From SAR116 cluster bacterium AG-321-A13 (lineage in GTDB: Bacteria; Pseudomonadota; Alphaproteobacteria; Puniceispirillales; Marisalimonadaceae), in the NCBI GenBank assembly GCA_003283875.1, contig QBXD01000005.1, positions 1-51,933 of the forward strand: a stretch of DNA of 51,933 nucleotides, in the 5' to 3' direction. Within the stretch, counting starts at the first letter, position 1. Every line of letters starts with the position of its first letter. The notes beneath the pieces were generated by a model that made no database searches, was not told the DNA's origin, and saw nothing but the letters and a program-made list of their open reading frames with translations. The translations under genes were made by a program, and so were the position numbers. Below, piece after piece: positions 1 through 51,933 of the stretch.

Positions 1-1167
1 GTCACCATGAAAAAAAACTGGAATACCATCTATTATTTTATTCCAATCTATTTTAGTAAGCAAAGTAGAAACTGAGTTAATTAACTTTCCGTTAATAATG
101 CTTTCTACATCACTTTGAGGATATTTAGTATGATATTTTTTTAATCTTTCATACGTTTTCTGAAAATAAAATTTATGACATAGTTCTTTAAAGTTATTAA
201 CATTTTGTTGTGTTTTCCATAAGTTCAAATCTAAAAAATCTAGCAGTTTTTGAAATATATCAATATTATTATTCATATATAAAGTATGTCCCTCTACATA
301 GTTATATGAATAAAATTGTTCCTTATGATCAATAATCACAGGAAATACTTTTTTATTTACTTTAGAGCGTAAAACTCTATTAGTAATAATATTTTTATCC
401 TTGAAGAATTTTATAACTTTTTTATTTACGAAATACAATGTTTCGTCATGTTTGCTAAAATCATAATTCTCATACTTTTTTAATACTTCTTCATAATGTT
501 CTTTTGTTCCAACATCAGTCCAATTAAAGTCTAATGGTTTAACTTTATTTTGAGAAATTAAGAATTCTAAACCGTTTGATATTTGGTGTTCTTCAAAGAT
601 TTTGTCTTTTTTTTCTAATCCTAAAAAAAAGTTTTTATAATCTTTTATAAATCCTAATCCTATAAAAGCCTTATAGCTTTTATTTTCTGTTTTCTTCTTA
701 TCTTTAATCTTTATTATGTAGTCATCAGATATTTTTAAATTACAATACTTATCTGTATCTTCAGATTTAATACTTGATACACCAAGCCAATTTTGAGAAA
801 TATAATTTATTTCCGAATTTTTTTCCCATAAAGTGTCACATGAAACGAAGTAAAAAGGTTCAGAAAGATTTTTTTTACAACTTAAAAGTGAAAGACCTGG
901 CCCACTTCCCTCATCATCAAAATTTTGAACCTTAACAAATTCAAATTGAATTTTAGGATGTGCGATTTCTAAATAATTTTTAACTTGATTTCCTAAATGA
1001 CCAATCGCAATAATAAATTTTGTTTTGTTATCAAATCTGTTTATAATATGAGATATGTTAGCTTTTCCGTTAATTTGAAAAAGTGATTTATTAAGATAAG
1101 TTGACATGTTTCCCATTCGGGAACCTTTACCTGCAGTTAAAATGCAAACAGGTGGTAAAGATATCAT
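1..1167 (-). CDS. Nucleotidyltransferase-kinase (APH-type) fusion, 3' end cut by window edge
   Basis: Reading from the ATG at 1167, 389 codons stay open to the window edge. Residues 9-19 (ILTAGKGSRMG) are the nucleotide-binding loop of a sugar-1-phosphate nucleotidyltransferase, with Lys27, a likely metal Asp111 in VSCDT, and WTDVGT at 216-221. From about residue 240 the sequence changes to a kinase fold: a beta-rich start, a hinge-like segment YNYVEGHTL (289-297), and HGD as the last three residues, which begins the HGDxxxxN catalytic loop of choline/aminoglycoside kinases. The rest of the kinase lies outside the window. Such a fusion could phosphorylate a free sugar or alcohol and then activate it with a nucleotide, like AmgK plus MurU or LicA plus LicC; the substrate is not known. 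Its start overlaps the stop of the cupin gene by ATGA. Confidence 0.8.
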   Translation of the reverse strand, partial: MISLPPVCILTAGKGSRMGNMSTYLNKSLFQINGKANISHIINRFDNKTKFIIAIGHLGNQVKNYLEIAHPKIQFEFVKVQNFDDEGSGPGLSLLSCKKNLSEPFYFVSCDTLWEKNSEINYISQNWLGVSSIKSEDTDKYCNLKISDDYIIKIKDKKKTENKSYKAFIGLGFIKDYKNFFLGLEKKDKIFEEHQISNGLEFLISQNKVKPLDFNWTDVGTKEHYEEVLKKYENYDFSKHDETLYFVNKKVIKFFKDKNIITNRVLRSKVNKKVFPVIIDHKEQFYSYNYVEGHTLYMNNNIDIFQKLLDFLDLNLWKTQQNVNNFKELCHKFYFQKTYERLKKYHTKYPQSDVESIINGKLINSVSTLLTKIDWNKIIDGIPVFFHGD

Positions 1168-1922
1168 TTAGTTATGTGCTCCTTTTGAATTCTCCCATCA
1201 GTACGTTTTGTATCATCTGATATTCTAATTACATCGTTTAGATGTGGTGTAGAAGTTTCATATAATAAAATATCAGTGACAGCTTCAATTCTATGCACCA
1301 CAGGGGGAGATACATCTACGCTTGATAATTCTGAAAACTCAACAGTTGAAATATCATTTGGTAGTAAATCTTTATTATTTGCTTTATTAGATGAATTATA
1401 ATGCAGTAAAGCATCACCTCTAACTAGAAGATTAGTTTCTTGTTTGAAATTATGAAATTGTAAACTTGTCTTTGTACCAGCTTTTATGAAAATTTCCTTA
1501 AATGCGTAAAGTTCATGTTCTCCATTAATCCATAATTCGTGTCCCCATGGTTTTGTAACTTTGTATAATTCATCTTTTTTGTTAACAAAAATACCATTTT
1601 TCTCCAATTTTGAATTTTTTTTACAACCAGAAATTAATATAATGCATTTTCCATTTACTATTTTTAAGTCTAACGGCCTATCAATATTTTCACATTGTAT
1701 AACGGTGTTAACATCAATCGTATTTTTTAACATACTACTATATATTTTGGTCCCATTAGTTAACTCTAATATAAATAAACTGAATGATTTGAGATTTTCA
1801 ATTATGAAATCTTCATTTGTAAGAGAGTTAATAGAGTAATGATATGGTCCATCACACAAAATTTTCTTTTCATTTTTTTTTAATGAAATTAAATTTAATA
1901 TATTTCCACCAAAATTTTTCAT
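1164..1922 (-). CDS. Cupin protein of the mannose-6-phosphate isomerase (type II) kind
   Basis: A 252-residue protein whose C-terminal half is a cupin. KPWGHELW at 124-131 is the signature seen at the start of the isomerase/cupin domain of ManC-type proteins. His157, Glu162 and His210 are plausible metal ligands. The first 120 residues are not recognisable and may be a second, degenerate cupin. The family includes sugar-phosphate isomerases and epimerases, so a role in shaping the sugar handled by its neighbours is likely but not shown. The gene lies in a same-strand run and its TGA overlaps the ATG of the nucleotidyltransferase-kinase fusion, so the two are probably translationally coupled. 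It could also be a sugar-binding cupin without isomerase activity. Confidence 0.7.
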   Translation of the reverse strand: MKNFGGNILNLISLKKNEKKILCDGPYHYSINSLTNEDFIIENLKSFSLFILELTNGTKIYSSMLKNTIDVNTVIQCENIDRPLDLKIVNGKCIILISGCKKNSKLEKNGIFVNKKDELYKVTKPWGHELWINGEHELYAFKEIFIKAGTKTSLQFHNFKQETNLLVRGDALLHYNSSNKANNKDLLPNDISTVEFSELSSVDVSPPVVHRIEAVTDILLYETSTPHLNDVIRISDDTKRTDGRIQKEHITK

Positions 1923-1955
1923 AATATTTATACCTGCTTATTAATTTATCATGGA

Positions 1956-2783
1956 TTAAATTTTATAATTCAATAAATTTGGATTCATTTTGAAAAATTC
2001 ATCATAGAAACTTTTAACATAAACTTGCATCGACCAGTGACTATTAAATCCAAATTTTGTCTTCATCCATTCAAGACCCTCTTCGATATAAAGTTTTATA
2101 TGTTCATCGTATGGTTCAGTTTTTATTAAATCAGATTGCTCTAAAAGAAAACTATCATTTTCGTTCATCATTATTTTCGAAGTGATTGCAACTGCCCATT
2201 CGTTTGCATATGACTTTGATATCATTTCTATATCTACTCCATATCCTCTAAAATTAGACCCATCAAATAAGAAATTTTTTTCTGAAGGGTTTTTTTTATC
2301 GCAAATATCATAGATAAGTTCTTTTTTAATTAGGTAAGCTCCTGGATTTACTGTCCAAAAATATTTTACATTATCTTTTTTAAGAAAAAACTTTTCACCC
2401 CAATCTTCAGAGCAAGGAGATAAGATTCCAACTTTAGGGTGTTCGTCTAGCACATCTAATAAATCTTGCATAAAAGGTTTTTTTTCAAAAACTATATCAT
2501 TGGCGAGTAGAAAAAAGGCAGAATAATCGTCTAGCTTTTTGGATTTATACAAATTAGCAAGTCCATAGTTCATTCCCTGAAAGTATCTTAATCCGTGCGA
2601 TCTTGCTTCATCCCAATCAGCATGCCAGTAAGAATACTTGCATTTTAAAGCGTCATCTGAACCAGACTCAATAACAAATATATCAGTATTGTTTCCATCG
2701 TATTTTAATATTTGTTCGTATAGATTTTCTGTTACAATAGGTAGGTTTCTATTTAGAATCAAAGTAGCAATTTTTTTCTTCAT
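1956..2783 (-). CDS. GT2-like glycosyltransferase
   Basis: A protein of 275 residues from the ATG at 2783. I chose this start because it overlaps the upstream TGA as ATGA and begins directly with the first beta strand (MKKKIATLILNRN); the frame is open further, to 2807. SGSDD near 40-44 and LLANDIVF near 92-99 occupy the places of the nucleotide-binding Asp and the metal-binding acidic motif of GT-A family 2 enzymes, but the second motif is NDIVF rather than a clean DxD. A later stretch (NPGAYLIKKELI) resembles the acceptor-side region of rhamnosyl/galactosyl-type GT2 enzymes. It presumably transfers the sugar made by the surrounding genes. No membrane segment is visible. Confidence 0.7.
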   Translation of the reverse strand: MKKKIATLILNRNLPIVTENLYEQILKYDGNNTDIFVIESGSDDALKCKYSYWHADWDEARSHGLRYFQGMNYGLANLYKSKKLDDYSAFFLLANDIVFEKKPFMQDLLDVLDEHPKVGILSPCSEDWGEKFFLKKDNVKYFWTVNPGAYLIKKELIYDICDKKNPSEKNFLFDGSNFRGYGVDIEMISKSYANEWAVAITSKIMMNENDSFLLEQSDLIKTEPYDEHIKLYIEEGLEWMKTKFGFNSHWSMQVYVKSFYDEFFKMNPNLLNYKI

Positions 2784-3949
2784 TTTAATGTGTCCAACCG
2801 AAAGCATTTAATGTACCTAATTATACTTTCTTTTACGCATTTTTTTAGAAAATTATCCATATTAATATTTTTTGAATTACATGTTTTCATAGCATCCTTT
2901 TTCAATGTTTTAAAATCCTCAGTGGAAAAAATATAATGACCAGCAATGATTGCTTTATCTTCATCGGTTGCCACAGTATCGTTTAGCATCCACTTATCCC
3001 ATTTTTTAGAGTTTAAAGAAATTTCAAGAAAAGTGTCAATTAGATCAGTTCTTTCTATAGATTTAAGTAAATCTAATATACCAATTGTTTCAGCAACCCC
3101 AAATTCTGGAGCAATGTTAGCTGCATGTATTCCCAATTTTGGATACCAAGAAAGAGCTTCATTTGAAAGATAATCTGTATTATGAGCTTTCATAAAAATG
3201 TGATGTTGGTCACAAATCTCTAACATTTTAGGTAATTGAATTTCTGGAGGAATTTCATTTTTTACCCTAATTGGTAAACCAAACGTGCCTACATTTCTAG
3301 TTTCCATTACTTTTGTTCCACCTTGAATAACAACAAATGTTGGTGGTGTTATTTTGTTGTTTGAACAAAATGCATTTAGTTTTTCCAATGTGTAGTCAAG
3401 TTCTTCTTGAGAATTAGTACTTCCGCTTTGTTCTTCTGTACCAATTTCAAAAATAATCTCAGTGCCTAAATTTTTAGATTTTTCCCAGCAAAATTCATAT
3501 AATTCACATATTCTATCCAGAACATTTTCTACACTTATTTTTCCATGAATATCAACACTTGGATCAATATGAATTTTCTGGAAACCTGACATAATGTCAC
3601 ATTCAAACGATCTTTTTGAAGAATCCATAGCCAACTTTAAGCTTAGATTATTTTCTTTTTCATTTTCATTTTGCCATGGTCCTCCATGATCTCTTGAGAG
3701 GATAATCATTCCTTTTTTATCTTTTTTAATTACATAATTTGCAAAATCATTTGTTTTCCAATTTTCAACATAACCACCACCATACTCTGCAGAATCAATT
3801 TGGCGTCTGCTCGCTATTAAAAATATTGGACATTCATAATAATTAGATACCTCAATAGCTGCGTCCACACAATTTTTACTCATAGGACCAACCCCTAGTA
3901 AAGTACATCGATTATTATTCAAAACCCTTTTAATTTTCTCATTGATCAT
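2780..3949 (-). CDS. GatZ/KbaZ-like tagatose-bisphosphate aldolase family protein
   Basis: A protein of 389 residues from the ATG at 3949. The frame is open to 4039, but that would overlap the phosphatase gene by 94 bases, while 3949 gives an ATGA overlap. IFLIASRRQID (42-52), GGGY (57-60), LSRDHGGPW (84-92), GFQKIHID (122-129) and EIGTEEQSG (168-176) match the order of conserved blocks in GatZ/KbaZ TIM-barrel proteins. GatZ is described as the non-catalytic partner of the class II aldolase GatY; no GatY-like gene is visible here, so this protein may act alone or on another substrate. Its position between a KdsC-like phosphatase and a glycosyltransferase suggests it makes or remodels a phosphorylated sugar for the cell surface. 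The family assignment is fairly firm; the reaction is unknown. Confidence 0.7.
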   Translation of the reverse strand: MINEKIKRVLNNNRCTLLGVGPMSKNCVDAAIEVSNYYECPIFLIASRRQIDSAEYGGGYVENWKTNDFANYVIKKDKKGMIILSRDHGGPWQNENEKENNLSLKLAMDSSKRSFECDIMSGFQKIHIDPSVDIHGKISVENVLDRICELYEFCWEKSKNLGTEIIFEIGTEEQSGSTNSQEELDYTLEKLNAFCSNNKITPPTFVVIQGGTKVMETRNVGTFGLPIRVKNEIPPEIQLPKMLEICDQHHIFMKAHNTDYLSNEALSWYPKLGIHAANIAPEFGVAETIGILDLLKSIERTDLIDTFLEISLNSKKWDKWMLNDTVATDEDKAIIAGHYIFSTEDFKTLKKDAMKTCNSKNINMDNFLKKCVKESIIRYIKCFRLDTLK

Positions 3950-4491
3950 ACTGTCCATTCTCCAGATAGTTTGCCCTCTGTTATAGGTAATTTGTCTGGA
4001 TTGAAAGGGGTAAAAAACTTTCTTAGTATATGAAGACATGCCTCTGCAACAGCACGATCACCTCCACGTCTGTTAGTAATAAAATCAGCGTAACTTTTGG
4101 CATTTTCGTCTGCATTATTAGGTGCAATAGAATATAGAACATCTTTCATAACATAATGATCAAAAATACCATCACCCATGTAAATTACTCTTTCAAGTTT
4201 GTACCTTTCTGTAATCCAACTGACTCGGTTTATTGTGCTTACCAAATCCAACTTATAGTTCATATCATGAACTATTCTTTTTTCACTTATAGGGAATCCC
4301 TTTCTATCACCAGTTACAAAACGTATTTCTAATTTATCTCTTAACAAACTTAAAGCATCATTGTCATCTGGTCCAAATACTTTTATAATTTTACCTTTTT
4401 CGGAGTAAAAAAAGTCTCCAGTTGTCATTACTCCATCTACATCAAGTATAAAAATCTCTGGTTCATTTTTATGAGAATCTTTTTTGTTCAT
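3946..4491 (-). CDS. KdsC-like HAD phosphatase
   Basis: A 181-residue protein of the C0-type HAD phosphatases, which remove phosphate from Kdo-8-phosphate and related acidic sugars. Visible motifs are ILDVDGVMTTG (15-25) with nucleophile Asp17 and acid/base Asp19, FVTGDRK (58-64), MGDGIFD (105-111) with metal ligands Asp107 and Asp111, and RRGGDRAVAE (141-150), the typical C-terminal segment of KdsC tetramers. Length fits KdsC. It is the first gene of a run with ATGA overlaps into the aldolase-like gene. By analogy with the Kdo and sialic-acid routes, it likely strips the phosphate left after aldol condensation. No Kdo synthase is visible, so calling it kdsC itself would be too specific. Confidence 0.85.
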   Translation of the reverse strand: MNKKDSHKNEPEIFILDVDGVMTTGDFFYSEKGKIIKVFGPDDNDALSLLRDKLEIRFVTGDRKGFPISEKRIVHDMNYKLDLVSTINRVSWITERYKLERVIYMGDGIFDHYVMKDVLYSIAPNNADENAKSYADFITNRRGGDRAVAEACLHILRKFFTPFNPDKLPITEGKLSGEWTV

Positions 4492-4629
4492 TTAAGTTCC
4501 TTTTTAATCAAACGTAATTTTCAGTAATATATTTTTATTTTTTTTGCAAACAGGTTTCAAAAATAGAATTATTGTTTTAATTGTCGCGATAATAAGTTTT
4601 GATCAGATCAAGATATATAGATTATAATT

Positions 4630-5859
4630 TTATTTATTTGTTGCAGGCCCTCGAACGATTACTTTCAAATTATTTTTTAGTATTCTTATTATTGATTTTA
4701 CAAAGTTGATAATATAATTATTACCTTTCGGATAATGTAAGTATTTGTAGTATCTCAGTTCTTTTTTATTGATGCTTAAATTTCCAAAGTAATCTTCAAT
4801 TTTCTCTATTCTTTTTTTCCAAAAATAAGGAAGGTCTTCTAAAAGTATCATTAAATCAGCACCTGAATTTTTTTCAAAGGAATAATGACTTGAGAATGGA
4901 TTAATTAAAACACATTTTTCTGATGACCTAGTTTTACCATAGACAATTTTAATTTTATTCTCAAAAAAACCATCCGGTATAAATAATGGAGGAACATAAT
5001 CAATTATGTGTGAATAACCATCATAGTGACGACATAATTCTATTTTTGGATGAATAACATGATGTTCTCTTATATTAGATAAATATAAAAAAGTATCCTC
5101 AATGCGAATTACCCTTTTTTTACCGACATCCATTGAAAAAAATGATTTTAAATCTTTAAGTTTATATAAGTGCACTGAGTCTGTTACCATCTTATTAAGT
5201 TTTAGAATTTTAAAATGTGAATTTTCAAAAATGATTTTAGAATATACTTCTCCATAATATCCCCAATACGCAGAAAATATCGAAGCCATGTTATTACATT
5301 CGGTATAATGGGAAAATGGTATAGACAACAATGAGTCATTATTAAATTCTATATTAACTTCTTGCAGTTTATCAATTAAATCATAAAAGTGTTTTGGATC
5401 TGCTATAAATGGATGATCATTATTAGGAGAAAAAAATATCCAATCCTTTTCAGAGCAACTTAACTTTTCAAGAGCATCAAAAAATTGTTTAGAAGTTGTT
5501 GACCTTTCTTTATGAATAGTTGCTTTTGGAAACAACTCTCTGATTTCATTATATATGAAATCATGATCTTTATTTTCACATTCAAGACGTATAGTCACAC
5601 TTTTCCAATTAATTTCGGAATAGCTTATGAGAGTGTATCTTGTAATATCAAGTTTTGTTTGGTACCTGTATTGAGAATCTTTACTTCGAATTTTATGGTC
5701 AATTTCAAATCTTTTTGGGTCTCCTCTGAGGAAAACCCCTGGGATTGCATCTTCTATAAACACATCAAAAAATAAATGTACATTAAAATTTGATTGTTTT
5801 TTTGGCGTTTTTTTTAACATATCTCTATAACTTGATAATTTATATTCTGAAAGGATCAT
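4630..5859 (-). CDS. Unrecognised protein in polysaccharide locus, possibly a glycosyltransferase
   Basis: A 409-residue open frame with bacterial codon character, ATG start, and no competing frame. I do not recognise the family. A central stretch, DWIFFSPNNDHPFIA (about 139-153), looks like the middle of a GT-A type glycosyltransferase, where a strand ends in an acidic or Asn-rich metal loop. Aromatic and basic residues are frequent and the C-terminus carries the Lys/Arg-rich IIRILKNNLKVIVRG segment. There is no signal peptide or clear membrane helix. It lies 138 bases upstream of the KdsC-like gene on the same strand, and 447 empty bases separate it from the dioxygenase gene. A role in surface-sugar assembly is inferred from location only. 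Confidence 0.5.
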   Translation of the reverse strand: MILSEYKLSSYRDMLKKTPKKQSNFNVHLFFDVFIEDAIPGVFLRGDPKRFEIDHKIRSKDSQYRYQTKLDITRYTLISYSEINWKSVTIRLECENKDHDFIYNEIRELFPKATIHKERSTTSKQFFDALEKLSCSEKDWIFFSPNNDHPFIADPKHFYDLIDKLQEVNIEFNNDSLLSIPFSHYTECNNMASIFSAYWGYYGEVYSKIIFENSHFKILKLNKMVTDSVHLYKLKDLKSFFSMDVGKKRVIRIEDTFLYLSNIREHHVIHPKIELCRHYDGYSHIIDYVPPLFIPDGFFENKIKIVYGKTRSSEKCVLINPFSSHYSFEKNSGADLMILLEDLPYFWKKRIEKIEDYFGNLSINKKELRYYKYLHYPKGNNYIINFVKSIIRILKNNLKVIVRGPATNK

Positions 5860-6306
5860 AGATGTAATTTTATTTAGTGTAAAAAACTTTTTGATATTTA
5901 TTAGGTGAAATAAACTCTTTGAACAATGAACCTAAATACTATCATTTAATGGAATTTTTGTTTAAATTTAAATAATTTTATTTAAAGAAAATATTTCATA
6001 AGATGAAACGTAATAAAACTCTTAAGTTAAAAAACAGTATTTTATATCTAATCAGTTGCACCAGTTATACAAACAACAAAGAGGAAAAATTTTAAAACTT
6101 CAAGATGAACATTAATATCATATCAAAAGGTTGTTAACTTAACACAAATGAAAGTAAACCATATTGATACTGTAAGAGTTTAAAAACTAATATTTAAACT
6201 TTATACCATCTAACTTAAAATACACAACTCACACTGCTGATTGCGAGGATGAAACACATAATCATGAAAATGTAGATTGAAAGTTATATTACCTTATAAA
6301 ACATCA
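5860..6306. other. Intergenic gap of 447 bases
   Basis: This stretch lies between two minus-strand genes. I read all frames by eye and found only short, stop-rich frames, no tRNA-like cloverleaf and no strong inverted repeat. It probably holds the promoter of the 4630-5859 gene, but no convincing promoter hexamers stand out in such AT-rich sequence. Confidence 0.5.
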
Positions 6307-7434
6307 TCACTTTTGACCATGATCCCAGCCTAACAAATTTTTAAGCTTAGAATTGAAATTTTGACTTGTAAAAGTATTGGATGAAATATAAGGATTTTCT
6401 TCCATGGCCATCTCTCTCAAATAACTTGCTGCAAAGCAGCCAAGAATAGAATATCTATCGTTTTTAGAGTCATTTTTTCCACTTTGGTGCCAAACATGCC
6501 CATTCCAAAAAACTAGAGAGCCTTTTTTTGCTTCTAAAGGAATTAATTTATCATCATAATTTTTTGTTCTATCTGGTTTTTTGAGAAACTTATGACTTCC
6601 TGGATAAACAAGTGTAGCACCATTTTTGTATGTATAATCTTCGATAATAAAATTTACGTTGGTTCTAATAATCCAACTAGGCAAAGGCGAAGGTACATTC
6701 GCATCAACATGTATAATTTGTTTTTCAGCTCCAGGATTAAGTATATTTGCATGAAAACTGCTTAGGTAATATTTGTCATGAAGTGTTTCTCTATCAAAAG
6801 CATGGTCATTTAAATTTTTTATTACATTATGTAATATAATTTCTTGAAAAATCTTGTTTTTGTTTATTAAATGATAAATTCTTTGCATTTTGCTAGAACC
6901 ATAAACAAAAGCAGTTGAGCTTAACTTTTCAGCATCAGCAATATTTTTAAGAATAAGCCTGAGTTCATCACAGAGAACCTCATCAATGCAATTATCTACT
7001 ATAAGATATCCATTTTTATCAAAAAAATCTTTTTGCTCTGTTGATAATTGTCCTGGACCCATTCCATTTAATATTTCAGGATAATTGTCTTTAGCTGTAG
7101 CATTAAAAATATCTATACTTATATCATTAAACCATTTAATTGTGTCTTTTTTCTTTTTGGATAAAATATCATCTAACAAAGATTTAAATTTAAAAAAAGT
7201 CGCCTCTTCAGGATATTTATCTATTTTAAGACAATCTAAGAAATATCTATTACTTGTAAATTTAAAGAAACCTTCACGGAAATTCAAATTAAGCAAATAA
7301 AGACCAAATAAAACTACTAGGCAATCTTCAGATTTTTGGTCTACTTTTAATAACTCAAGATCATTAGTAATTTTTTTGAATATTTCTTTGTCATTGAAAA
7401 AAAGTTTCAAATCTCTATAACTTTTGATGTGCAT
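6307..7434 (-). CDS. Phytanoyl-CoA dioxygenase (PhyH) family oxygenase with N-terminal extension
   Basis: A 375-residue protein. Residues from about 130 onward form a PhyH-type Fe(II)/2-oxoglutarate dioxygenase: FFDKNGYLIVDN near 137-148 opens the domain, His242 and Asp244 (HVD) plus His316 (WHQSG) form the 2-His-1-carboxylate iron site, and Arg327 is a good 2-oxoglutarate-binding candidate. The first 130 residues are a separate, mostly helical region I cannot assign; typical PhyH proteins are near 250-300 residues. Related enzymes hydroxylate small molecules, lipids and sugar-derived compounds. Set between sugar genes it may tailor a polysaccharide precursor, but that is inference. It is isolated by long gaps on both sides. 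Confidence 0.85.
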   Translation of the reverse strand: MHIKSYRDLKLFFNDKEIFKKITNDLELLKVDQKSEDCLVVLFGLYLLNLNFREGFFKFTSNRYFLDCLKIDKYPEEATFFKFKSLLDDILSKKKKDTIKWFNDISIDIFNATAKDNYPEILNGMGPGQLSTEQKDFFDKNGYLIVDNCIDEVLCDELRLILKNIADAEKLSSTAFVYGSSKMQRIYHLINKNKIFQEIILHNVIKNLNDHAFDRETLHDKYYLSSFHANILNPGAEKQIIHVDANVPSPLPSWIIRTNVNFIIEDYTYKNGATLVYPGSHKFLKKPDRTKNYDDKLIPLEAKKGSLVFWNGHVWHQSGKNDSKNDRYSILGCFAASYLREMAMEENPYISSNTFTSQNFNSKLKNLLGWDHGQK

Positions 7435-7819
7435 TCGTAATTCAATCTTTAATGAATTGTTAAAATTATTAATAATTATATCATTATTGTCTTATATGTC
7501 ACCTGAAATTCTAGCAGATTTTGTTATTTCGCCTAGGTCAACTAAAATAATTATCATACGAGGGTTTAAATTTGTACATTTGTTTTTACAAATTGTGACC
7601 CTCTAAAAAAAGTCCATATTTGAAATTTATAAAGTCTTGTTGACTTTAAATTAATATAACTTAAATATAAATCTTACTTAACATAATGGTTTTATGATTT
7701 ACTACAAGAAGCTATTACTAGCATATAATTAAATAAAGATTTTATTTTTAAAAATAAAAAAATTAAATGTTATTTTTATATTGTTAGAATAATAGCCAAA
7801 CTTTGTTAGGATTTTACCA
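7435..7819. other. Divergent intergenic region of 385 bases
   Basis: This separates the minus-strand dioxygenase from the plus-strand methyltransferase, so it should hold both promoters. It contains one clear imperfect inverted repeat (7560-7603, listed separately). Otherwise I see only AT-rich sequence and short chance frames. Confidence 0.5.
7560..7603. repeat. Imperfect inverted repeat (hairpin) between divergent genes
   Basis: GAGGGT (7560-7565) pairs with ACCCTC (7598-7603). After a 3-nt mismatch, AATTTGTA pairs with TACAAATT around a loop of about 10 bases. It is followed on the plus strand by an A-run, not a T-run. It does not end any plus-strand gene and lies just upstream of the minus-strand one, so it does not read as a simple terminator. 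It could be a protein-binding site or a structured leader. Confidence 0.45.
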
Positions 7820-8686
7820 ATGAAGATATCAACAAATTGTCCAGCTTGTAACAGCAAAGAAATAGAAAAAAAACCTGCTGTTTTGATGCCTTTCATAGCT
7901 GACCGCGCATTTGGCTGGAAACCATTAACTATTGAAAAAAGTATGGGATTAAGAACAATTGAAACTGGTAATGCATGTAGTGTTTGCAATTCATGTTTTT
8001 GTAAAGATTGCTCTTTCTTATTTTGTGATATTCGTTTTGATGAAGATGAAATTGCAAGATTATACAATGACTATAGAGGGACTGAGTATATAAGATTAAG
8101 AGAAAGCTATGAAAAGGGCTATTCAAATAGAAATGAATATTTAGAAAATCAAATTCACTACCTTCACAAAGTCGATGAATATATACTTTCTTTTGTAGAA
8201 GAACCAAAAAGAATGTTAGACTGGGGTGGAGATGAGGGAAAAAACACTCCGTTAACAAAGACTTCATCAATAATTGACATTTTTGAAGTGTCAGACAAGG
8301 ATGAGTGTAAATTGAATCCACGTTTCAGTCTTGTGGGGCCTAAAGATGATCTAGTTGACAAATATGATTTGATTGTTGCCATGCACGTATTTGAACACGT
8401 AAGTTATCCATTAAAAGATTTGCTAAAGTTAGTTACCTTTACCAAAAAGGGAGGATATATTTACGTAGAAGTTCCTTTAGAAAACATTGTCCAATTTAGG
8501 GGGGAAAACGATGATATATTACAAAAAAAACACCATTGGCACGAGCATATAAATTTTTATAATTATAGATCTCTTCTTAGCATGGCAAAAAGATGCGGAT
8601 TGGAAGTTTTAGATGTTTCTTCATTAGATGCATCGGATTCATATAGGGATTTCAAAGTACAGAGATTTATTGCAAGAAAAATCTAA
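7820..8686 (+). CDS. SAM-dependent methyltransferase with N-terminal zinc-binding cysteines
   Basis: A 288-residue class I methyltransferase-like protein. The N-terminus is cysteine-rich (Cys7, Cys10, then Cys53, Cys56, Cys59, Cys61, Cys64, Cys69), as in zinc-binding methyltransferases of polysaccharide and secondary-metabolite clusters. MLDWGGDEGKN (132-142) stands at motif I, though it is WGGDEG rather than the usual GxGxG form, and YDLIVAMHVFEHV (182-194) is motif IV. HHWHEHINFY follows, as in other members. The likely job is methylation of a sugar precursor or glycan; the target is unknown. Its last 20 bases overlap the end of the convergent glycosyltransferase gene. Confidence 0.75.
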   Translation: MKISTNCPACNSKEIEKKPAVLMPFIADRAFGWKPLTIEKSMGLRTIETGNACSVCNSCFCKDCSFLFCDIRFDEDEIARLYNDYRGTEYIRLRESYEKGYSNRNEYLENQIHYLHKVDEYILSFVEEPKRMLDWGGDEGKNTPLTKTSSIIDIFEVSDKDECKLNPRFSLVGPKDDLVDKYDLIVAMHVFEHVSYPLKDLLKLVTFTKKGGYIYVEVPLENIVQFRGENDDILQKKHHWHEHINFYNYRSLLSMAKRCGLEVLDVSSLDASDSYRDFKVQRFIARKI

Positions 8687-9530
8687 GCGGATATTGGGTT
8701 AATGCTTTTTTTAGTAACTTTGAAAAATATGAAGGATGTTTAATTAACTCCAACATTACCCTAAAATAATAAAAAGTAGGTCTTTTAAAATTAAAGAGAC
8801 AAATTAAAGAATAAAGTTTTCCTTTTTGTGGGGATATTTTTCTTAAAAATTTAGCTAATTCTTGTCTTCCTTGTTCATGAGGTACTGAGTTGTGACCATC
8901 AGAAATATTATAATTTATGTAAGGCTTATTTGCTATGTAACTATTTTCACGTGTCATTAAATCTAGAATTCTTCCTACATCATTGTACTCTCCTTTACAT
9001 ATATATTTTTCTCGATATGACCAAGGTTTTGAATTATCTACAAATTGACCTGAAATTAAAGGACTATTTCTGTTGTGACTAACAAAATAAAGATCTAGTA
9101 GCTTATTAATTTTTTCTTCCTCGTTTTTGCAACTTAAAAGGTTAAATTTAGAATCATTTAATCGTAAACTACATATAAAATCTATATTTGGATTTTCTTG
9201 TACAAATTTTTTTACATTTAATATTTCTGGTGTAATTTGATCATCATCATGATGTATAAACATTGGTGTTTTTTGTTCTCTAAAAACCATTGCTATATTT
9301 TGATCTGCTGTTTTGACTGAGACATCAGATTTATAACCAATCTTTAATTTCGAACAATATTTTTCTATCTCAGTCCGGTTTCCAGAATCAAATACAATAA
9401 TCTTATCTGGTGAAGCAAATTCCAAAAGTTGATCTATCACATCGTATAATTGTTTTTTTCGTGAAAAAGTAGTTATACAATGAAAAATAGAATTTGAGTG
9501 TCTTTCTATATTACCTTGTTTCATATTCAT
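8667..9530 (-). CDS. GT2-like glycosyltransferase
   Basis: A 287-residue protein with a GT-A fold layout: an N-terminal strand with the FHCITTFSRKKQL turn, IIVFDSG at 44-50 for the nucleotide-binding Asp, and HHDDDQITPE (93-102) with Asp95-97 as a strong metal-binding DxD. The C-terminal third is basic and aromatic, without clear membrane helices. A second ATG two codons in (9524) is an equally possible start; no strong ribosome site distinguishes them. The stop overlaps the convergent methyltransferase gene by 20 bases. Sugar donor and acceptor are not predictable. Confidence 0.7.
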   Translation of the reverse strand: MNMKQGNIERHSNSIFHCITTFSRKKQLYDVIDQLLEFASPDKIIVFDSGNRTEIEKYCSKLKIGYKSDVSVKTADQNIAMVFREQKTPMFIHHDDDQITPEILNVKKFVQENPNIDFICSLRLNDSKFNLLSCKNEEEKINKLLDLYFVSHNRNSPLISGQFVDNSKPWSYREKYICKGEYNDVGRILDLMTRENSYIANKPYINYNISDGHNSVPHEQGRQELAKFLRKISPQKGKLYSLICLFNFKRPTFYYFRVMLELIKHPSYFSKLLKKALTQYPLRFFLQ

Positions 9531-9946
9531 TCATTACGTTATTTATAAGCAAAAAACAAGTAGTTTGAAATCTAATATTTAACAATATACGTTTGATAAA
9601 ACCATAATAAGTTTTCTCTAAAAGTAGAAAGAATGTGATCAATTAAAACTACGAATAATATATAAAATGTTAGAGCTTCTAAATAAGATTTTTTTAAAGA
9701 GTTAGGCTTGTCTAAACTTCATGCTTTCATTTACATAATGTTATTAATTATTTAAATACACTTGGAAAGAGTTAATATTGATATGTTTTTTCTTAAAAAA
9801 ATTAGTGTGCAAATATTCATTTTATTATCTTTTACTAGTCTATCTAGTTATTTTGAATTAATAAGTGTATAGATGTTTTTCTAGTAAGTCACAAAAAAAC
9901 ATTCTGATATTAATATTGATAATCTCGGCTAGGAGAGAAAGCGATT
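9531..9946. other. Divergent intergenic region of 416 bases
   Basis: This lies between the minus-strand glycosyltransferase and the plus-strand GT10 gene. Apart from one very short hydrophobic frame (9783-9872, listed separately), I see no gene, no tRNA-like element and no strong repeat. AGGAGAG at about 9930-9937 is the ribosome site of the GT10 gene. Confidence 0.5.
9783..9872 (+). CDS. Possible 29-residue hydrophobic peptide or gene remnant
   Basis: A short ATG-TAG frame encodes a peptide with two lysines near the N-terminus followed by a hydrophobic run (QIFILLSF), resembling a truncated signal peptide. The ribosome site is weak and a frame this short arises easily by chance in AT-rich DNA. 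It may be a relic of a former gene in this gap. I list it only because the gap is otherwise empty. Confidence 0.15.
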   Translation: MFFLKKISVQIFILLSFTSLSSYFELISV

Positions 9947-10990
9947 ATGAAAAATAATGTAAAGAAAATTTTATTCATAAATGCGGACTCATTTTACAAT
10001 AATCCTAATACTTTCTTCAATCTCGATTCATCTTCAGATAATGTAGTTTTTGCACACTATCTTTTGAAGCAAAATCTCGATAGACATAATATTAAATATT
10101 CTTTTTTTGAAAAAGAGAAGGTTGATTTAACAGAATTTAATTTAATAATTTTTAATGAACTTCCTATAAAAGGTTCCAAAGAAATGAAAGCCTTAAACGA
10201 TTCTTTAAATTTAAAAATTAAAAGAATTTTAATAGCTATGGAAAGTGAAGTGGTTAGAAGGGAATACGAAACACTCGAAAAATACTTTCCATACTTTGAT
10301 TTAGTTTATACGTGGAATGAAAGTTTTAAAAAATTCAAAAATTTTAGAAAATATAATTTTTCAATTTTTTTTGACCCTTCTTTTTTAACTGAAAAGAAAA
10401 GAAAATTAGTAAATTGTATAGCAGCGAATAAGTTAATTAATCATAGTAAAGCGCTTTATAAAACTAGATACAAACTAATACAAAAGTTTCAATCATCTAA
10501 ACTTGATTTTGACCTTTTTGGTCACCGATGGGGTAAGTTTGTTGTATCTTCTGGATTAATTGGATCTCCAATAAATAGATTATTAAGATTTCTACCAGAT
10601 TTCAAAAAATTAAAGAGTTGGCAAGGTTCAGTGAAAAATAAATCAAAAGTAATGGAATTTTATGATTTTAGCTTGGTAGTGGAAAATGCTAATCAGCTTG
10701 AAGGATATATTACTGAAAAAATTTTACATTCTCTTAACTCTGGAACTATACCAATCTACCTAGGAGAAGAAAATATTTTTAAGTTTATCCCGAAAGACTT
10801 TGTAATCAGCATAAAAGACTATCACTCATTTAAAGATTTAGAGAAAAAAATTTCTTCCTTTACATATGAGGAAAAAGTAAAAATTAGAAAAAAAATAAAA
10901 AAATTTATTATGAATAATGGATTGCAGGAGTTTTCTGCAATGTCACAATCTGAAAAATTGTTTAGAGGTATAAAGGAATTAATTTATTAA
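9947..10990 (+). CDS. GT10 alpha-1,3-fucosyltransferase-like glycosyltransferase
   Basis: A 347-residue protein with the C-terminal donor-binding region of glycosyltransferase family 10: YDFSLVVEN (239-247), GYITEKI (253-259) and GTIPIYLG (266-273) reproduce the family's FxLxxEN, GYxTEK and GTxPxYxG blocks. FGHRWG at 191-196 sits where bacterial and animal members have their FGxC/FGxx segment. The N-terminal half is divergent, as usual. GT10 enzymes transfer fucose, or related sugars, from GDP-fucose. GDP-mannose supply is suggested by manC, but no gmd or fcl gene is visible, so donor identity is open. A good ribosome site (AGGAGAG) precedes the ATG. Confidence 0.8.
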   Translation: MKNNVKKILFINADSFYNNPNTFFNLDSSSDNVVFAHYLLKQNLDRHNIKYSFFEKEKVDLTEFNLIIFNELPIKGSKEMKALNDSLNLKIKRILIAMESEVVRREYETLEKYFPYFDLVYTWNESFKKFKNFRKYNFSIFFDPSFLTEKKRKLVNCIAANKLINHSKALYKTRYKLIQKFQSSKLDFDLFGHRWGKFVVSSGLIGSPINRLLRFLPDFKKLKSWQGSVKNKSKVMEFYDFSLVVENANQLEGYITEKILHSLNSGTIPIYLGEENIFKFIPKDFVISIKDYHSFKDLEKKISSFTYEEKVKIRKKIKKFIMNNGLQEFSAMSQSEKLFRGIKELIY

Positions 10991-11034
10991 ACCTGCTACT
11001 GTTTTAACATTATATATATATTTTTAATGTATAA

Positions 11035-12024
11035 CTACTCTGTATAAAAAATCTCTCTATTTTCTTTGGGGGTAATAAATTCATTCTGCAATGTTTGATC
11101 TATAGCCTCGCTAAGTTTATATGAAGGGGAAAAACCTTGGAGTTTGTATTTAGCACTTTTAAACTCCGTAGAAGAGATGAATTTATTGACTCTTATTGAG
11201 CTCACAGGAAGATTTTTTCCACTAATTTTAGAAACTATATCTGCAGCATAACCAACCATAATTCCTAAAAAATAAGGTAAACGAAACCCTACACCTTTCT
11301 TATTTTTAAGTTTATATCGTACTTGTGAAACCAACTCTTTCATGGCTATATCAGGAGTATCTACATAATTATAGAGACCGTATTTTTGCTGACAATCAAT
11401 ACAAGCAACTAAAAAATCTATAAAATTTTTAACGTAAGCCATTGATTTTTTGTTATTCCCATTACCAACCATCAAAAATTTATTAGAAGCAATTTGATTG
11501 AACAAATTAAACACATTTCCTCGATTACCTTCTCCAAATATTACCGTAGGACGCACTATAATAAGTGAGTTATATTTATCCATCTGCCAAGCTCGAAGTC
11601 TTTCTTCTGCTTCAAACTTGGTACGTCCATATTCATTGAAGGGCTTAATATCACCACTTTCATCTGTTCCTGGTTTAGCAAAACCATAAACTGCGACTGA
11701 ACTAGTAAAGATTATTTTTTTTATTCCTTTTTCTTGACACACCTTTATTATGTTTTCAGTGCCATTGACATTAGTTTGCTGATATTCTGATTTGTTACGT
11801 AAATTATCGCTATGAACAGCTGCCAAATGAACAACAATATCGCCTGTGATTACCTTACTTAAAATTTCTAGATTTCGAATATCACCAATTTTACATTTTT
11901 GAGAAAATTGATTACTCATCTTTAAGTCGATTATTTCAAAATCACATTTTTTCAATGAAAGTTGACGACAGAGATTTGTTCCGACAAAACCAGACCCACC
12001 AATAACTGTGATTTTAGACACCAT
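11035..12024 (-). CDS. NAD-dependent epimerase/dehydratase (extended SDR)
   Basis: A 329-residue extended short-chain dehydrogenase. GGSGFVG (9-15) is the NAD(P)-binding loop, FTSSVAVYG (106-114) the Ser/Thr-bearing strand, and Tyr132 with Lys136 (YGRTK) the catalytic pair; VRPTVIFGEGNRG follows as the substrate-loop segment typical of nucleotide-sugar epimerases and reductases. It is last in the manC-rfbH-rfbF-rfbG series, 214 bases beyond rfbG on the same strand. That position suggests it makes the final CDP-sugar, as RfbJ or RfbS does for abequose or paratose. It could equally be a separate UDP-sugar 4-epimerase, because sequence alone does not tell the substrate. Confidence 0.85.
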   Translation of the reverse strand: MVSKITVIGGSGFVGTNLCRQLSLKKCDFEIIDLKMSNQFSQKCKIGDIRNLEILSKVITGDIVVHLAAVHSDNLRNKSEYQQTNVNGTENIIKVCQEKGIKKIIFTSSVAVYGFAKPGTDESGDIKPFNEYGRTKFEAEERLRAWQMDKYNSLIIVRPTVIFGEGNRGNVFNLFNQIASNKFLMVGNGNNKKSMAYVKNFIDFLVACIDCQQKYGLYNYVDTPDIAMKELVSQVRYKLKNKKGVGFRLPYFLGIMVGYAADIVSKISGKNLPVSSIRVNKFISSTEFKSAKYKLQGFSPSYKLSEAIDQTLQNEFITPKENREIFYTE

Positions 12025-12238
12025 TTTTAATCTTACTATAAATAATTTATCTAACCAAAAACTATAATTAATTAAACCCTATCTACTTATTCAAAAATAA
12101 GAAATTTAATAAAAATATATTCAATCCAATAACAGAAATATACATACTAGGAAACGAAAAATTTTTTATAACAAATCCGACACTTTTTCAAATTATCTAA
12201 AACTAATATTCAATCAAAAATTCAGAAAAATTAATAAT

Positions 12239-13291
12239 CTAAATAATCTTATTATATTCTTCGATTTGAGACAATGTGAATAATTTTATATTATCACGTG
12301 TATAATATTCGTGGTACCAATCAACAGTCTTTTTCAACGCCTCCACAACGGACCATTTTGGTTGCCAGTCAAGTAATGTCTTAGCCTTAGATATGTCTAA
12401 CTTTAGGGATTGTGCCTCATGATTACGCTGATTTGTATCAATAGTCCAAGATTTGCCTTTTCCCCAAAGTTTACATATTTTATTTGCTACCCATTCTACT
12501 TTCTTAACATCTGTATCGTTTGGTCCAAAATTCCAGCTTTCTGAGTACATTGTTGGATTATCATATAATTTTTCTGCAAGAGTCATGTAACCAGATAATG
12601 GTTCTAAAACGTGTTGCCACGGCCGTATTGAATTTGGGTTTCTAATCTTGATTTGATTGCCTTTATGTAAACCATTTATAAGATCTGGTACAAGACGATC
12701 AACAGCCCAGTCACCTCCACCAATAACATTCCCAGCTCGAGCAGTAGCTAAACCAATATTGGCTGAGTGATAAAAAGATTTTATGTATGAACTTGTTAAA
12801 AGCTCAGAACATCCTTTACTAGCACTATATGGATCATGCCCGCCCATACTTTCGTTTTCTCTGTAACCCCAACACCATTCTTTATTCTCATAACACTTAT
12901 CTGTCGTTACGTTTACAACTACACGTGTACTATGATTGTTACGAGCCGCTTCTAATAAATTAACTGATCCCATAACATTTGTTGAATAAGTCTCAATAGG
13001 ATTCAAATATGAATCTTGAACTAATGGTTGGGCTGCTAAATGAAAAATAATTTCTGGTTTAAAACAAGAGATTGATTCCTGCAATTTTTCAAAGTCGCGC
13101 ACATCTGAGTACTCACCCTTAAAAAATTTAGATCCTCCCAAACTCACAAAAAGATTTATATTATCTTTAGGTTCTAAAGCATAACCATATACGTCAGCAC
13201 CTTGGTCCATCAGCCAAAGACTTAACCAGCTTCCTTTAAAACCTGTGTGACCTGTAATAAATATACGTTTTTTATTCCAAAATCTGGTCAT
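12239..13291 (-). CDS. rfbG: CDP-glucose 4,6-dehydratase
   Basis: A 350-residue extended SDR that removes water from CDP-D-glucose to give CDP-4-keto-6-deoxyglucose. Diagnostic features are TGHTGFKGSW (13-22), VTTDKCYENKEW (128-139) carrying the dehydratase Thr-Asp-Lys, and Tyr155/Lys159 in YSASK. The later SIRPWQHVLEPLSGY block is typical of RfbG. Length matches the family. It lies 6 bases after the cytidylyltransferase gene, so the two consecutive steps are co-transcribed. The assignment is firm; the only uncertainty is which final dideoxysugar the pathway gives. Confidence 0.95.
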   Translation of the reverse strand: MTRFWNKKRIFITGHTGFKGSWLSLWLMDQGADVYGYALEPKDNINLFVSLGGSKFFKGEYSDVRDFEKLQESISCFKPEIIFHLAAQPLVQDSYLNPIETYSTNVMGSVNLLEAARNNHSTRVVVNVTTDKCYENKEWCWGYRENESMGGHDPYSASKGCSELLTSSYIKSFYHSANIGLATARAGNVIGGGDWAVDRLVPDLINGLHKGNQIKIRNPNSIRPWQHVLEPLSGYMTLAEKLYDNPTMYSESWNFGPNDTDVKKVEWVANKICKLWGKGKSWTIDTNQRNHEAQSLKLDISKAKTLLDWQPKWSVVEALKKTVDWYHEYYTRDNIKLFTLSQIEEYNKII

Positions 13292-13297
13292 AAGTTA

Positions 13298-14068
13298 CTA
13301 CCAAACTCTCCAAGGCGCTTTTTTATTAACCCACATGCTTTCTAATGAATTTTTATCACTCAACGTGTCCATAGGTTTCCAAAATCCTTTATGCTCAAAA
13401 GCCATTAATTCACCTATGTTTGCTAATTTTTCAAGAGGTTCCTTTTCCCAAGAAGTATTATCATTTTTTATATAATTTAAAACTTCTTTATTTAAAACAA
13501 AATATCCTGCATTTATAAGTGTACCATAACCTGGAGGTTTTTCTTTAAAACTTGTTACTATACCATTCCTTATCTCAAGTGAACCAAAACGACCTGGAGG
13601 TTGAGAAGTAGTTACTGTTGCTGCTTTACCATGTTTTTTATGGAAATTAATAACAGAAGTAATATTTAGATCCGTAAGGCCATCACCGTAGGTAAAGCAA
13701 AAAACCTCATCCTCATCAAGGTGTTGTTTAACTCGCAATAGACGTCCACCTGTCATGGTTGACTCACCTGTATCTATAAGTGTAATTTTCCACGGTTCAG
13801 CTCGTTCTCTATGTATCTTTACATCATTTTGTTTTAGATCAATCGTAACATCAGACATATGCAAAAAGTAATTAGAAAAATACTCTTTAATTACATAGCC
13901 TTTATATCCACAGCAAATAATAAATTCGTTGATACCATGATGGGAATAAATTTTCATTATATGCCAAAGAATCGGTCTACCACCAATATTAACCATTGGC
14001 TTTGGCTTTGAATTTGTCTCCTCACTTATCCTAGTACCAAGACCGCCAGCTAAAATAACAGCTTTCAT
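13298..14068 (-). CDS. rfbF: Glucose-1-phosphate cytidylyltransferase
   Basis: A 256-residue enzyme making CDP-glucose from glucose-1-phosphate and CTP, the entry step to CDP-3,6-dideoxyhexoses. LAGGLGTRISEET (6-18) with SKPKPMVNIGG is the RfbF form of the nucleotidyltransferase signature; FTYGDGLTDLN carries the metal Asp, and FWKPMDTLSDKN near the C-terminus is the characteristic end of RfbF. Length equals that of enterobacterial RfbF/DdhA. One base separates its start from the stop of the rfbH-like gene and 6 bases separate it from rfbG. Confidence 0.95.
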   Translation of the reverse strand: MKAVILAGGLGTRISEETNSKPKPMVNIGGRPILWHIMKIYSHHGINEFIICCGYKGYVIKEYFSNYFLHMSDVTIDLKQNDVKIHRERAEPWKITLIDTGESTMTGGRLLRVKQHLDEDEVFCFTYGDGLTDLNITSVINFHKKHGKAATVTTSQPPGRFGSLEIRNGIVTSFKEKPPGYGTLINAGYFVLNKEVLNYIKNDNTSWEKEPLEKLANIGELMAFEHKGFWKPMDTLSDKNSLESMWVNKKAPWRVW

Positions 14069-14069
14069 T

Positions 14070-15401
14070 TTATACTTTCCTATCGATTAAAATCTTTTTT
14101 ATAGTATCTACCATATAATCTAAATGATTTTCTGTTAAACCTGGCCAAACACCAATCCAAAAAGAACTTTCCATTATTTTGTCAGTATTTTTTAAAGTGC
14201 CAGAAATACGATAATTAGTGTCTTTGAATGCTGGTTGTTTAGTTAGGTTACCTGCAAAAAGTAGACGTGAGCCTACTTTTCTTTTTTCTAGTTCTTCTGT
14301 TAATTCTCTACGAGTAATATTAAGCCCATCACGCAAAATCAATAAGTACCCAAACCAAGAAGGTTTTGATCCTGGTGTTGCTTCTGGAAGTATGAAATAT
14401 TTATCTAATCCTTCTCTAATTAGTCTGTTTGTTAAACCAGAAAAATTTGATCTTCGCTTGGCGATAAAAGTATCTAATTTATCAAGTTGACTCAGACCAA
14501 CTGCCGCCTGCATGTCAGATACCTTTAAATTATACCCAATATGACTGTAAGTATATTTATGATCATATCCATAAGGCAAATCCCCTAGTTGCCATTTAAA
14601 TCTCTTTCCACAGGTGTTATCCTTACCAGGTTCACAAAAGCAGTCCCGTCCCCAATCTCTATAACTTTCACATATTCGTGCAAACTTTAATCTGTCTGTT
14701 AAAACAGCACCACCCTCACCCATTGTTATATGATGAGCAGGATAGAAACTCAAAGTAGCAAGATCACCAAAAGTACCCACAGCTTTATCATAACCATCTT
14801 CCATTTCAACTGTCGCACCAAATGCGTCACAACAATCTTCAATTAGATATAAATTGTTATCTTCACAGATCTTTTTTATAGACCGTACATCAAAAGGATT
14901 TCCTAGGCTATGAGCAATCATTATTGCTTTCGTTTTGTTTGTTATTGCATTTTTTACAGCTTGAACATTAACATTATGTGTTGAAATATTAACATCCACA
15001 AAAACAGGGATGCAACCATTCTGTATTATTGGTGCTACTGTTGTCGGGAAACCTGCAGCAACAGTAATTACTTCATCACCTGGTTTAATTCGTCCTTCTT
15101 TTAACTTCTGCGATGTAAGTGTTGAAAAAGCTAGGAGATTTGCAGCAGATCCAGACACTGTAAGCTTAGCTAATTTTTTTCCAAACTTTTTTGCTAGGTT
15201 TGTCTCAAATTGTGAAGCAAAACGACCAGCTGTTAGCCACATATCTAAAGAAGCATCTATCAGGTAACCGCAATCATCAGCATCAAGAACTTTTCCGGAA
15301 GGCGGAATATATGTTTCGCCAGGTACGAATTCTTGCTTCCCAAATTTATCATTAAAGTAGTTTTTACTAGCCTCAATAATTTCTTTTTTTGATGTCATCA
15401 T
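14070..15401 (-). CDS. rfbH: CDP-6-deoxy-L-threo-D-glycero-4-hexulose-3-dehydrase (RfbH/E1 type)
   Basis: A 443-residue member of the aspartate-aminotransferase fold that uses PMP and a [2Fe-2S] cluster to remove the C-3 hydroxyl of CDP-4-keto-6-deoxyglucose. SFYPAHHITMGEGGAV (218-233) has His where aminotransferases have the PLP-binding Lys, the hallmark of this dehydrase. Cys254, Cys256 and Cys264 (C-x-C-x7-C in DWGRDCFCEPGKDNTCGKRF) are cluster ligands, with Cys190 or Cys191 as the likely fourth. The partner reductase E3 (RfbI/AscD/DdhD, a ferredoxin-type flavoprotein) is not in this window. The first two codons are both ATG; either may start. The gene sits 7 bases after manC. Confidence 0.93.
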   Translation of the reverse strand: MMTSKKEIIEASKNYFNDKFGKQEFVPGETYIPPSGKVLDADDCGYLIDASLDMWLTAGRFASQFETNLAKKFGKKLAKLTVSGSAANLLAFSTLTSQKLKEGRIKPGDEVITVAAGFPTTVAPIIQNGCIPVFVDVNISTHNVNVQAVKNAITNKTKAIMIAHSLGNPFDVRSIKKICEDNNLYLIEDCCDAFGATVEMEDGYDKAVGTFGDLATLSFYPAHHITMGEGGAVLTDRLKFARICESYRDWGRDCFCEPGKDNTCGKRFKWQLGDLPYGYDHKYTYSHIGYNLKVSDMQAAVGLSQLDKLDTFIAKRRSNFSGLTNRLIREGLDKYFILPEATPGSKPSWFGYLLILRDGLNITRRELTEELEKRKVGSRLLFAGNLTKQPAFKDTNYRISGTLKNTDKIMESSFWIGVWPGLTENHLDYMVDTIKKILIDRKV

Positions 15402-15408
15402 CGTAAAC

Positions 15409-16842
15409 TCACTTTCGATTATAAATATCCTCGTATCTAGTTATATCATCTTCTTTCAAGTATGATCCTATCTGAACCTCAATCAAATCCATCAAATGTG
15501 TTCCTGGATTTTCCATCCGATGTATCACGTTTTTGGGAACAAAAACTGACTCACCTTCATTTATTAACTTTACTTCATCGCCAATTGTCACTTTTGCAAT
15601 ACCCTTAACTACAATCCAATGTTCTGAGCGGTACTTGTGACTTTGCAAGCTTAATGCACCTCCAGGATTAACACAAATACGTTTTACCTGATAACCATTG
15701 CCAAGCACCAGACTTTCAAACCAACCCCAGGGTCTATGATCTTTTTGAAAAATTTCTGCTTGAGGAATATTTTTTTTCTTCAAATATTCAACAACATCTT
15801 TTATATCTTGCGTCCTATTTTTGTTTGCAACCAGGACTGCATCTGGCATTGCAATCGCAATGATGTTGTTTAGACCTAGACCCACAATTTGAATAGTTGA
15901 TTTTTCTGAACGAAGCAACGTTTCAGTACAATCAATTGAGTGAGCTGTTTCTGACGTCACATTACCATATGAGTCCTTTTGACCCTTTAACCAAACTTCA
16001 CTCCAATTACCTAAATCTGACCATTTGAATGAATATTTAATAACAGCCAAATTTTTAATTCTTTCCATAATGGCAATATCTATACTGATATTTTTTATCT
16101 TTTGCCATAATCCTGGATTGAGAAGATAGAAGCCAAGATCTAATTTAGCAACTCTCAAAGCTTCTTCAGTTAACTTTAAAATCTCATTCTCCAGTTTTTC
16201 AAATGCTGTAATCATATCTACAGCCTTAAACAAAAATATGCCAGCATTCCAAAGATAATTCCCTGCTTGAAACATTTTTTCTGCATTTAAATATTCTGGT
16301 TTTTCAATAAAACATTCTACTGAAGCGACGCCTAAGTGATCTAAATTTTCGCTTGCAACCTCTATATAACCGTAACCAGTTTCAGGATTAGTAGGAGAAA
16401 TTCCAAAGACTACCATTTTACCAGCTTGGACCTGTTCAATACCGGCTTTTATTGCCTTATGAAATTCTTCAGTGTCAGGGATATCATGATCAGACGGTGC
16501 AACTAATAATATAGCATCTGGATTATTATTTTTTGCGAAAATAGATGCAGCAAGAATTGCTGGAGCAGTGTTTTTCCCCTCTGGTTCTAAAATTATATGC
16601 TTAGGAACAATTCCAATTGCTTGTAATTGTTCCGTAACAATAAAACGAAAATCTGAGTGAGTAATTGTAATATGTTTCTCAAATTGTATATCTGTAGAAG
16701 AGGTTAATCTAATAGCAGACTTCTGGAACAAAGACTGTTCTTCAAGCAAACTTGAAAACTGCTTAGGATAGGATTTCCGCGACAAAGGCCATAAACGTTT
16801 TCCGGAACCGCCAGCTAACATAACTGGAACAATTTTTTTCAT
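15409..16842 (-). CDS. manC: Mannose-1-phosphate guanylyltransferase / mannose-6-phosphate isomerase
   Basis: A 477-residue bifunctional enzyme of GDP-mannose synthesis. The N-terminal nucleotidyltransferase starts with LAGGSGKRLWPLSRKSYPKQF (9-29), and FIEKPEYLNAEKM is its second active-site block. The C-terminal cupin, from about residue 365, begins with RPWGWFESL and contains the QSHKYRSEHWIVV metal-ligand segment typical of type II phosphomannose isomerases. Length matches ManC/AlgA. It leads the run manC, rfbH, rfbF, rfbG on the minus strand, and GDP-mannose may also feed the GT10 enzyme after conversion to GDP-fucose elsewhere. Confidence 0.95.
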   Translation of the reverse strand: MKKIVPVMLAGGSGKRLWPLSRKSYPKQFSSLLEEQSLFQKSAIRLTSSTDIQFEKHITITHSDFRFIVTEQLQAIGIVPKHIILEPEGKNTAPAILAASIFAKNNNPDAILLVAPSDHDIPDTEEFHKAIKAGIEQVQAGKMVVFGISPTNPETGYGYIEVASENLDHLGVASVECFIEKPEYLNAEKMFQAGNYLWNAGIFLFKAVDMITAFEKLENEILKLTEEALRVAKLDLGFYLLNPGLWQKIKNISIDIAIMERIKNLAVIKYSFKWSDLGNWSEVWLKGQKDSYGNVTSETAHSIDCTETLLRSEKSTIQIVGLGLNNIIAIAMPDAVLVANKNRTQDIKDVVEYLKKKNIPQAEIFQKDHRPWGWFESLVLGNGYQVKRICVNPGGALSLQSHKYRSEHWIVVKGIAKVTIGDEVKLINEGESVFVPKNVIHRMENPGTHLMDLIEVQIGSYLKEDDITRYEDIYNRK

Positions 16843-17007
16843 TTTAATTTTCTCGTCATTTTATTAGACATAGTTATGAAATTTAACAACATTTTAGCTT
16901 ATAGCATATTAAGGAAAATATTTTCTTAAATTCTTATTTTAAAGATTCTAAAAACCTTAGAAATAACAATAACTTAATAATAATATAAATTTAATTACAT
17001 TTTTCCT

Positions 17008-17817
17008 TTAAATATTTCTGTATAAAGTGATCCCCCCAGACCATTGCTCGGATACTTGAGTTTGTGAATTTGTCATCATTTGGCTTAGTAACCAAAATTC
17101 AAGGTGAGGCCCATATGATTTAATAATTGGGATCATTCTTGGATCTTCATGTTCTAGAGCTGAAAGACAAAGTATTGGGGAATAATACTTGCGAGAATAA
17201 AGTAAATTTGGATACATTATCAAAGAATAAGAAGTTTCAATATGTCCCGATAGACAGATATTAAAATTTTCATTTTTAGGTAAAATATTTATTTGATTTC
17301 TTTGTGACTTGACATCATATTCTTGAAAAGCAGTAGGAAAATAACACCCAACAACACATCCAGATATAGCAGATTTCACAAAATTTTTATATCCTGATGC
17401 TTCTACTATTCTTATAGATTCTTTTAATGTGTTTTGGCCCTGCAATGTAGCTTTAAACCAAGATCCTTCAACTGCATTTTCGTAAACTTTTTTTATAAGT
17501 GGAAGAAATCTATCTTCAAGTTGCGATCCAATATCAATAGGTAAGTCCTGATGAGAAATGGCAAATGGAATGGAAGTACCTAAAATTAAATTTTTATAAT
17601 TACTATCATTTTTAATAGAATTGTATAAATTGTTTTGCTCTAATTCTATATTTTTAAGGTTAACTGATTTGCTTAGTAATTTAAGATTGACTGCTTTTTT
17701 ATTTTGCTTTTCTAGATCTATTAAAGGGTCATTAATTTTATAGAAATTTCGTTCTGCATTTGCAAAAACTCTACACTTTTCTGTTGGTATCTTTCTTCCA
17801 AGTTTATTAAACAACAT
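17008..17817 (-). CDS. Unknown protein paired with radical SAM enzyme
   Basis: A 269-residue protein I do not recognise. The first 90 residues are rich in Lys, Asn and Leu. The remainder looks globular, with two close cysteines in SGCVVGCYFPTAF (about 148-160), a LSGHIETSYSL segment and a C-terminus ending in EQWSGGITLYRNI. No signal peptide, membrane helix or known catalytic motif is visible. It starts 44 bases downstream of the radical SAM gene on the same strand, which suggests it is that enzyme's partner, substrate carrier or a following enzyme in the same modification. This link rests on location only. Confidence 0.55.
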   Translation of the reverse strand: MLFNKLGRKIPTEKCRVFANAERNFYKINDPLIDLEKQNKKAVNLKLLSKSVNLKNIELEQNNLYNSIKNDSNYKNLILGTSIPFAISHQDLPIDIGSQLEDRFLPLIKKVYENAVEGSWFKATLQGQNTLKESIRIVEASGYKNFVKSAISGCVVGCYFPTAFQEYDVKSQRNQINILPKNENFNICLSGHIETSYSLIMYPNLLYSRKYYSPILCLSALEHEDPRMIPIIKSYGPHLEFWLLSQMMTNSQTQVSEQWSGGITLYRNI

Positions 17818-17861
17818 CTTTGCCCTTACTCAAATTGCTTAATTATTCAGTAATTTTTTAG

Positions 17862-18992
17862 TTATTTAATTTCTCTGTTTCGACCAAAACCTTCAGCATA
17901 AGGAACTGGTAGTAAAGGACTTTTTTTCATCCAATCTTGAACCGCCTGATTATGAAATTGAATAAATTCAGGGTGCTCACCTATGATACATTCGTCTCTG
18001 TAAGGACCAAGCCATTCATTTTTCATACCTCTTTCAAGAATTTCTTTTAATGAATCATTCACTACGTTTCCAATTGATAAATCCATATATGGACACGGAA
18101 TTAACTCTCCATCGTGGTTGATTGTATTTATGCCTTTAACTGTAATACATTTACCAGGTTGACCATATGAAGGTGTCATATGGGTAAACACATTATATTT
18201 AGTTTCTAGTAGTTTTAATTGATCAACATCATCTTTGGTACATACCCAACTATCTTGTTCACGCGCTGTTCCAACAGGTTTTGCTAAAGTAACATATAAC
18301 GGAATATCATTTTCTTTACAGAATAAGCACATTTCTTTAAATTCATCACTAAAAACTCGATCTTTTATAATACAAGTAGAGATTAGTAATTCTAAATTTG
18401 CTTTCTTAGATGCTTCTAAAGATCTTATTACACGTTGGAATGACCCTTTTTTGCCTCTAAATAGATCATGTTCTTCTTCTTTCATACTATCTAGTGAAAT
18501 TTGCGCTTTGTAGCCACCTTGTCCAGCAAACCATTTTGCTTTTTCCTCATCAAAAGACCAACCATTAGTATCTAGAATAATTAGATGCTTTTTGGGATCA
18601 AGAGCTTCTATCAGCGAACCCAGGTTTCTGTCCATAAGTGCTTCACCACCTGTAATAACAAATCTAAATATACCAGCTTCATCCGCCATTTCTGACAATT
18701 TGCGGTAATCATCATCATCCATTTGTTTACGTGGGTCTTTAGCGCCAGTTCTGCGCACTACATCACGTGTCATGTACGGTTCTTCACAGCAGTGTGCACA
18801 CTTAAAATTACACAAAGATCTATTAATTTTAAGACGTAAAATTGGACTAATATAACCATCTAACATTTTATTAAAATATTCTTGTATTTTTTGGTGCACT
18901 CTAGGACGGTGGATACTTTGGTCCCTTCTTTTATTTTTTTCCTCGAGTGTTAAGGCTTCATTCTCTGCAAGAATTTTTAATGATAAATCCAA
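17862..18992 (-). CDS. Radical SAM/SPASM-type enzyme
   Basis: A 376-residue radical S-adenosylmethionine enzyme. Cys61, Cys65 and Cys68 (CNFKCAHC) bind the [4Fe-4S] cluster, TGGEALM (114-120) is the SAM-amino-group motif, and LDTNGW (140-145) and ISLDS (165-169) follow as usual barrel strands. The C-terminal region has Cys282, Cys300 (LIPCPYMDLSIGNV) and Cys335, fitting a SPASM-type auxiliary cluster. Such enzymes modify peptides, sugars or alcohols. Here the neighbours are sugar genes, so radical dehydration, epimerisation or oxidation of a nucleotide sugar or glycan is the best guess. No small precursor peptide was seen nearby. It is 36 bases downstream of the ATT-start SDR gene. Confidence 0.85.
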   Translation of the reverse strand: MDLSLKILAENEALTLEEKNKRRDQSIHRPRVHQKIQEYFNKMLDGYISPILRLKINRSLCNFKCAHCCEEPYMTRDVVRRTGAKDPRKQMDDDDYRKLSEMADEAGIFRFVITGGEALMDRNLGSLIEALDPKKHLIILDTNGWSFDEEKAKWFAGQGGYKAQISLDSMKEEEHDLFRGKKGSFQRVIRSLEASKKANLELLISTCIIKDRVFSDEFKEMCLFCKENDIPLYVTLAKPVGTAREQDSWVCTKDDVDQLKLLETKYNVFTHMTPSYGQPGKCITVKGINTINHDGELIPCPYMDLSIGNVVNDSLKEILERGMKNEWLGPYRDECIIGEHPEFIQFHNQAVQDWMKKSPLLPVPYAEGFGRNREIK

Positions 18993-19028
18993 TTTGTTCT
19001 CCTACTTATAAAACATAGTTTAGAATCG

Positions 19029-20066
19029 TCATAACATACGATCAATTATATCAGAAAGTCCAGTCCAAATTTTCAATTTTGGGTAATAGGTCTGAATTTT
19101 TTTGAGCGATGGTATATAAGTAGATCGAACAAAATTACCTTCAGTAGTTTTTTTTGGGAGTGACAAAACTTTGCAACCGCTTTTATTCCCTATAAGTTCT
19201 GCTAATTCAGTTATTGAAATTGCATAATCTGATCCAACATTAAAAATTTTATTTTTAGGATCTGTTAATAGGGCACAAAACCATATAATTGCATCACCTA
19301 TATACATGTAAGATCTCATTGCAGTCCCTGATCCTGAAATAATAATGTCTTTTCCATTCAATGCATCTCTAATAAAATTACCAAATGCATAGTGTATTGA
19401 TAAAGGCATAAACTCGCCAGCAAAACTAAAACATCTTGCTATTGAATAATTATAATTAAAATTTTTTGCTAAATAATGTATTTGAAATTCAGCAACTATT
19501 TTCCCGATGCAAAGAGCATATTTATCATTTATAGATTCAAGTTTTGAAAATTCTTCTTCAGTTACGTTGTAAATTAAACCAGTTTCACCATAAGCTGCAC
19601 CCGATGAAGCAAATAAAACATTCTTTATACTTCGACCACATTGCTCAAGAATATTCTTTGTTCCAAGATATAATGTATTAACTTTTTCTATTTGTTCTAC
19701 ATTATCAAAAGTCTCAGATGCACTGGTAGATGCAAAATGAATTAAATAGTCTGGATTAATATTTTTTAAATTTACAGTTTTTACATCACCTTGGATTATT
19801 TTAATAAAACCACAATTTTTAAGTTCAGGATTAGCATTTATAAAATTTAACTCATTTCGAGTTAATAAATATATTTCACCTTTGAATTTTTGTTGTTCGA
19901 ATAGACTCTTGAAAACAGTTAATAACCAGATTCCAAAAAAACCTGTACCACCGGTTAATAAGATCTTTCCTTTTTCTAATTTATTAAAATATTCTTTACC
20001 ATGTTGAGTAATATTCTTAACAGTGTGTTCGATATTGTAATGATCTTTGTAATCTACGTGTTTAAT
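19029..20066 (-). CDS. NAD-dependent epimerase/dehydratase (SDR) with apparent ATT start codon
   Basis: Open from 20066 to the stop at 19029, 345 residues. Conventional starts leave only the C-terminal 126 residues (ATG at 19409), but the frame continues upstream without a stop and encodes the complete N-terminal half: a helical lead, LLTGGTGFFG (36-45), FASTSASETF and LFASSGAAYGE. This matches a full-length extended SDR. No ATG, GTG or TTG precedes the Rossmann loop. An ATT at 20066-20064 lies 6 bases after GGAG (20076-20073), so I take it as the start; TAG lies in frame just upstream. The catalytic region reads KYALCIGK, where Tyr and Lys are six apart instead of four. The ATT overlaps the Nudix gene's TAA. 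Confidence 0.75.
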   Translation of the reverse strand: MKHVDYKDHYNIEHTVKNITQHGKEYFNKLEKGKILLTGGTGFFGIWLLTVFKSLFEQQKFKGEIYLLTRNELNFINANPELKNCGFIKIIQGDVKTVNLKNINPDYLIHFASTSASETFDNVEQIEKVNTLYLGTKNILEQCGRSIKNVLFASSGAAYGETGLIYNVTEEEFSKLESINDKYALCIGKIVAEFQIHYLAKNFNYNYSIARCFSFAGEFMPLSIHYAFGNFIRDALNGKDIIISGSGTAMRSYMYIGDAIIWFCALLTDPKNKIFNVGSDYAISITELAELIGNKSGCKVLSLPKKTTEGNFVRSTYIPSLKKIQTYYPKLKIWTGLSDIIDRML

Positions 20067-20583
20067 TGTTATCTCCGTCTATAAATACTCTGAAACTTTC
20101 ATGCACAGATAATAGATTATCAGGGGCTTTTTTATGCCATCTCCACTGGCCATTACTTGGTGTTGGTCCAAAGGCTTTCATTGTAGAAGATGGTATGGTT
20201 TTTAAACTACATTTATATAGTAAGCTTATAAAATGCCCTCTTATATCTCGGTCATTAGCAATTTGACTGCGGACAGTTAATGGTGAATGGTCATATAGCA
20301 CCTGACAACCTAATTCGCCCAACGCAACCTTTTCTATTCTAGTAATTGGATTTTCTTTAAACCTAATTACCCCTCCAGGCAAATGCCAGCCAGGTCCATA
20401 AAACTCATCTGACCTCCAAGTCAGGAGAGTTTCACTATTCTCATTTTTAATAAGTAAATCAACATTAATAATTGGCGTGAGGCTACTAACAAAATGAAAT
20501 ATATCTTTACTTAATCCTTCTTTTGCGTTTTTAACCTCTTTTTTTATTGTTTTAAATGCTAATTGTAATGTGTTATTAATCAT
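20062..20583 (-). CDS. Nudix hydrolase, GDP-mannose mannosyl hydrolase-like
   Basis: A protein of 173 residues from the ATG at 20583; starts at 20613 or 20601 are possible but would overlap the methyltransferase gene more deeply. GPGWHLPGGVIRFKEN followed by VALGELG (roughly 63-92) is a Nudix box whose second half departs from REUxEExG: the usual Arg-Glu pair is missing, as in GDP-mannose mannosyl hydrolases (Gmm), which also have the xxLxELG form. FYGPGWHLPGG and NGQWRWH also fit Gmm-like proteins in polysaccharide loci. Role: cleavage of a nucleotide sugar, for balance or to free a sugar. Its stop overlaps the ATT of the next gene. Confidence 0.8.
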   Translation of the reverse strand: MINNTLQLAFKTIKKEVKNAKEGLSKDIFHFVSSLTPIINVDLLIKNENSETLLTWRSDEFYGPGWHLPGGVIRFKENPITRIEKVALGELGCQVLYDHSPLTVRSQIANDRDIRGHFISLLYKCSLKTIPSSTMKAFGPTPSNGQWRWHKKAPDNLLSVHESFRVFIDGDNN

Positions 20584-21706
20584 CGGTTCTTCTAATCCCA
20601 TTTTCATCTGCAATTAAAATATCACTTATGTTATAATAATTTTTTCTTATTATATTGATAATTTCATCAGAATATGCAGCTCCCATAACCACAACACATT
20701 GAGGACAATCAACATTTAATTGAGATGGTGAAAAGATTTCTAAACCTGTCACAGGGCAAAACTTACCTTGTTTGAAAGGAGCTGAATCTACAACATATTT
20801 GACATATCGATCAGCTCTTATCATTGCCATAATTGATAGCGCTTGATGACCTGCACCCCAGATTACTATTGATCCTTCATAATTTGATAGAAAATCTATA
20901 ATATTACGTGTGTTTTTTTGTTTTTTTGCGTAAATACTGGTAATTTTAGCTTTCTGCCTTCTTCTTACGACTGCTGACAATATATAATCCTTCCAAACTG
21001 AATTAATAGTGATAATTTCTAAACCAACATTTTGTAAAACATTACGTAAAGATTCTTCTGTAAAATAATATATATGATCAACAGTAAATTCTGTATAAAT
21101 ACCATTCTTAAGCATATATCCAAAATTTGGTACTTCAATTAAAGCAATACCATTATCCAAGAGAAGATTTTTTATTTTTGTTAGACCTGCTAACAGATCT
21201 GGCCAATGTTCCATAAAATTAAAACATACAATAGCATCAAATGAAAAGTTCCAATTGTTTACAAACGAACTATCTAAAAATCCTTTTTGTGAATTATATT
21301 TTTTTTTTCTCAAATCATTAAAGTTTTTCATAGAGTTTTCTAAGCCAAATAATTTTTTTGCGCCAGATTCATGAAGTAAATCTAAATACTCTCCTTTGCC
21401 TGATCCAATTTCAAGTATCTTTTTATCGCATAACTCATATTTATTTAGAAATTCTTGAAATTGTTTTAGTCTAAATGCTTTCATATCTGGAGAGTATGCA
21501 ACAGCACGAATTACGTCTTTATAATAACTAACTGGTTCTAAATTATGTTGCACTAAACCGCATTGAGAACATTCATAAATTTCCAAATCAATTTTTATTT
21601 GTGAATCTACTTGATTTTCAAAAAATTGTTGTGCTGAAGGCGGTTGATTTTCAATAGTTAAAATATGTTCACATAAGTTACTTAATTTACAAACACGACA
21701 TTGCAT
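20576..21706 (-). CDS. C-methyltransferase-like SAM enzyme with zinc-binding N-terminus
   Basis: A 376-residue protein with the three-part layout of sugar C-methyltransferases such as TylC3 and NovU. An N-terminal zinc site (Cys3, Cys6, Cys46, Cys49, with QPPSAQQFF between) is followed by a class I methyltransferase core with ILEIGSGKGEYL (97-108) and AIVCFNFMEHW. The C-terminal domain begins near IVIWGAGHQAL (about 284-294). These enzymes methylate a carbon of a keto-deoxy nucleotide sugar, giving branched sugars. Its neighbours make NDP-sugar or nonulosonate-type compounds, which fits. It overlaps the Nudix start by 8 bases, so it is in the same operon. Confidence 0.8.
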   Translation of the reverse strand: MQCRVCKLSNLCEHILTIENQPPSAQQFFENQVDSQIKIDLEIYECSQCGLVQHNLEPVSYYKDVIRAVAYSPDMKAFRLKQFQEFLNKYELCDKKILEIGSGKGEYLDLLHESGAKKLFGLENSMKNFNDLRKKKYNSQKGFLDSSFVNNWNFSFDAIVCFNFMEHWPDLLAGLTKIKNLLLDNGIALIEVPNFGYMLKNGIYTEFTVDHIYYFTEESLRNVLQNVGLEIITINSVWKDYILSAVVRRRQKAKITSIYAKKQKNTRNIIDFLSNYEGSIVIWGAGHQALSIMAMIRADRYVKYVVDSAPFKQGKFCPVTGLEIFSPSQLNVDCPQCVVVMGAAYSDEIINIIRKNYYNISDILIADENGIRRTDD

Positions 21707-21730
21707 AATATACCATTTTTTTAAATTACG

Positions 21731-22375
21731 TTAAATAAAACCATCTTCAAAAAATTTCTTATAATCATCAAAAAATGGTACACCAATTTTTTTTATAAAA
21801 TTATCATTATTTTTATTTTTATATGCCAAAAAATCAACTCCAGAATTTTTAGCAAACTCTACGTCTACCGAACTGTCACCTATTATCAAACACTCTTTTT
21901 TAGAAGAATCTATATTCTTCATACTTGCAAAATAATTATTTTCATGCGGCTTTCTAGTATCTAAATCTCCATCAGCTACAACATTTTTAAAATACTTGGA
22001 AATTTGCAAGTCAAATAAAATTTTTTGAACTAATAAAGTTCCTTTATTAGTGCAAATACATAGCGTAATATTACTTTTAACAAGTTTATCTAGTGCTTTT
22101 CTAACGTTTGGAAATAGTAAATTTTCTTCTACTTTTCTTTTTAAAATTTTCTCTCGTAAACGCTTAAGGTAGTATGTATTTTTTTTTATAGATTGTACAT
22201 TCGAGATTGTTTTTTCAATTAATACCAAACTACCAATTGCCAGAAATGGTTTTATTTTACTAATAGGAAGTGGACGTAAGTTTAATTCCTTTCTAATTTC
22301 ATTTATAACTGAAATAGCAATTGGATCAGAGTCTATTAACGTACCATCCAAGTCAAAAATTATTGTTTTTTTCAT
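21731..22375 (-). CDS. HAD hydrolase, phosphoglycolate-phosphatase (Gph) type
   Basis: A 214-residue haloacid-dehalogenase phosphatase. IFDLDGTLIDSDP at the N-terminus holds the nucleophile and acid/base Asp, CICTNKG the motif II Thr, DTRKPHENNYF the motif III Lys, and LIIGDSSVDVEFAKNSG the metal-binding Asp residues; an alpha-helical cap of about 70 residues lies between motifs I and II. It lies 24 bases after the methyltransferase in genome order and 36 bases downstream of the ThDP enzyme. In a NeuB-containing run it may dephosphorylate the NeuB product or its precursor, as phosphatases do in sialic- and pseudaminic-like routes. Confidence 0.85.
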   Translation of the reverse strand: MKKTIIFDLDGTLIDSDPIAISVINEIRKELNLRPLPISKIKPFLAIGSLVLIEKTISNVQSIKKNTYYLKRLREKILKRKVEENLLFPNVRKALDKLVKSNITLCICTNKGTLLVQKILFDLQISKYFKNVVADGDLDTRKPHENNYFASMKNIDSSKKECLIIGDSSVDVEFAKNSGVDFLAYKNKNNDNFIKKIGVPFFDDYKKFFEDGFI

Positions 22376-22411
22376 AATAACTATAAATTAATAAATTGTA
22401 ATGTTTAGAAT

Positions 22412-24241
22412 TCATTTACATTTTCGAGCTGAAACTGATAATTTGTTAATCTTATTTTCCATTATTTTGTTTAATTTCTCTAAGGGTAATAAAGGTGCCA
22501 TATCCTCCAATGGCATGCTAACTATTTTACCATCTTTTTGAGGCATAGCTGCACATTTAGGTAATAATTTTTCATTTGGGGTTAACCTAACATTTATTAA
22601 AGTTGCTCTTTTATTTTCTTCAAAACGACTTATTGATGGACCGAGCTCATTTATAAACTGAATGTCTTCGTATAAAACGCCAAAAGCTTTAGCAACAGCT
22701 TCCCAATCTGGCATAGTTTGTCCAGCTTCTAAACCAGTGCCAAAAAAACGATTATCAAAATAATTGCTCTGCGTATTTCTAATTGACGCATATCCTTCAT
22801 TATTCATTAGAATTATACAAATAGGTAATTTATTATTAACGACGGTCTGTAATTCTTGTAAGTTCATTGCAAAACTCCCATCACTCTCAATAAGAACAAC
22901 AGATTTACCAATATTTTCACATGAAATACCTATGCTCGCTGGCAATCCATACCCCATTGACCCTAGACCAGAAGTTAAAAAATACTTTTGTCCAGGCTTA
23001 TTTCTAAACATCATATAAAATGCCTCAATAGCTAAGCCTGAACTACCAGTTGCAATGAGCTGATCTTGTTTTAAAATTGAAGATAGCTCCAATACGAAAT
23101 CTTTATGAGAAATTTTACCATCTTTTTCATGCTCGTTGGGAAAATCATTTTGAAATTGATTTTTCAAATTCTCACACTCTCTTACCCAACACTCTATATT
23201 TAATCGAAACTGTTTTTGTTGTAATTTTTTATGTAATTTTTTAATAAAGTATTTTGCGGAGGTACAAAATTTAATAGATTTTGGAATAGGACAGTGAAGC
23301 AGTTGATTTTCATCAATATTTATAATTATTTTTTTTGCAAATGGAGCAAAATTTTCAGGATTATAAGCTGTTAAAACATTATCCAGTGAAGTACCTACAG
23401 CTATTATTAAGTCAGATTTTTGTACAATGAAATTTGCGTGTCTCTGAGCAACTACGCCAGGTCTACCGTAGTTCCATTTATTATTATAATCTAATATATC
23501 ACTAGCATTCCATGTGAAAACTGAGGGCAACCCATAATGCTCAATTAATTTAGTAGTTAAACCCTCACACTTGTCTAACTTAATTCCGTTCCCCCAAAAA
23601 AATAACGGTTTTCTTGAGTTCATAAGTAAATCTATAACTTTTTCTATACTAAAATCATGATTAATGCTTTCCACAACTTTAGAATATTTTTTAGTATTTT
23701 CCACATAAGGAGCTCCTTGCAAGTCTAACGGAACGTCAATCCAAACTGGACCGTTACGTCCACTTGTTGCTTGCTCATAAGCTTCTTCTAAGATTTCTTT
23801 TATTTGATCTGCAGACTCTAATACCTTGCAGTACTTTGTAATTTGATCAACTATTTTAGTAATTTGAACTTCTTGAACGCCAGATTGTCTAAGTTTTTTT
23901 TCTCCAAGCATATCTGCTCTTTTTACTTGGCCAGAAATTACTACTAAAGGTGAAGATTCAATCCATGCACCTGCGACAGCTGTAACCGCATTAGTAGCCC
24001 CTGGTCCTGTTGTTACACAACAAACTCCAATTTTGTTTTTTGCTGATCTTGAGGCGGCTTCTGCAGCTATCGTAGCTCCCTGTTCATGGAAAAAAGCTAT
24101 ATGGTTTATGTTTTTATTTTTGGTAAAAGCATCAATGAGATGCATAGCACCGCCACCAGGAAGAGAGTATACATTTCTAACGCCTTTAGAATGAAAGAAA
24201 TCTGCGATATAATCAGCAACACGATATGTCAAACTTGCCAT
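22412..24241 (-). CDS. Acetolactate-synthase-like thiamine-diphosphate enzyme
   Basis: A 609-residue enzyme of the acetohydroxyacid synthase/benzoylformate decarboxylase fold. FFHEQGA (51-57) carries the conserved catalytic Glu53 of the pyrimidine domain. The ThDP/Mg motif runs from ESDGSF (452-457) to MNN (479-481), and the middle domain is present. In polysaccharide clusters such enzymes need not make acetolactate: YerE, for example, adds a two-carbon unit from pyruvate to a CDP-3,6-dideoxy-4-keto-hexose. The CDP-dideoxyhexose genes lie 6 kb away on the same strand, so a YerE-like role is conceivable. Equally, it may act with the adjacent NeuB-like enzyme, whose stop is one base from this start. 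Confidence 0.85.
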   Translation of the reverse strand: MASLTYRVADYIADFFHSKGVRNVYSLPGGGAMHLIDAFTKNKNINHIAFFHEQGATIAAEAASRSAKNKIGVCCVTTGPGATNAVTAVAGAWIESSPLVVISGQVKRADMLGEKKLRQSGVQEVQITKIVDQITKYCKVLESADQIKEILEEAYEQATSGRNGPVWIDVPLDLQGAPYVENTKKYSKVVESINHDFSIEKVIDLLMNSRKPLFFWGNGIKLDKCEGLTTKLIEHYGLPSVFTWNASDILDYNNKWNYGRPGVVAQRHANFIVQKSDLIIAVGTSLDNVLTAYNPENFAPFAKKIIINIDENQLLHCPIPKSIKFCTSAKYFIKKLHKKLQQKQFRLNIECWVRECENLKNQFQNDFPNEHEKDGKISHKDFVLELSSILKQDQLIATGSSGLAIEAFYMMFRNKPGQKYFLTSGLGSMGYGLPASIGISCENIGKSVVLIESDGSFAMNLQELQTVVNNKLPICIILMNNEGYASIRNTQSNYFDNRFFGTGLEAGQTMPDWEAVAKAFGVLYEDIQFINELGPSISRFEENKRATLINVRLTPNEKLLPKCAAMPQKDGKIVSMPLEDMAPLLPLEKLNKIMENKINKLSVSARKCK

Positions 24242-24242
24242 T

Positions 24243-25745
24243 TCATATTATCCATTTAACCAAGGATTTTCTGTTCAAATTTTCAGAAATTTTAGGATCA
24301 GTATAATAAGAATCATCTTTAATATGCGTAGAAGAAATTTCTTCAAAAACAGCACCATTTGCAGAAACAAATTTATGCTTTTGCCCAGGTAAAATTGTAA
24401 AAATATCACCTGGTATTAGTTTTCTCACTTTATTATCAACAGTTAGTTCAACAGATCCATAAAGAATATTAAATGTTTCTTCTTTTTTTAAATGATATTG
24501 TTCTGGATGAACTTGATTTGGTAGAGAAATAAGAATTTTTTTACAGTATTCTCGATTTACTAAAGTTATCATTGAGAGACCAAAATCAAAAAAATTCTCT
24601 AAGCCATAATGATGAGAAATCTCTAGATCAAATTTCTGAGGTACTATTACAGAAGAATTTTTGATTAGATCAATAACTTTATTAACGCAGTTTAATAAAA
24701 CATCTTTATTGTTATTAATTTCTAAATCTTCGACTGAAATTAATGAATCTTTGGCAAAATTATTTTGAGCTGTGATAGTGCAATATTTTGAAAAATCCGC
24801 TGCTGTCAATTGTCCATCACTCGGCGGGAAAGCAAAATAAACATCTGCTTCTGTAATTTTTTGACCTATTTTAACTTCTTTCTTGGCGAAAGCTCCTCTC
24901 TGCAAGGATTTTAAACTAGTTTTTTCAACTTTGGTGGGTTCATAGCGACAATTTATTTTGCCACATGCTATCAATGCCTTTTTAGCATTATTTAACCAAG
25001 ATCGAGTTTGTTCTAGATTTGAAGAATAAGCATTTAGCGGCCATTCCTTAGTTGGAGACCCTACATGCTTTTCAAAGGAAATTGCCCCCTTTGAAATAGC
25101 CATTTGAACTAAATTAGTATCGCAAGGATCCTCATGCGTAGAAAAACCAAATCTTATATTTGGATGACGAATTTTAAGAAAGTCAATTTGATTTAGGTTC
25201 ATATTTTCATAAGGTGTCGGATATTCTCCAACACAATGTTGTAAAATAAAATCTTTATTTCTATTTTCAAAAAATACGATTAAATCATCTATTGTTTGCA
25301 ACTTTGCTCCACCAGTAGACGCTATTATAGGTAAATCTGTTTTTGAAATTTCTTCAATTAATGGCCAATCTCCAAAAGAACAACTTGCTATTTTTATTAT
25401 TTTAAACTCGTCATTGACAATTGTTGGGACAGATTCATTATCAAATGGTGTGCACATTGGCAAAAAGCCATTTTCTTTAATTACCCCCACTAATCTTTTT
25501 TGTTCTATCCTTGATAGTCGTGTTTCTTCGAAACGTTTTACATGTTTAACATCCAATCGGCCAACATAATCTGGCCTTATGAATGTATCTAAGTTTCTAT
25601 ATTGTAATTTAAATGCAAAGGTGAATTCTGGAAAATCATTTATCAAACAAGAAAAGTCACGAACTATTTTTTCTCCATGGTTTACTGATCCCATATGATT
25701 ATTAGCCATTTCAAAAATAACAAGGTTGTCAGGCAGATTTGACAT
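24243..25745 (-). CDS. NeuB-like synthase fused to SAF and cupin domains
   Basis: A 500-residue protein from the ATG at 25745, chosen because AAAGG lies 7 bases upstream; the frame also has a GTG at 25763. Residues 1-270 are a NeuB-type PEP-condensing TIM barrel (FEMANNHMG near 11-19, KLQYRN, IASTGGA, HCVGEYPTP 170-178, FEKH near 224-227). About 280-345 is the SAF/antifreeze-like domain (RGAFAKKEVKIGQ). Residues 375-480 add a cupin with likely metal ligands His413, His418, Glu422/423 and His457, resembling D-lyxose-isomerase cupins. NeuB enzymes join PEP to an amino sugar to make nine-carbon acidic sugars. The extra cupin suggests substrate isomerisation in the same polypeptide. No CMP-transferase is visible. 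Confidence 0.85.
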   Translation of the reverse strand: MSNLPDNLVIFEMANNHMGSVNHGEKIVRDFSCLINDFPEFTFAFKLQYRNLDTFIRPDYVGRLDVKHVKRFEETRLSRIEQKRLVGVIKENGFLPMCTPFDNESVPTIVNDEFKIIKIASCSFGDWPLIEEISKTDLPIIASTGGAKLQTIDDLIVFFENRNKDFILQHCVGEYPTPYENMNLNQIDFLKIRHPNIRFGFSTHEDPCDTNLVQMAISKGAISFEKHVGSPTKEWPLNAYSSNLEQTRSWLNNAKKALIACGKINCRYEPTKVEKTSLKSLQRGAFAKKEVKIGQKITEADVYFAFPPSDGQLTAADFSKYCTITAQNNFAKDSLISVEDLEINNNKDVLLNCVNKVIDLIKNSSVIVPQKFDLEISHHYGLENFFDFGLSMITLVNREYCKKILISLPNQVHPEQYHLKKEETFNILYGSVELTVDNKVRKLIPGDIFTILPGQKHKFVSANGAVFEEISSTHIKDDSYYTDPKISENLNRKSLVKWII

Positions 25746-25957
25746 TATTTTACCTTTCTTCACAATTAAATATTACAAACGCATTTATTTAAAAATTTTA
25801 CAAGAAAATTAAATATTACTGAAAATATAGCATATTTTTTTTTAGACGATAATATTTAAAAACATATATGATTAAAAATATATTTATTTCCAATGAAATT
25901 GGTTTAAGTTACTTAATTATGCTAGTTAAAAATATTTGATAATATTTAAGGTGTTAC

Positions 25958-27151
25958 ATGACTGTATCGATTAAAAGATCTAATCAAGAAATTGACTTTA
26001 TAGAACTTTCTGAAGTGCTTTGGTCAGCCAAGTGGTTTATTATAATATTTTCGTTAACCTTTGCGTTATTGGGATATGCTTTTTTTGAGTTTAAAACTAA
26101 AAAATACTTACTTTCTAGTCCATTAGCCCCTGGGGGTGAAACTAGTTTTTCAAGCTATATACCAGTAAATACTTTGTTACAAGAAGCTGAGCCAGACTAT
26201 ATCTCATTTCCAAAAATAAACTCTGATTATATTTTCACTTCATTTATTGAAGAGTTTAATGATTCTAACGAAATAATGAGCATTGTTTCATCAGCCTCTT
26301 CTGTGCAAGATCTTGTCAAGGATCTTAATGAAAAAGATAAAAGAGTGAAAATTCAAGCTCTATCCAAATCATTCAAAATTAAAAAGAAAAAAGATAATGT
26401 AGGTGATGTTGAGTATTTTTTTGAAGTGGAATGGCATAATGAAAAAGAAGGTCAGAAACTCCTCAAAAATATAATAGAAAAAGTTATAAATAACGTAAAG
26501 AAAAGACTAGTATTAGATATTAAAAATATTTCAAGTTCTATTATAACTAATCAAGAAAAAAAAATAATTTTCCTTAATAATTTATTAAGTAATAGTAAAG
26601 AAGCAATTGATGTAGCATATGAACGTTATTTTAATTTATTAAAATATCATTCAAAAATAGCTAGAAATTTAAAAATTAAAAAACCTGTTTTTCAAACCAA
26701 CATAGAAAATTTTATTAATGTTCCAAATACTTACTTACTAGACACAAATTATTATCTAAGAGGTTTCCAATCTATTGATGAAGAACTTAAAGTTTTGTCC
26801 AAACTAAGCGAAAGAAAAAAAATTTTGTTGTTTGATAAAATGCATGAAGCATCCGGGCTTACAAGTGATTTTAATAAAATGTCAAATATCAGCTCACAAA
26901 CTAATAGTTATCATGACATATTATCTAGATTAAATTTTATAATTTCATTTAACAGAGGAGAAGAACTTAGAGATTTTTTGCCTTTAATAGAAAATGGTGA
27001 AACAAAATATTGGATTAAATTCAATGATAAGCGGATTTATGCAGAATCAAAAGACAACATGATTATTTATGTAATTTTATTTTCTGTGTTTGGATTTATG
27101 ATTGGATCAATTATGAAATTATATTCACACGCGAAGTTAAAAAGAAGTTGA
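25958..27151 (+). CDS. Wzz-like polysaccharide chain-length regulator
   Basis: A 397-residue protein with the polysaccharide co-polymerase layout. There is a short cytoplasmic N-terminus, a first membrane helix at about 25-44 (WFIIIFSLTFALLGYAFF), a long periplasmic region rich in Lys, Glu and Asn with helical coiled-coil character, and a second helix at about 368-386 before a basic tail. There is no kinase domain, so it is the Wzz rather than the Wzc type. It would set the length of the glycan made by the island. It is divergent from the NeuB-like gene across 194 bases and has AAGG before its ATG. The partner polymerase is not visible. Confidence 0.75.
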   Translation: MTVSIKRSNQEIDFIELSEVLWSAKWFIIIFSLTFALLGYAFFEFKTKKYLLSSPLAPGGETSFSSYIPVNTLLQEAEPDYISFPKINSDYIFTSFIEEFNDSNEIMSIVSSASSVQDLVKDLNEKDKRVKIQALSKSFKIKKKKDNVGDVEYFFEVEWHNEKEGQKLLKNIIEKVINNVKKRLVLDIKNISSSIITNQEKKIIFLNNLLSNSKEAIDVAYERYFNLLKYHSKIARNLKIKKPVFQTNIENFINVPNTYLLDTNYYLRGFQSIDEELKVLSKLSERKKILLFDKMHEASGLTSDFNKMSNISSQTNSYHDILSRLNFIISFNRGEELRDFLPLIENGETKYWIKFNDKRIYAESKDNMIIYVILFSVFGFMIGSIMKLYSHAKLKRS

Positions 27152-27459
27152 GATAAAATATTTTTGATTTTTGCTTTGATTAACTAATAATTTTAAACTT
27201 GGTTAATGTATATACATTAATTAATTTTAAGTTTACTGAATATTTAAATTGATGAGGAAATTATAAATAAGAATACAACAACTAGAAGTAAAATCTGATA
27301 TGATTAAAATAAAGAATTGTTGTGATTCATGATCCTGGTGAGAAAGTAGCTAAGTTTTTTTTGAACTGAATAAAAAATATATTTTATAATCTAAGTATAA
27401 ACACAACAACTAATTTTGAATAGCTATTAGATATATGAAAGAAATAATTAATGTTCATA
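27152..27459. other. Intergenic gap of 308 bases at the island border
   Basis: This lies between the Wzz-like gene and pyrC, which converge. It contains a perfect 18-bp palindrome (27203-27220, listed separately). I see no gene-like frame, tRNA or attachment-site-like duplication. Confidence 0.5.
27203..27220. repeat. Perfect 18-bp palindrome
   Basis: TTAATGTATATACATTAA is its own reverse complement. It lies 52 bases after the Wzz-like stop, in a convergent gap. Its core AATGTATATACATT resembles the palindrome before the marR-type gene but is four bases shorter. It could be a regulator site or half of a weak terminator; there is no GC-rich stem. Confidence 0.4.
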
Positions 27460-28503
27460 TTATTTATTTTGCACTTCCCAATAAACAGAAAATGAAGGAT
27501 TAAAAATTGTTATAGTGTCAGAACCAATAATTAAATTTTCTCTAAAAGAAATTGGAGTACTAAACTTTTTTAAATAGATTTTTGTTTTATTTAAATCAAC
27601 TTCATAATGGTTTGCTCCATTTTTACTTACAAAATTTTCCAAATTGTCTAAAGCGCTTCTATCATCAAATATTTGTGTCAGAATAGGAATTGTATAAGTT
27701 GCATTAAATACACCGGCGCATCCACAGGAACTTACTTTATCTTTTGTAAAATGTGGAGCTGTGTCAGTACCCAAGAAAAATTTTGGTGCTCCACTAGTCG
27801 CAACTTGCAATAAAGCTTGTCTATGTTCTTCCCTTTTTAAAACTGGCAGACAATAATTATGTGGGTTAATACCTCCAAGAAACATTGCATTTCTATTAAG
27901 AGCTAAATGATGAGTAGTGATAGAAGCAGCAAGATTTTTGTTTCCCTCAATTATATATTTTGTTGCCTCCTTTGTTGTAATATGTTCAAGAGTGATTTTT
28001 AGCTCTGGTAATTGTTTACAAATATAGTCGAGCTTTTGGTCAATAAAAACTTTTTCTCTATCATAAATATCAAATTTTGGGTCAGTAACCTCTCCATGAA
28101 TAAGAAGTGGCATGCCAATTTCTGCCATTGTCTCAAGTATAGGCATAACTTTTTCTATATTTTTTACACCTGAATCTGAGTTTGTGGTTGCACCAGCTGG
28201 ATAGAGCTTTACAGCAAATACTTCTCCATTTTTAAAAGACTTTTTTAGCTCATTTTTATTTGTATTTTCAGTTAAATAAATAGTCATAAATGGTTTAAAA
28301 TTATTATCTATGGGAATTGCTTGTTCTACTTTTTTTTTATATAGAATAGCGTCTTTCCTATTTAATATCGGTGGATTTAAATTAGGCATCACTATTGCTC
28401 TTGCAAAATGTCTTGTTGTTTCAGGGACAACAGCTTTTAAAATATCATTGTCTCTAAAATGAGCATGCCAATCATCTGGCTTGATAATTTCTATTTTTTC
28501 CAT
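27460..28503 (-). CDS. pyrC: Dihydroorotase
   Basis: A 347-residue class II dihydroorotase, third step of pyrimidine synthesis, which closes carbamoyl-aspartate to dihydroorotate. DDWHAHFRD near 10-18 gives two zinc-binding His, KLYPAGATTNS holds the carboxylated Lys, and LIHGEV, LEHITT, TTHHLALNR and LGTDTAPH supply the remaining ligands and catalytic Asp. CGCAGVFNA follows as in E. coli PyrC. Length is normal. It stands alone on the minus strand, divergent from the FMN-reductase gene by 89 bases; pyrF is 5 kb away and not in the same operon. Confidence 0.96.
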   Translation of the reverse strand: MEKIEIIKPDDWHAHFRDNDILKAVVPETTRHFARAIVMPNLNPPILNRKDAILYKKKVEQAIPIDNNFKPFMTIYLTENTNKNELKKSFKNGEVFAVKLYPAGATTNSDSGVKNIEKVMPILETMAEIGMPLLIHGEVTDPKFDIYDREKVFIDQKLDYICKQLPELKITLEHITTKEATKYIIEGNKNLAASITTHHLALNRNAMFLGGINPHNYCLPVLKREEHRQALLQVATSGAPKFFLGTDTAPHFTKDKVSSCGCAGVFNATYTIPILTQIFDDRSALDNLENFVSKNGANHYEVDLNKTKIYLKKFSTPISFRENLIIGSDTITIFNPSFSVYWEVQNK

Positions 28504-28592
28504 AGTTTTGATCTAATCTTTTAAAATAAAATTTAATGTGTTAGATGTTAAATGTATTTTAAACAGATTAATTAATTTTTTGGAAGTTTACT

Positions 28593-29192
28593 ATGAAAAT
28601 TTCAATTATTTCTGCAAGTCACAGAACTAATTCTCAGTCAAAAAAAATTTCAGATATTCTACATAATAATTTATTAAAAATTAAATCAAATTTGCAAATA
28701 TATGTCCTAGATTTAGCGGATAAATTATTGCCACTATGGTCACCTGACAAAAAAAATGGAAAAGGTGTTTGGGGAGATTCTTGGTATTCAATTTCAGATA
28801 GTTTAAGTAAATCAGATGGGTTTATTTTAGTAGTGCCTGAATATGGTGGAATGGCAACACCTGCTGCTAAAAATATTTTTTTATTATGTGGCAGTGGTGA
28901 ATTTGCACACAAACCTGGTTTAATAGTATCAGTTAGCAGTGGAAATGGTGGTGCTTATCCAATATCAGAGCTAAGAATGTCTTCTTACAAGAATACACAC
29001 ATAATGTGGATACCAGAGAATATTATTATTAGAAATGTAGAAGAATTTAATCCTGGAGCCCATGGAGATAATATCCCTAAATGGTTAGATGATAGAATAG
29101 ACTATGTTTTAAAATTATTTTTAGCTTATGCTTCAAATATGCAACCATTGAGAGAGATAATTAATAGGAAGGATTTTGGAAATGGAATGTAA
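28593..29192 (+). CDS. NADPH-dependent FMN reductase family protein
   Basis: A 199-residue flavodoxin-like oxidoreductase. [18 protein letters not shown] opens with the phosphate-binding loop of the family, LPLWSPD follows, and [14 protein letters not shown] (about 88-101) is the flavin/NADPH-side signature. These small enzymes reduce FMN or quinones with NADPH. Its last 11 bases overlap the start of the pterin dehydratase gene, so the two are cotranscribed and probably translationally coupled. No specific substrate can be read from the sequence. Confidence 0.88.
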
Positions 29193-29472
29193 AGATTTAA
29201 TAAAAAGGTTTGAAGAAATTGAGAGTTGGGAAAAAACAACTGATGGAAGAGAGGCATTTGTCAAACTTTTTAAATTCTCTGATTTTAAACAAGCTTTTTC
29301 CTTTATGACGTCTATTGCCATGAAGGCAGAACAAATAAATCATCATCCAGAATGGGAAAATGTGTATAATAAAGTTACAATTACTCTTACAACTCACGAT
29401 ATTGGAGGTGTTTCTGAGTTAGATTACGAAATGGCAATTTTTGCTGAAAATTGTTTTAAAAATTATACTTGA
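29182..29472 (+). CDS. phhB: 4a-hydroxytetrahydrobiopterin (pterin-4a-carbinolamine) dehydratase
   Basis: A 96-residue protein from the ATG at 29182, preceded 7 bases upstream by GGAAGGA; a TTG at 29176 would add two residues. [18 protein letters not shown] is the family's signature with the paired active-site His, and [10 protein letters not shown] near the C-terminus completes the fold. The enzyme dehydrates the carbinolamine formed by pterin-dependent hydroxylases. No phenylalanine hydroxylase lies nearby, so it may serve general pterin recycling. The upstream neighbour overlaps it by 11 bases. Confidence 0.9.
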
Positions 29473-29490
29473 TTTTTGATTATATAGGTA

Positions 29491-31458
29491 ATGGAAAAAG
29501 ACATGTTTTCAAATCCAGTGATGTGGATACCATCTGATGAAAAAATAAAATCTTCTCAGATGTACAAATTTATGAAAAAAATCAATGCTCAATATAATTT
29601 AAATTTAATCAGATTCGCTGATTTACATAGTTGGTCAGTAAAAAACAAAAGTGATTTCTGGTCATCTGTTTGGGATTTTTTTGAGGTTAAAGGTTCTAAA
29701 GGAGATATCCCATATATCGACCCTGAAAACTTAATGCCAGGAAGTAAATTTTTTCCTAATGGGAATGTAAATTATGCTGAAAACATGCTCTCAGGGGATG
29801 TTTCTGGTGCTGCGATTGTTTTTAAATCTGAGAATAAAATTAGAACAGAGATTTCTTGGAAAGACCTTAGAGTGCAAGCTGCAACTTTAGCAAATTTTTT
29901 GAAAAAAGAAGGTATTGTTAAGGGAGATAGGGTTGCTGCATATATGCCTAACTTGCCCGAAACTGTAACAATGATGTTAGCAACTTCATCTATAGGTGCA
30001 ATATTTTGTTCAGCGTCTCCAGATTTTGGTGTAGATGGTGTACTTGATAGGTTTGGTCAAATTGAACCAAAAATTTTACTTACTACTGATGGTTATTGGT
30101 ACAATGGTAAAGAAGTTAACATAACTAATAAAGTTTCAGATGTTGTTAAATCCTTACCTTCTTTACAAAAAGTTGTTATTGCACCACTTTTAGGAAATAA
30201 AATAGAGTTTAATGATGATAAATTTATGAATTATAATGCTGTCCAAGAAAAATACTTTACACAAGACATATTTTTTGAACCTCTCTATCTAGATGACCCT
30301 TTGTATATTATGTTTTCTAGTGGAACTACTGGTAAGCCTAAATGTATTGTTCATTCAAATGGCGGCATTTTATTAAAACATTTAGTTGAAATGGGCTTGC
30401 ATTCTAATGCACGAAAAAAGAGTAGAGTTTTTTACTTTACAACTTGTGGATGGATGATGTGGAATTGGTTGGTGTCAGGACTTCTAATTAAATCTACAAT
30501 TTATTTATATGATGGTTCCCCCTTTTTTCCGAATGCAGAAATTTTATGGGATTATGTTGATGTAGAAAAAATAAATTTCATGGGGGTTTCAGCAAAATAT
30601 ATTGATGCTTTAAGTAAAGAAAACATTAACATTATTGAGAAGTATAAATTAAGTGACTTAGAGATAATTGGATCAACAGGATCTCCATTGGTGCATGAAA
30701 GCTTTGATTACATATATAATAATGTAAAAAAAGATGTTTCGGTCGCAAGCTTATCAGGTGGAACAGATATAGTGGGTTGTTTTATAGGTGGTAATCCAAT
30801 GTCAGTAGTTCGACGAGGAGAAATACAGGGCCCAATTTTAGGTATGGATATTCATGTTTATAATGAAAATGGAGAATCCATAAAAAATGAGAAAGGAGAG
30901 CTGGTTTGTTCTCAGAGCTTTCCTACTATGCCATTATATTTTTGGAATGATGAAAAGAACGAAAAATATCATGACGCTTATTTTAGTAAATATCGAAATG
31001 TGTGGTGTCATGGAGATTATATTGCAAAAACTGAAAATGACGGTTTCATAATTTTTGGCAGATCCGACGCCACTTTAAACCCCGGAGGAGTTCGTATTGG
31101 TACAGCAGAAATTTATAGACAAGTTGAACAAATAGAAGAAATTCTTGAAGGCCTAGTTGTAGGACAAATTTGGAAGGGTGATACAAGGGTAGTTTTATTT
31201 GTAAGATTGAAGCCAAAATATGATTTGACACAAGACCTTATTAGAAAAATAAAAACTAAAATCAAAACAGGAGCCTCTCCTAGGCATGTTCCTTCAAAAA
31301 TTATTGTTGTTAATGATATACCTAGAACAAAATCGGGCAAAATAGCAGAATTAGCCGTGCGGGATTTAATTCATAATAAAAAGATTAATAATAAAACGGC
31401 CTTATCTAATCCTGAGTGCTTAGAAGAATATAAAAATATCGAAGAATTAAGCGTCTAA
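29491..31458 (+). CDS. acsA: Acetoacetyl-CoA synthetase (acetoacetate-CoA ligase)
   Basis: A 655-residue ANL-superfamily ligase that activates acetoacetate with ATP and CoA. MFSSGTTGKPKCIVHSNGG (about 272-290) is the AMP-binding P-loop. TTCGWMMWNW, WCHGDY, GRSDATLNPGGVRIGTAEIY and the acylation Lys in PRTKSGK (610-616) are in the order and wording typical of acetoacetyl-CoA synthetases rather than acetyl-CoA synthetases, as is the N-terminal acetyl-CoA-synthetase extension (WSVKNKSDFWSSVWDFF). It probably feeds ketone bodies or leucine/lysine breakdown products into acetyl-CoA. The stop overlaps the convergent MFS gene by 4 bases. The symbol acsA is used for this enzyme in Sinorhizobium; aacS is an alternative. 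Confidence 0.9.
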   Translation: MEKDMFSNPVMWIPSDEKIKSSQMYKFMKKINAQYNLNLIRFADLHSWSVKNKSDFWSSVWDFFEVKGSKGDIPYIDPENLMPGSKFFPNGNVNYAENMLSGDVSGAAIVFKSENKIRTEISWKDLRVQAATLANFLKKEGIVKGDRVAAYMPNLPETVTMMLATSSIGAIFCSASPDFGVDGVLDRFGQIEPKILLTTDGYWYNGKEVNITNKVSDVVKSLPSLQKVVIAPLLGNKIEFNDDKFMNYNAVQEKYFTQDIFFEPLYLDDPLYIMFSSGTTGKPKCIVHSNGGILLKHLVEMGLHSNARKKSRVFYFTTCGWMMWNWLVSGLLIKSTIYLYDGSPFFPNAEILWDYVDVEKINFMGVSAKYIDALSKENINIIEKYKLSDLEIIGSTGSPLVHESFDYIYNNVKKDVSVASLSGGTDIVGCFIGGNPMSVVRRGEIQGPILGMDIHVYNENGESIKNEKGELVCSQSFPTMPLYFWNDEKNEKYHDAYFSKYRNVWCHGDYIAKTENDGFIIFGRSDATLNPGGVRIGTAEIYRQVEQIEEILEGLVVGQIWKGDTRVVLFVRLKPKYDLTQDLIRKIKTKIKTGASPRHVPSKIIVVNDIPRTKSGKIAELAVRDLIHNKKINNKTALSNPECLEEYKNIEELSV

Positions 31459-32669
31459 CCTACTTCTTTTATTTCTGAATTTACAGAAAAAGGCTCTTCT
31501 TTCACTGTTATCGTTAGAATGAATGCTATAATACCTAAGCCAACGCTTAACCACCACATATTTTCATAGTTACCATAAATGTCAAAAAACCTGCCACCCA
31601 ACCAAGCTCCTAAAACAGCTCCTAATTGATGACAAATAAAACAGATACCTGACAAAGTTGCTAAATACTTAGGGCCTATAAACGAAAGTATAATTGCATT
31701 TGTCATTGGTACAGTTGCTAGCCAAAATATACCAATTAGAGCTCCAAATAAAATAGCTAATGTTGGTGAAGGGGGGGATAAAACAAATATGGTGATCGCT
31801 AATGATCTAAATAAATAGATTATTGACAAGGGCATAGGTTTCTTGATTTTTCCTCCTAACCACCCAAAGCCTATTGTTCCTAAAATATTAGTTACACCTA
31901 TAATTGCTAAGGACCAGCCGGCAACTTCGACAGAAATACCTTTTGATATTAAGTCAGTTGGAAGATGTAACGCTATAAAAGTTACATGAAAGCCGCAAAC
32001 AAAAAAGCCGAGAATTAATAGTAAATAATTTCTTTCTTTCAAGGAAAATTTAACAGTATTTTTTAAATTTTCCTTGAAAGATTGATTTTTTGCAGTAACA
32101 CTATTTGGATCATTTAAAAGCGGTAAAAGAAATAATAGACAAATAGATATTGAAGCTAAAACAAGTAAGCTTATTTGCCATCCAAATTCTTTATTCATCC
32201 ACATGGTTGGCAATACTACAGCGAATTGACCAAATGAGCCTGCAGCAGCAACTAATCCCATAGCAATGGAGCGTTTATTTACTGGAGCCACCTTACCTGC
32301 TATACTAACAATAGTAGCCATTCCAGCCCCACCAAGACCAAATCCCATTAGTGTTGTAGCTGAAAATAATTTAATTTCTGAGGTTGGGTTGCTCATGAAA
32401 AAAATTCCAGAAGCAAAACAAATTATTCCGAATGCCAATACTTTTTGAGGTCCAAATTTATCAATTAAAATACCAAGAACAAACGTTACCAAGCCCCAGA
32501 CAATCGCTTGAACACCAATAGCAAATGAAAAAAACTCTTTTCCGTCATTCATGAAAGTGGAGATTGGCTCTAAAAACAATCCAAGAGCTTGTCTTACTCC
32601 CATAATCATTGCAATTATAATAGAACATACCAGTATAATAACTTGCCAATCTGCTTTTTTTATTTCCAT
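31455..32669 (-). CDS. MFS transporter, monocarboxylate/OFA-like
   Basis: A 404-residue protein with about twelve hydrophobic helices. The loop between helices 2 and 3 contains GILIDKFGPQKV, the typical MFS motif A, and the central charged loop separates two six-helix halves. VRQALGLFLEPI in helix 1 resembles oxalate/formate and monocarboxylate porters. It lies 22 bases downstream of the MarR-type regulator on the same strand, so the pair likely forms one operon controlled from the palindrome at 33114-33131. Its convergent neighbour is acetoacetyl-CoA synthetase, which hints at a short organic acid as cargo; this is inference. Confidence 0.85.
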   Translation of the reverse strand: MEIKKADWQVIILVCSIIIAMIMGVRQALGLFLEPISTFMNDGKEFFSFAIGVQAIVWGLVTFVLGILIDKFGPQKVLAFGIICFASGIFFMSNPTSEIKLFSATTLMGFGLGGAGMATIVSIAGKVAPVNKRSIAMGLVAAAGSFGQFAVVLPTMWMNKEFGWQISLLVLASISICLLFLLPLLNDPNSVTAKNQSFKENLKNTVKFSLKERNYLLLILGFFVCGFHVTFIALHLPTDLISKGISVEVAGWSLAIIGVTNILGTIGFGWLGGKIKKPMPLSIIYLFRSLAITIFVLSPPSPTLAILFGALIGIFWLATVPMTNAIILSFIGPKYLATLSGICFICHQLGAVLGAWLGGRFFDIYGNYENMWWLSVGLGIIAFILTITVKEEPFSVNSEIKEVG

Positions 32670-32691
32670 GGTTATTCCTAATTTCTAAAAA

Positions 32692-33111
32692 TTAAATATT
32701 AATTTTACTTATTTTGCTAATTATAGTTTCAATCTCTTCATAATTTTTTATATCTAAAGCTTTAATATATTTGTGTTGAGTTTCTTCCCAAATAATAATA
32801 GCTTCGTTAAGCTTTTTTACACCAATAGTCGTTAATTGAGTTATTTTATTTTTATCATCATTCTCGTATTTATAAGAAACAAGGTCCATTTCTATTAATT
32901 TTTCAATATTTCGTAAAACAGTAGTCCTATCTAACTCTAATTCAGAAGATAAATCCCTAATATTTGTTTTACCCAATTTTTGAATATTTTTTAGAGTACT
33001 AAATTGGGTGATTTTTAGACCTACCTTAATTAAAGCTGAGTCATAAATCTTAGTTAGGTTGTTACTAGCTTTTCGAAGACGTATGCATTTACAAGATGAA
33101 TTATAATCCAT
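32692..33111 (-). CDS. MarR family transcriptional regulator
   Basis: A 139-residue winged-helix regulator. GLKITQFSTLKNIQKLGKTNIRDLSSELELDRTTVLRNIEKLIEMDLV (about 31-78) has the MarR helix-turn-helix order, followed by a wing (SYKYENDDKNKITQL) and a C-terminal dimerisation helix. Several N-terminal Cys (CKC at 7-9) could sense thiols or oxidants. Its ATG lies only 2 bases from a perfect 18-bp palindrome, a classic place for an autoregulatory operator. The MFS gene follows at 22 bases and is its most likely target. The ligand is unknown. Confidence 0.88.
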   Translation of the reverse strand: MDYNSSCKCIRLRKASNNLTKIYDSALIKVGLKITQFSTLKNIQKLGKTNIRDLSSELELDRTTVLRNIEKLIEMDLVSYKYENDDKNKITQLTTIGVKKLNEAIIIWEETQHKYIKALDIKNYEEIETIISKISKINI

Positions 33112-33113
33112 TT

Positions 33114-33131
33114 AATGTGTATATACACATT
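33114..33131. promoter_or_regulatory. Likely operator of the MarR-MFS operon (perfect palindrome)
   Basis: AATGTGTATATACACATT is a perfect 18-bp palindrome directly before the MarR-type ATG (33111). On the minus strand a TTGACT hexamer (33141-33136) lies 4 bases upstream, so the site would sit inside the promoter. Size and symmetry match MarR dimer operators. The space between it and the ATG leaves no room for a ribosome site, so the message may be leaderless or start within the palindrome. Confidence 0.6.
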
Positions 33132-33158
33132 TATTAGTCAAGTCTAACCAATTATGAA

Positions 33159-33620
33159 TTAACCCCTGCCTCTATAGGTTTCAACAGAATGATCTGGAAT
33201 AAATAAATTTTTAGGTTGCTCACATGTTTGCCAAAATATATCAATTGGAATTCCACCTCTTGGGTACCAATAACCCCCAATTCTTAACCATTTAGGAGAC
33301 AATAATTGAACAATATCTTGCGCAATTGAAATTGTACAATCTTCATGAAATGCACCGTGATTTCTATATCCTAAAAGGTATAATTTAAAAGACTTACTCT
33401 CTACTATTAATTTATCAGGAACATAATCGATTACTATGTGAGCGAAATCAGGTTGAGATGTAACTGGGCATATTGATGTGAACTCGGGACATGTAAACCT
33501 AATATTATAATCAAATCCAATTTTTGGATTTTTTACCTTTTCAAGAATATTTTTGTCAGGAAATTCTGGAACTTTACTTTTATAGCCAAGAGCATTTAAG
33601 TCTTTATCTGATTTACTCAT
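33159..33620 (-). CDS. queF: NADPH-dependent 7-cyano-7-deazaguanine reductase
   Basis: A 153-residue type I (unimodular) QueF, which reduces preQ0 to preQ1 for queuosine in t[16 protein letters not shown] holds nucleophile Cys51 and catalytic Asp58. ESKSFKLYL (74-82) is the QueF motif for NADPH, and NHGAFHEDC (87-95) binds substrate. Length is typical of the short bacterial form. It stands 13 bases downstream of pyrF on the same strand and 47 bases upstream of the MarR gene. Confidence 0.96.
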
Positions 33621-33633
33621 GTAAATATCTCAC

Positions 33634-34545
33634 TTAGTTATTAATAGATGTTAGTTCGTTATTGATGGAATTTATTTTTGACAATATTATTTTTTGCCAC
33701 TCTTCGATATTATTAGCTAAATAAGTATCTTGTGAAAACAAGATACTTCTAGATGCATTAATCAAACCAAAGTTTAGAAGGTTTGAATGTTTGATATCTT
33801 GAACTAATGGTGCACATGCATCTTTTGCAGATGCGCCTTGAGTACCATAACCAGGAATTAAAAATGGAGCATTTGGTAATAACTTTCTTAATGCTACAGC
33901 CTCTTCTCTAAATGTAGCACCAGACACAACTCCTATTGAAGATAATCCTAAAGTACCCTTATTTTTTTCTATAATTGGTTTTAAGATATTAGCAAGATGC
34001 TCATAGCACTTAATGCCAGTTGAAAGCGACATTTCTTGAATATCCTTAGAGCCTTTATTACTTGTATGTACCAAAACAAATAGTCCGCTACTTGTCTCAG
34101 AAGCCTTTTTAAAGAAAGGTTCTAAACTATCAATCCCTAACCATGGATTAATAGTTAGAGCGTCACTTGGAAATGGAGCATCTTTTCCTAAATATGCATT
34201 TGCATATGATTGACTAGTGCTTCCTATGTCACCTCTTTTTGCATCCATAATCACTAAAATTTTTTTAGATTGGGCATGTTTACATAAGGATGAAAGAAGC
34301 TTCATACCATCTGGACCAAGTTGTTCAAATAATGCAATTTGGGGCTTTATTGCGGGGATTAACCCAACAGCAGCATCTAAAAGTGAAAAACAAAATTTTT
34401 CAACTTTTCCAACAGTGTTTGAAGTTTTAGTATTTACGTCAAAGATTTTAGGTATAGAGTCTAGATGAGGATCAATACCTAAACACAAGAATGATTTTGA
34501 GCTTCTAATTTTTGTAACAAGCCTGTTGCCAAAGTGGTTAATCAT
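33634..34545 (-). CDS. pyrF: Orotidine-5'-phosphate decarboxylase
   Basis: A 303-residue type 2 OMP decarboxylase, final step of UMP synthesis. FLCLGIDPHLDS opens the barrel and IMDAKRGDIGSTSQSYANAYLG carries the Asp-Lys-x-x-Asp catalytic array. The phosphate-binding end of the barrel is in FLIPGYGTQGASAKD. The length fits the longer bacterial/mycobacterial subtype rather than the 230-residue E. coli form. It lies 3 bases after gapR on the same strand, so gapR, pyrF and queF probably share a transcript. Confidence 0.95.
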   Translation of the reverse strand: MINHFGNRLVTKIRSSKSFLCLGIDPHLDSIPKIFDVNTKTSNTVGKVEKFCFSLLDAAVGLIPAIKPQIALFEQLGPDGMKLLSSLCKHAQSKKILVIMDAKRGDIGSTSQSYANAYLGKDAPFPSDALTINPWLGIDSLEPFFKKASETSSGLFVLVHTSNKGSKDIQEMSLSTGIKCYEHLANILKPIIEKNKGTLGLSSIGVVSGATFREEAVALRKLLPNAPFLIPGYGTQGASAKDACAPLVQDIKHSNLLNFGLINASRSILFSQDTYLANNIEEWQKIILSKINSINNELTSINN

Positions 34546-34548
34546 ATT

Positions 34549-34815
34549 TTAAAATATACCTAAAACATTTCTGTAAGTATCTAATAAGGCCTCTTGCTCT
34601 AATCTTTCATCAACGTCCATTTTTCGAATTATTAAAACTTTTCTCATAATTTTTGGTTCATAACCTGAACTTTTAGCTTCAGAATAGACTTCCTTAATAT
34701 CTGCAAGAATGTTATTTTTTTCTTCTTCTAACCTCTCAATCCGTTCTATAAAACTTTTAAGTCGATTATCCAGGGGGTTCGTTTCAACGATTTCATTGTT
34801 TTGTATATCATTCAT
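34549..34815 (-). CDS. gapR: GapR (DUF2312) nucleoid-associated protein
   Basis: A small 88-residue protein from the ATG at 34815; the frame is open to 34914, but that extension overlaps the DUF1244 gene and is basic nonsense. LKSFIERIERLEEEKNNILADIKEVYSEAKSSGY followed by MRKVLIIRKMD is the DUF2312 signature: a long coiled-coil helix, then short basic helices. In Caulobacter, GapR clamps overtwisted AT-rich DNA and supports chromosome replication. The family is essentially restricted to Alphaproteobacteria and their phages, which is why this gene is the strongest taxonomic marker in the window. It begins one base after the DUF1244 stop. Confidence 0.92.
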   Translation of the reverse strand: MNDIQNNEIVETNPLDNRLKSFIERIERLEEEKNNILADIKEVYSEAKSSGYEPKIMRKVLIIRKMDVDERLEQEALLDTYRNVLGIF

Positions 34816-34816
34816 T

Positions 34817-35116
34817 TTAATGTGCTTCTGATACTTTGTTTTTAAAATCACTTTTTTGTTTTTCACTTGCTTCTGTTTGGTATTTTTCTTTCCAAACTGA
34901 ATGAGGCATTCCATAGACTATTTCTTTAGCATCGTCTTTATTAAGTTTAAATCCATTTTCCTGTGCAGCCTCAGTATACCATCTGGAAAGACAGTTTCTA
35001 CAAAACCCACTTAGGTTCATTAAATCAATATTTTGTACGTCAGTTCTATTTTGAAGGTGGTTTAAAAGTTTTTTCAAAACTTCTGACTCTATTTTCAATT
35101 TATTTTTATTATCCAT
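34817..35116 (-). CDS. DUF1244 family protein
   Basis: A 99-residue protein. LLNHLQNRTDVQNIDLMNLSGFCRNCLSRWY with the C-x-x-C pair, then YGMPHSVWKEKYQ, is the conserved core of DUF1244, a helical family of unknown function found widely in Proteobacteria. The Cys pair and nearby His could hold a metal, which is inference. The usual family length is about 100, so it is intact. It leads the run to gapR, pyrF and queF, with only one base between it and gapR. Confidence 0.88.
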   Translation of the reverse strand: MDNKNKLKIESEVLKKLLNHLQNRTDVQNIDLMNLSGFCRNCLSRWYTEAAQENGFKLNKDDAKEIVYGMPHSVWKEKYQTEASEKQKSDFKNKVSEAH

Positions 35117-35247
35117 AATTTTACCTCATGATTTTATAATTTTTTAGCACAACTATCACATCAAAACAATTTACAAAGAGCAATAACATAAGAGTTTGTA
35201 AAAAGTTAAAATAAATATTAGCATAGGCTAACTTTGGAAATTAAATT

Positions 35248-35661
35248 ATGAACAACGAATTTGAAATTAATTCTGATAGGTTTGCTCAAGTAAGGAGCGC
35301 GAGGAACACCGAAACTGCAGAAGATTATACAGAAATGATAGCAGACTTAATTAAAGAAACTGGTGAAGCTAGGGCTGTTGATTTAGCAAAGCATTTTGGA
35401 GTAACTGGACCTACAGTTAATAGTGTTATAAGACGTTTAGTTAGAGAGGGATTGGTTGAAAGTAAACCTTATAGATCTATATTTCTTACAGATAAGGGAC
35501 AATTATTAGCTGACTACTGTAAAAAAAGACATGAAATAGTATATAACTTTTTAATTAAAATTGGTGTCAAAGAAGATGTTGCTAAAAATGATGCTGAGGG
35601 TCTTGAGCATCATGTAAGTACAGAAACGTTAAGCGTATTTCAAAAATTTAATAGAAAATAA
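35248..35661 (+). CDS. mntR: MntR/DtxR-like manganese-responsive regulator
   Basis: A 137-residue winged-helix metalloregulator. EDYTEMIADLIKETGEARAVDLAKHFGVTGPTVNSVIRRLVREGLV (about 25-70) is the MntR DNA-binding domain. The second part, KKRHEIVYNFLIKIGV and DAEGLEHHVS, contains Glu and His residues that serve as metal ligands in MntR/DtxR proteins. There is no SH3-like third domain, matching MntR. Divergent from DUF1244 and convergent with the ArnT-like gene, it is transcribed alone. No manganese transporter lies in the window, so its targets are elsewhere. Confidence 0.85.
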   Translation: MNNEFEINSDRFAQVRSARNTETAEDYTEMIADLIKETGEARAVDLAKHFGVTGPTVNSVIRRLVREGLVESKPYRSIFLTDKGQLLADYCKKRHEIVYNFLIKIGVKEDVAKNDAEGLEHHVSTETLSVFQKFNRK

Positions 35662-35663
35662 TT

Positions 35664-37151
35664 TTATTTAATTTTACCTTCAAAGATATAATAAGTTCTT
35701 TTATGATTTTTTATTGTATTAGTAGAAATTTTTTGCATAAATTTAACCTCTTTTAGGTTTGCAAAGTCATTTTCAAAATTTAAATCACGTCTTATGATCA
35801 TGATTTTTTCGTTTCTTTTATGAATTGTTTTATCATAATTAAAATTTAATTCATAAAAATTTCCTGGAGTTATACTTTTTGTTTTTAGGAAAATTTTATT
35901 TTTAAATTTGTTGTCAGTTTTGTTTAGATAGTAATTAAATCTTGTTATTTCACCTCTATTAATAAAAACTAATTTAGATATTCCATTATTATAAAAAGTT
36001 TTTTTAATTTCGGTTGAAAGTATCTCAAAACCTAAATTTTTTCTCAAAGGGTCTGACTTTAAGTCAATAGGATAAAAATTTCCAGTTAGAGTAATTTTTA
36101 AAATTAATAATGATAGTGCAAAATTTATAATTAAGCCAAATTTAGTTAGTTGTCTTAAAACCCTATGTTTTTGTATGATTGCATAAGCGCTAATCAATAA
36201 TGTAGCGCTGATATATGCAGTTACTGCCCAGTTAGGGTTAGCTATCTTCAAAAAGCTCTGAACTATTATTAAAACAATAATTGGTAAAGAAAGCATGCCC
36301 AAAAGAGAAAGCTTTTGGTCTTTAAAAAAACTATTAAAAATTATAAATAAATATAATAAAAAAATTATAGGTCCGAATACTAATAACTGTGATGATAAAA
36401 AATCAATTACATTTGCGTAATTCATTATAATTTTTGAAAGATTAGCATTTGATACAGTGTGGCTTGCAGTTACAAAGTCATTAGAGTAATTCCAATATAA
36501 ATTTGGAGTTGCTACAACGAAGCTTGAAATTAAACAAACCAGTAATTTTTTTAATGTTAATGCTTTACCCTTATCATAAATTACCCACCATAAAATTAGT
36601 AAAACAATGAAGTACAAAGCAGCATATTTAGATAAGAATGCCAGCCCAAGAGTAGTTCCTGCTAATGATGCCGATATGTATGAGTCGTCTTTAAAAGTCT
36701 TAAAAATAAATAATAAAGCTAATGACCAAAATAATAACAAAGGTGTGTCAGTTGAAATAATAAAACTTCCTAATGAGGCTGCAGGAGTAAATATCCATAA
36801 TAAAGCTGCAATACGGCCTGCTTTATATCCAAAAGCAAACTGAGTTGTTATCCATAAAATGATTGAGATAAAGAAGTGAATTATCGGGGAAAAGAGTCTT
36901 ACTGCCCATTCTTCGTTTCCAAATAATTTTGTTGATAATCCTATTGTCCATGCAATGAACGGTGGTTTTGTAAAATATCCAAAATCTAGATTTTGAGACC
37001 AATGCCAGTACTGAGCTTCATCTACAGATAATTCTATGGGTGACACGAATAAAGTATATATTCTAATTAAGGTAATAAAAACTAGCGCAAGAAAAACTAC
37101 ATGAGGGCTTACTATTATAGAATTTTCATTCGTATTACTGAGTGATAGCAT
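35664..37151 (-). CDS. ArnT-like (GT83/PMT family) membrane glycosyltransferase
   Basis: A 495-residue integral membrane protein with about ten or eleven hydrophobic helices in the first 380 residues and a soluble C-terminal tail. PIELSVDEAQYWHWSQNLDFGYFTKPPFIAWTI in the first outside loop holds the Asp-Glu pair conserved in ArnT and dolichyl/undecaprenyl-phosphate-sugar transferases, and the FTKPPF segment is typical. It would move a sugar from a lipid-phosphate carrier onto lipid A, a glycan or protein at the outer face of the inner membrane. The donor is unknown. Only 2 bases separate its stop from that of the convergent MntR-like gene. Confidence 0.82.
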   Translation of the reverse strand: MLSLSNTNENSIIVSPHVVFLALVFITLIRIYTLFVSPIELSVDEAQYWHWSQNLDFGYFTKPPFIAWTIGLSTKLFGNEEWAVRLFSPIIHFFISIILWITTQFAFGYKAGRIAALLWIFTPAASLGSFIISTDTPLLLFWSLALLFIFKTFKDDSYISASLAGTTLGLAFLSKYAALYFIVLLILWWVIYDKGKALTLKKLLVCLISSFVVATPNLYWNYSNDFVTASHTVSNANLSKIIMNYANVIDFLSSQLLVFGPIIFLLYLFIIFNSFFKDQKLSLLGMLSLPIIVLIIVQSFLKIANPNWAVTAYISATLLISAYAIIQKHRVLRQLTKFGLIINFALSLLILKITLTGNFYPIDLKSDPLRKNLGFEILSTEIKKTFYNNGISKLVFINRGEITRFNYYLNKTDNKFKNKIFLKTKSITPGNFYELNFNYDKTIHKRNEKIMIIRRDLNFENDFANLKEVKFMQKISTNTIKNHKRTYYIFEGKIK

Positions 37152-37296
37152 ATTAATATCCCCAGTTTAAAAATTATTCTAAATTGCATTAAATTACAAT
37201 ATCATAATTTTTTAAAATTAGTTATTGATAAATAAACCTTCTTGATTAGTTAACAATATAAGTTTAATTAATTTAACATAAATTAGTGAGTTTTAA

Positions 37297-37713
37297 ATGA
37301 GTATCAATAAAGAAGTTAACGAATTAATAGAAGATTTTTCTTACTTTGAATCTTGGGAGGACAAATATCAGTATTTGATTGATTTAGGTAGAAGTGTGCC
37401 CAAAATGGATGAAAACTTGAAAATCGACCAGAACAAACTCAAGGGTTGTCAGTCCGTTGTTTATTTTAGTAATTTTTTTAATGATAATGGAACGATTACA
37501 TTTATTGCAAATAGTGATGCTGCCATCGTTCAGGGGTTAATAGCATTAATGCTCAAAGCTTTTTCAGAAAAAAAACCACAGGAAATAATAGATACAGACA
37601 TAAATTTTCTTGAAAAAATTGGTTTAGATGAGCATTTATCTCCAACTAGAAAAAATGGTTTATCGTCTCTTATTACATCCATAAAAAGTGTAGCCAAGTC
37701 AAAGTTAGCATAA
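37297..37713 (+). CDS. sufE: SufE cysteine desulfuration protein
   Basis: A 138-residue sulfur acceptor that takes persulfide from SufS for iron-sulfur cluster assembly. WEDKYQYLIDLGRSVP is the conserved N-terminal helix and Cys51 in LKGCQSVVYF is the sulfur-accepting residue, at the same position as in E. coli SufE. The C-terminal helices (IVQGLIALMLKAF) match as well. Length is typical. It is the first gene of a plus-strand pair with the RNA methyltransferase, 9 bases apart; no other suf genes are visible. Confidence 0.94.
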   Translation: MSINKEVNELIEDFSYFESWEDKYQYLIDLGRSVPKMDENLKIDQNKLKGCQSVVYFSNFFNDNGTITFIANSDAAIVQGLIALMLKAFSEKKPQEIIDTDINFLEKIGLDEHLSPTRKNGLSSLITSIKSVAKSKLA

Positions 37714-37722
37714 GGATTAAAT

Positions 37723-38532
37723 TTGACAGATCTTGGTAATAGATATGAAATTTCCAGTTTAACAAATGATAAAATTAAATTAATCAATAGTTTGCGTCAC
37801 CGGAAATATAGAAGAGAGCATAATTTATTCGTTGCAGAAGGTATTAGAATTTGTAGAGAAGCTATAGAGAATGATTGGGAAATAAGATACCTTTTATATG
37901 ATAACGTTCATGCAGATATTCAAAAAATTGAAAACTTAATTAGTGATGTATTATGTTTAGGCGCAGATGTTATAGGAGTAACTTCTGAAATACTTTCCAA
38001 GATATCTCATAAAGAAAACTCTCAAAATGTTTTATGCGTTATTTGTCAAAAATGGAATGATTTACCCGGCATAATAAAAGATAAAACCTTTGTTGCTCTT
38101 GAAACTGTAAGAGATCCAGGGAATTTAGGTACTATTCTAAGAACAATGGATGGAGTTGGTGCGACTGACTGTATTTTATTAGATGAGTGTACAGACCCAT
38201 TCTCTTATGAGTCAGTCAGGGCAAGTATGGGGGCAATTTTCAATGTCAATATAATAGCATCGAGTAGCAAAAATTTTCTTAAATGGAAATCAAAACATAA
38301 AATTAGTGTTATTGGAATGTCTTTAATTAATGCAACTGACTATACCAAAACAAATTGGCAATTGCCATTTGTTTTAGTTATGGGCAACGAACAACAAGGT
38401 TTATCGCGCAACATTTTAAATGCATGTGATCAATTGATAAAGTTACCAATGTTAGGTCGTTCAGATAGTTTGAATTTAGCTATTTCAACGGGGGTAGCGT
38501 TATATGAATCAATTAGGAAGAATCCTAATTAA
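37723..38532 (+). CDS. SpoU/TrmH (RlmB-type) RNA 2'-O-methyltransferase
   Basis: A 269-residue SPOUT methyltransferase starting at TTG, with AAGGA 6 bases upstream. The N-terminal 95 residues are the substrate-binding domain (SLRHRKYRREHNLFVAEGIRICREA). The C-terminal catalytic domain has motif 1 ETVRDPGNLGTILRTMDGVG, motif 2 VLVMGNEQQGLSRN, and motif 3 IKLPMLGRSDSLNLAISTGVALYE, which form the knotted SAM site. It methylates ribose 2'-OH in rRNA or tRNA; whether the target is 23S G2251 or another site cannot be told. It ends one base before the convergent methyltransferase gene. Confidence 0.92.
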   Translation: MTDLGNRYEISSLTNDKIKLINSLRHRKYRREHNLFVAEGIRICREAIENDWEIRYLLYDNVHADIQKIENLISDVLCLGADVIGVTSEILSKISHKENSQNVLCVICQKWNDLPGIIKDKTFVALETVRDPGNLGTILRTMDGVGATDCILLDECTDPFSYESVRASMGAIFNVNIIASSSKNFLKWKSKHKISVIGMSLINATDYTKTNWQLPFVLVMGNEQQGLSRNILNACDQLIKLPMLGRSDSLNLAISTGVALYESIRKNPN

Positions 38533-38533
38533 T

Positions 38534-39445
38534 TCATCTCTTTTCCCATCTTGCAAAAATAGCTGTACTAATTTGACGGGGATCAACTTGATCTTCGACT
38601 ATAGATATTTCTCCTGACTCCACACTGCCAGAATAGTTCTTCATAACTTCACTTAATCCATAATGCAAAGAAATATGGCTAGACCTTATTGCATAACTAT
38701 TTAGAATTATAAAGATTGGATTGTTAGACAAAATTTGTGGAAGGGATTTTAATAATTGAGGAAGATCATTGAACAAGTCCCATTTTTCTCCATTTGGCCC
38801 TCTTCCATATTTAGGGGGATCTAAAATAATACCATCATATTTGTTGCCTCTTCTGATTTCTCTATTTACAAATTTTACAGTATCTTCAGTAATGAATTTA
38901 ATGGGTAATTCCTGGAATGATGAAAGGTTTCGGTTTTCAAAAGCGTAATTGATGGCTTTTTTACTTGCATCAACATGTGTAACAGAAGCGCCACATGAGG
39001 CCGCATGCAAGGATGCTAGGCCAGAATAACCAAATAAATTTAGAATTTTAGGATGATTTTTATGATTCAAAACAGATACAAATTGATTAATTTTTTGAGC
39101 TGCCCAAATCCAATGAGGTGACTGATCTGGAAAAAATCCTAGATGTCTAAATGGAGTAGGGGTGGCAAAAAATTTTAGACTATCAAAGGACATTTCCCAT
39201 TTATCTGGAATGTTATTCTTTATAACCCACTTGCCTTTTGGATCTTCATTTTCTAATGATGATGAGCTTAGAAATGATCCTGATGAATTTTCCCATACTT
39301 TAGCTTTTAATCTTGGCGTCCATATGGCTTGTGGCTCAGGTCTAGAAAAGATATATGGACCAAATTTTTCAAGTTTTTTTCCATTGCCGCTATCGATAAG
39401 TGAATAATCAGTCCAATTATTAGGATGAATAAGTAAAGGTTTCAT
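38534..39445 (-). CDS. RlmI/RlmK-like class I SAM methyltransferase
   Basis: A 303-residue methyltransferase. KILNLFGYSGLASLHAASCGASVTHVDASKKAI (about 150-180) is motif I with the following acidic turn, and DGIILDPPKYGRGPNGEKWDLFNDLP is motif IV with the DPPK signature of RNA cytosine-5 and guanine-N2 methyltransferases such as RlmI and RlmK. The N-terminal part lacks a visible PUA domain, so substrate recognition differs from RlmI. An rRNA target is most likely. It is flanked by convergent and divergent neighbours and is transcribed alone. Confidence 0.82.
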   Translation of the reverse strand: MKPLLIHPNNWTDYSLIDSGNGKKLEKFGPYIFSRPEPQAIWTPRLKAKVWENSSGSFLSSSSLENEDPKGKWVIKNNIPDKWEMSFDSLKFFATPTPFRHLGFFPDQSPHWIWAAQKINQFVSVLNHKNHPKILNLFGYSGLASLHAASCGASVTHVDASKKAINYAFENRNLSSFQELPIKFITEDTVKFVNREIRRGNKYDGIILDPPKYGRGPNGEKWDLFNDLPQLLKSLPQILSNNPIFIILNSYAIRSSHISLHYGLSEVMKNYSGSVESGEISIVEDQVDPRQISTAIFARWEKR

Positions 39446-39521
39446 TAGGAAAATTCCTATTAAAAAAGTTTTGCACTATTAAAAATTAAAGTTAATAATA
39501 ACAAAAATTGTATGAAATCAA

Positions 39522-40334
39522 ATGAAAATAAAACTATCAGTAATAATTCCAGTTTATAAAGCAAAAAAAACTCTTCCAAGAGCCATAAATTCTATAAATA
39601 ATCAAAATATAAAAATTAATACTTACAAAGTAGAAGTATTAATAATAGTTGATGATGGAAAAAATTATAAAGAAATAATCCCAAAAATAAAAAAAGGAAT
39701 AACAATTAAAATAATAAAAACTAATGGTATTAAGACTGGACCAGGTAATGCAAGAAATTTTGGTATAGAAAAAGCAAAAGGTGAATTTGTTGGTTACTTA
39801 GATGCTGATGATGAATGGTCTGAAAATTACTTAAGTAAAATGTTAGAATTAGTTAAAAAAAATGGTATCGCGTTTGCGCCTACCAGGGTATATGATGAAA
39901 ATAATATTTTAATAAAACATTTTGAAGGCAAAAGGCAAGGATTTCTGGATTTAAAAGATATTGGAGATATACCGTGTAGCTTTCATCCATTTATAATTAG
40001 AAATAAGCAGAAAAAATTTGAGGAAATACGAAGCCAAGATGTTTATAATACTGCTAGCATTTTAAATGAACATAATACAAAGATCAGTATGGTAAATGGA
40101 GCATATTATAAGTTAAACTTACAAAAAAAATCAGTGACAAAAGAGGATGGTTTTGCCCACAAAATTAATTTAGCCTATATTAAATACCAAATAAAATCAC
40201 TAAAGAATAAAAACTTCAAAATAGCAAGAGTATTTGCAATAAGGCGAATTAATAATATTAAATACATACAATGGAAAATAAATAATAATAATAATAAAAG
40301 CTTCTATGAATATTTAAATGAGAAAGAAAATTAA
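39522..40334 (+). CDS. GT2 family glycosyltransferase
   Basis: A 270-residue enzyme. LSVIIPVYKAKKTLPRAINSI is the first strand and helix of GT-A family 2, IIVDDG supplies the nucleotide-binding Asp, and GYLDADDEW (about 91-99) is the DxD metal motif. Lys-rich with many Asn, it is more AT-rich in codons than its housekeeping neighbours. It is outside the main polysaccharide island, next to a haloacid-dehalogenase gene whose ATG begins at the base after its stop, so both are cotranscribed. The donor and acceptor are unknown. Confidence 0.85.
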   Translation: MKIKLSVIIPVYKAKKTLPRAINSINNQNIKINTYKVEVLIIVDDGKNYKEIIPKIKKGITIKIIKTNGIKTGPGNARNFGIEKAKGEFVGYLDADDEWSENYLSKMLELVKKNGIAFAPTRVYDENNILIKHFEGKRQGFLDLKDIGDIPCSFHPFIIRNKQKKFEEIRSQDVYNTASILNEHNTKISMVNGAYYKLNLQKKSVTKEDGFAHKINLAYIKYQIKSLKNKNFKIARVFAIRRINNIKYIQWKINNNNNKSFYEYLNEKEN

Positions 40335-41000
40335 ATGAATAATAGAAAAGTATGCATATTTGACGCATATGGGACACTTTTTGATGTTAATGCTGCATGT
40401 CTAGAACTGTCTTTGGATGTAGGTAATAAATGGCAAGACTTAGCAAATTTGTGGAGATTAAGACAACTAGAATATACTTGGTTAAGAAATTCTATGAAAG
40501 AGTATGTTGATTTTTGGGAAATAACATCTAGTGCATTAGATTATGCAATGGAGGTATTAAATATCGAAAATAAAAAATTAAAAAAACAATTATTGGAATT
40601 ATATCTAAAGTTAGAAGCATATCCAGAGGTAAAAGAAGTTTTAGAGAAACTAAAAGATAAAAAATATAAAACTGGTATACTATCAAATGGAAGCATAAAA
40701 ATGCTCGATAGTGCTGTTAAAAATGCAAAAATAGAAAATTTACTAGACGAAGTTATATCTGTAGAAGAATGTAAAATTTATAAACCGTCAAGCGATGTAT
40801 ACGATCTTGTAGAAAAAAAAACTGGTATAAAAAAAGATAACGTAACTTTTTTTTCTAGTAATGCATGGGATATGCATGCCGCCGCAAATTACGGTTTTAA
40901 AACAATATGGGTCAATAGATTTGACGGTAGATTAGAAAGATTGCCTGGTAAACCAAGCGCAATTGTAAAGTCATTAAATAATATAGAAGAATTAATATAA
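40335..41000 (+). CDS. Haloacid dehalogenase type II-like HAD hydrolase
   Basis: A 221-residue HAD protein resembling L-2-haloacid dehalogenases. FDAYGTLFDV (9-18) has Asp10 as nucleophile with Tyr and Thr as in DhlB-type enzymes, RLRQLEYTWLR holds the substrate-side Arg, ILSNGS the motif II Ser-Asn, CKIYKPSSDVYDLV the motif III Lys and Tyr, and FFSSNAWDMHAAANYG the Ser-Asn-Asp end. These residues match dehalogenases better than general phosphatases. Activity on halogenated acids in the sea is plausible but many members have other substrates. It begins directly after the GT2 gene. Confidence 0.85.
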   Translation: MNNRKVCIFDAYGTLFDVNAACLELSLDVGNKWQDLANLWRLRQLEYTWLRNSMKEYVDFWEITSSALDYAMEVLNIENKKLKKQLLELYLKLEAYPEVKEVLEKLKDKKYKTGILSNGSIKMLDSAVKNAKIENLLDEVISVEECKIYKPSSDVYDLVEKKTGIKKDNVTFFSSNAWDMHAAANYGFKTIWVNRFDGRLERLPGKPSAIVKSLNNIEELI

Positions 41001-41002
41001 TA

Positions 41003-42202
41003 TTAAACGTCGTGTCCTATACCCCAATGCCAAAAATTTGATTTTTCATTATTAAAAAATCTATTTATTATCATTTGATGAACCTCCGATGCACCATCTA
41101 CTAACTTAGCCTGCCTAGCATATCTATATATCCATTCTAAAATGATATCTTTGCTGTATCCTTTAGCACCATTAAGTTGGATAGCAGTATCTGCAACATT
41201 ATTCAGTGTTTCAGCTACATGAATTTTAGCCATAGAAACATCCTGTCTAGATTTACTACCATTTTCAATTTTCCATGCTGCTCTCATTACAAGTAACCGA
41301 GCAATATCAATATCCATAGCAGCATTACCAAGTTTAATTTGAACAGACTCTCTATCCGAAAGTTTTATACCAAATCCTTCTCTATGAGACACATAATCTA
41401 AGGCAATTTCCAAACTTCGCCTGGAAAGACCAATCCATCTCATACAATGCGTTAAACGAGCCAAGCCTAATCTAATTTGGACAATTTTAAGTCCTTTACC
41501 AACTTCTCCTAACCTATTTTTATCAGAAATTTGAAGGCCATTAAACTCTATTTCACAATGACCACCATGTTCTTCAGGGCCCATTATAGGTATACGTCTT
41601 TTAATATTCCAACCTGGTTGATCTTTATGATATAAAAAAGCTGTTAGGCCATCCTTAGTTTTAGCTAACAAAATAAAATGAGACGCAACACCGGCACCTG
41701 TAATATACCATTTGAATCCATTAACTATCCACTTACCATTTTGATAAGTGGCTTCGGTTCTAATCATTGACGGATCGGAGCCTCCACCAGGAGCTGGCTC
41801 AGTCATCGCCAGAGAAGATCTTACATCACCGTTTATTATTGGGTCAAGCCACTCTACTTTCTGTTCTTCAGTTGCAATCTTATTTAATATATACATATTA
41901 CCATCATCTGGGGCAGCGCAATTAAAGCATACTGGTCCAAAAATAGATCTATTCATTTCTTCATAGAGTGCTGCCATTCCAATAGGACCTAAACCTAACC
42001 CAGATCTAGACTTGGGCATTTGTGGAGACCATAGACCTTCTAACTTAACTTTATCTCTTATTTCATTTAATAAAGTTTCATTAATATTCTCATGGTTATC
42101 ATATGAAGAAGGAACAGACTCAAGCGGAATAATATGCTTATCTACAAAATTACGTGTTTTAATTCTTAGTTTGTCAATATTATCTGGTAGATAAAAATCC
42201 AT
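41003..42202 (-). CDS. Acyl-CoA dehydrogenase of ACAD10/11 type
   Basis: A protein of 399 residues from the ATG at 42202, with AGG 8 bases upstream; a GTG at 42211 is too close to that site. MTEPAPGGGSDPSMIRT is the flavin/substrate loop, KWYITGAG follows, and VDGASEVHQM at the C-terminus replaces the EGTxxIxR block of standard enzymes with a DGxxEVH block, as in ACAD10/11 proteins. In that group the dehydrogenase fold acts on 4-phospho-acyl-CoA derived from 4-hydroxy acids. The SDR (17 bases upstream) and the divergent kinase are consistent with this. It converges with the dehalogenase gene across 2 bases. Confidence 0.85.
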   Translation of the reverse strand: MDFYLPDNIDKLRIKTRNFVDKHIIPLESVPSSYDNHENINETLLNEIRDKVKLEGLWSPQMPKSRSGLGLGPIGMAALYEEMNRSIFGPVCFNCAAPDDGNMYILNKIATEEQKVEWLDPIINGDVRSSLAMTEPAPGGGSDPSMIRTEATYQNGKWIVNGFKWYITGAGVASHFILLAKTKDGLTAFLYHKDQPGWNIKRRIPIMGPEEHGGHCEIEFNGLQISDKNRLGEVGKGLKIVQIRLGLARLTHCMRWIGLSRRSLEIALDYVSHREGFGIKLSDRESVQIKLGNAAMDIDIARLLVMRAAWKIENGSKSRQDVSMAKIHVAETLNNVADTAIQLNGAKGYSKDIILEWIYRYARQAKLVDGASEVHQMIINRFFNNEKSNFWHWGIGHDV

Positions 42203-42218
42203 ATAAATCACCTAAAAG

Positions 42219-42953
42219 TTAGAGACCTGTGCTGAGTCCACCATCTACAGCCACTACGGCGCCGGTCATATAAGTATTACTCTTATTTAGTAACATAGAA
42301 ATAATTGTATCTAATTCATCAACAGTGGCAAACCTTTTGAGAGGAATTTTCTTTTTTAATAAGTCACCAGTTTGACCTTCAAGTTGATCTCTATTGATAT
42401 CAGTCAAAATATATCCAGGTGCAAGTGCATTAACACAAATATTATATCTAGCTAATTCAATTGACTGAGATTTAGTAACTTGAATCAAGGCTGCTTTGGT
42501 AGCAGAATAAGCCCCAACATATGACAACGGTCTGTAACCAAGCGTAGAAGCTATATTAATAATTTTACCTCTTTTATTAATAATCATCTTTGGAATTATA
42601 GCATTTGAGACGTTTAATGATCCAAGTAAATTTGTATCAACAATGTTAGATAATTCTGAATACGTTTCTTTATGCAATAATTTAGTATTAGCAATGCCTG
42701 CGTTATTAATCAAACCATAAAGATTTAAATCAGATAATTGTTTATTAACGTAATTCTCATCTGTAATATCAAGTTCAAAGAAATGATGATTCAATTGTTG
42801 ATTGGGTAGATTAGAAATTACTTTTTCAAGATTAATTCTATTTCTTCCAATTCCAATAATTCTAAATCCGTCATTCGCAAGAACTTTAGCAAAATTAGCA
42901 CCAAGTCCTCTACTTGCTCCAGTTATTAGAATAGTATCAAGCGTATCATTCAT
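42219..42953 (-). CDS. Short-chain dehydrogenase/reductase
   Basis: A 244-residue classical SDR. TGASRGLGANF (11-21) binds NAD(P), NNAGIAN is the structural NNAG motif, and INIASTLGYRPLSYVGAYSATKAAL supplies catalytic Ser, Tyr and Lys (YSATK). LAPGYILTDIN follows in the usual place. FabG-like proteins have the same layout. Its position directly upstream of the ACAD10/11-type gene, and divergent from an APH-type kinase, recalls LvaD of the levulinate pathway, which reduces a 4-keto-acyl-CoA. A generic 3-ketoacyl reductase is the alternative. Confidence 0.88.
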   Translation of the reverse strand: MNDTLDTILITGASRGLGANFAKVLANDGFRIIGIGRNRINLEKVISNLPNQQLNHHFFELDITDENYVNKQLSDLNLYGLINNAGIANTKLLHKETYSELSNIVDTNLLGSLNVSNAIIPKMIINKRGKIINIASTLGYRPLSYVGAYSATKAALIQVTKSQSIELARYNICVNALAPGYILTDINRDQLEGQTGDLLKKKIPLKRFATVDELDTIISMLLNKSNTYMTGAVVAVDGGLSTGL

Positions 42954-43023
42954 TAATAAAATTACAATATAAATAAAATTAAGTTATACTTTTAAAAATT
43001 TATATGAGAATAAATATTTTAAA

Positions 43024-44064
43024 ATGTTGGTTAAAAAAAGAATTAATATATTAAACCATTGGATCAAAAAAAATACAACAATAGAAGCAGATATTTTGTC
43101 CATAAAAAAATTTGAAGCAGGTCAATCTAATCCTACTTATTTATTAAAATCGGAACATAAAAATTTTGTATTAAGGTCTAAACCAACGGGTAAATTATTA
43201 CCTGGAGCACATCGTATTGATCGTGAATTTAAAGTTATGTCTTCTTTAGAAGCATCAACTATACCAGTTCCTAAAATGTTTGGTTATTGCCAAGACGAAG
43301 ATTTAATGGGTAGTGAATTTTATATAATGGAGTATTTAGAGGGTAACAATGAAAATGACCCACTCCTGACGAATTACGATGTGGACCAACGAGATAAAAT
43401 TTATAGAAATAAGATAAAAATTTTAGCAGATTTAGCATCACTAAATTTAAAAGAAGTTGGCCTTGAAAAATTTGGTAGACCTGAAGGTTATCTAGAAAGA
43501 CAAATTAACTTATGGATAAAACAATATAGAGCTTCACAAACTAAAAATATTGAAAGCATGGAATTTTTGATAGAAAATATTCCTAAAAATATTCCAGAAG
43601 AAATAGGTTTGCTCCCACCATGTTTATTACACGGTGACTTTCGCTTAGATAATATGATATTAAAAATAAATAATGAATTTGGAAAAGTCATAGGATTATT
43701 AGATTGGGAGTTGTCCACATTATCAATACCTTTTATTGATTTATCTTATTGGACACTAATGTTAAAATTTGAAAAAGACTGGCCTATTGCAGGTATAGGC
43801 CATTATGACAAATTATTAGCAAAATCAGGAATACCAGCTGAAGAAAATATTTTAGATACTTATTTAAATATTACTGGCTTCGATAAGCCTAAATATTGGA
43901 AATATTTATTAGCATTTAATAGTTTTAGATTCACTGGAATTTTACAAGGTATAGCTAAGAGAGTAATTGACGGTAATAATGCAGGTAATAATGGTTATGA
44001 GGTTGGAGAACAAGCTGAACCTGTCGCTAAATTGGGCGCTCAAATACTTAAGGAATATTTGTGA
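43024..44064 (+). CDS. APH-family phosphotransferase, ACAD10/11 kinase-like
   Basis: A 346-residue kinase-fold protein. KKFEAGQSNPTYLLKS is the glycine-rich N-lobe, EFYIMEYLEGN the hinge, and LLHGDFRLDNMIL with GLLDWELSTLSIPFIDLSYW the catalytic loop and metal Asp. The DWELSTxGxxxxDL form is characteristic of the kinase domain of ACAD10/11 and of bacterial LvaA rather than of antibiotic kinases. It probably phosphorylates a 4-hydroxyacyl-CoA for the neighbouring dehydrogenase. Divergent from the SDR by 70 bases; its stop overlaps the convergent MFS gene by 17 bases. The small LvaB partner is not seen. Confidence 0.82.
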   Translation: MLVKKRINILNHWIKKNTTIEADILSIKKFEAGQSNPTYLLKSEHKNFVLRSKPTGKLLPGAHRIDREFKVMSSLEASTIPVPKMFGYCQDEDLMGSEFYIMEYLEGNNENDPLLTNYDVDQRDKIYRNKIKILADLASLNLKEVGLEKFGRPEGYLERQINLWIKQYRASQTKNIESMEFLIENIPKNIPEEIGLLPPCLLHGDFRLDNMILKINNEFGKVIGLLDWELSTLSIPFIDLSYWTLMLKFEKDWPIAGIGHYDKLLAKSGIPAEENILDTYLNITGFDKPKYWKYLLAFNSFRFTGILQGIAKRVIDGNNAGNNGYEVGEQAEPVAKLGAQILKEYL

Positions 44065-45229
44065 ACTTACTTGGTATATATCTTACGGGGTTAATCATCA
44101 AAAATGATGCAATAAATAGTGAAACAGATGATATCGACAGAGCTATTTTATAAGAAAAAAACAAATCTATAATTACGCCCCCAAAATAAGGTCCAATCAT
44201 TTGACCCACGCCAAAAGATGATGTGAGTATAGCTGTTGAAACTCTGATTGATCCATTATATCTAGTTTGTCCCTCCAACAAAGCTAAAGCAGTTATTGGA
44301 ATAAAAGTAGAACCCAATAGAATAGATGCTAAAATAATTCCAAACTTATCCTCTACTATTACAGGCATTAATATACCAAAACCCATAATCGCACAGGCTA
44401 AGAAAAGGGCTATGTCGTTTCCAATTTTTTTACCAAACCAAGGCCACAATATTACCATTGGAATACCAGCTAGACCTACTAAAAGCCAAACATATGTTTC
44501 AGTAGTTTCTAACCCTACAGTTTCTCTTGCCATAGTTGATATAAAAGTACCTAAAATCACATATCCAAAACCGTAAAGCCCGTAGGATAAAGTAATTAAA
44601 CTAAAACTTACATTATTACTCGTTTCAGATTTGATTATTGTTGTTACCACAACAGTTTCATTAGGGGTATAACAAAAAACGGGTATTGCTAATATCATTG
44701 ATAAAATAGTAACTCCAATCCATAAATCATTCCAAGCAAATCCAAAATTTCCTAAAAGAGATACTAAAATTGAAGATAAGACAATTCCAAAACCAACACC
44801 CATGAAATGGGAAGTACTTAGCGATTTTTCCCCAAGTAATTGCATAGAAGGAAGAATTAAAGCTGTAGCAAAAATTAAAACAAATGCACTAGATACGCCG
44901 GCAAAAAATCGAATAACAATAAAAATTATTATATCATTACTTAAACTCATTAATAATGTAGTCAGTAAGGAAATAACAATAGATGTAAAAAAAACAAATT
45001 TAATTTTTTTCTTAAATATTGGTAAAATAGATAGGAGTGATCCGCATAAATAACCAAAAAAATTCCATGAGGCTATTAAACCTCCATTAGTCTTACTTAT
45101 ATTCAATTCTTCCAACATATAAGGCAAGATTGGTGTATAACTAAACCTTCCAATACCAACGGCTAATGCAAGAGCAGCTGTGCCAGTCAAAATTAATATT
45201 AAAACTTCAAGGCTAAGTTTATTTTCCAA
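44048..45229 (-). CDS. YbfB/YjiJ-family MFS transporter
   Basis: A 393-residue protein with about twelve hydrophobic helices. The N-terminus has GIGRFSYTPILPYMLEELNIS, a hallmark of the YbfB/YjiJ group, and GLIASWNFFGYLCGSLLSI forms helix 2. VIIDLFFSYKIALSISSVSLF ends the last helices. The substrate of this family is poorly known. Its location between the kinase and the enoyl-CoA-hydratase-fold gene suggests uptake or export of an organic acid. Divergent from the acyl-CoA operon across 139 bases, which likely hold both promoters. Confidence 0.82.
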   Translation of the reverse strand: MENKLSLEVLILILTGTAALALAVGIGRFSYTPILPYMLEELNISKTNGGLIASWNFFGYLCGSLLSILPIFKKKIKFVFFTSIVISLLTTLLMSLSNDIIIFIVIRFFAGVSSAFVLIFATALILPSMQLLGEKSLSTSHFMGVGFGIVLSSILVSLLGNFGFAWNDLWIGVTILSMILAIPVFCYTPNETVVVTTIIKSETSNNVSFSLITLSYGLYGFGYVILGTFISTMARETVGLETTETYVWLLVGLAGIPMVILWPWFGKKIGNDIALFLACAIMGFGILMPVIVEDKFGIILASILLGSTFIPITALALLEGQTRYNGSIRVSTAILTSSFGVGQMIGPYFGGVIIDLFFSYKIALSISSVSLFIASFLMINPVRYIPSKFTNIP

Positions 45230-45368
45230 AATATAATTCTTATGTAATTTCTTTTGTAGTATTTAGATTTTAAGTAAAACAATCAACATAAATAAGATTA
45301 TTAATTGACCAGAAATATAAATTTGTTTCATATATACATAAAGAATTATATTAAAATGGAAAAAGTAA

Positions 45369-46148
45369 ATGCAGAAACTTTTCAATATAACTAATGAGAC
45401 TGACCACATCGTCAAAATTGAGTTGGTTAATGGAAAAAAACACAACCCATTATCTTTAGAATTAATCAGAGAACTAACGAACTCTCTAATACAAATTTCG
45501 TCACAAAAGAAAGTAAAAGTTTTAATCATATCTTCTGAAGGACCAGGATTTTCTGCTGGTCATGATCTAGATGAATTAAGAAAAAATCGAAACAATAAGA
45601 AATTTTTTAACGAATTATTCAATGAATGTTCAAATTTAATGCAAACAATCATGAACTTGCCCCAACCAGTTATAGCTGAAGTTTGTGGTATTGCAGCTGC
45701 AGCAGGATGCCAATTAGTAGCGAGCTGTGATTTAGCAGTTGCATCTGAACAGGCTAGTTTTATGACGCCAGGAGTAAATATTGGTTTATTTTGTTCAACA
45801 CCGATGGTAGCAGTTTCCAGAAATCTTAGCAGAAAAAAAATTATGGAAATGCTTCTGACTGGAGAAAAACTTAGTGCAAAAGACGCAGTTGATTTTGGTT
45901 TAATAAATCATTGTGTTCCTCTTGATCAACTTCATCAGAAAACACTAACTATTGCAAATATAATAGCTTCAAAACCTTTATCTACTGTGAAAATTGGTAA
46001 AGAGGCTTTTTACAAGCAGGTGGAGATGCCAATTGATGAGGCTTATAAATATACTTCTGAGGTTATGGCTATGAATATGATGGAAAAAGACGCTTATGAA
46101 GGCATTAGTGCTTTTTTAGATAAAAGATCACCTTCATGGAATGAGTAA
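45369..46148 (+). CDS. Enoyl-CoA hydratase-fold protein (ECHDC3-like), catalytic Glu pair absent
   Basis: A 259-residue crotonase-fold protein. FSAGHDLDELR (61-71) forms the first half of the oxyanion hole and CGIAAAAGCQLVASCDLAVAS (106-126) the second. At the two positions where enoyl-CoA hydratase has catalytic Glu, this protein has Gln115 and Gly135 (AGCQ and TPGVNIGL), as in ECHDC3-type proteins, so normal hydratase activity is unlikely. It may be a hydrolase, an isomerase or a binding protein for acyl-CoA. It opens the plus-strand run that ends with the thiolase; the GMC gene follows after 43 bases. Confidence 0.8.
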   Translation: MQKLFNITNETDHIVKIELVNGKKHNPLSLELIRELTNSLIQISSQKKVKVLIISSEGPGFSAGHDLDELRKNRNNKKFFNELFNECSNLMQTIMNLPQPVIAEVCGIAAAAGCQLVASCDLAVASEQASFMTPGVNIGLFCSTPMVAVSRNLSRKKIMEMLLTGEKLSAKDAVDFGLINHCVPLDQLHQKTLTIANIIASKPLSTVKIGKEAFYKQVEMPIDEAYKYTSEVMAMNMMEKDAYEGISAFLDKRSPSWNE

Positions 46149-46191
46149 AAAATTGATAATGTATATATTTTGAATTCAAAAAGGTAAATTT

Positions 46192-47787
46192 ATGTCTAAA
46201 GTATTCGATTTTATCGTAGTAGGTGCAGGCACAGCTGGATGCCTTCTTGCTAATCGATTGTCTGCTAATGGTAGGTTTTCTGTAGCTTTATTGGAAGCAG
46301 GAGGAAGTGACAATTACCATTGGGTTCATATTCCTGTAGGTTATTTATATTGTATGGGAAACAAAAGAACAGATTGGTTATACAAAACAACTTCACAAAA
46401 AGGTTTAAATGGTAGAGCTTTAAATTACCCAAGAGGTAAGGTTATGGGTGGTTGTTCATCAATAAATGGTATGATTTATATGAGAGGACAGGCAAATGAT
46501 TATGATCAGTGGAGGCAAATGGGTAATGATGGTTGGAGTTGGGATGATGTTCTCCCTTACTTCAAAAATATGGAAGATAGCTATGAAGGAGAAAATAAAT
46601 TTCATGGTGCAGGTGGAGAATGGAAGGTAAATCAACAAAGACTATCTTGGAATATTTTAGATAGTTTTCAAGAAGCTACTGTAGAGGCTGGAATACCTAA
46701 AGTAGACGATTTCAACGAAGGCAACAATTTTGGAGTTTCATATTTTAAAGTTAATCAAAATTCTGGGTTTAGATGGAATACAGTAAAGGCATTTATAAAA
46801 CCAATAAAAAATAGAAAAAATTTGCATGTAATTAGTCAATGTGAAGTGAATAAATTAATTTTAGAAAATAATATAATTAAAGGGGTAGAAGTTACACGAA
46901 ATGGGAAAATTGAAGATATTTTTGTAAATAAAGAAATAATATTATCTGCTGGCTCAATTGGTTCACCTAAAATCTTAGAGTTGTCTGGTATAGGAAATCC
47001 TAACTTGCTCTCTGATTTAGGTATTGAAACCAAAGTAAAAAGCCCAAAAGTTGGTGAAAATCTTCAAGATCATCTTCAATTAAGAGTAATATATCAATTA
47101 GAAAATGCACAAACTTTAAATCAAAAAGCTAATTCATTATTGGGTAAAATTGCTATAGGTTTAGAATATGCTCTTAAAAGAACTGGTCCTATGTCTATGG
47201 CTCCTAGTCAATTAGGTATATTCGCAATGTCAGACAAATCTTATGAAACGCCTAATCTTCAATTTCACGTGCAACCATTATCTTTAGACAAATTTGGAGA
47301 CCCTCTTCATGACTTTCCAGGTCTTACAGCAAGTGTATGTAATCTAAATCCGCAGAGTAGAGGAAGTGTCCATATTACATCAAAAGATCCTAAAATTGCA
47401 CCGTCCATTGATCCAAATTACTTGTATGAAGAACAAGATAAACTTGTGGCGGCCCAATCTATAGAATTAGCAAGAAAAATTATCACTCAACCAGCAATGA
47501 AAAAATATAATCCAAAAGAATATGCGCCAGGAATTCAGTTTCAGTCGGAAGATGAATTAAAAAAAGTTGCTGGTGATATTGGTACTACTATTTTTCATCC
47601 AGTAGGAACATGTGGTATGGGCCCAGGCACTTCTTCAGTAACAGATAGTGATTTAAAAGTTAGGGGTGTAGAGGGGTTAAGAATTGCAGATGCGTCTATT
47701 ATGCCTACTATCACTTCTGGCAACACAAATGCTCCAACACTGATGATTGCTGAAAAAGCATCAGAAATAATCTTGAACTCAAATTAA
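46192..47787 (+). CDS. GMC-family FAD alcohol dehydrogenase/oxidase
   Basis: A 531-residue glucose-methanol-choline oxidoreductase. FIVVGAGTAGCLLANRL (7-23) binds FAD, YPRGKVMGGCSSINGMIYMRG is GMC signature 1, GSIGSPKILELSGIG signature 2, and the active-site His lies in FHPVGTCGMG with Asn in GNTNAPTLM. Choline- and aliphatic-alcohol dehydrogenases are close relatives. It sits inside a branched-chain acyl-CoA operon with AAAGG upstream of the ATG. Oxidation of a primary alcohol made in that pathway, for example 3-hydroxyisobutyrate, is a hypothesis from context. Confidence 0.9.
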   Translation: MSKVFDFIVVGAGTAGCLLANRLSANGRFSVALLEAGGSDNYHWVHIPVGYLYCMGNKRTDWLYKTTSQKGLNGRALNYPRGKVMGGCSSINGMIYMRGQANDYDQWRQMGNDGWSWDDVLPYFKNMEDSYEGENKFHGAGGEWKVNQQRLSWNILDSFQEATVEAGIPKVDDFNEGNNFGVSYFKVNQNSGFRWNTVKAFIKPIKNRKNLHVISQCEVNKLILENNIIKGVEVTRNGKIEDIFVNKEIILSAGSIGSPKILELSGIGNPNLLSDLGIETKVKSPKVGENLQDHLQLRVIYQLENAQTLNQKANSLLGKIAIGLEYALKRTGPMSMAPSQLGIFAMSDKSYETPNLQFHVQPLSLDKFGDPLHDFPGLTASVCNLNPQSRGSVHITSKDPKIAPSIDPNYLYEEQDKLVAAQSIELARKIITQPAMKKYNPKEYAPGIQFQSEDELKKVAGDIGTTIFHPVGTCGMGPGTSSVTDSDLKVRGVEGLRIADASIMPTITSGNTNAPTLMIAEKASEIILNSN

Positions 47788-47827
47788 ATTTAATATCTAT
47801 TTGATATGGAAGTTAAGAGGTAGAAAA

Positions 47828-48970
47828 ATGAATTTTGAATACAACGAAGACCAATTAGCTATAAAAGATATGGCAAAGGGTTTTTCTGAAACTGAGCTAA
47901 TGCCTTATGCTGCTGATTGGGATCAAAACGAAATATTTCCAGTAGAGACATTAAAAAAAGCTGCTGAACTAGGTTTGGCAGCAATATACGTGAATGAATC
48001 ACATGGGGGTTCGGGTCTAAGTAGATTAGATGCTGCGATTATATTTGAAGAATTATCAAGAGGATGCGTCTCCACGGCTGCTTATATATCGATACACAAT
48101 ATGGTAACATGGATGATAGATGCGCATGGATCAGATGCTATAAAGGAAAGATTTATTAATAAATTATCTACAATGGAAATTATGTCTAGTTACTGTTTAA
48201 CTGAACCAGGTTCTGGATCAGACGCTGTGGCTTTAAAAACGAGTGCCTCTAAAAAAGGGAACAGTCATTATATATTAAATGGGTCTAAAAGTTTTATATC
48301 GGGCGGTCCTACTAGTGATGTTTTTGCTGTCATGTGCCGTACAGGTGACGAAGGAGCAAATGGGGTTTCTTGTCTGCTAGTAGATAAAGGAACAAAAGGT
48401 TTATCATTTGGAAAACAAGAAAAAAAAATGGGATGGAATAGTCAGCATACATCCATGGTTAATTTTGATAATTGTGAAATTCCAATTGATAACTTAGTTG
48501 GGAATGAGGGAGATGGCTTTAAAATAGCAATGAAAGGTCTTGATGGAGGTAGAGTGAATATTGCAGCTTGTTCATTGGGTGGAGCAAGAGCAGCTTTAGA
48601 AGCATCAATTAGCTACTCGGCAGAAAGGAAGCAATTTGGAAAATCTATTGATCAATTTCAAGTTACTCAATTCAAGCTAGCAGATATGGCAACCGAATTA
48701 GAAGCAGCTAGATTAATGGTATTAAGAGCTGCGCGTAGTCTTGATACTCATGATATTAAAGCTACTAAACTTTGTGCTATGGCCAAAAGATATGCAACTG
48801 ATATTTGTTCTGAAATATGTGATATGGCGCTCCAAATTCATGGTGGTTATGGATATTTAAAAGACTTTCCTTTAGAGAGACTAGTAAGAGATTTAAGGGT
48901 GCATCAGATATTAGAAGGAACAAATGAAATAATGAGAGTAATTATTTCAAGAGACTTAAAAAGTAATTAA
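47828..48970 (+). CDS. Isobutyryl-CoA/short-branched-chain acyl-CoA dehydrogenase
   Basis: A protein of 380 residues from the ATG at 47828, with AGAGG 7 bases upstream; a TTG at 47801 would add a foreign-looking stretch. YCLTEPGSGSDAVALKT is the FAD/substrate loop, FISGGPTSDVFAVMCRTG follows, and HQILEGTNEIMRVIISR carries the C-terminal Glu block. MGWNSQHTSMVNFDNC is characteristic of isobutyryl-CoA dehydrogenases (ACAD8). Together with the 3-hydroxyisobutyryl-CoA hydrolase downstream it supports the valine route. The enzyme oxidises isobutyryl-CoA to methacrylyl-CoA. Confidence 0.87.
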   Translation: MNFEYNEDQLAIKDMAKGFSETELMPYAADWDQNEIFPVETLKKAAELGLAAIYVNESHGGSGLSRLDAAIIFEELSRGCVSTAAYISIHNMVTWMIDAHGSDAIKERFINKLSTMEIMSSYCLTEPGSGSDAVALKTSASKKGNSHYILNGSKSFISGGPTSDVFAVMCRTGDEGANGVSCLLVDKGTKGLSFGKQEKKMGWNSQHTSMVNFDNCEIPIDNLVGNEGDGFKIAMKGLDGGRVNIAACSLGGARAALEASISYSAERKQFGKSIDQFQVTQFKLADMATELEAARLMVLRAARSLDTHDIKATKLCAMAKRYATDICSEICDMALQIHGGYGYLKDFPLERLVRDLRVHQILEGTNEIMRVIISRDLKSN

Positions 48971-48992
48971 ATCAATAAAGGATAAATCAACA

Positions 48993-50072
48993 ATGTCAGA
49001 AGAAGTTATATTTACTGAAGAAAATGGGATTGGAATAATAACTTTAAACAGGCCAGATAGATTGAATGCCCTAACTTATCCAATGGTTCAAAAAATAAAT
49101 AAATATCTAAACTCTTGGGAAATAAGTGAACACATAAATTGTGTAATTATTGAGGGAGCAGGTGATAAATCATTTTGTGCAGGTGGTGATGTTATTAAAT
49201 TAAGAAAAGAAGTCTTAGAAGATGGAGGCCCACCCACTAACTTATCCCAGTCATTTTTTTATGATGAATATACTTTAAATTTTAAAATTAGTAATTTTAA
49301 AAAACCATTTATATCATTAATCAATGGATACACCATGGGTGGTGGAGTAGGAGTATCAATGCACGGAAGTCACGTTGTAGCATCTGAAAAGACTATGTTT
49401 GCAATGCCTGAAACAGCTATTGGTTTGTTTCCTGATGTAGGAGGTGGATGGTTGTTAGGTCAGTTGGATAAAGGAATAGGAGCTTGGCTGTCTTTAGTTG
49501 GGGCAAGAATTAAAGCATATGACCTTATGAAACTTCAACTCATAACTCACTATGTTTCTTCAAGTGAAATAGGAAATTTAAAAAAAATGTTAATTTCTTC
49601 TTCACCAAGTACGAATGACAAAGTTGATAGTATAATTAATAGCCTCTCTTCAAATCCAAATTCAGAAGACAGTGTCTTAATAGCAAATGAAAATATTATT
49701 AAGGATGCATTTTCATTTGATACAATTGAACAAATTTTTGAAAAATGTGAATCTCTCTCAATAATTGGAAATGAATTCTTAAATGCTCAATTCGAAGAAT
49801 TAAAACATAAATCACCTACATCATTAAAAATTTCTTTAAAGCAAATTAGAGATGCTAGTAAAATGACTCTAAAGGATGAATTGATAATGGAATATAGAAT
49901 GGTTCAGCGTTGTCTGGAGATTGGTGATTTTTTTGAGGGTGTTAGAGCAATGCTCGTTGATAAAGACAGAAAACCAAACTGGCAACCGTCTAATATTAAG
50001 GATGTTGATGAAGGTAGAGTTAATAAATTTTTTGAAGTATTAGGAAATTTAGATTTAGTTTTAACAAATTAG
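48993..50072 (+). CDS. 3-hydroxyisobutyryl-CoA hydrolase
   Basis: A 359-residue crotonase-fold thioesterase of the HIBCH type. GIITLNRPDRLNALTYPMV is the N-terminal block, KSFCAGGDVIKLRKE forms the oxyanion hole, GYTMGGGVGVSMHGSHVVASEKTMFAMPETAIGLFPDVGG has the catalytic Glu of HIBCH, and the long C-terminal extension beyond 260 residues is the family's own. It frees 3-hydroxyisobutyrate in valine breakdown. It follows the acyl-CoA dehydrogenase by 22 bases and precedes the thiolase by 28. Confidence 0.92.
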   Translation: MSEEVIFTEENGIGIITLNRPDRLNALTYPMVQKINKYLNSWEISEHINCVIIEGAGDKSFCAGGDVIKLRKEVLEDGGPPTNLSQSFFYDEYTLNFKISNFKKPFISLINGYTMGGGVGVSMHGSHVVASEKTMFAMPETAIGLFPDVGGGWLLGQLDKGIGAWLSLVGARIKAYDLMKLQLITHYVSSSEIGNLKKMLISSSPSTNDKVDSIINSLSSNPNSEDSVLIANENIIKDAFSFDTIEQIFEKCESLSIIGNEFLNAQFEELKHKSPTSLKISLKQIRDASKMTLKDELIMEYRMVQRCLEIGDFFEGVRAMLVDKDRKPNWQPSNIKDVDEGRVNKFFEVLGNLDLVLTN

Positions 50073-50100
50073 AATAGAGATTATCTTGGAGGAAAGTATT

Positions 50101-51273
50101 ATGAATGATGTGTATATAATGTCTGCAAACAGATCTGCAATTGGTGGATTTGGGGGTACACTGAAGAGTTTTTGCCCGGTAGATCTGGGTACTTTGGTAG
50201 CTAAAGATGCAATTGCAAGATCTGGGTATGATGCTGACGAGGTTGAACACGCTGTTTTTGGGAATGTAATTCATACTGAGCCGAGAGATATGTACGTAAG
50301 TAGAGTTATAGCTCTTCAGGCTGGTATGAGTAAAGAATCCGCTGCGTTAACAGTAAATAGACTTTGTGGCTCAGGACTTCAGGCTATTGTAAGTTCTATT
50401 CAACTATTAATATTAGGAGATGCGAAAATATCAATAGCTGGGGGTGTAGAAGTTATGTCTAATGGGGCACATATCGTAGAAGGGTTTCGTTGGGGATCAA
50501 GAATGGGAGACGGAAAAGTTCATGATATGATGCTCGGTGCATTACATGATCCATTTGGTCATGGTCATATGGGTATTACGGCTGAAAATATATCAAGCAG
50601 ATATCAAATTAGTAGAGACATGCAAGATCAATTTGCTTTAAGTAGTCAACAAAGAGCAAGCAAGGCAATTGATAATGGATCTTTTAAAGAGCAAATATTA
50701 CCAATTGAAATAAAAACTAGAAAAGGAATTGAAATTTTTGAAACAGATGAACATCCAAAGCCAGATACTAGTATAGATACTTTATCTAGTCTGAGAACGG
50801 CTTTTAAAAAAGATGGAGTGGTTACAGCTGGTAATGCTTCTGGAATTAATGATGGCGCATCAGCCTTGATCCTTGCTAATGAAGATAAGGCTAAAAAAGG
50901 TACGCCATTAGCCAGGATTGTTTCGTATGGATTTGGTGGTGTAGACCCTGATGAAATGGGTATGGGACCAGTTCCAGCTTCAAAAATGGCATTAAACAAA
51001 GCAGGGTTAAATGTATCAGATTTAGATTTAATTGAATCAAATGAAGCATTTGCAGCCCAAGCATGTGCTGTTAATAAACAATTAGGCCTAGACCCTGAAA
51101 TTGTAAATGTGAATGGCGGTGCAATTGCCCTAGGTCATCCAGTAGGCGCAACGGGAGCAATAATTATGACAAAACTTGTTTATGAATTAAGAAAGCGTAA
51201 AGGTAAATATGGTCTTGCAACTATGTGTATTGGTGGAGGTCAAGGAATAGCGGTAATTATAGAGGCTTTGTAA
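50101..51273 (+). CDS. Thiolase (acetyl-CoA C-acyltransferase, BktB/PhaA-like)
   Basis: A protein of 390 residues from the ATG at 50101; GGAGGA lies 7 bases upstream, so a TTG at 50086 is not used. Cys89 in VNRLCGSGLQA is the acyl-carrying nucleophile, NGGAIALGHPVGATGA holds His and CIGGGQGIAV the second Cys. NEAFAAQA is also present. Layout and length match biosynthetic/degradative thiolases. In this run it may cleave a 3-ketoacyl-CoA; it could also supply acetoacetyl-CoA in relation to the acetoacetyl-CoA synthetase upstream. The rhodanese gene starts 4 bases later. Confidence 0.93.
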   Translation: MNDVYIMSANRSAIGGFGGTLKSFCPVDLGTLVAKDAIARSGYDADEVEHAVFGNVIHTEPRDMYVSRVIALQAGMSKESAALTVNRLCGSGLQAIVSSIQLLILGDAKISIAGGVEVMSNGAHIVEGFRWGSRMGDGKVHDMMLGALHDPFGHGHMGITAENISSRYQISRDMQDQFALSSQQRASKAIDNGSFKEQILPIEIKTRKGIEIFETDEHPKPDTSIDTLSSLRTAFKKDGVVTAGNASGINDGASALILANEDKAKKGTPLARIVSYGFGGVDPDEMGMGPVPASKMALNKAGLNVSDLDLIESNEAFAAQACAVNKQLGLDPEIVNVNGGAIALGHPVGATGAIIMTKLVYELRKRKGKYGLATMCIGGGQGIAVIIEAL

Positions 51274-51277
51274 ACAA

Positions 51278-51580
51278 GTGTCTTTCGAATGCATTTCAAT
51301 AAAAGAAGCAAAAAATCTTATTAAAAATGATGATTTAATCTTAATTGATATAAGAGATCACAACTCATTTTCAAAAGGTCATATTGAAAAGGCTATTCAT
51401 GTTGAAGATTTAAATATCGATAAATTTCTCCAAGATAAAGATAAAAATAAAACAATTTTGATTTACTGTTATCATGGCCATTCAAGTCAATCTGCTGCAA
51501 ATTTTTTTAGTCATCATGGATTTAAAAATGTTTTTAGTATGGATGAGGGTTATTCGGGTTGGATAACCCATAACACTTAA
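51278..51580 (+). CDS. Rhodanese-like (GlpE-type) sulfurtransferase
   Basis: A 100-residue single-domain rhodanese starting at GTG. IDIRDHNSFSKGHIEKAIHV is the CDC25/rhodanese N-terminal block, and ILIYCYHGHSSQSAANFF holds the persulfide Cys in the CYHGHSS loop, close to the GlpE loop CYHGNSS. GFKNVFSMDEGYSGW closes the domain. It transfers sulfur from thiosulfate or a persulfide to a thiol acceptor. It is 4 bases from the thiolase stop, with no strong own ribosome site, so it is probably read with the operon; a functional link is not evident. Confidence 0.9.
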   Translation: MSFECISIKEAKNLIKNDDLILIDIRDHNSFSKGHIEKAIHVEDLNIDKFLQDKDKNKTILIYCYHGHSSQSAANFFSHHGFKNVFSMDEGYSGWITHNT

Positions 51581-51670
51581 AATTTTTATATAAAGTAATA
51601 TTTCTTTAACTTGTCTATATTATAATAAGTATTATATTGAGATAATCCGAATAAATATAAGAGGTAAAAA

Positions 51671-51933
51671 TTGGAAACTCGCAGAGGTGGTCGTCTAGTA
51701 GATAGACCAGAATTTAAAACTAAACCAAAACCAGTTACTTTTTTAGGTAAAGAAAAAGTATCCCAAGCAATTGCTGTCATGGCTGATAAAAATTATGGTT
51801 CAGTTGTAATTGTAGATAGTAAAGATAAAGTTGTCGGAATTGTGACTGAACGAGATATTGTAAAGAAATTGTTAAATAACAATATGTCTCCAAAAACAAC
51901 TAAATTAGAGGATATAATGACCCTCAATCCAAG
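51671..51933 (+). CDS. CBS-domain protein, 3' end cut by window edge
   Basis: Reading from a TTG at 51671, with GAGGT 5-6 bases upstream, 87 full codons stay open to the edge. The lead METRRGGRLVDRPEF is short and basic. VSQAIAVMADKNYGSVVIVDSKDKVVGIVTERDIVKKLL is a first CBS motif with the GIVTERD strand, and DIMTLNP begins a second. Two-CBS proteins of this size often bind adenosine nucleotides and regulate other enzymes. The rest of the gene is outside the window. Confidence 0.85.
   Translation, partial: METRRGGRLVDRPEFKTKPKPVTFLGKEKVSQAIAVMADKNYGSVVIVDSKDKVVGIVTERDIVKKLLNNNMSPKTTKLEDIMTLNP

Follow-up and report, generated by a model that had tools for sequence, protein, structure and literature searches.

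Very probable synthesis and activation of a rare sugar of surface polysaccharides by a conserved five-gene operon of a SAR116 cluster bacterium

Analysis of the window, i.e., the whole 51,933-nt stretch of contig QBXD01000005.1 from SAR116 cluster bacterium AG-321-A13, revealed that five genes at its beginning are an operon conserved across phyla, whose products very probably synthesize a rare sugar and activate it for use in surface polysaccharides. The sugar is probably made by inverting one carbon center of a sugar phosphate and not by aldol condensation. On balance, we favor the view that a conserved pathway with the steps set out below has these genes at its core. The original prediction of one operon for an activated sugar is supported, and the operon does include genes for a phosphatase and a kinase-nucleotidyltransferase together with a conserved transferase-like gene. 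It also knew of no described pathway with this set, and we likewise found no description of the pathway or gene set in the open-access literature, an absence that is weak evidence because it concerns open-access papers only.

Organization and conservation of the operon

The five genes were confirmed on the minus strand, overlapping or closely spaced, in the place and with the families originally proposed, although some of the profile matches (phosphatase and transferase) fell below threshold (Table 1). The open frame of the GatZ-like gene reaches 4039, but homologue starts place its start at Met28 of the window frame, and the corrected gene overlaps the phosphatase gene by 13 bases, which is the median in its relatives. 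For the third gene, a start at 2783 is more likely than one at 2807 and gives an ATGA overlap with the GatZ-like gene; the fusion and cupin genes are also joined by an ATGA overlap. Since base 1 of the window is the start of the contig, only part of the fusion gene is present: the sequence breaks off after the kinase HGD motif, and the missing C-terminus was located on contig C60 of this genome, where genes for an AroE-like dehydrogenase, a C-methyltransferase, and a probable flippase come next. The context is that of a polysaccharide cluster both in the window and on C60. Scans for promoters and terminators returned chance-level matches only.

Table 1. Genes of the operon in the window
Feature	Coordinates	Strand	Basis
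KdsC-like C0 HAD phosphatase, operon gene 1	3946..4491	-	TIGR01670 68 bits; invariant motifs; KdsC/YrbI nearest structures
GatZ/KbaZ-like protein, probable ketose-phosphate C4-epimerase	2780..3958	-	PF08013, conserved residues, fold model
Putative glycosyltransferase (GT-A-like), operon-specific family	1956..2783	-	Conserved ~274 aa family; sub-threshold GT2-type Pfam matches
Long PMI-type cupin (252 aa), probable sugar isomerase	1164..1922	-	PF01050; ligand set
Nucleotidyltransferase-kinase fusion, C-terminally truncated	1..1167	-	NTP_transf_3; homologue motifs; C-terminus on C60

GTDB genomes yielded 340 GatZ-like relatives, and conservation was analyzed in the loci of the best 80. The exact five-gene order recurred in 32 of these 80 loci, spread over many phyla, with median intergenic gaps of -13, -4, 9, and -4 bases, so that relatives of these genes do occur together elsewhere, contrary to one of the cases that the original prediction had named as refuting it. 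Chance adjacency was rejected because the same order recurs across phyla and the linkage also holds from the side of the fusion gene. Specifically, among 398 genomes of the phylum, the GatZ-like gene was found in 7 and the fusion gene in 8, with all 7 GatZ-like genomes carrying the fusion. Distance-matrix correlations were 0.85 between the putative glycosyltransferase and the GatZ-like protein, 0.60 between the GatZ-like protein and the phosphatase, and 0.43 between the fusion and the GatZ-like protein; that between the fusion and the phosphatase was weak (0.20). Across the genus and order (61 genomes), the GatZ-like protein was found in its own genome only, plus two marginal matches, and this near-absence hints at horizontal acquisition. 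Prochlorococcus and Pelagibacteraceae single cells are among the bacteria that carry the gene set, and members are annotated as "tagatose-6-phosphate kinase" or "non-catalytic aldolase subunit." Complete sets occur, for example, in Polynucleobacter and Chlorobium ferrooxidans, and the culturable carriers include Marinomonas and Massilia.

Many aquatic viruses carry a reduced set that retains the cupin, the fusion, and GatZ. A single-sequence search of viral contigs gave no match; the viral relatives were recovered using an alignment of distant relatives as the query. The fusion gene was found in 76 of 80 viral contigs, and viral loci reached through it contained GatZ in 25 of 26 cases. A HAD phosphatase of a different type lay no farther than 2.5 kb from the fusion gene in 51 of the 80 contigs, and a phosphatase therefore seems to be needed. 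The marine virus AG-345-E15 has a separate GHMP-type set beside the GatZ-type set.

The GatZ/KbaZ-like protein

The GatZ-like protein matched PF08013 at 42.7 bits, above the curated cut-off of 26.7. E. coli GatZ and KbaZ, its nearest characterized relatives, are C4-epimerases that convert fructose 6-phosphate to tagatose 6-phosphate, for which a retro-aldol/aldol mechanism has been predicted (PMC11907403). All four residues of the predicted base and metal site of GatZ (Asp87, His88, Glu171, and His257) are aligned in the window protein, and D90, H91, and H259 of the latter are invariant across 69 aligned relatives, while the position of Glu171 is Asp in some members of the family. With the predicted metal site and base kept and the barrel not degenerate, we rejected an inactive barrel, one of the cases that the original prediction had named as refuting. 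In comparison, the family-specific Lys279, Glu44, and Cys20, which are among the active-site residues singled out for E. coli GatZ (PMC11907403), are replaced by Asn, Ile, and Gly, respectively, so the substrate or reaction may differ from C4-epimerization of fructose 6-phosphate.

The structure model of the protein (pLDDT 95) had GatZ as its best match (2fiq, Z 36.8), to which it aligns structurally at about 17% identity. Tagatose 4-epimerases and UxaE followed at Z of about 27 over 317-345 residues, and small class II aldolases did not exceed Z 26.8, with about 265 residues aligned; the Z values of these two groups are tied, but GatZ and the 4-epimerases align over more of the model's length. 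We consider the protein, from its sequence and modeled fold, a probable ketose-phosphate C4-epimerase. The original prediction had instead assigned it an aldol step, i.e., a true aldolase would condense an aldehyde with a ketose-type donor into a new sugar phosphate, on which a phosphatase, a kinase, and a nucleotidyltransferase would then act in turn according to Kdo and sialic acid logic. Such a reading could draw on the TIM-barrel superfamily shared with class II aldolases and on the three changed active-site positions, yet we judge it unlikely: not only are the best and fuller-length structural matches GatZ-type proteins and C4-epimerases, but the predicted metal site aligns with the His-Glu-His of GatZ rather than the three-histidine site of class II aldolases (PMC11907403), and one study, as cited in that paper, found no aldolase activity for GatZ.

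The remaining enzymes and the proposed pathway

The phosphatase scored 68.1 bits against TIGR01670, below the cut-off of 106.95, which makes it a relative of KdsC rather than a member of the subfamily; Pfam Hydrolase_3 was matched above its cut-off. Its D17xD19G and G106D107GxxD111 motifs, i.e., C0-type HAD motifs I and IV, are invariant in a 14-member alignment, and the nearest solved structures are KdsC/YrbI phosphatases. The transferase-like protein of the window had no significant family match in a profile search. It belongs to a family of about 274 aa present in 50 of the best 80 genome loci, of which 4 of 14 members gave sub-threshold GT2-type Pfam matches (E 0.018-0.026), and its glycosyltransferase label is putative.

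The cupin exceeded the curated cut-off of PF01050 only weakly (24.6 versus 23.6 bits), and its matches to solved structures by sequence were oxalate decarboxylases and quercetinases. Q155, H157, E162, and H210 were found in 119 of 119 aligned cupins and form the Gln-x-His, Glu, His ligand set of PMI. Judging by these residues and the weak PF01050 match, the cupin is probably the isomerase of the pathway; the original prediction had assigned it no step. The fusion matched NTP_transf_3 above the cut-off (34.6 bits), and in a full-length homologue (L123) the C-terminal kinase matched PF01636 (APH) at 29.2 bits against a cut-off of 23.2. Motifs of both domains are intact in the homologues: HGD and DW are invariant in a 60-member alignment, and the Asn of HGD(x4)N is nearly so. 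The matches listed by a fold search with the whole fusion belonged to the transferase domain, with sugar, LicC-like, and MurU-like transferases fitting about equally well, and a sequence search of the kinase domain against solved structures returned no useful relative.

We propose that the GatZ-like enzyme would first invert C4 of a ketose phosphate by metal-dependent retro-aldol/aldol chemistry, the simplest substrate being fructose 6-phosphate, which would yield tagatose 6-phosphate. The KdsC-like phosphatase would then take off the phosphate and thereby pull the reversible epimerization forward, and the PMI-like cupin would turn the ketose into an aldose, with tagatose to talose fitting PMI stereochemistry. 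Next, the kinase domain, which we infer to act on the anomeric hydroxyl of a sugar, would phosphorylate that position, the nucleotidyltransferase domain would add a nucleotide, and the transferase-like protein would transfer the sugar. In this subtype, the AroE-like dehydrogenase and the C-methyltransferase, both outside the window, probably modify the sugar further. That the product is D-tagatose or D-talose in particular is doubtful.

Activation of a ketose or of a reduced or cyclic polyol instead of an aldose would leave an alditol, ketose, or cyclitol on the nucleotide, with the cupin serving for epimerization or binding and a keto sugar being reduced by the AroE-like dehydrogenase. In most long-cupin loci, as well as on C60, the AroE-like gene lies next to the fusion gene, and its product keeps the catalytic-residue regions but not the serines of the shikimate carboxylate site, which, together with LicC (a phosphocholine handler) among the near fold matches, would suit this scheme. 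However, the cupin ligands are PMI-like throughout, and the AroE-like gene is missing from most loci and from the viral sets, which places it outside the core; we therefore hold activation of a polyol or ketose to be improbable. A catabolic or salvage set lying by accident in a polysaccharide region is very improbable even though relatives of the GatZ-like protein on Enterococcus and Klebsiella plasmids adjoin sugar PTS genes and fructose-6-phosphate aldolase or transaldolase, and a catabolic operon was rejected on the presence of the nucleotidyltransferase, co-conserved with the transferase-like gene, and on the polysaccharide cluster of the window; apart from the flippase-like protein, neither the five genes nor those read downstream on C60 encode a transporter.

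Relevance and relation to known systems

The gene set occurs in more than 100 viral contigs and in species-level genomes numbering from dozens to hundreds, and probably hides a surface sugar of common aquatic bacteria and their viruses. The viral copies suggest a role for this sugar in the surface chemistry between host and virus or in the decoration of virions or DNA. The GatZ family would gain a biosynthetic role in a pathway whose roughly five enzymes are open to direct in vitro study. A bolder and tentative idea is that a GatZ subfamily with a changed active site makes, in many phyla and aquatic viruses, a monosaccharide that falls outside the C4-epimers known so far by a new pathway, with an AroE-like dehydrogenase and a C-methyltransferase shaping it further in one subtype; if true, this sugar would be a new glycan building block.

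Among the closest parallels are E. coli GatZ/KbaZ and the phosphorylation-epimerization-dephosphorylation route to D-tagatose (PMC11907403), which share with our operon the Pfam family, the fold, the predicted Asp87, His88, Glu171, and His257, and the logic of an epimerase combined with a HAD phosphatase. In our operon, however, the HAD enzyme is KdsC-like, and there are additional genes for a kinase-nucleotidyltransferase and a transferase-like protein. The Kdo and sialic acid pathways likewise have a KdsC-type phosphatase that dephosphorylates the sugar ahead of its activation with a nucleotide. In those pathways the sugar is converted directly to its CMP form, whereas the free sugar here is apparently re-phosphorylated before nucleotidylation, and the five genes include no PEP-dependent synthase; a NeuB-type gene lies in a different part of the cluster in the window (24243-25763). 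AmgK-MurU, the anomeric kinase and uridylyltransferase of MurNAc recycling, also pairs an APH-type kinase with a nucleotidyltransferase, and MurU is among the fold matches, but here the two are one protein in transferase-kinase order, encoded in an operon with the GatZ-like protein, cupin, and phosphatase. Finally, in heptose activation (GmhA, HddA, GmhB, and HddC) a sugar phosphate is similarly remodeled, anomerically phosphorylated, dephosphorylated, and nucleotidylated, but by different enzyme families, HddA being a GHMP kinase and GmhA having a different isomerase fold.

Gene order and continuation of the operon

The original prediction had placed a minus-strand set of five sugar-pathway genes here, and the set was present as stated, with matching families (see table). 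The start of the GatZ/KbaZ-like gene was corrected because homologues start at Met28 of the window's protein, which gives an overlap of 13 bases with the phosphatase gene, equal to the median among relatives. The window spans the entire contig C5, and the fusion gene is truncated at base 1, where this contig ends.

Operon genes in transcription order
Gene product	Coordinates	Strand	Order
KdsC-like phosphatase	4491-3946	minus	first
GatZ/KbaZ-like protein	start 3958 (corrected)	minus	second
Putative glycosyltransferase	start probably 2783	minus	third
Cupin, 252 aa	1922-1164	minus	fourth
Nucleotidyltransferase-kinase fusion (incomplete)	1167 to contig start	minus	fifth

With a profile of the fusion protein, the missing C-terminal part was located at the beginning of C60, another contig of the same genome (the C5-C60 junction is unsequenced); it is followed there by genes for an AroE-like dehydrogenase, a methyltransferase (a relative of which bears the C-methyltransferase C-terminal domain), and a flippase-like membrane protein (judged by eye). 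AroE-like and methyltransferase genes had been seen earlier 3′ of the fusion gene in relatives (e.g., locus L117), and their presence on C60 therefore bears out a prediction. True AroE has a catalytic Lys and Asp and binds the shikimate carboxylate through two serines. The regions bearing this Lys and Asp are kept in the AroE-like proteins, and the two Ser positions are Asn and Gly in the copy from this genome. While the cupin is ~115 aa long in most loci, nine loci have an AroE-like gene, mostly with a ~250-aa cupin or a long cupin-fusion protein; the window operon, given its cupin length and the gene on C60, is of this second subtype (long cupin plus AroE-like).

Conservation in genomes and viruses

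An alignment-based scan of GTDB genomes yielded 340 GatZ-like relatives, of which we analyzed the best 80, spread over many phyla; the catabolic branch may be among the other 260. Counted as same-strand neighbors within 8 kb, and with some loci cut by contig ends, the fusion gene was present in 59 of these 80 loci, a cupin in 63, the phosphatase in 59, and the transferase-like gene in 50. The methyltransferase family occurred in 35 of the 80. The exact gene order, which the original prediction proposed to look for elsewhere, recurred in 32 of the 80. Among 398 genomes of the phylum, seven had the GatZ-like gene, eight the fusion gene, and seven both (five of these from one genus). Family distance correlations were highest between the transferase and GatZ-like families (0.85) and lowest between the fusion and phosphatase families (0.20).

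Viral contigs contained 132 GatZ-like relatives. The best 80 loci had the fusion gene in 76 cases, a cupin (separate or fused to the fusion protein) in 73, a KdsC-type phosphatase in only 5, and another HAD type in 58 (51 of them ≤2.5 kb from the fusion gene). The reverse search, from the fusion gene, found GatZ in 25 of 26 viral loci, the lone exception being cut at its end. All these counts, for genomes and viruses alike, are drawn from loci that resemble the window most closely and do not amount to an unbiased survey. Marine virus AG-345-E15 (L009:1-10861) has two sugar-activation sets: the operon block and, next to it, a GHMP-type kinase, a second cupin, a nucleotidyltransferase, and epimerases (labels by eye).

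Variant loci were also observed. A Sinorhizobium plasmid (L005:8016-11492) has GatZ-like, cupin, DegT aminotransferase, and HAD genes with no fusion gene nearby, and is perhaps an amino-sugar variant. Six Balneolaceae loci (L160, L161, L162, L171, L180, and L185) have a GatZ-like protein of the same subfamily without the other operon genes, and three from candidate phyla Liptonbacteria and Parcubacteria (L172, L176, and L177) have a GatZ-like gene and a ~160-aa cupin, no fusion gene, and a nucleotidyltransferase-like gene upstream.

Predicted chemistry

By gene deletion and expression, E. coli GatZ and KbaZ were shown to produce tagatose 6-phosphate from fructose 6-phosphate; GatZ has predicted metal ligands His88, Glu171, and His257 and a predicted base, Asp87 (Palur and colleagues, PMC11907403). 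In our alignment, the window protein has equivalents of all four, and GatZ Lys279, Glu44, and Cys20 are replaced by Asn, Ile, and Gly, changes shared with Enterococcus and Klebsiella plasmid relatives that adjoin PTS genes. Its predicted model (pLDDT 95.0) aligned best with 2fiq (Z 36.8) and 3txv (Z 33.6). Tagatose 4-epimerases and UxaE gave a Z of about 27 over 317-345 residues and class II aldolases up to 26.8 (~265 residues for small ones), values close enough to be treated as tied; the case for an epimerase therefore consists of aligned length, the GatZ match, and published activity. On these grounds, we favor C4-epimerization over the net aldol synthesis originally predicted. The substrate may be other than fructose 6-phosphate.

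HAD motifs are kept across the phosphatase family, whose closest solved relatives are KdsC-type. The ligand pattern of mannose-6-phosphate isomerase (Gln-x-His, Glu, and His) is kept in all 119 aligned cupins. Some viral proteins are long enough for a cupin/kinase-transferase fusion, which suggests that the cupin's product passes to the kinase. The fusion protein has a confident predicted model, and its homologues have intact transferase and kinase motifs; RmlA, GalU, LicC, and MurU match its transferase domain about equally, so that nucleotide and substrate are not readable from this domain. The third gene may, on slight grounds, encode a glycosyltransferase; given its conservation and close co-variation with GatZ, its protein probably acts on the pathway product.

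Polysaccharide surroundings

The left half of the window is a surface-polysaccharide region with CDP-dideoxyhexose, GDP-mannose, and NeuB-type genes and a chain-length protein. Positions 11035-16842 and 22412-24241 hold CDP-3,6-dideoxyhexose-type genes (dehydratase, nucleotidyltransferase, and DegT aminotransferase), a gene for a ManC-type protein, and, farther along, one for a TPP-dependent enzyme; the product is possibly a branched, yersiniose-like sugar. At 20576-25763, a NeuB-type synthase-cupin domain fusion adjoins a TPP enzyme, an HAD phosphatase, and a C-methyltransferase, forming a second unusual sugar gene set. As for the five-gene set, apparently without earlier description, it is fairly safe to regard it as a real, widespread nucleotide-sugar operon made of known enzyme families.
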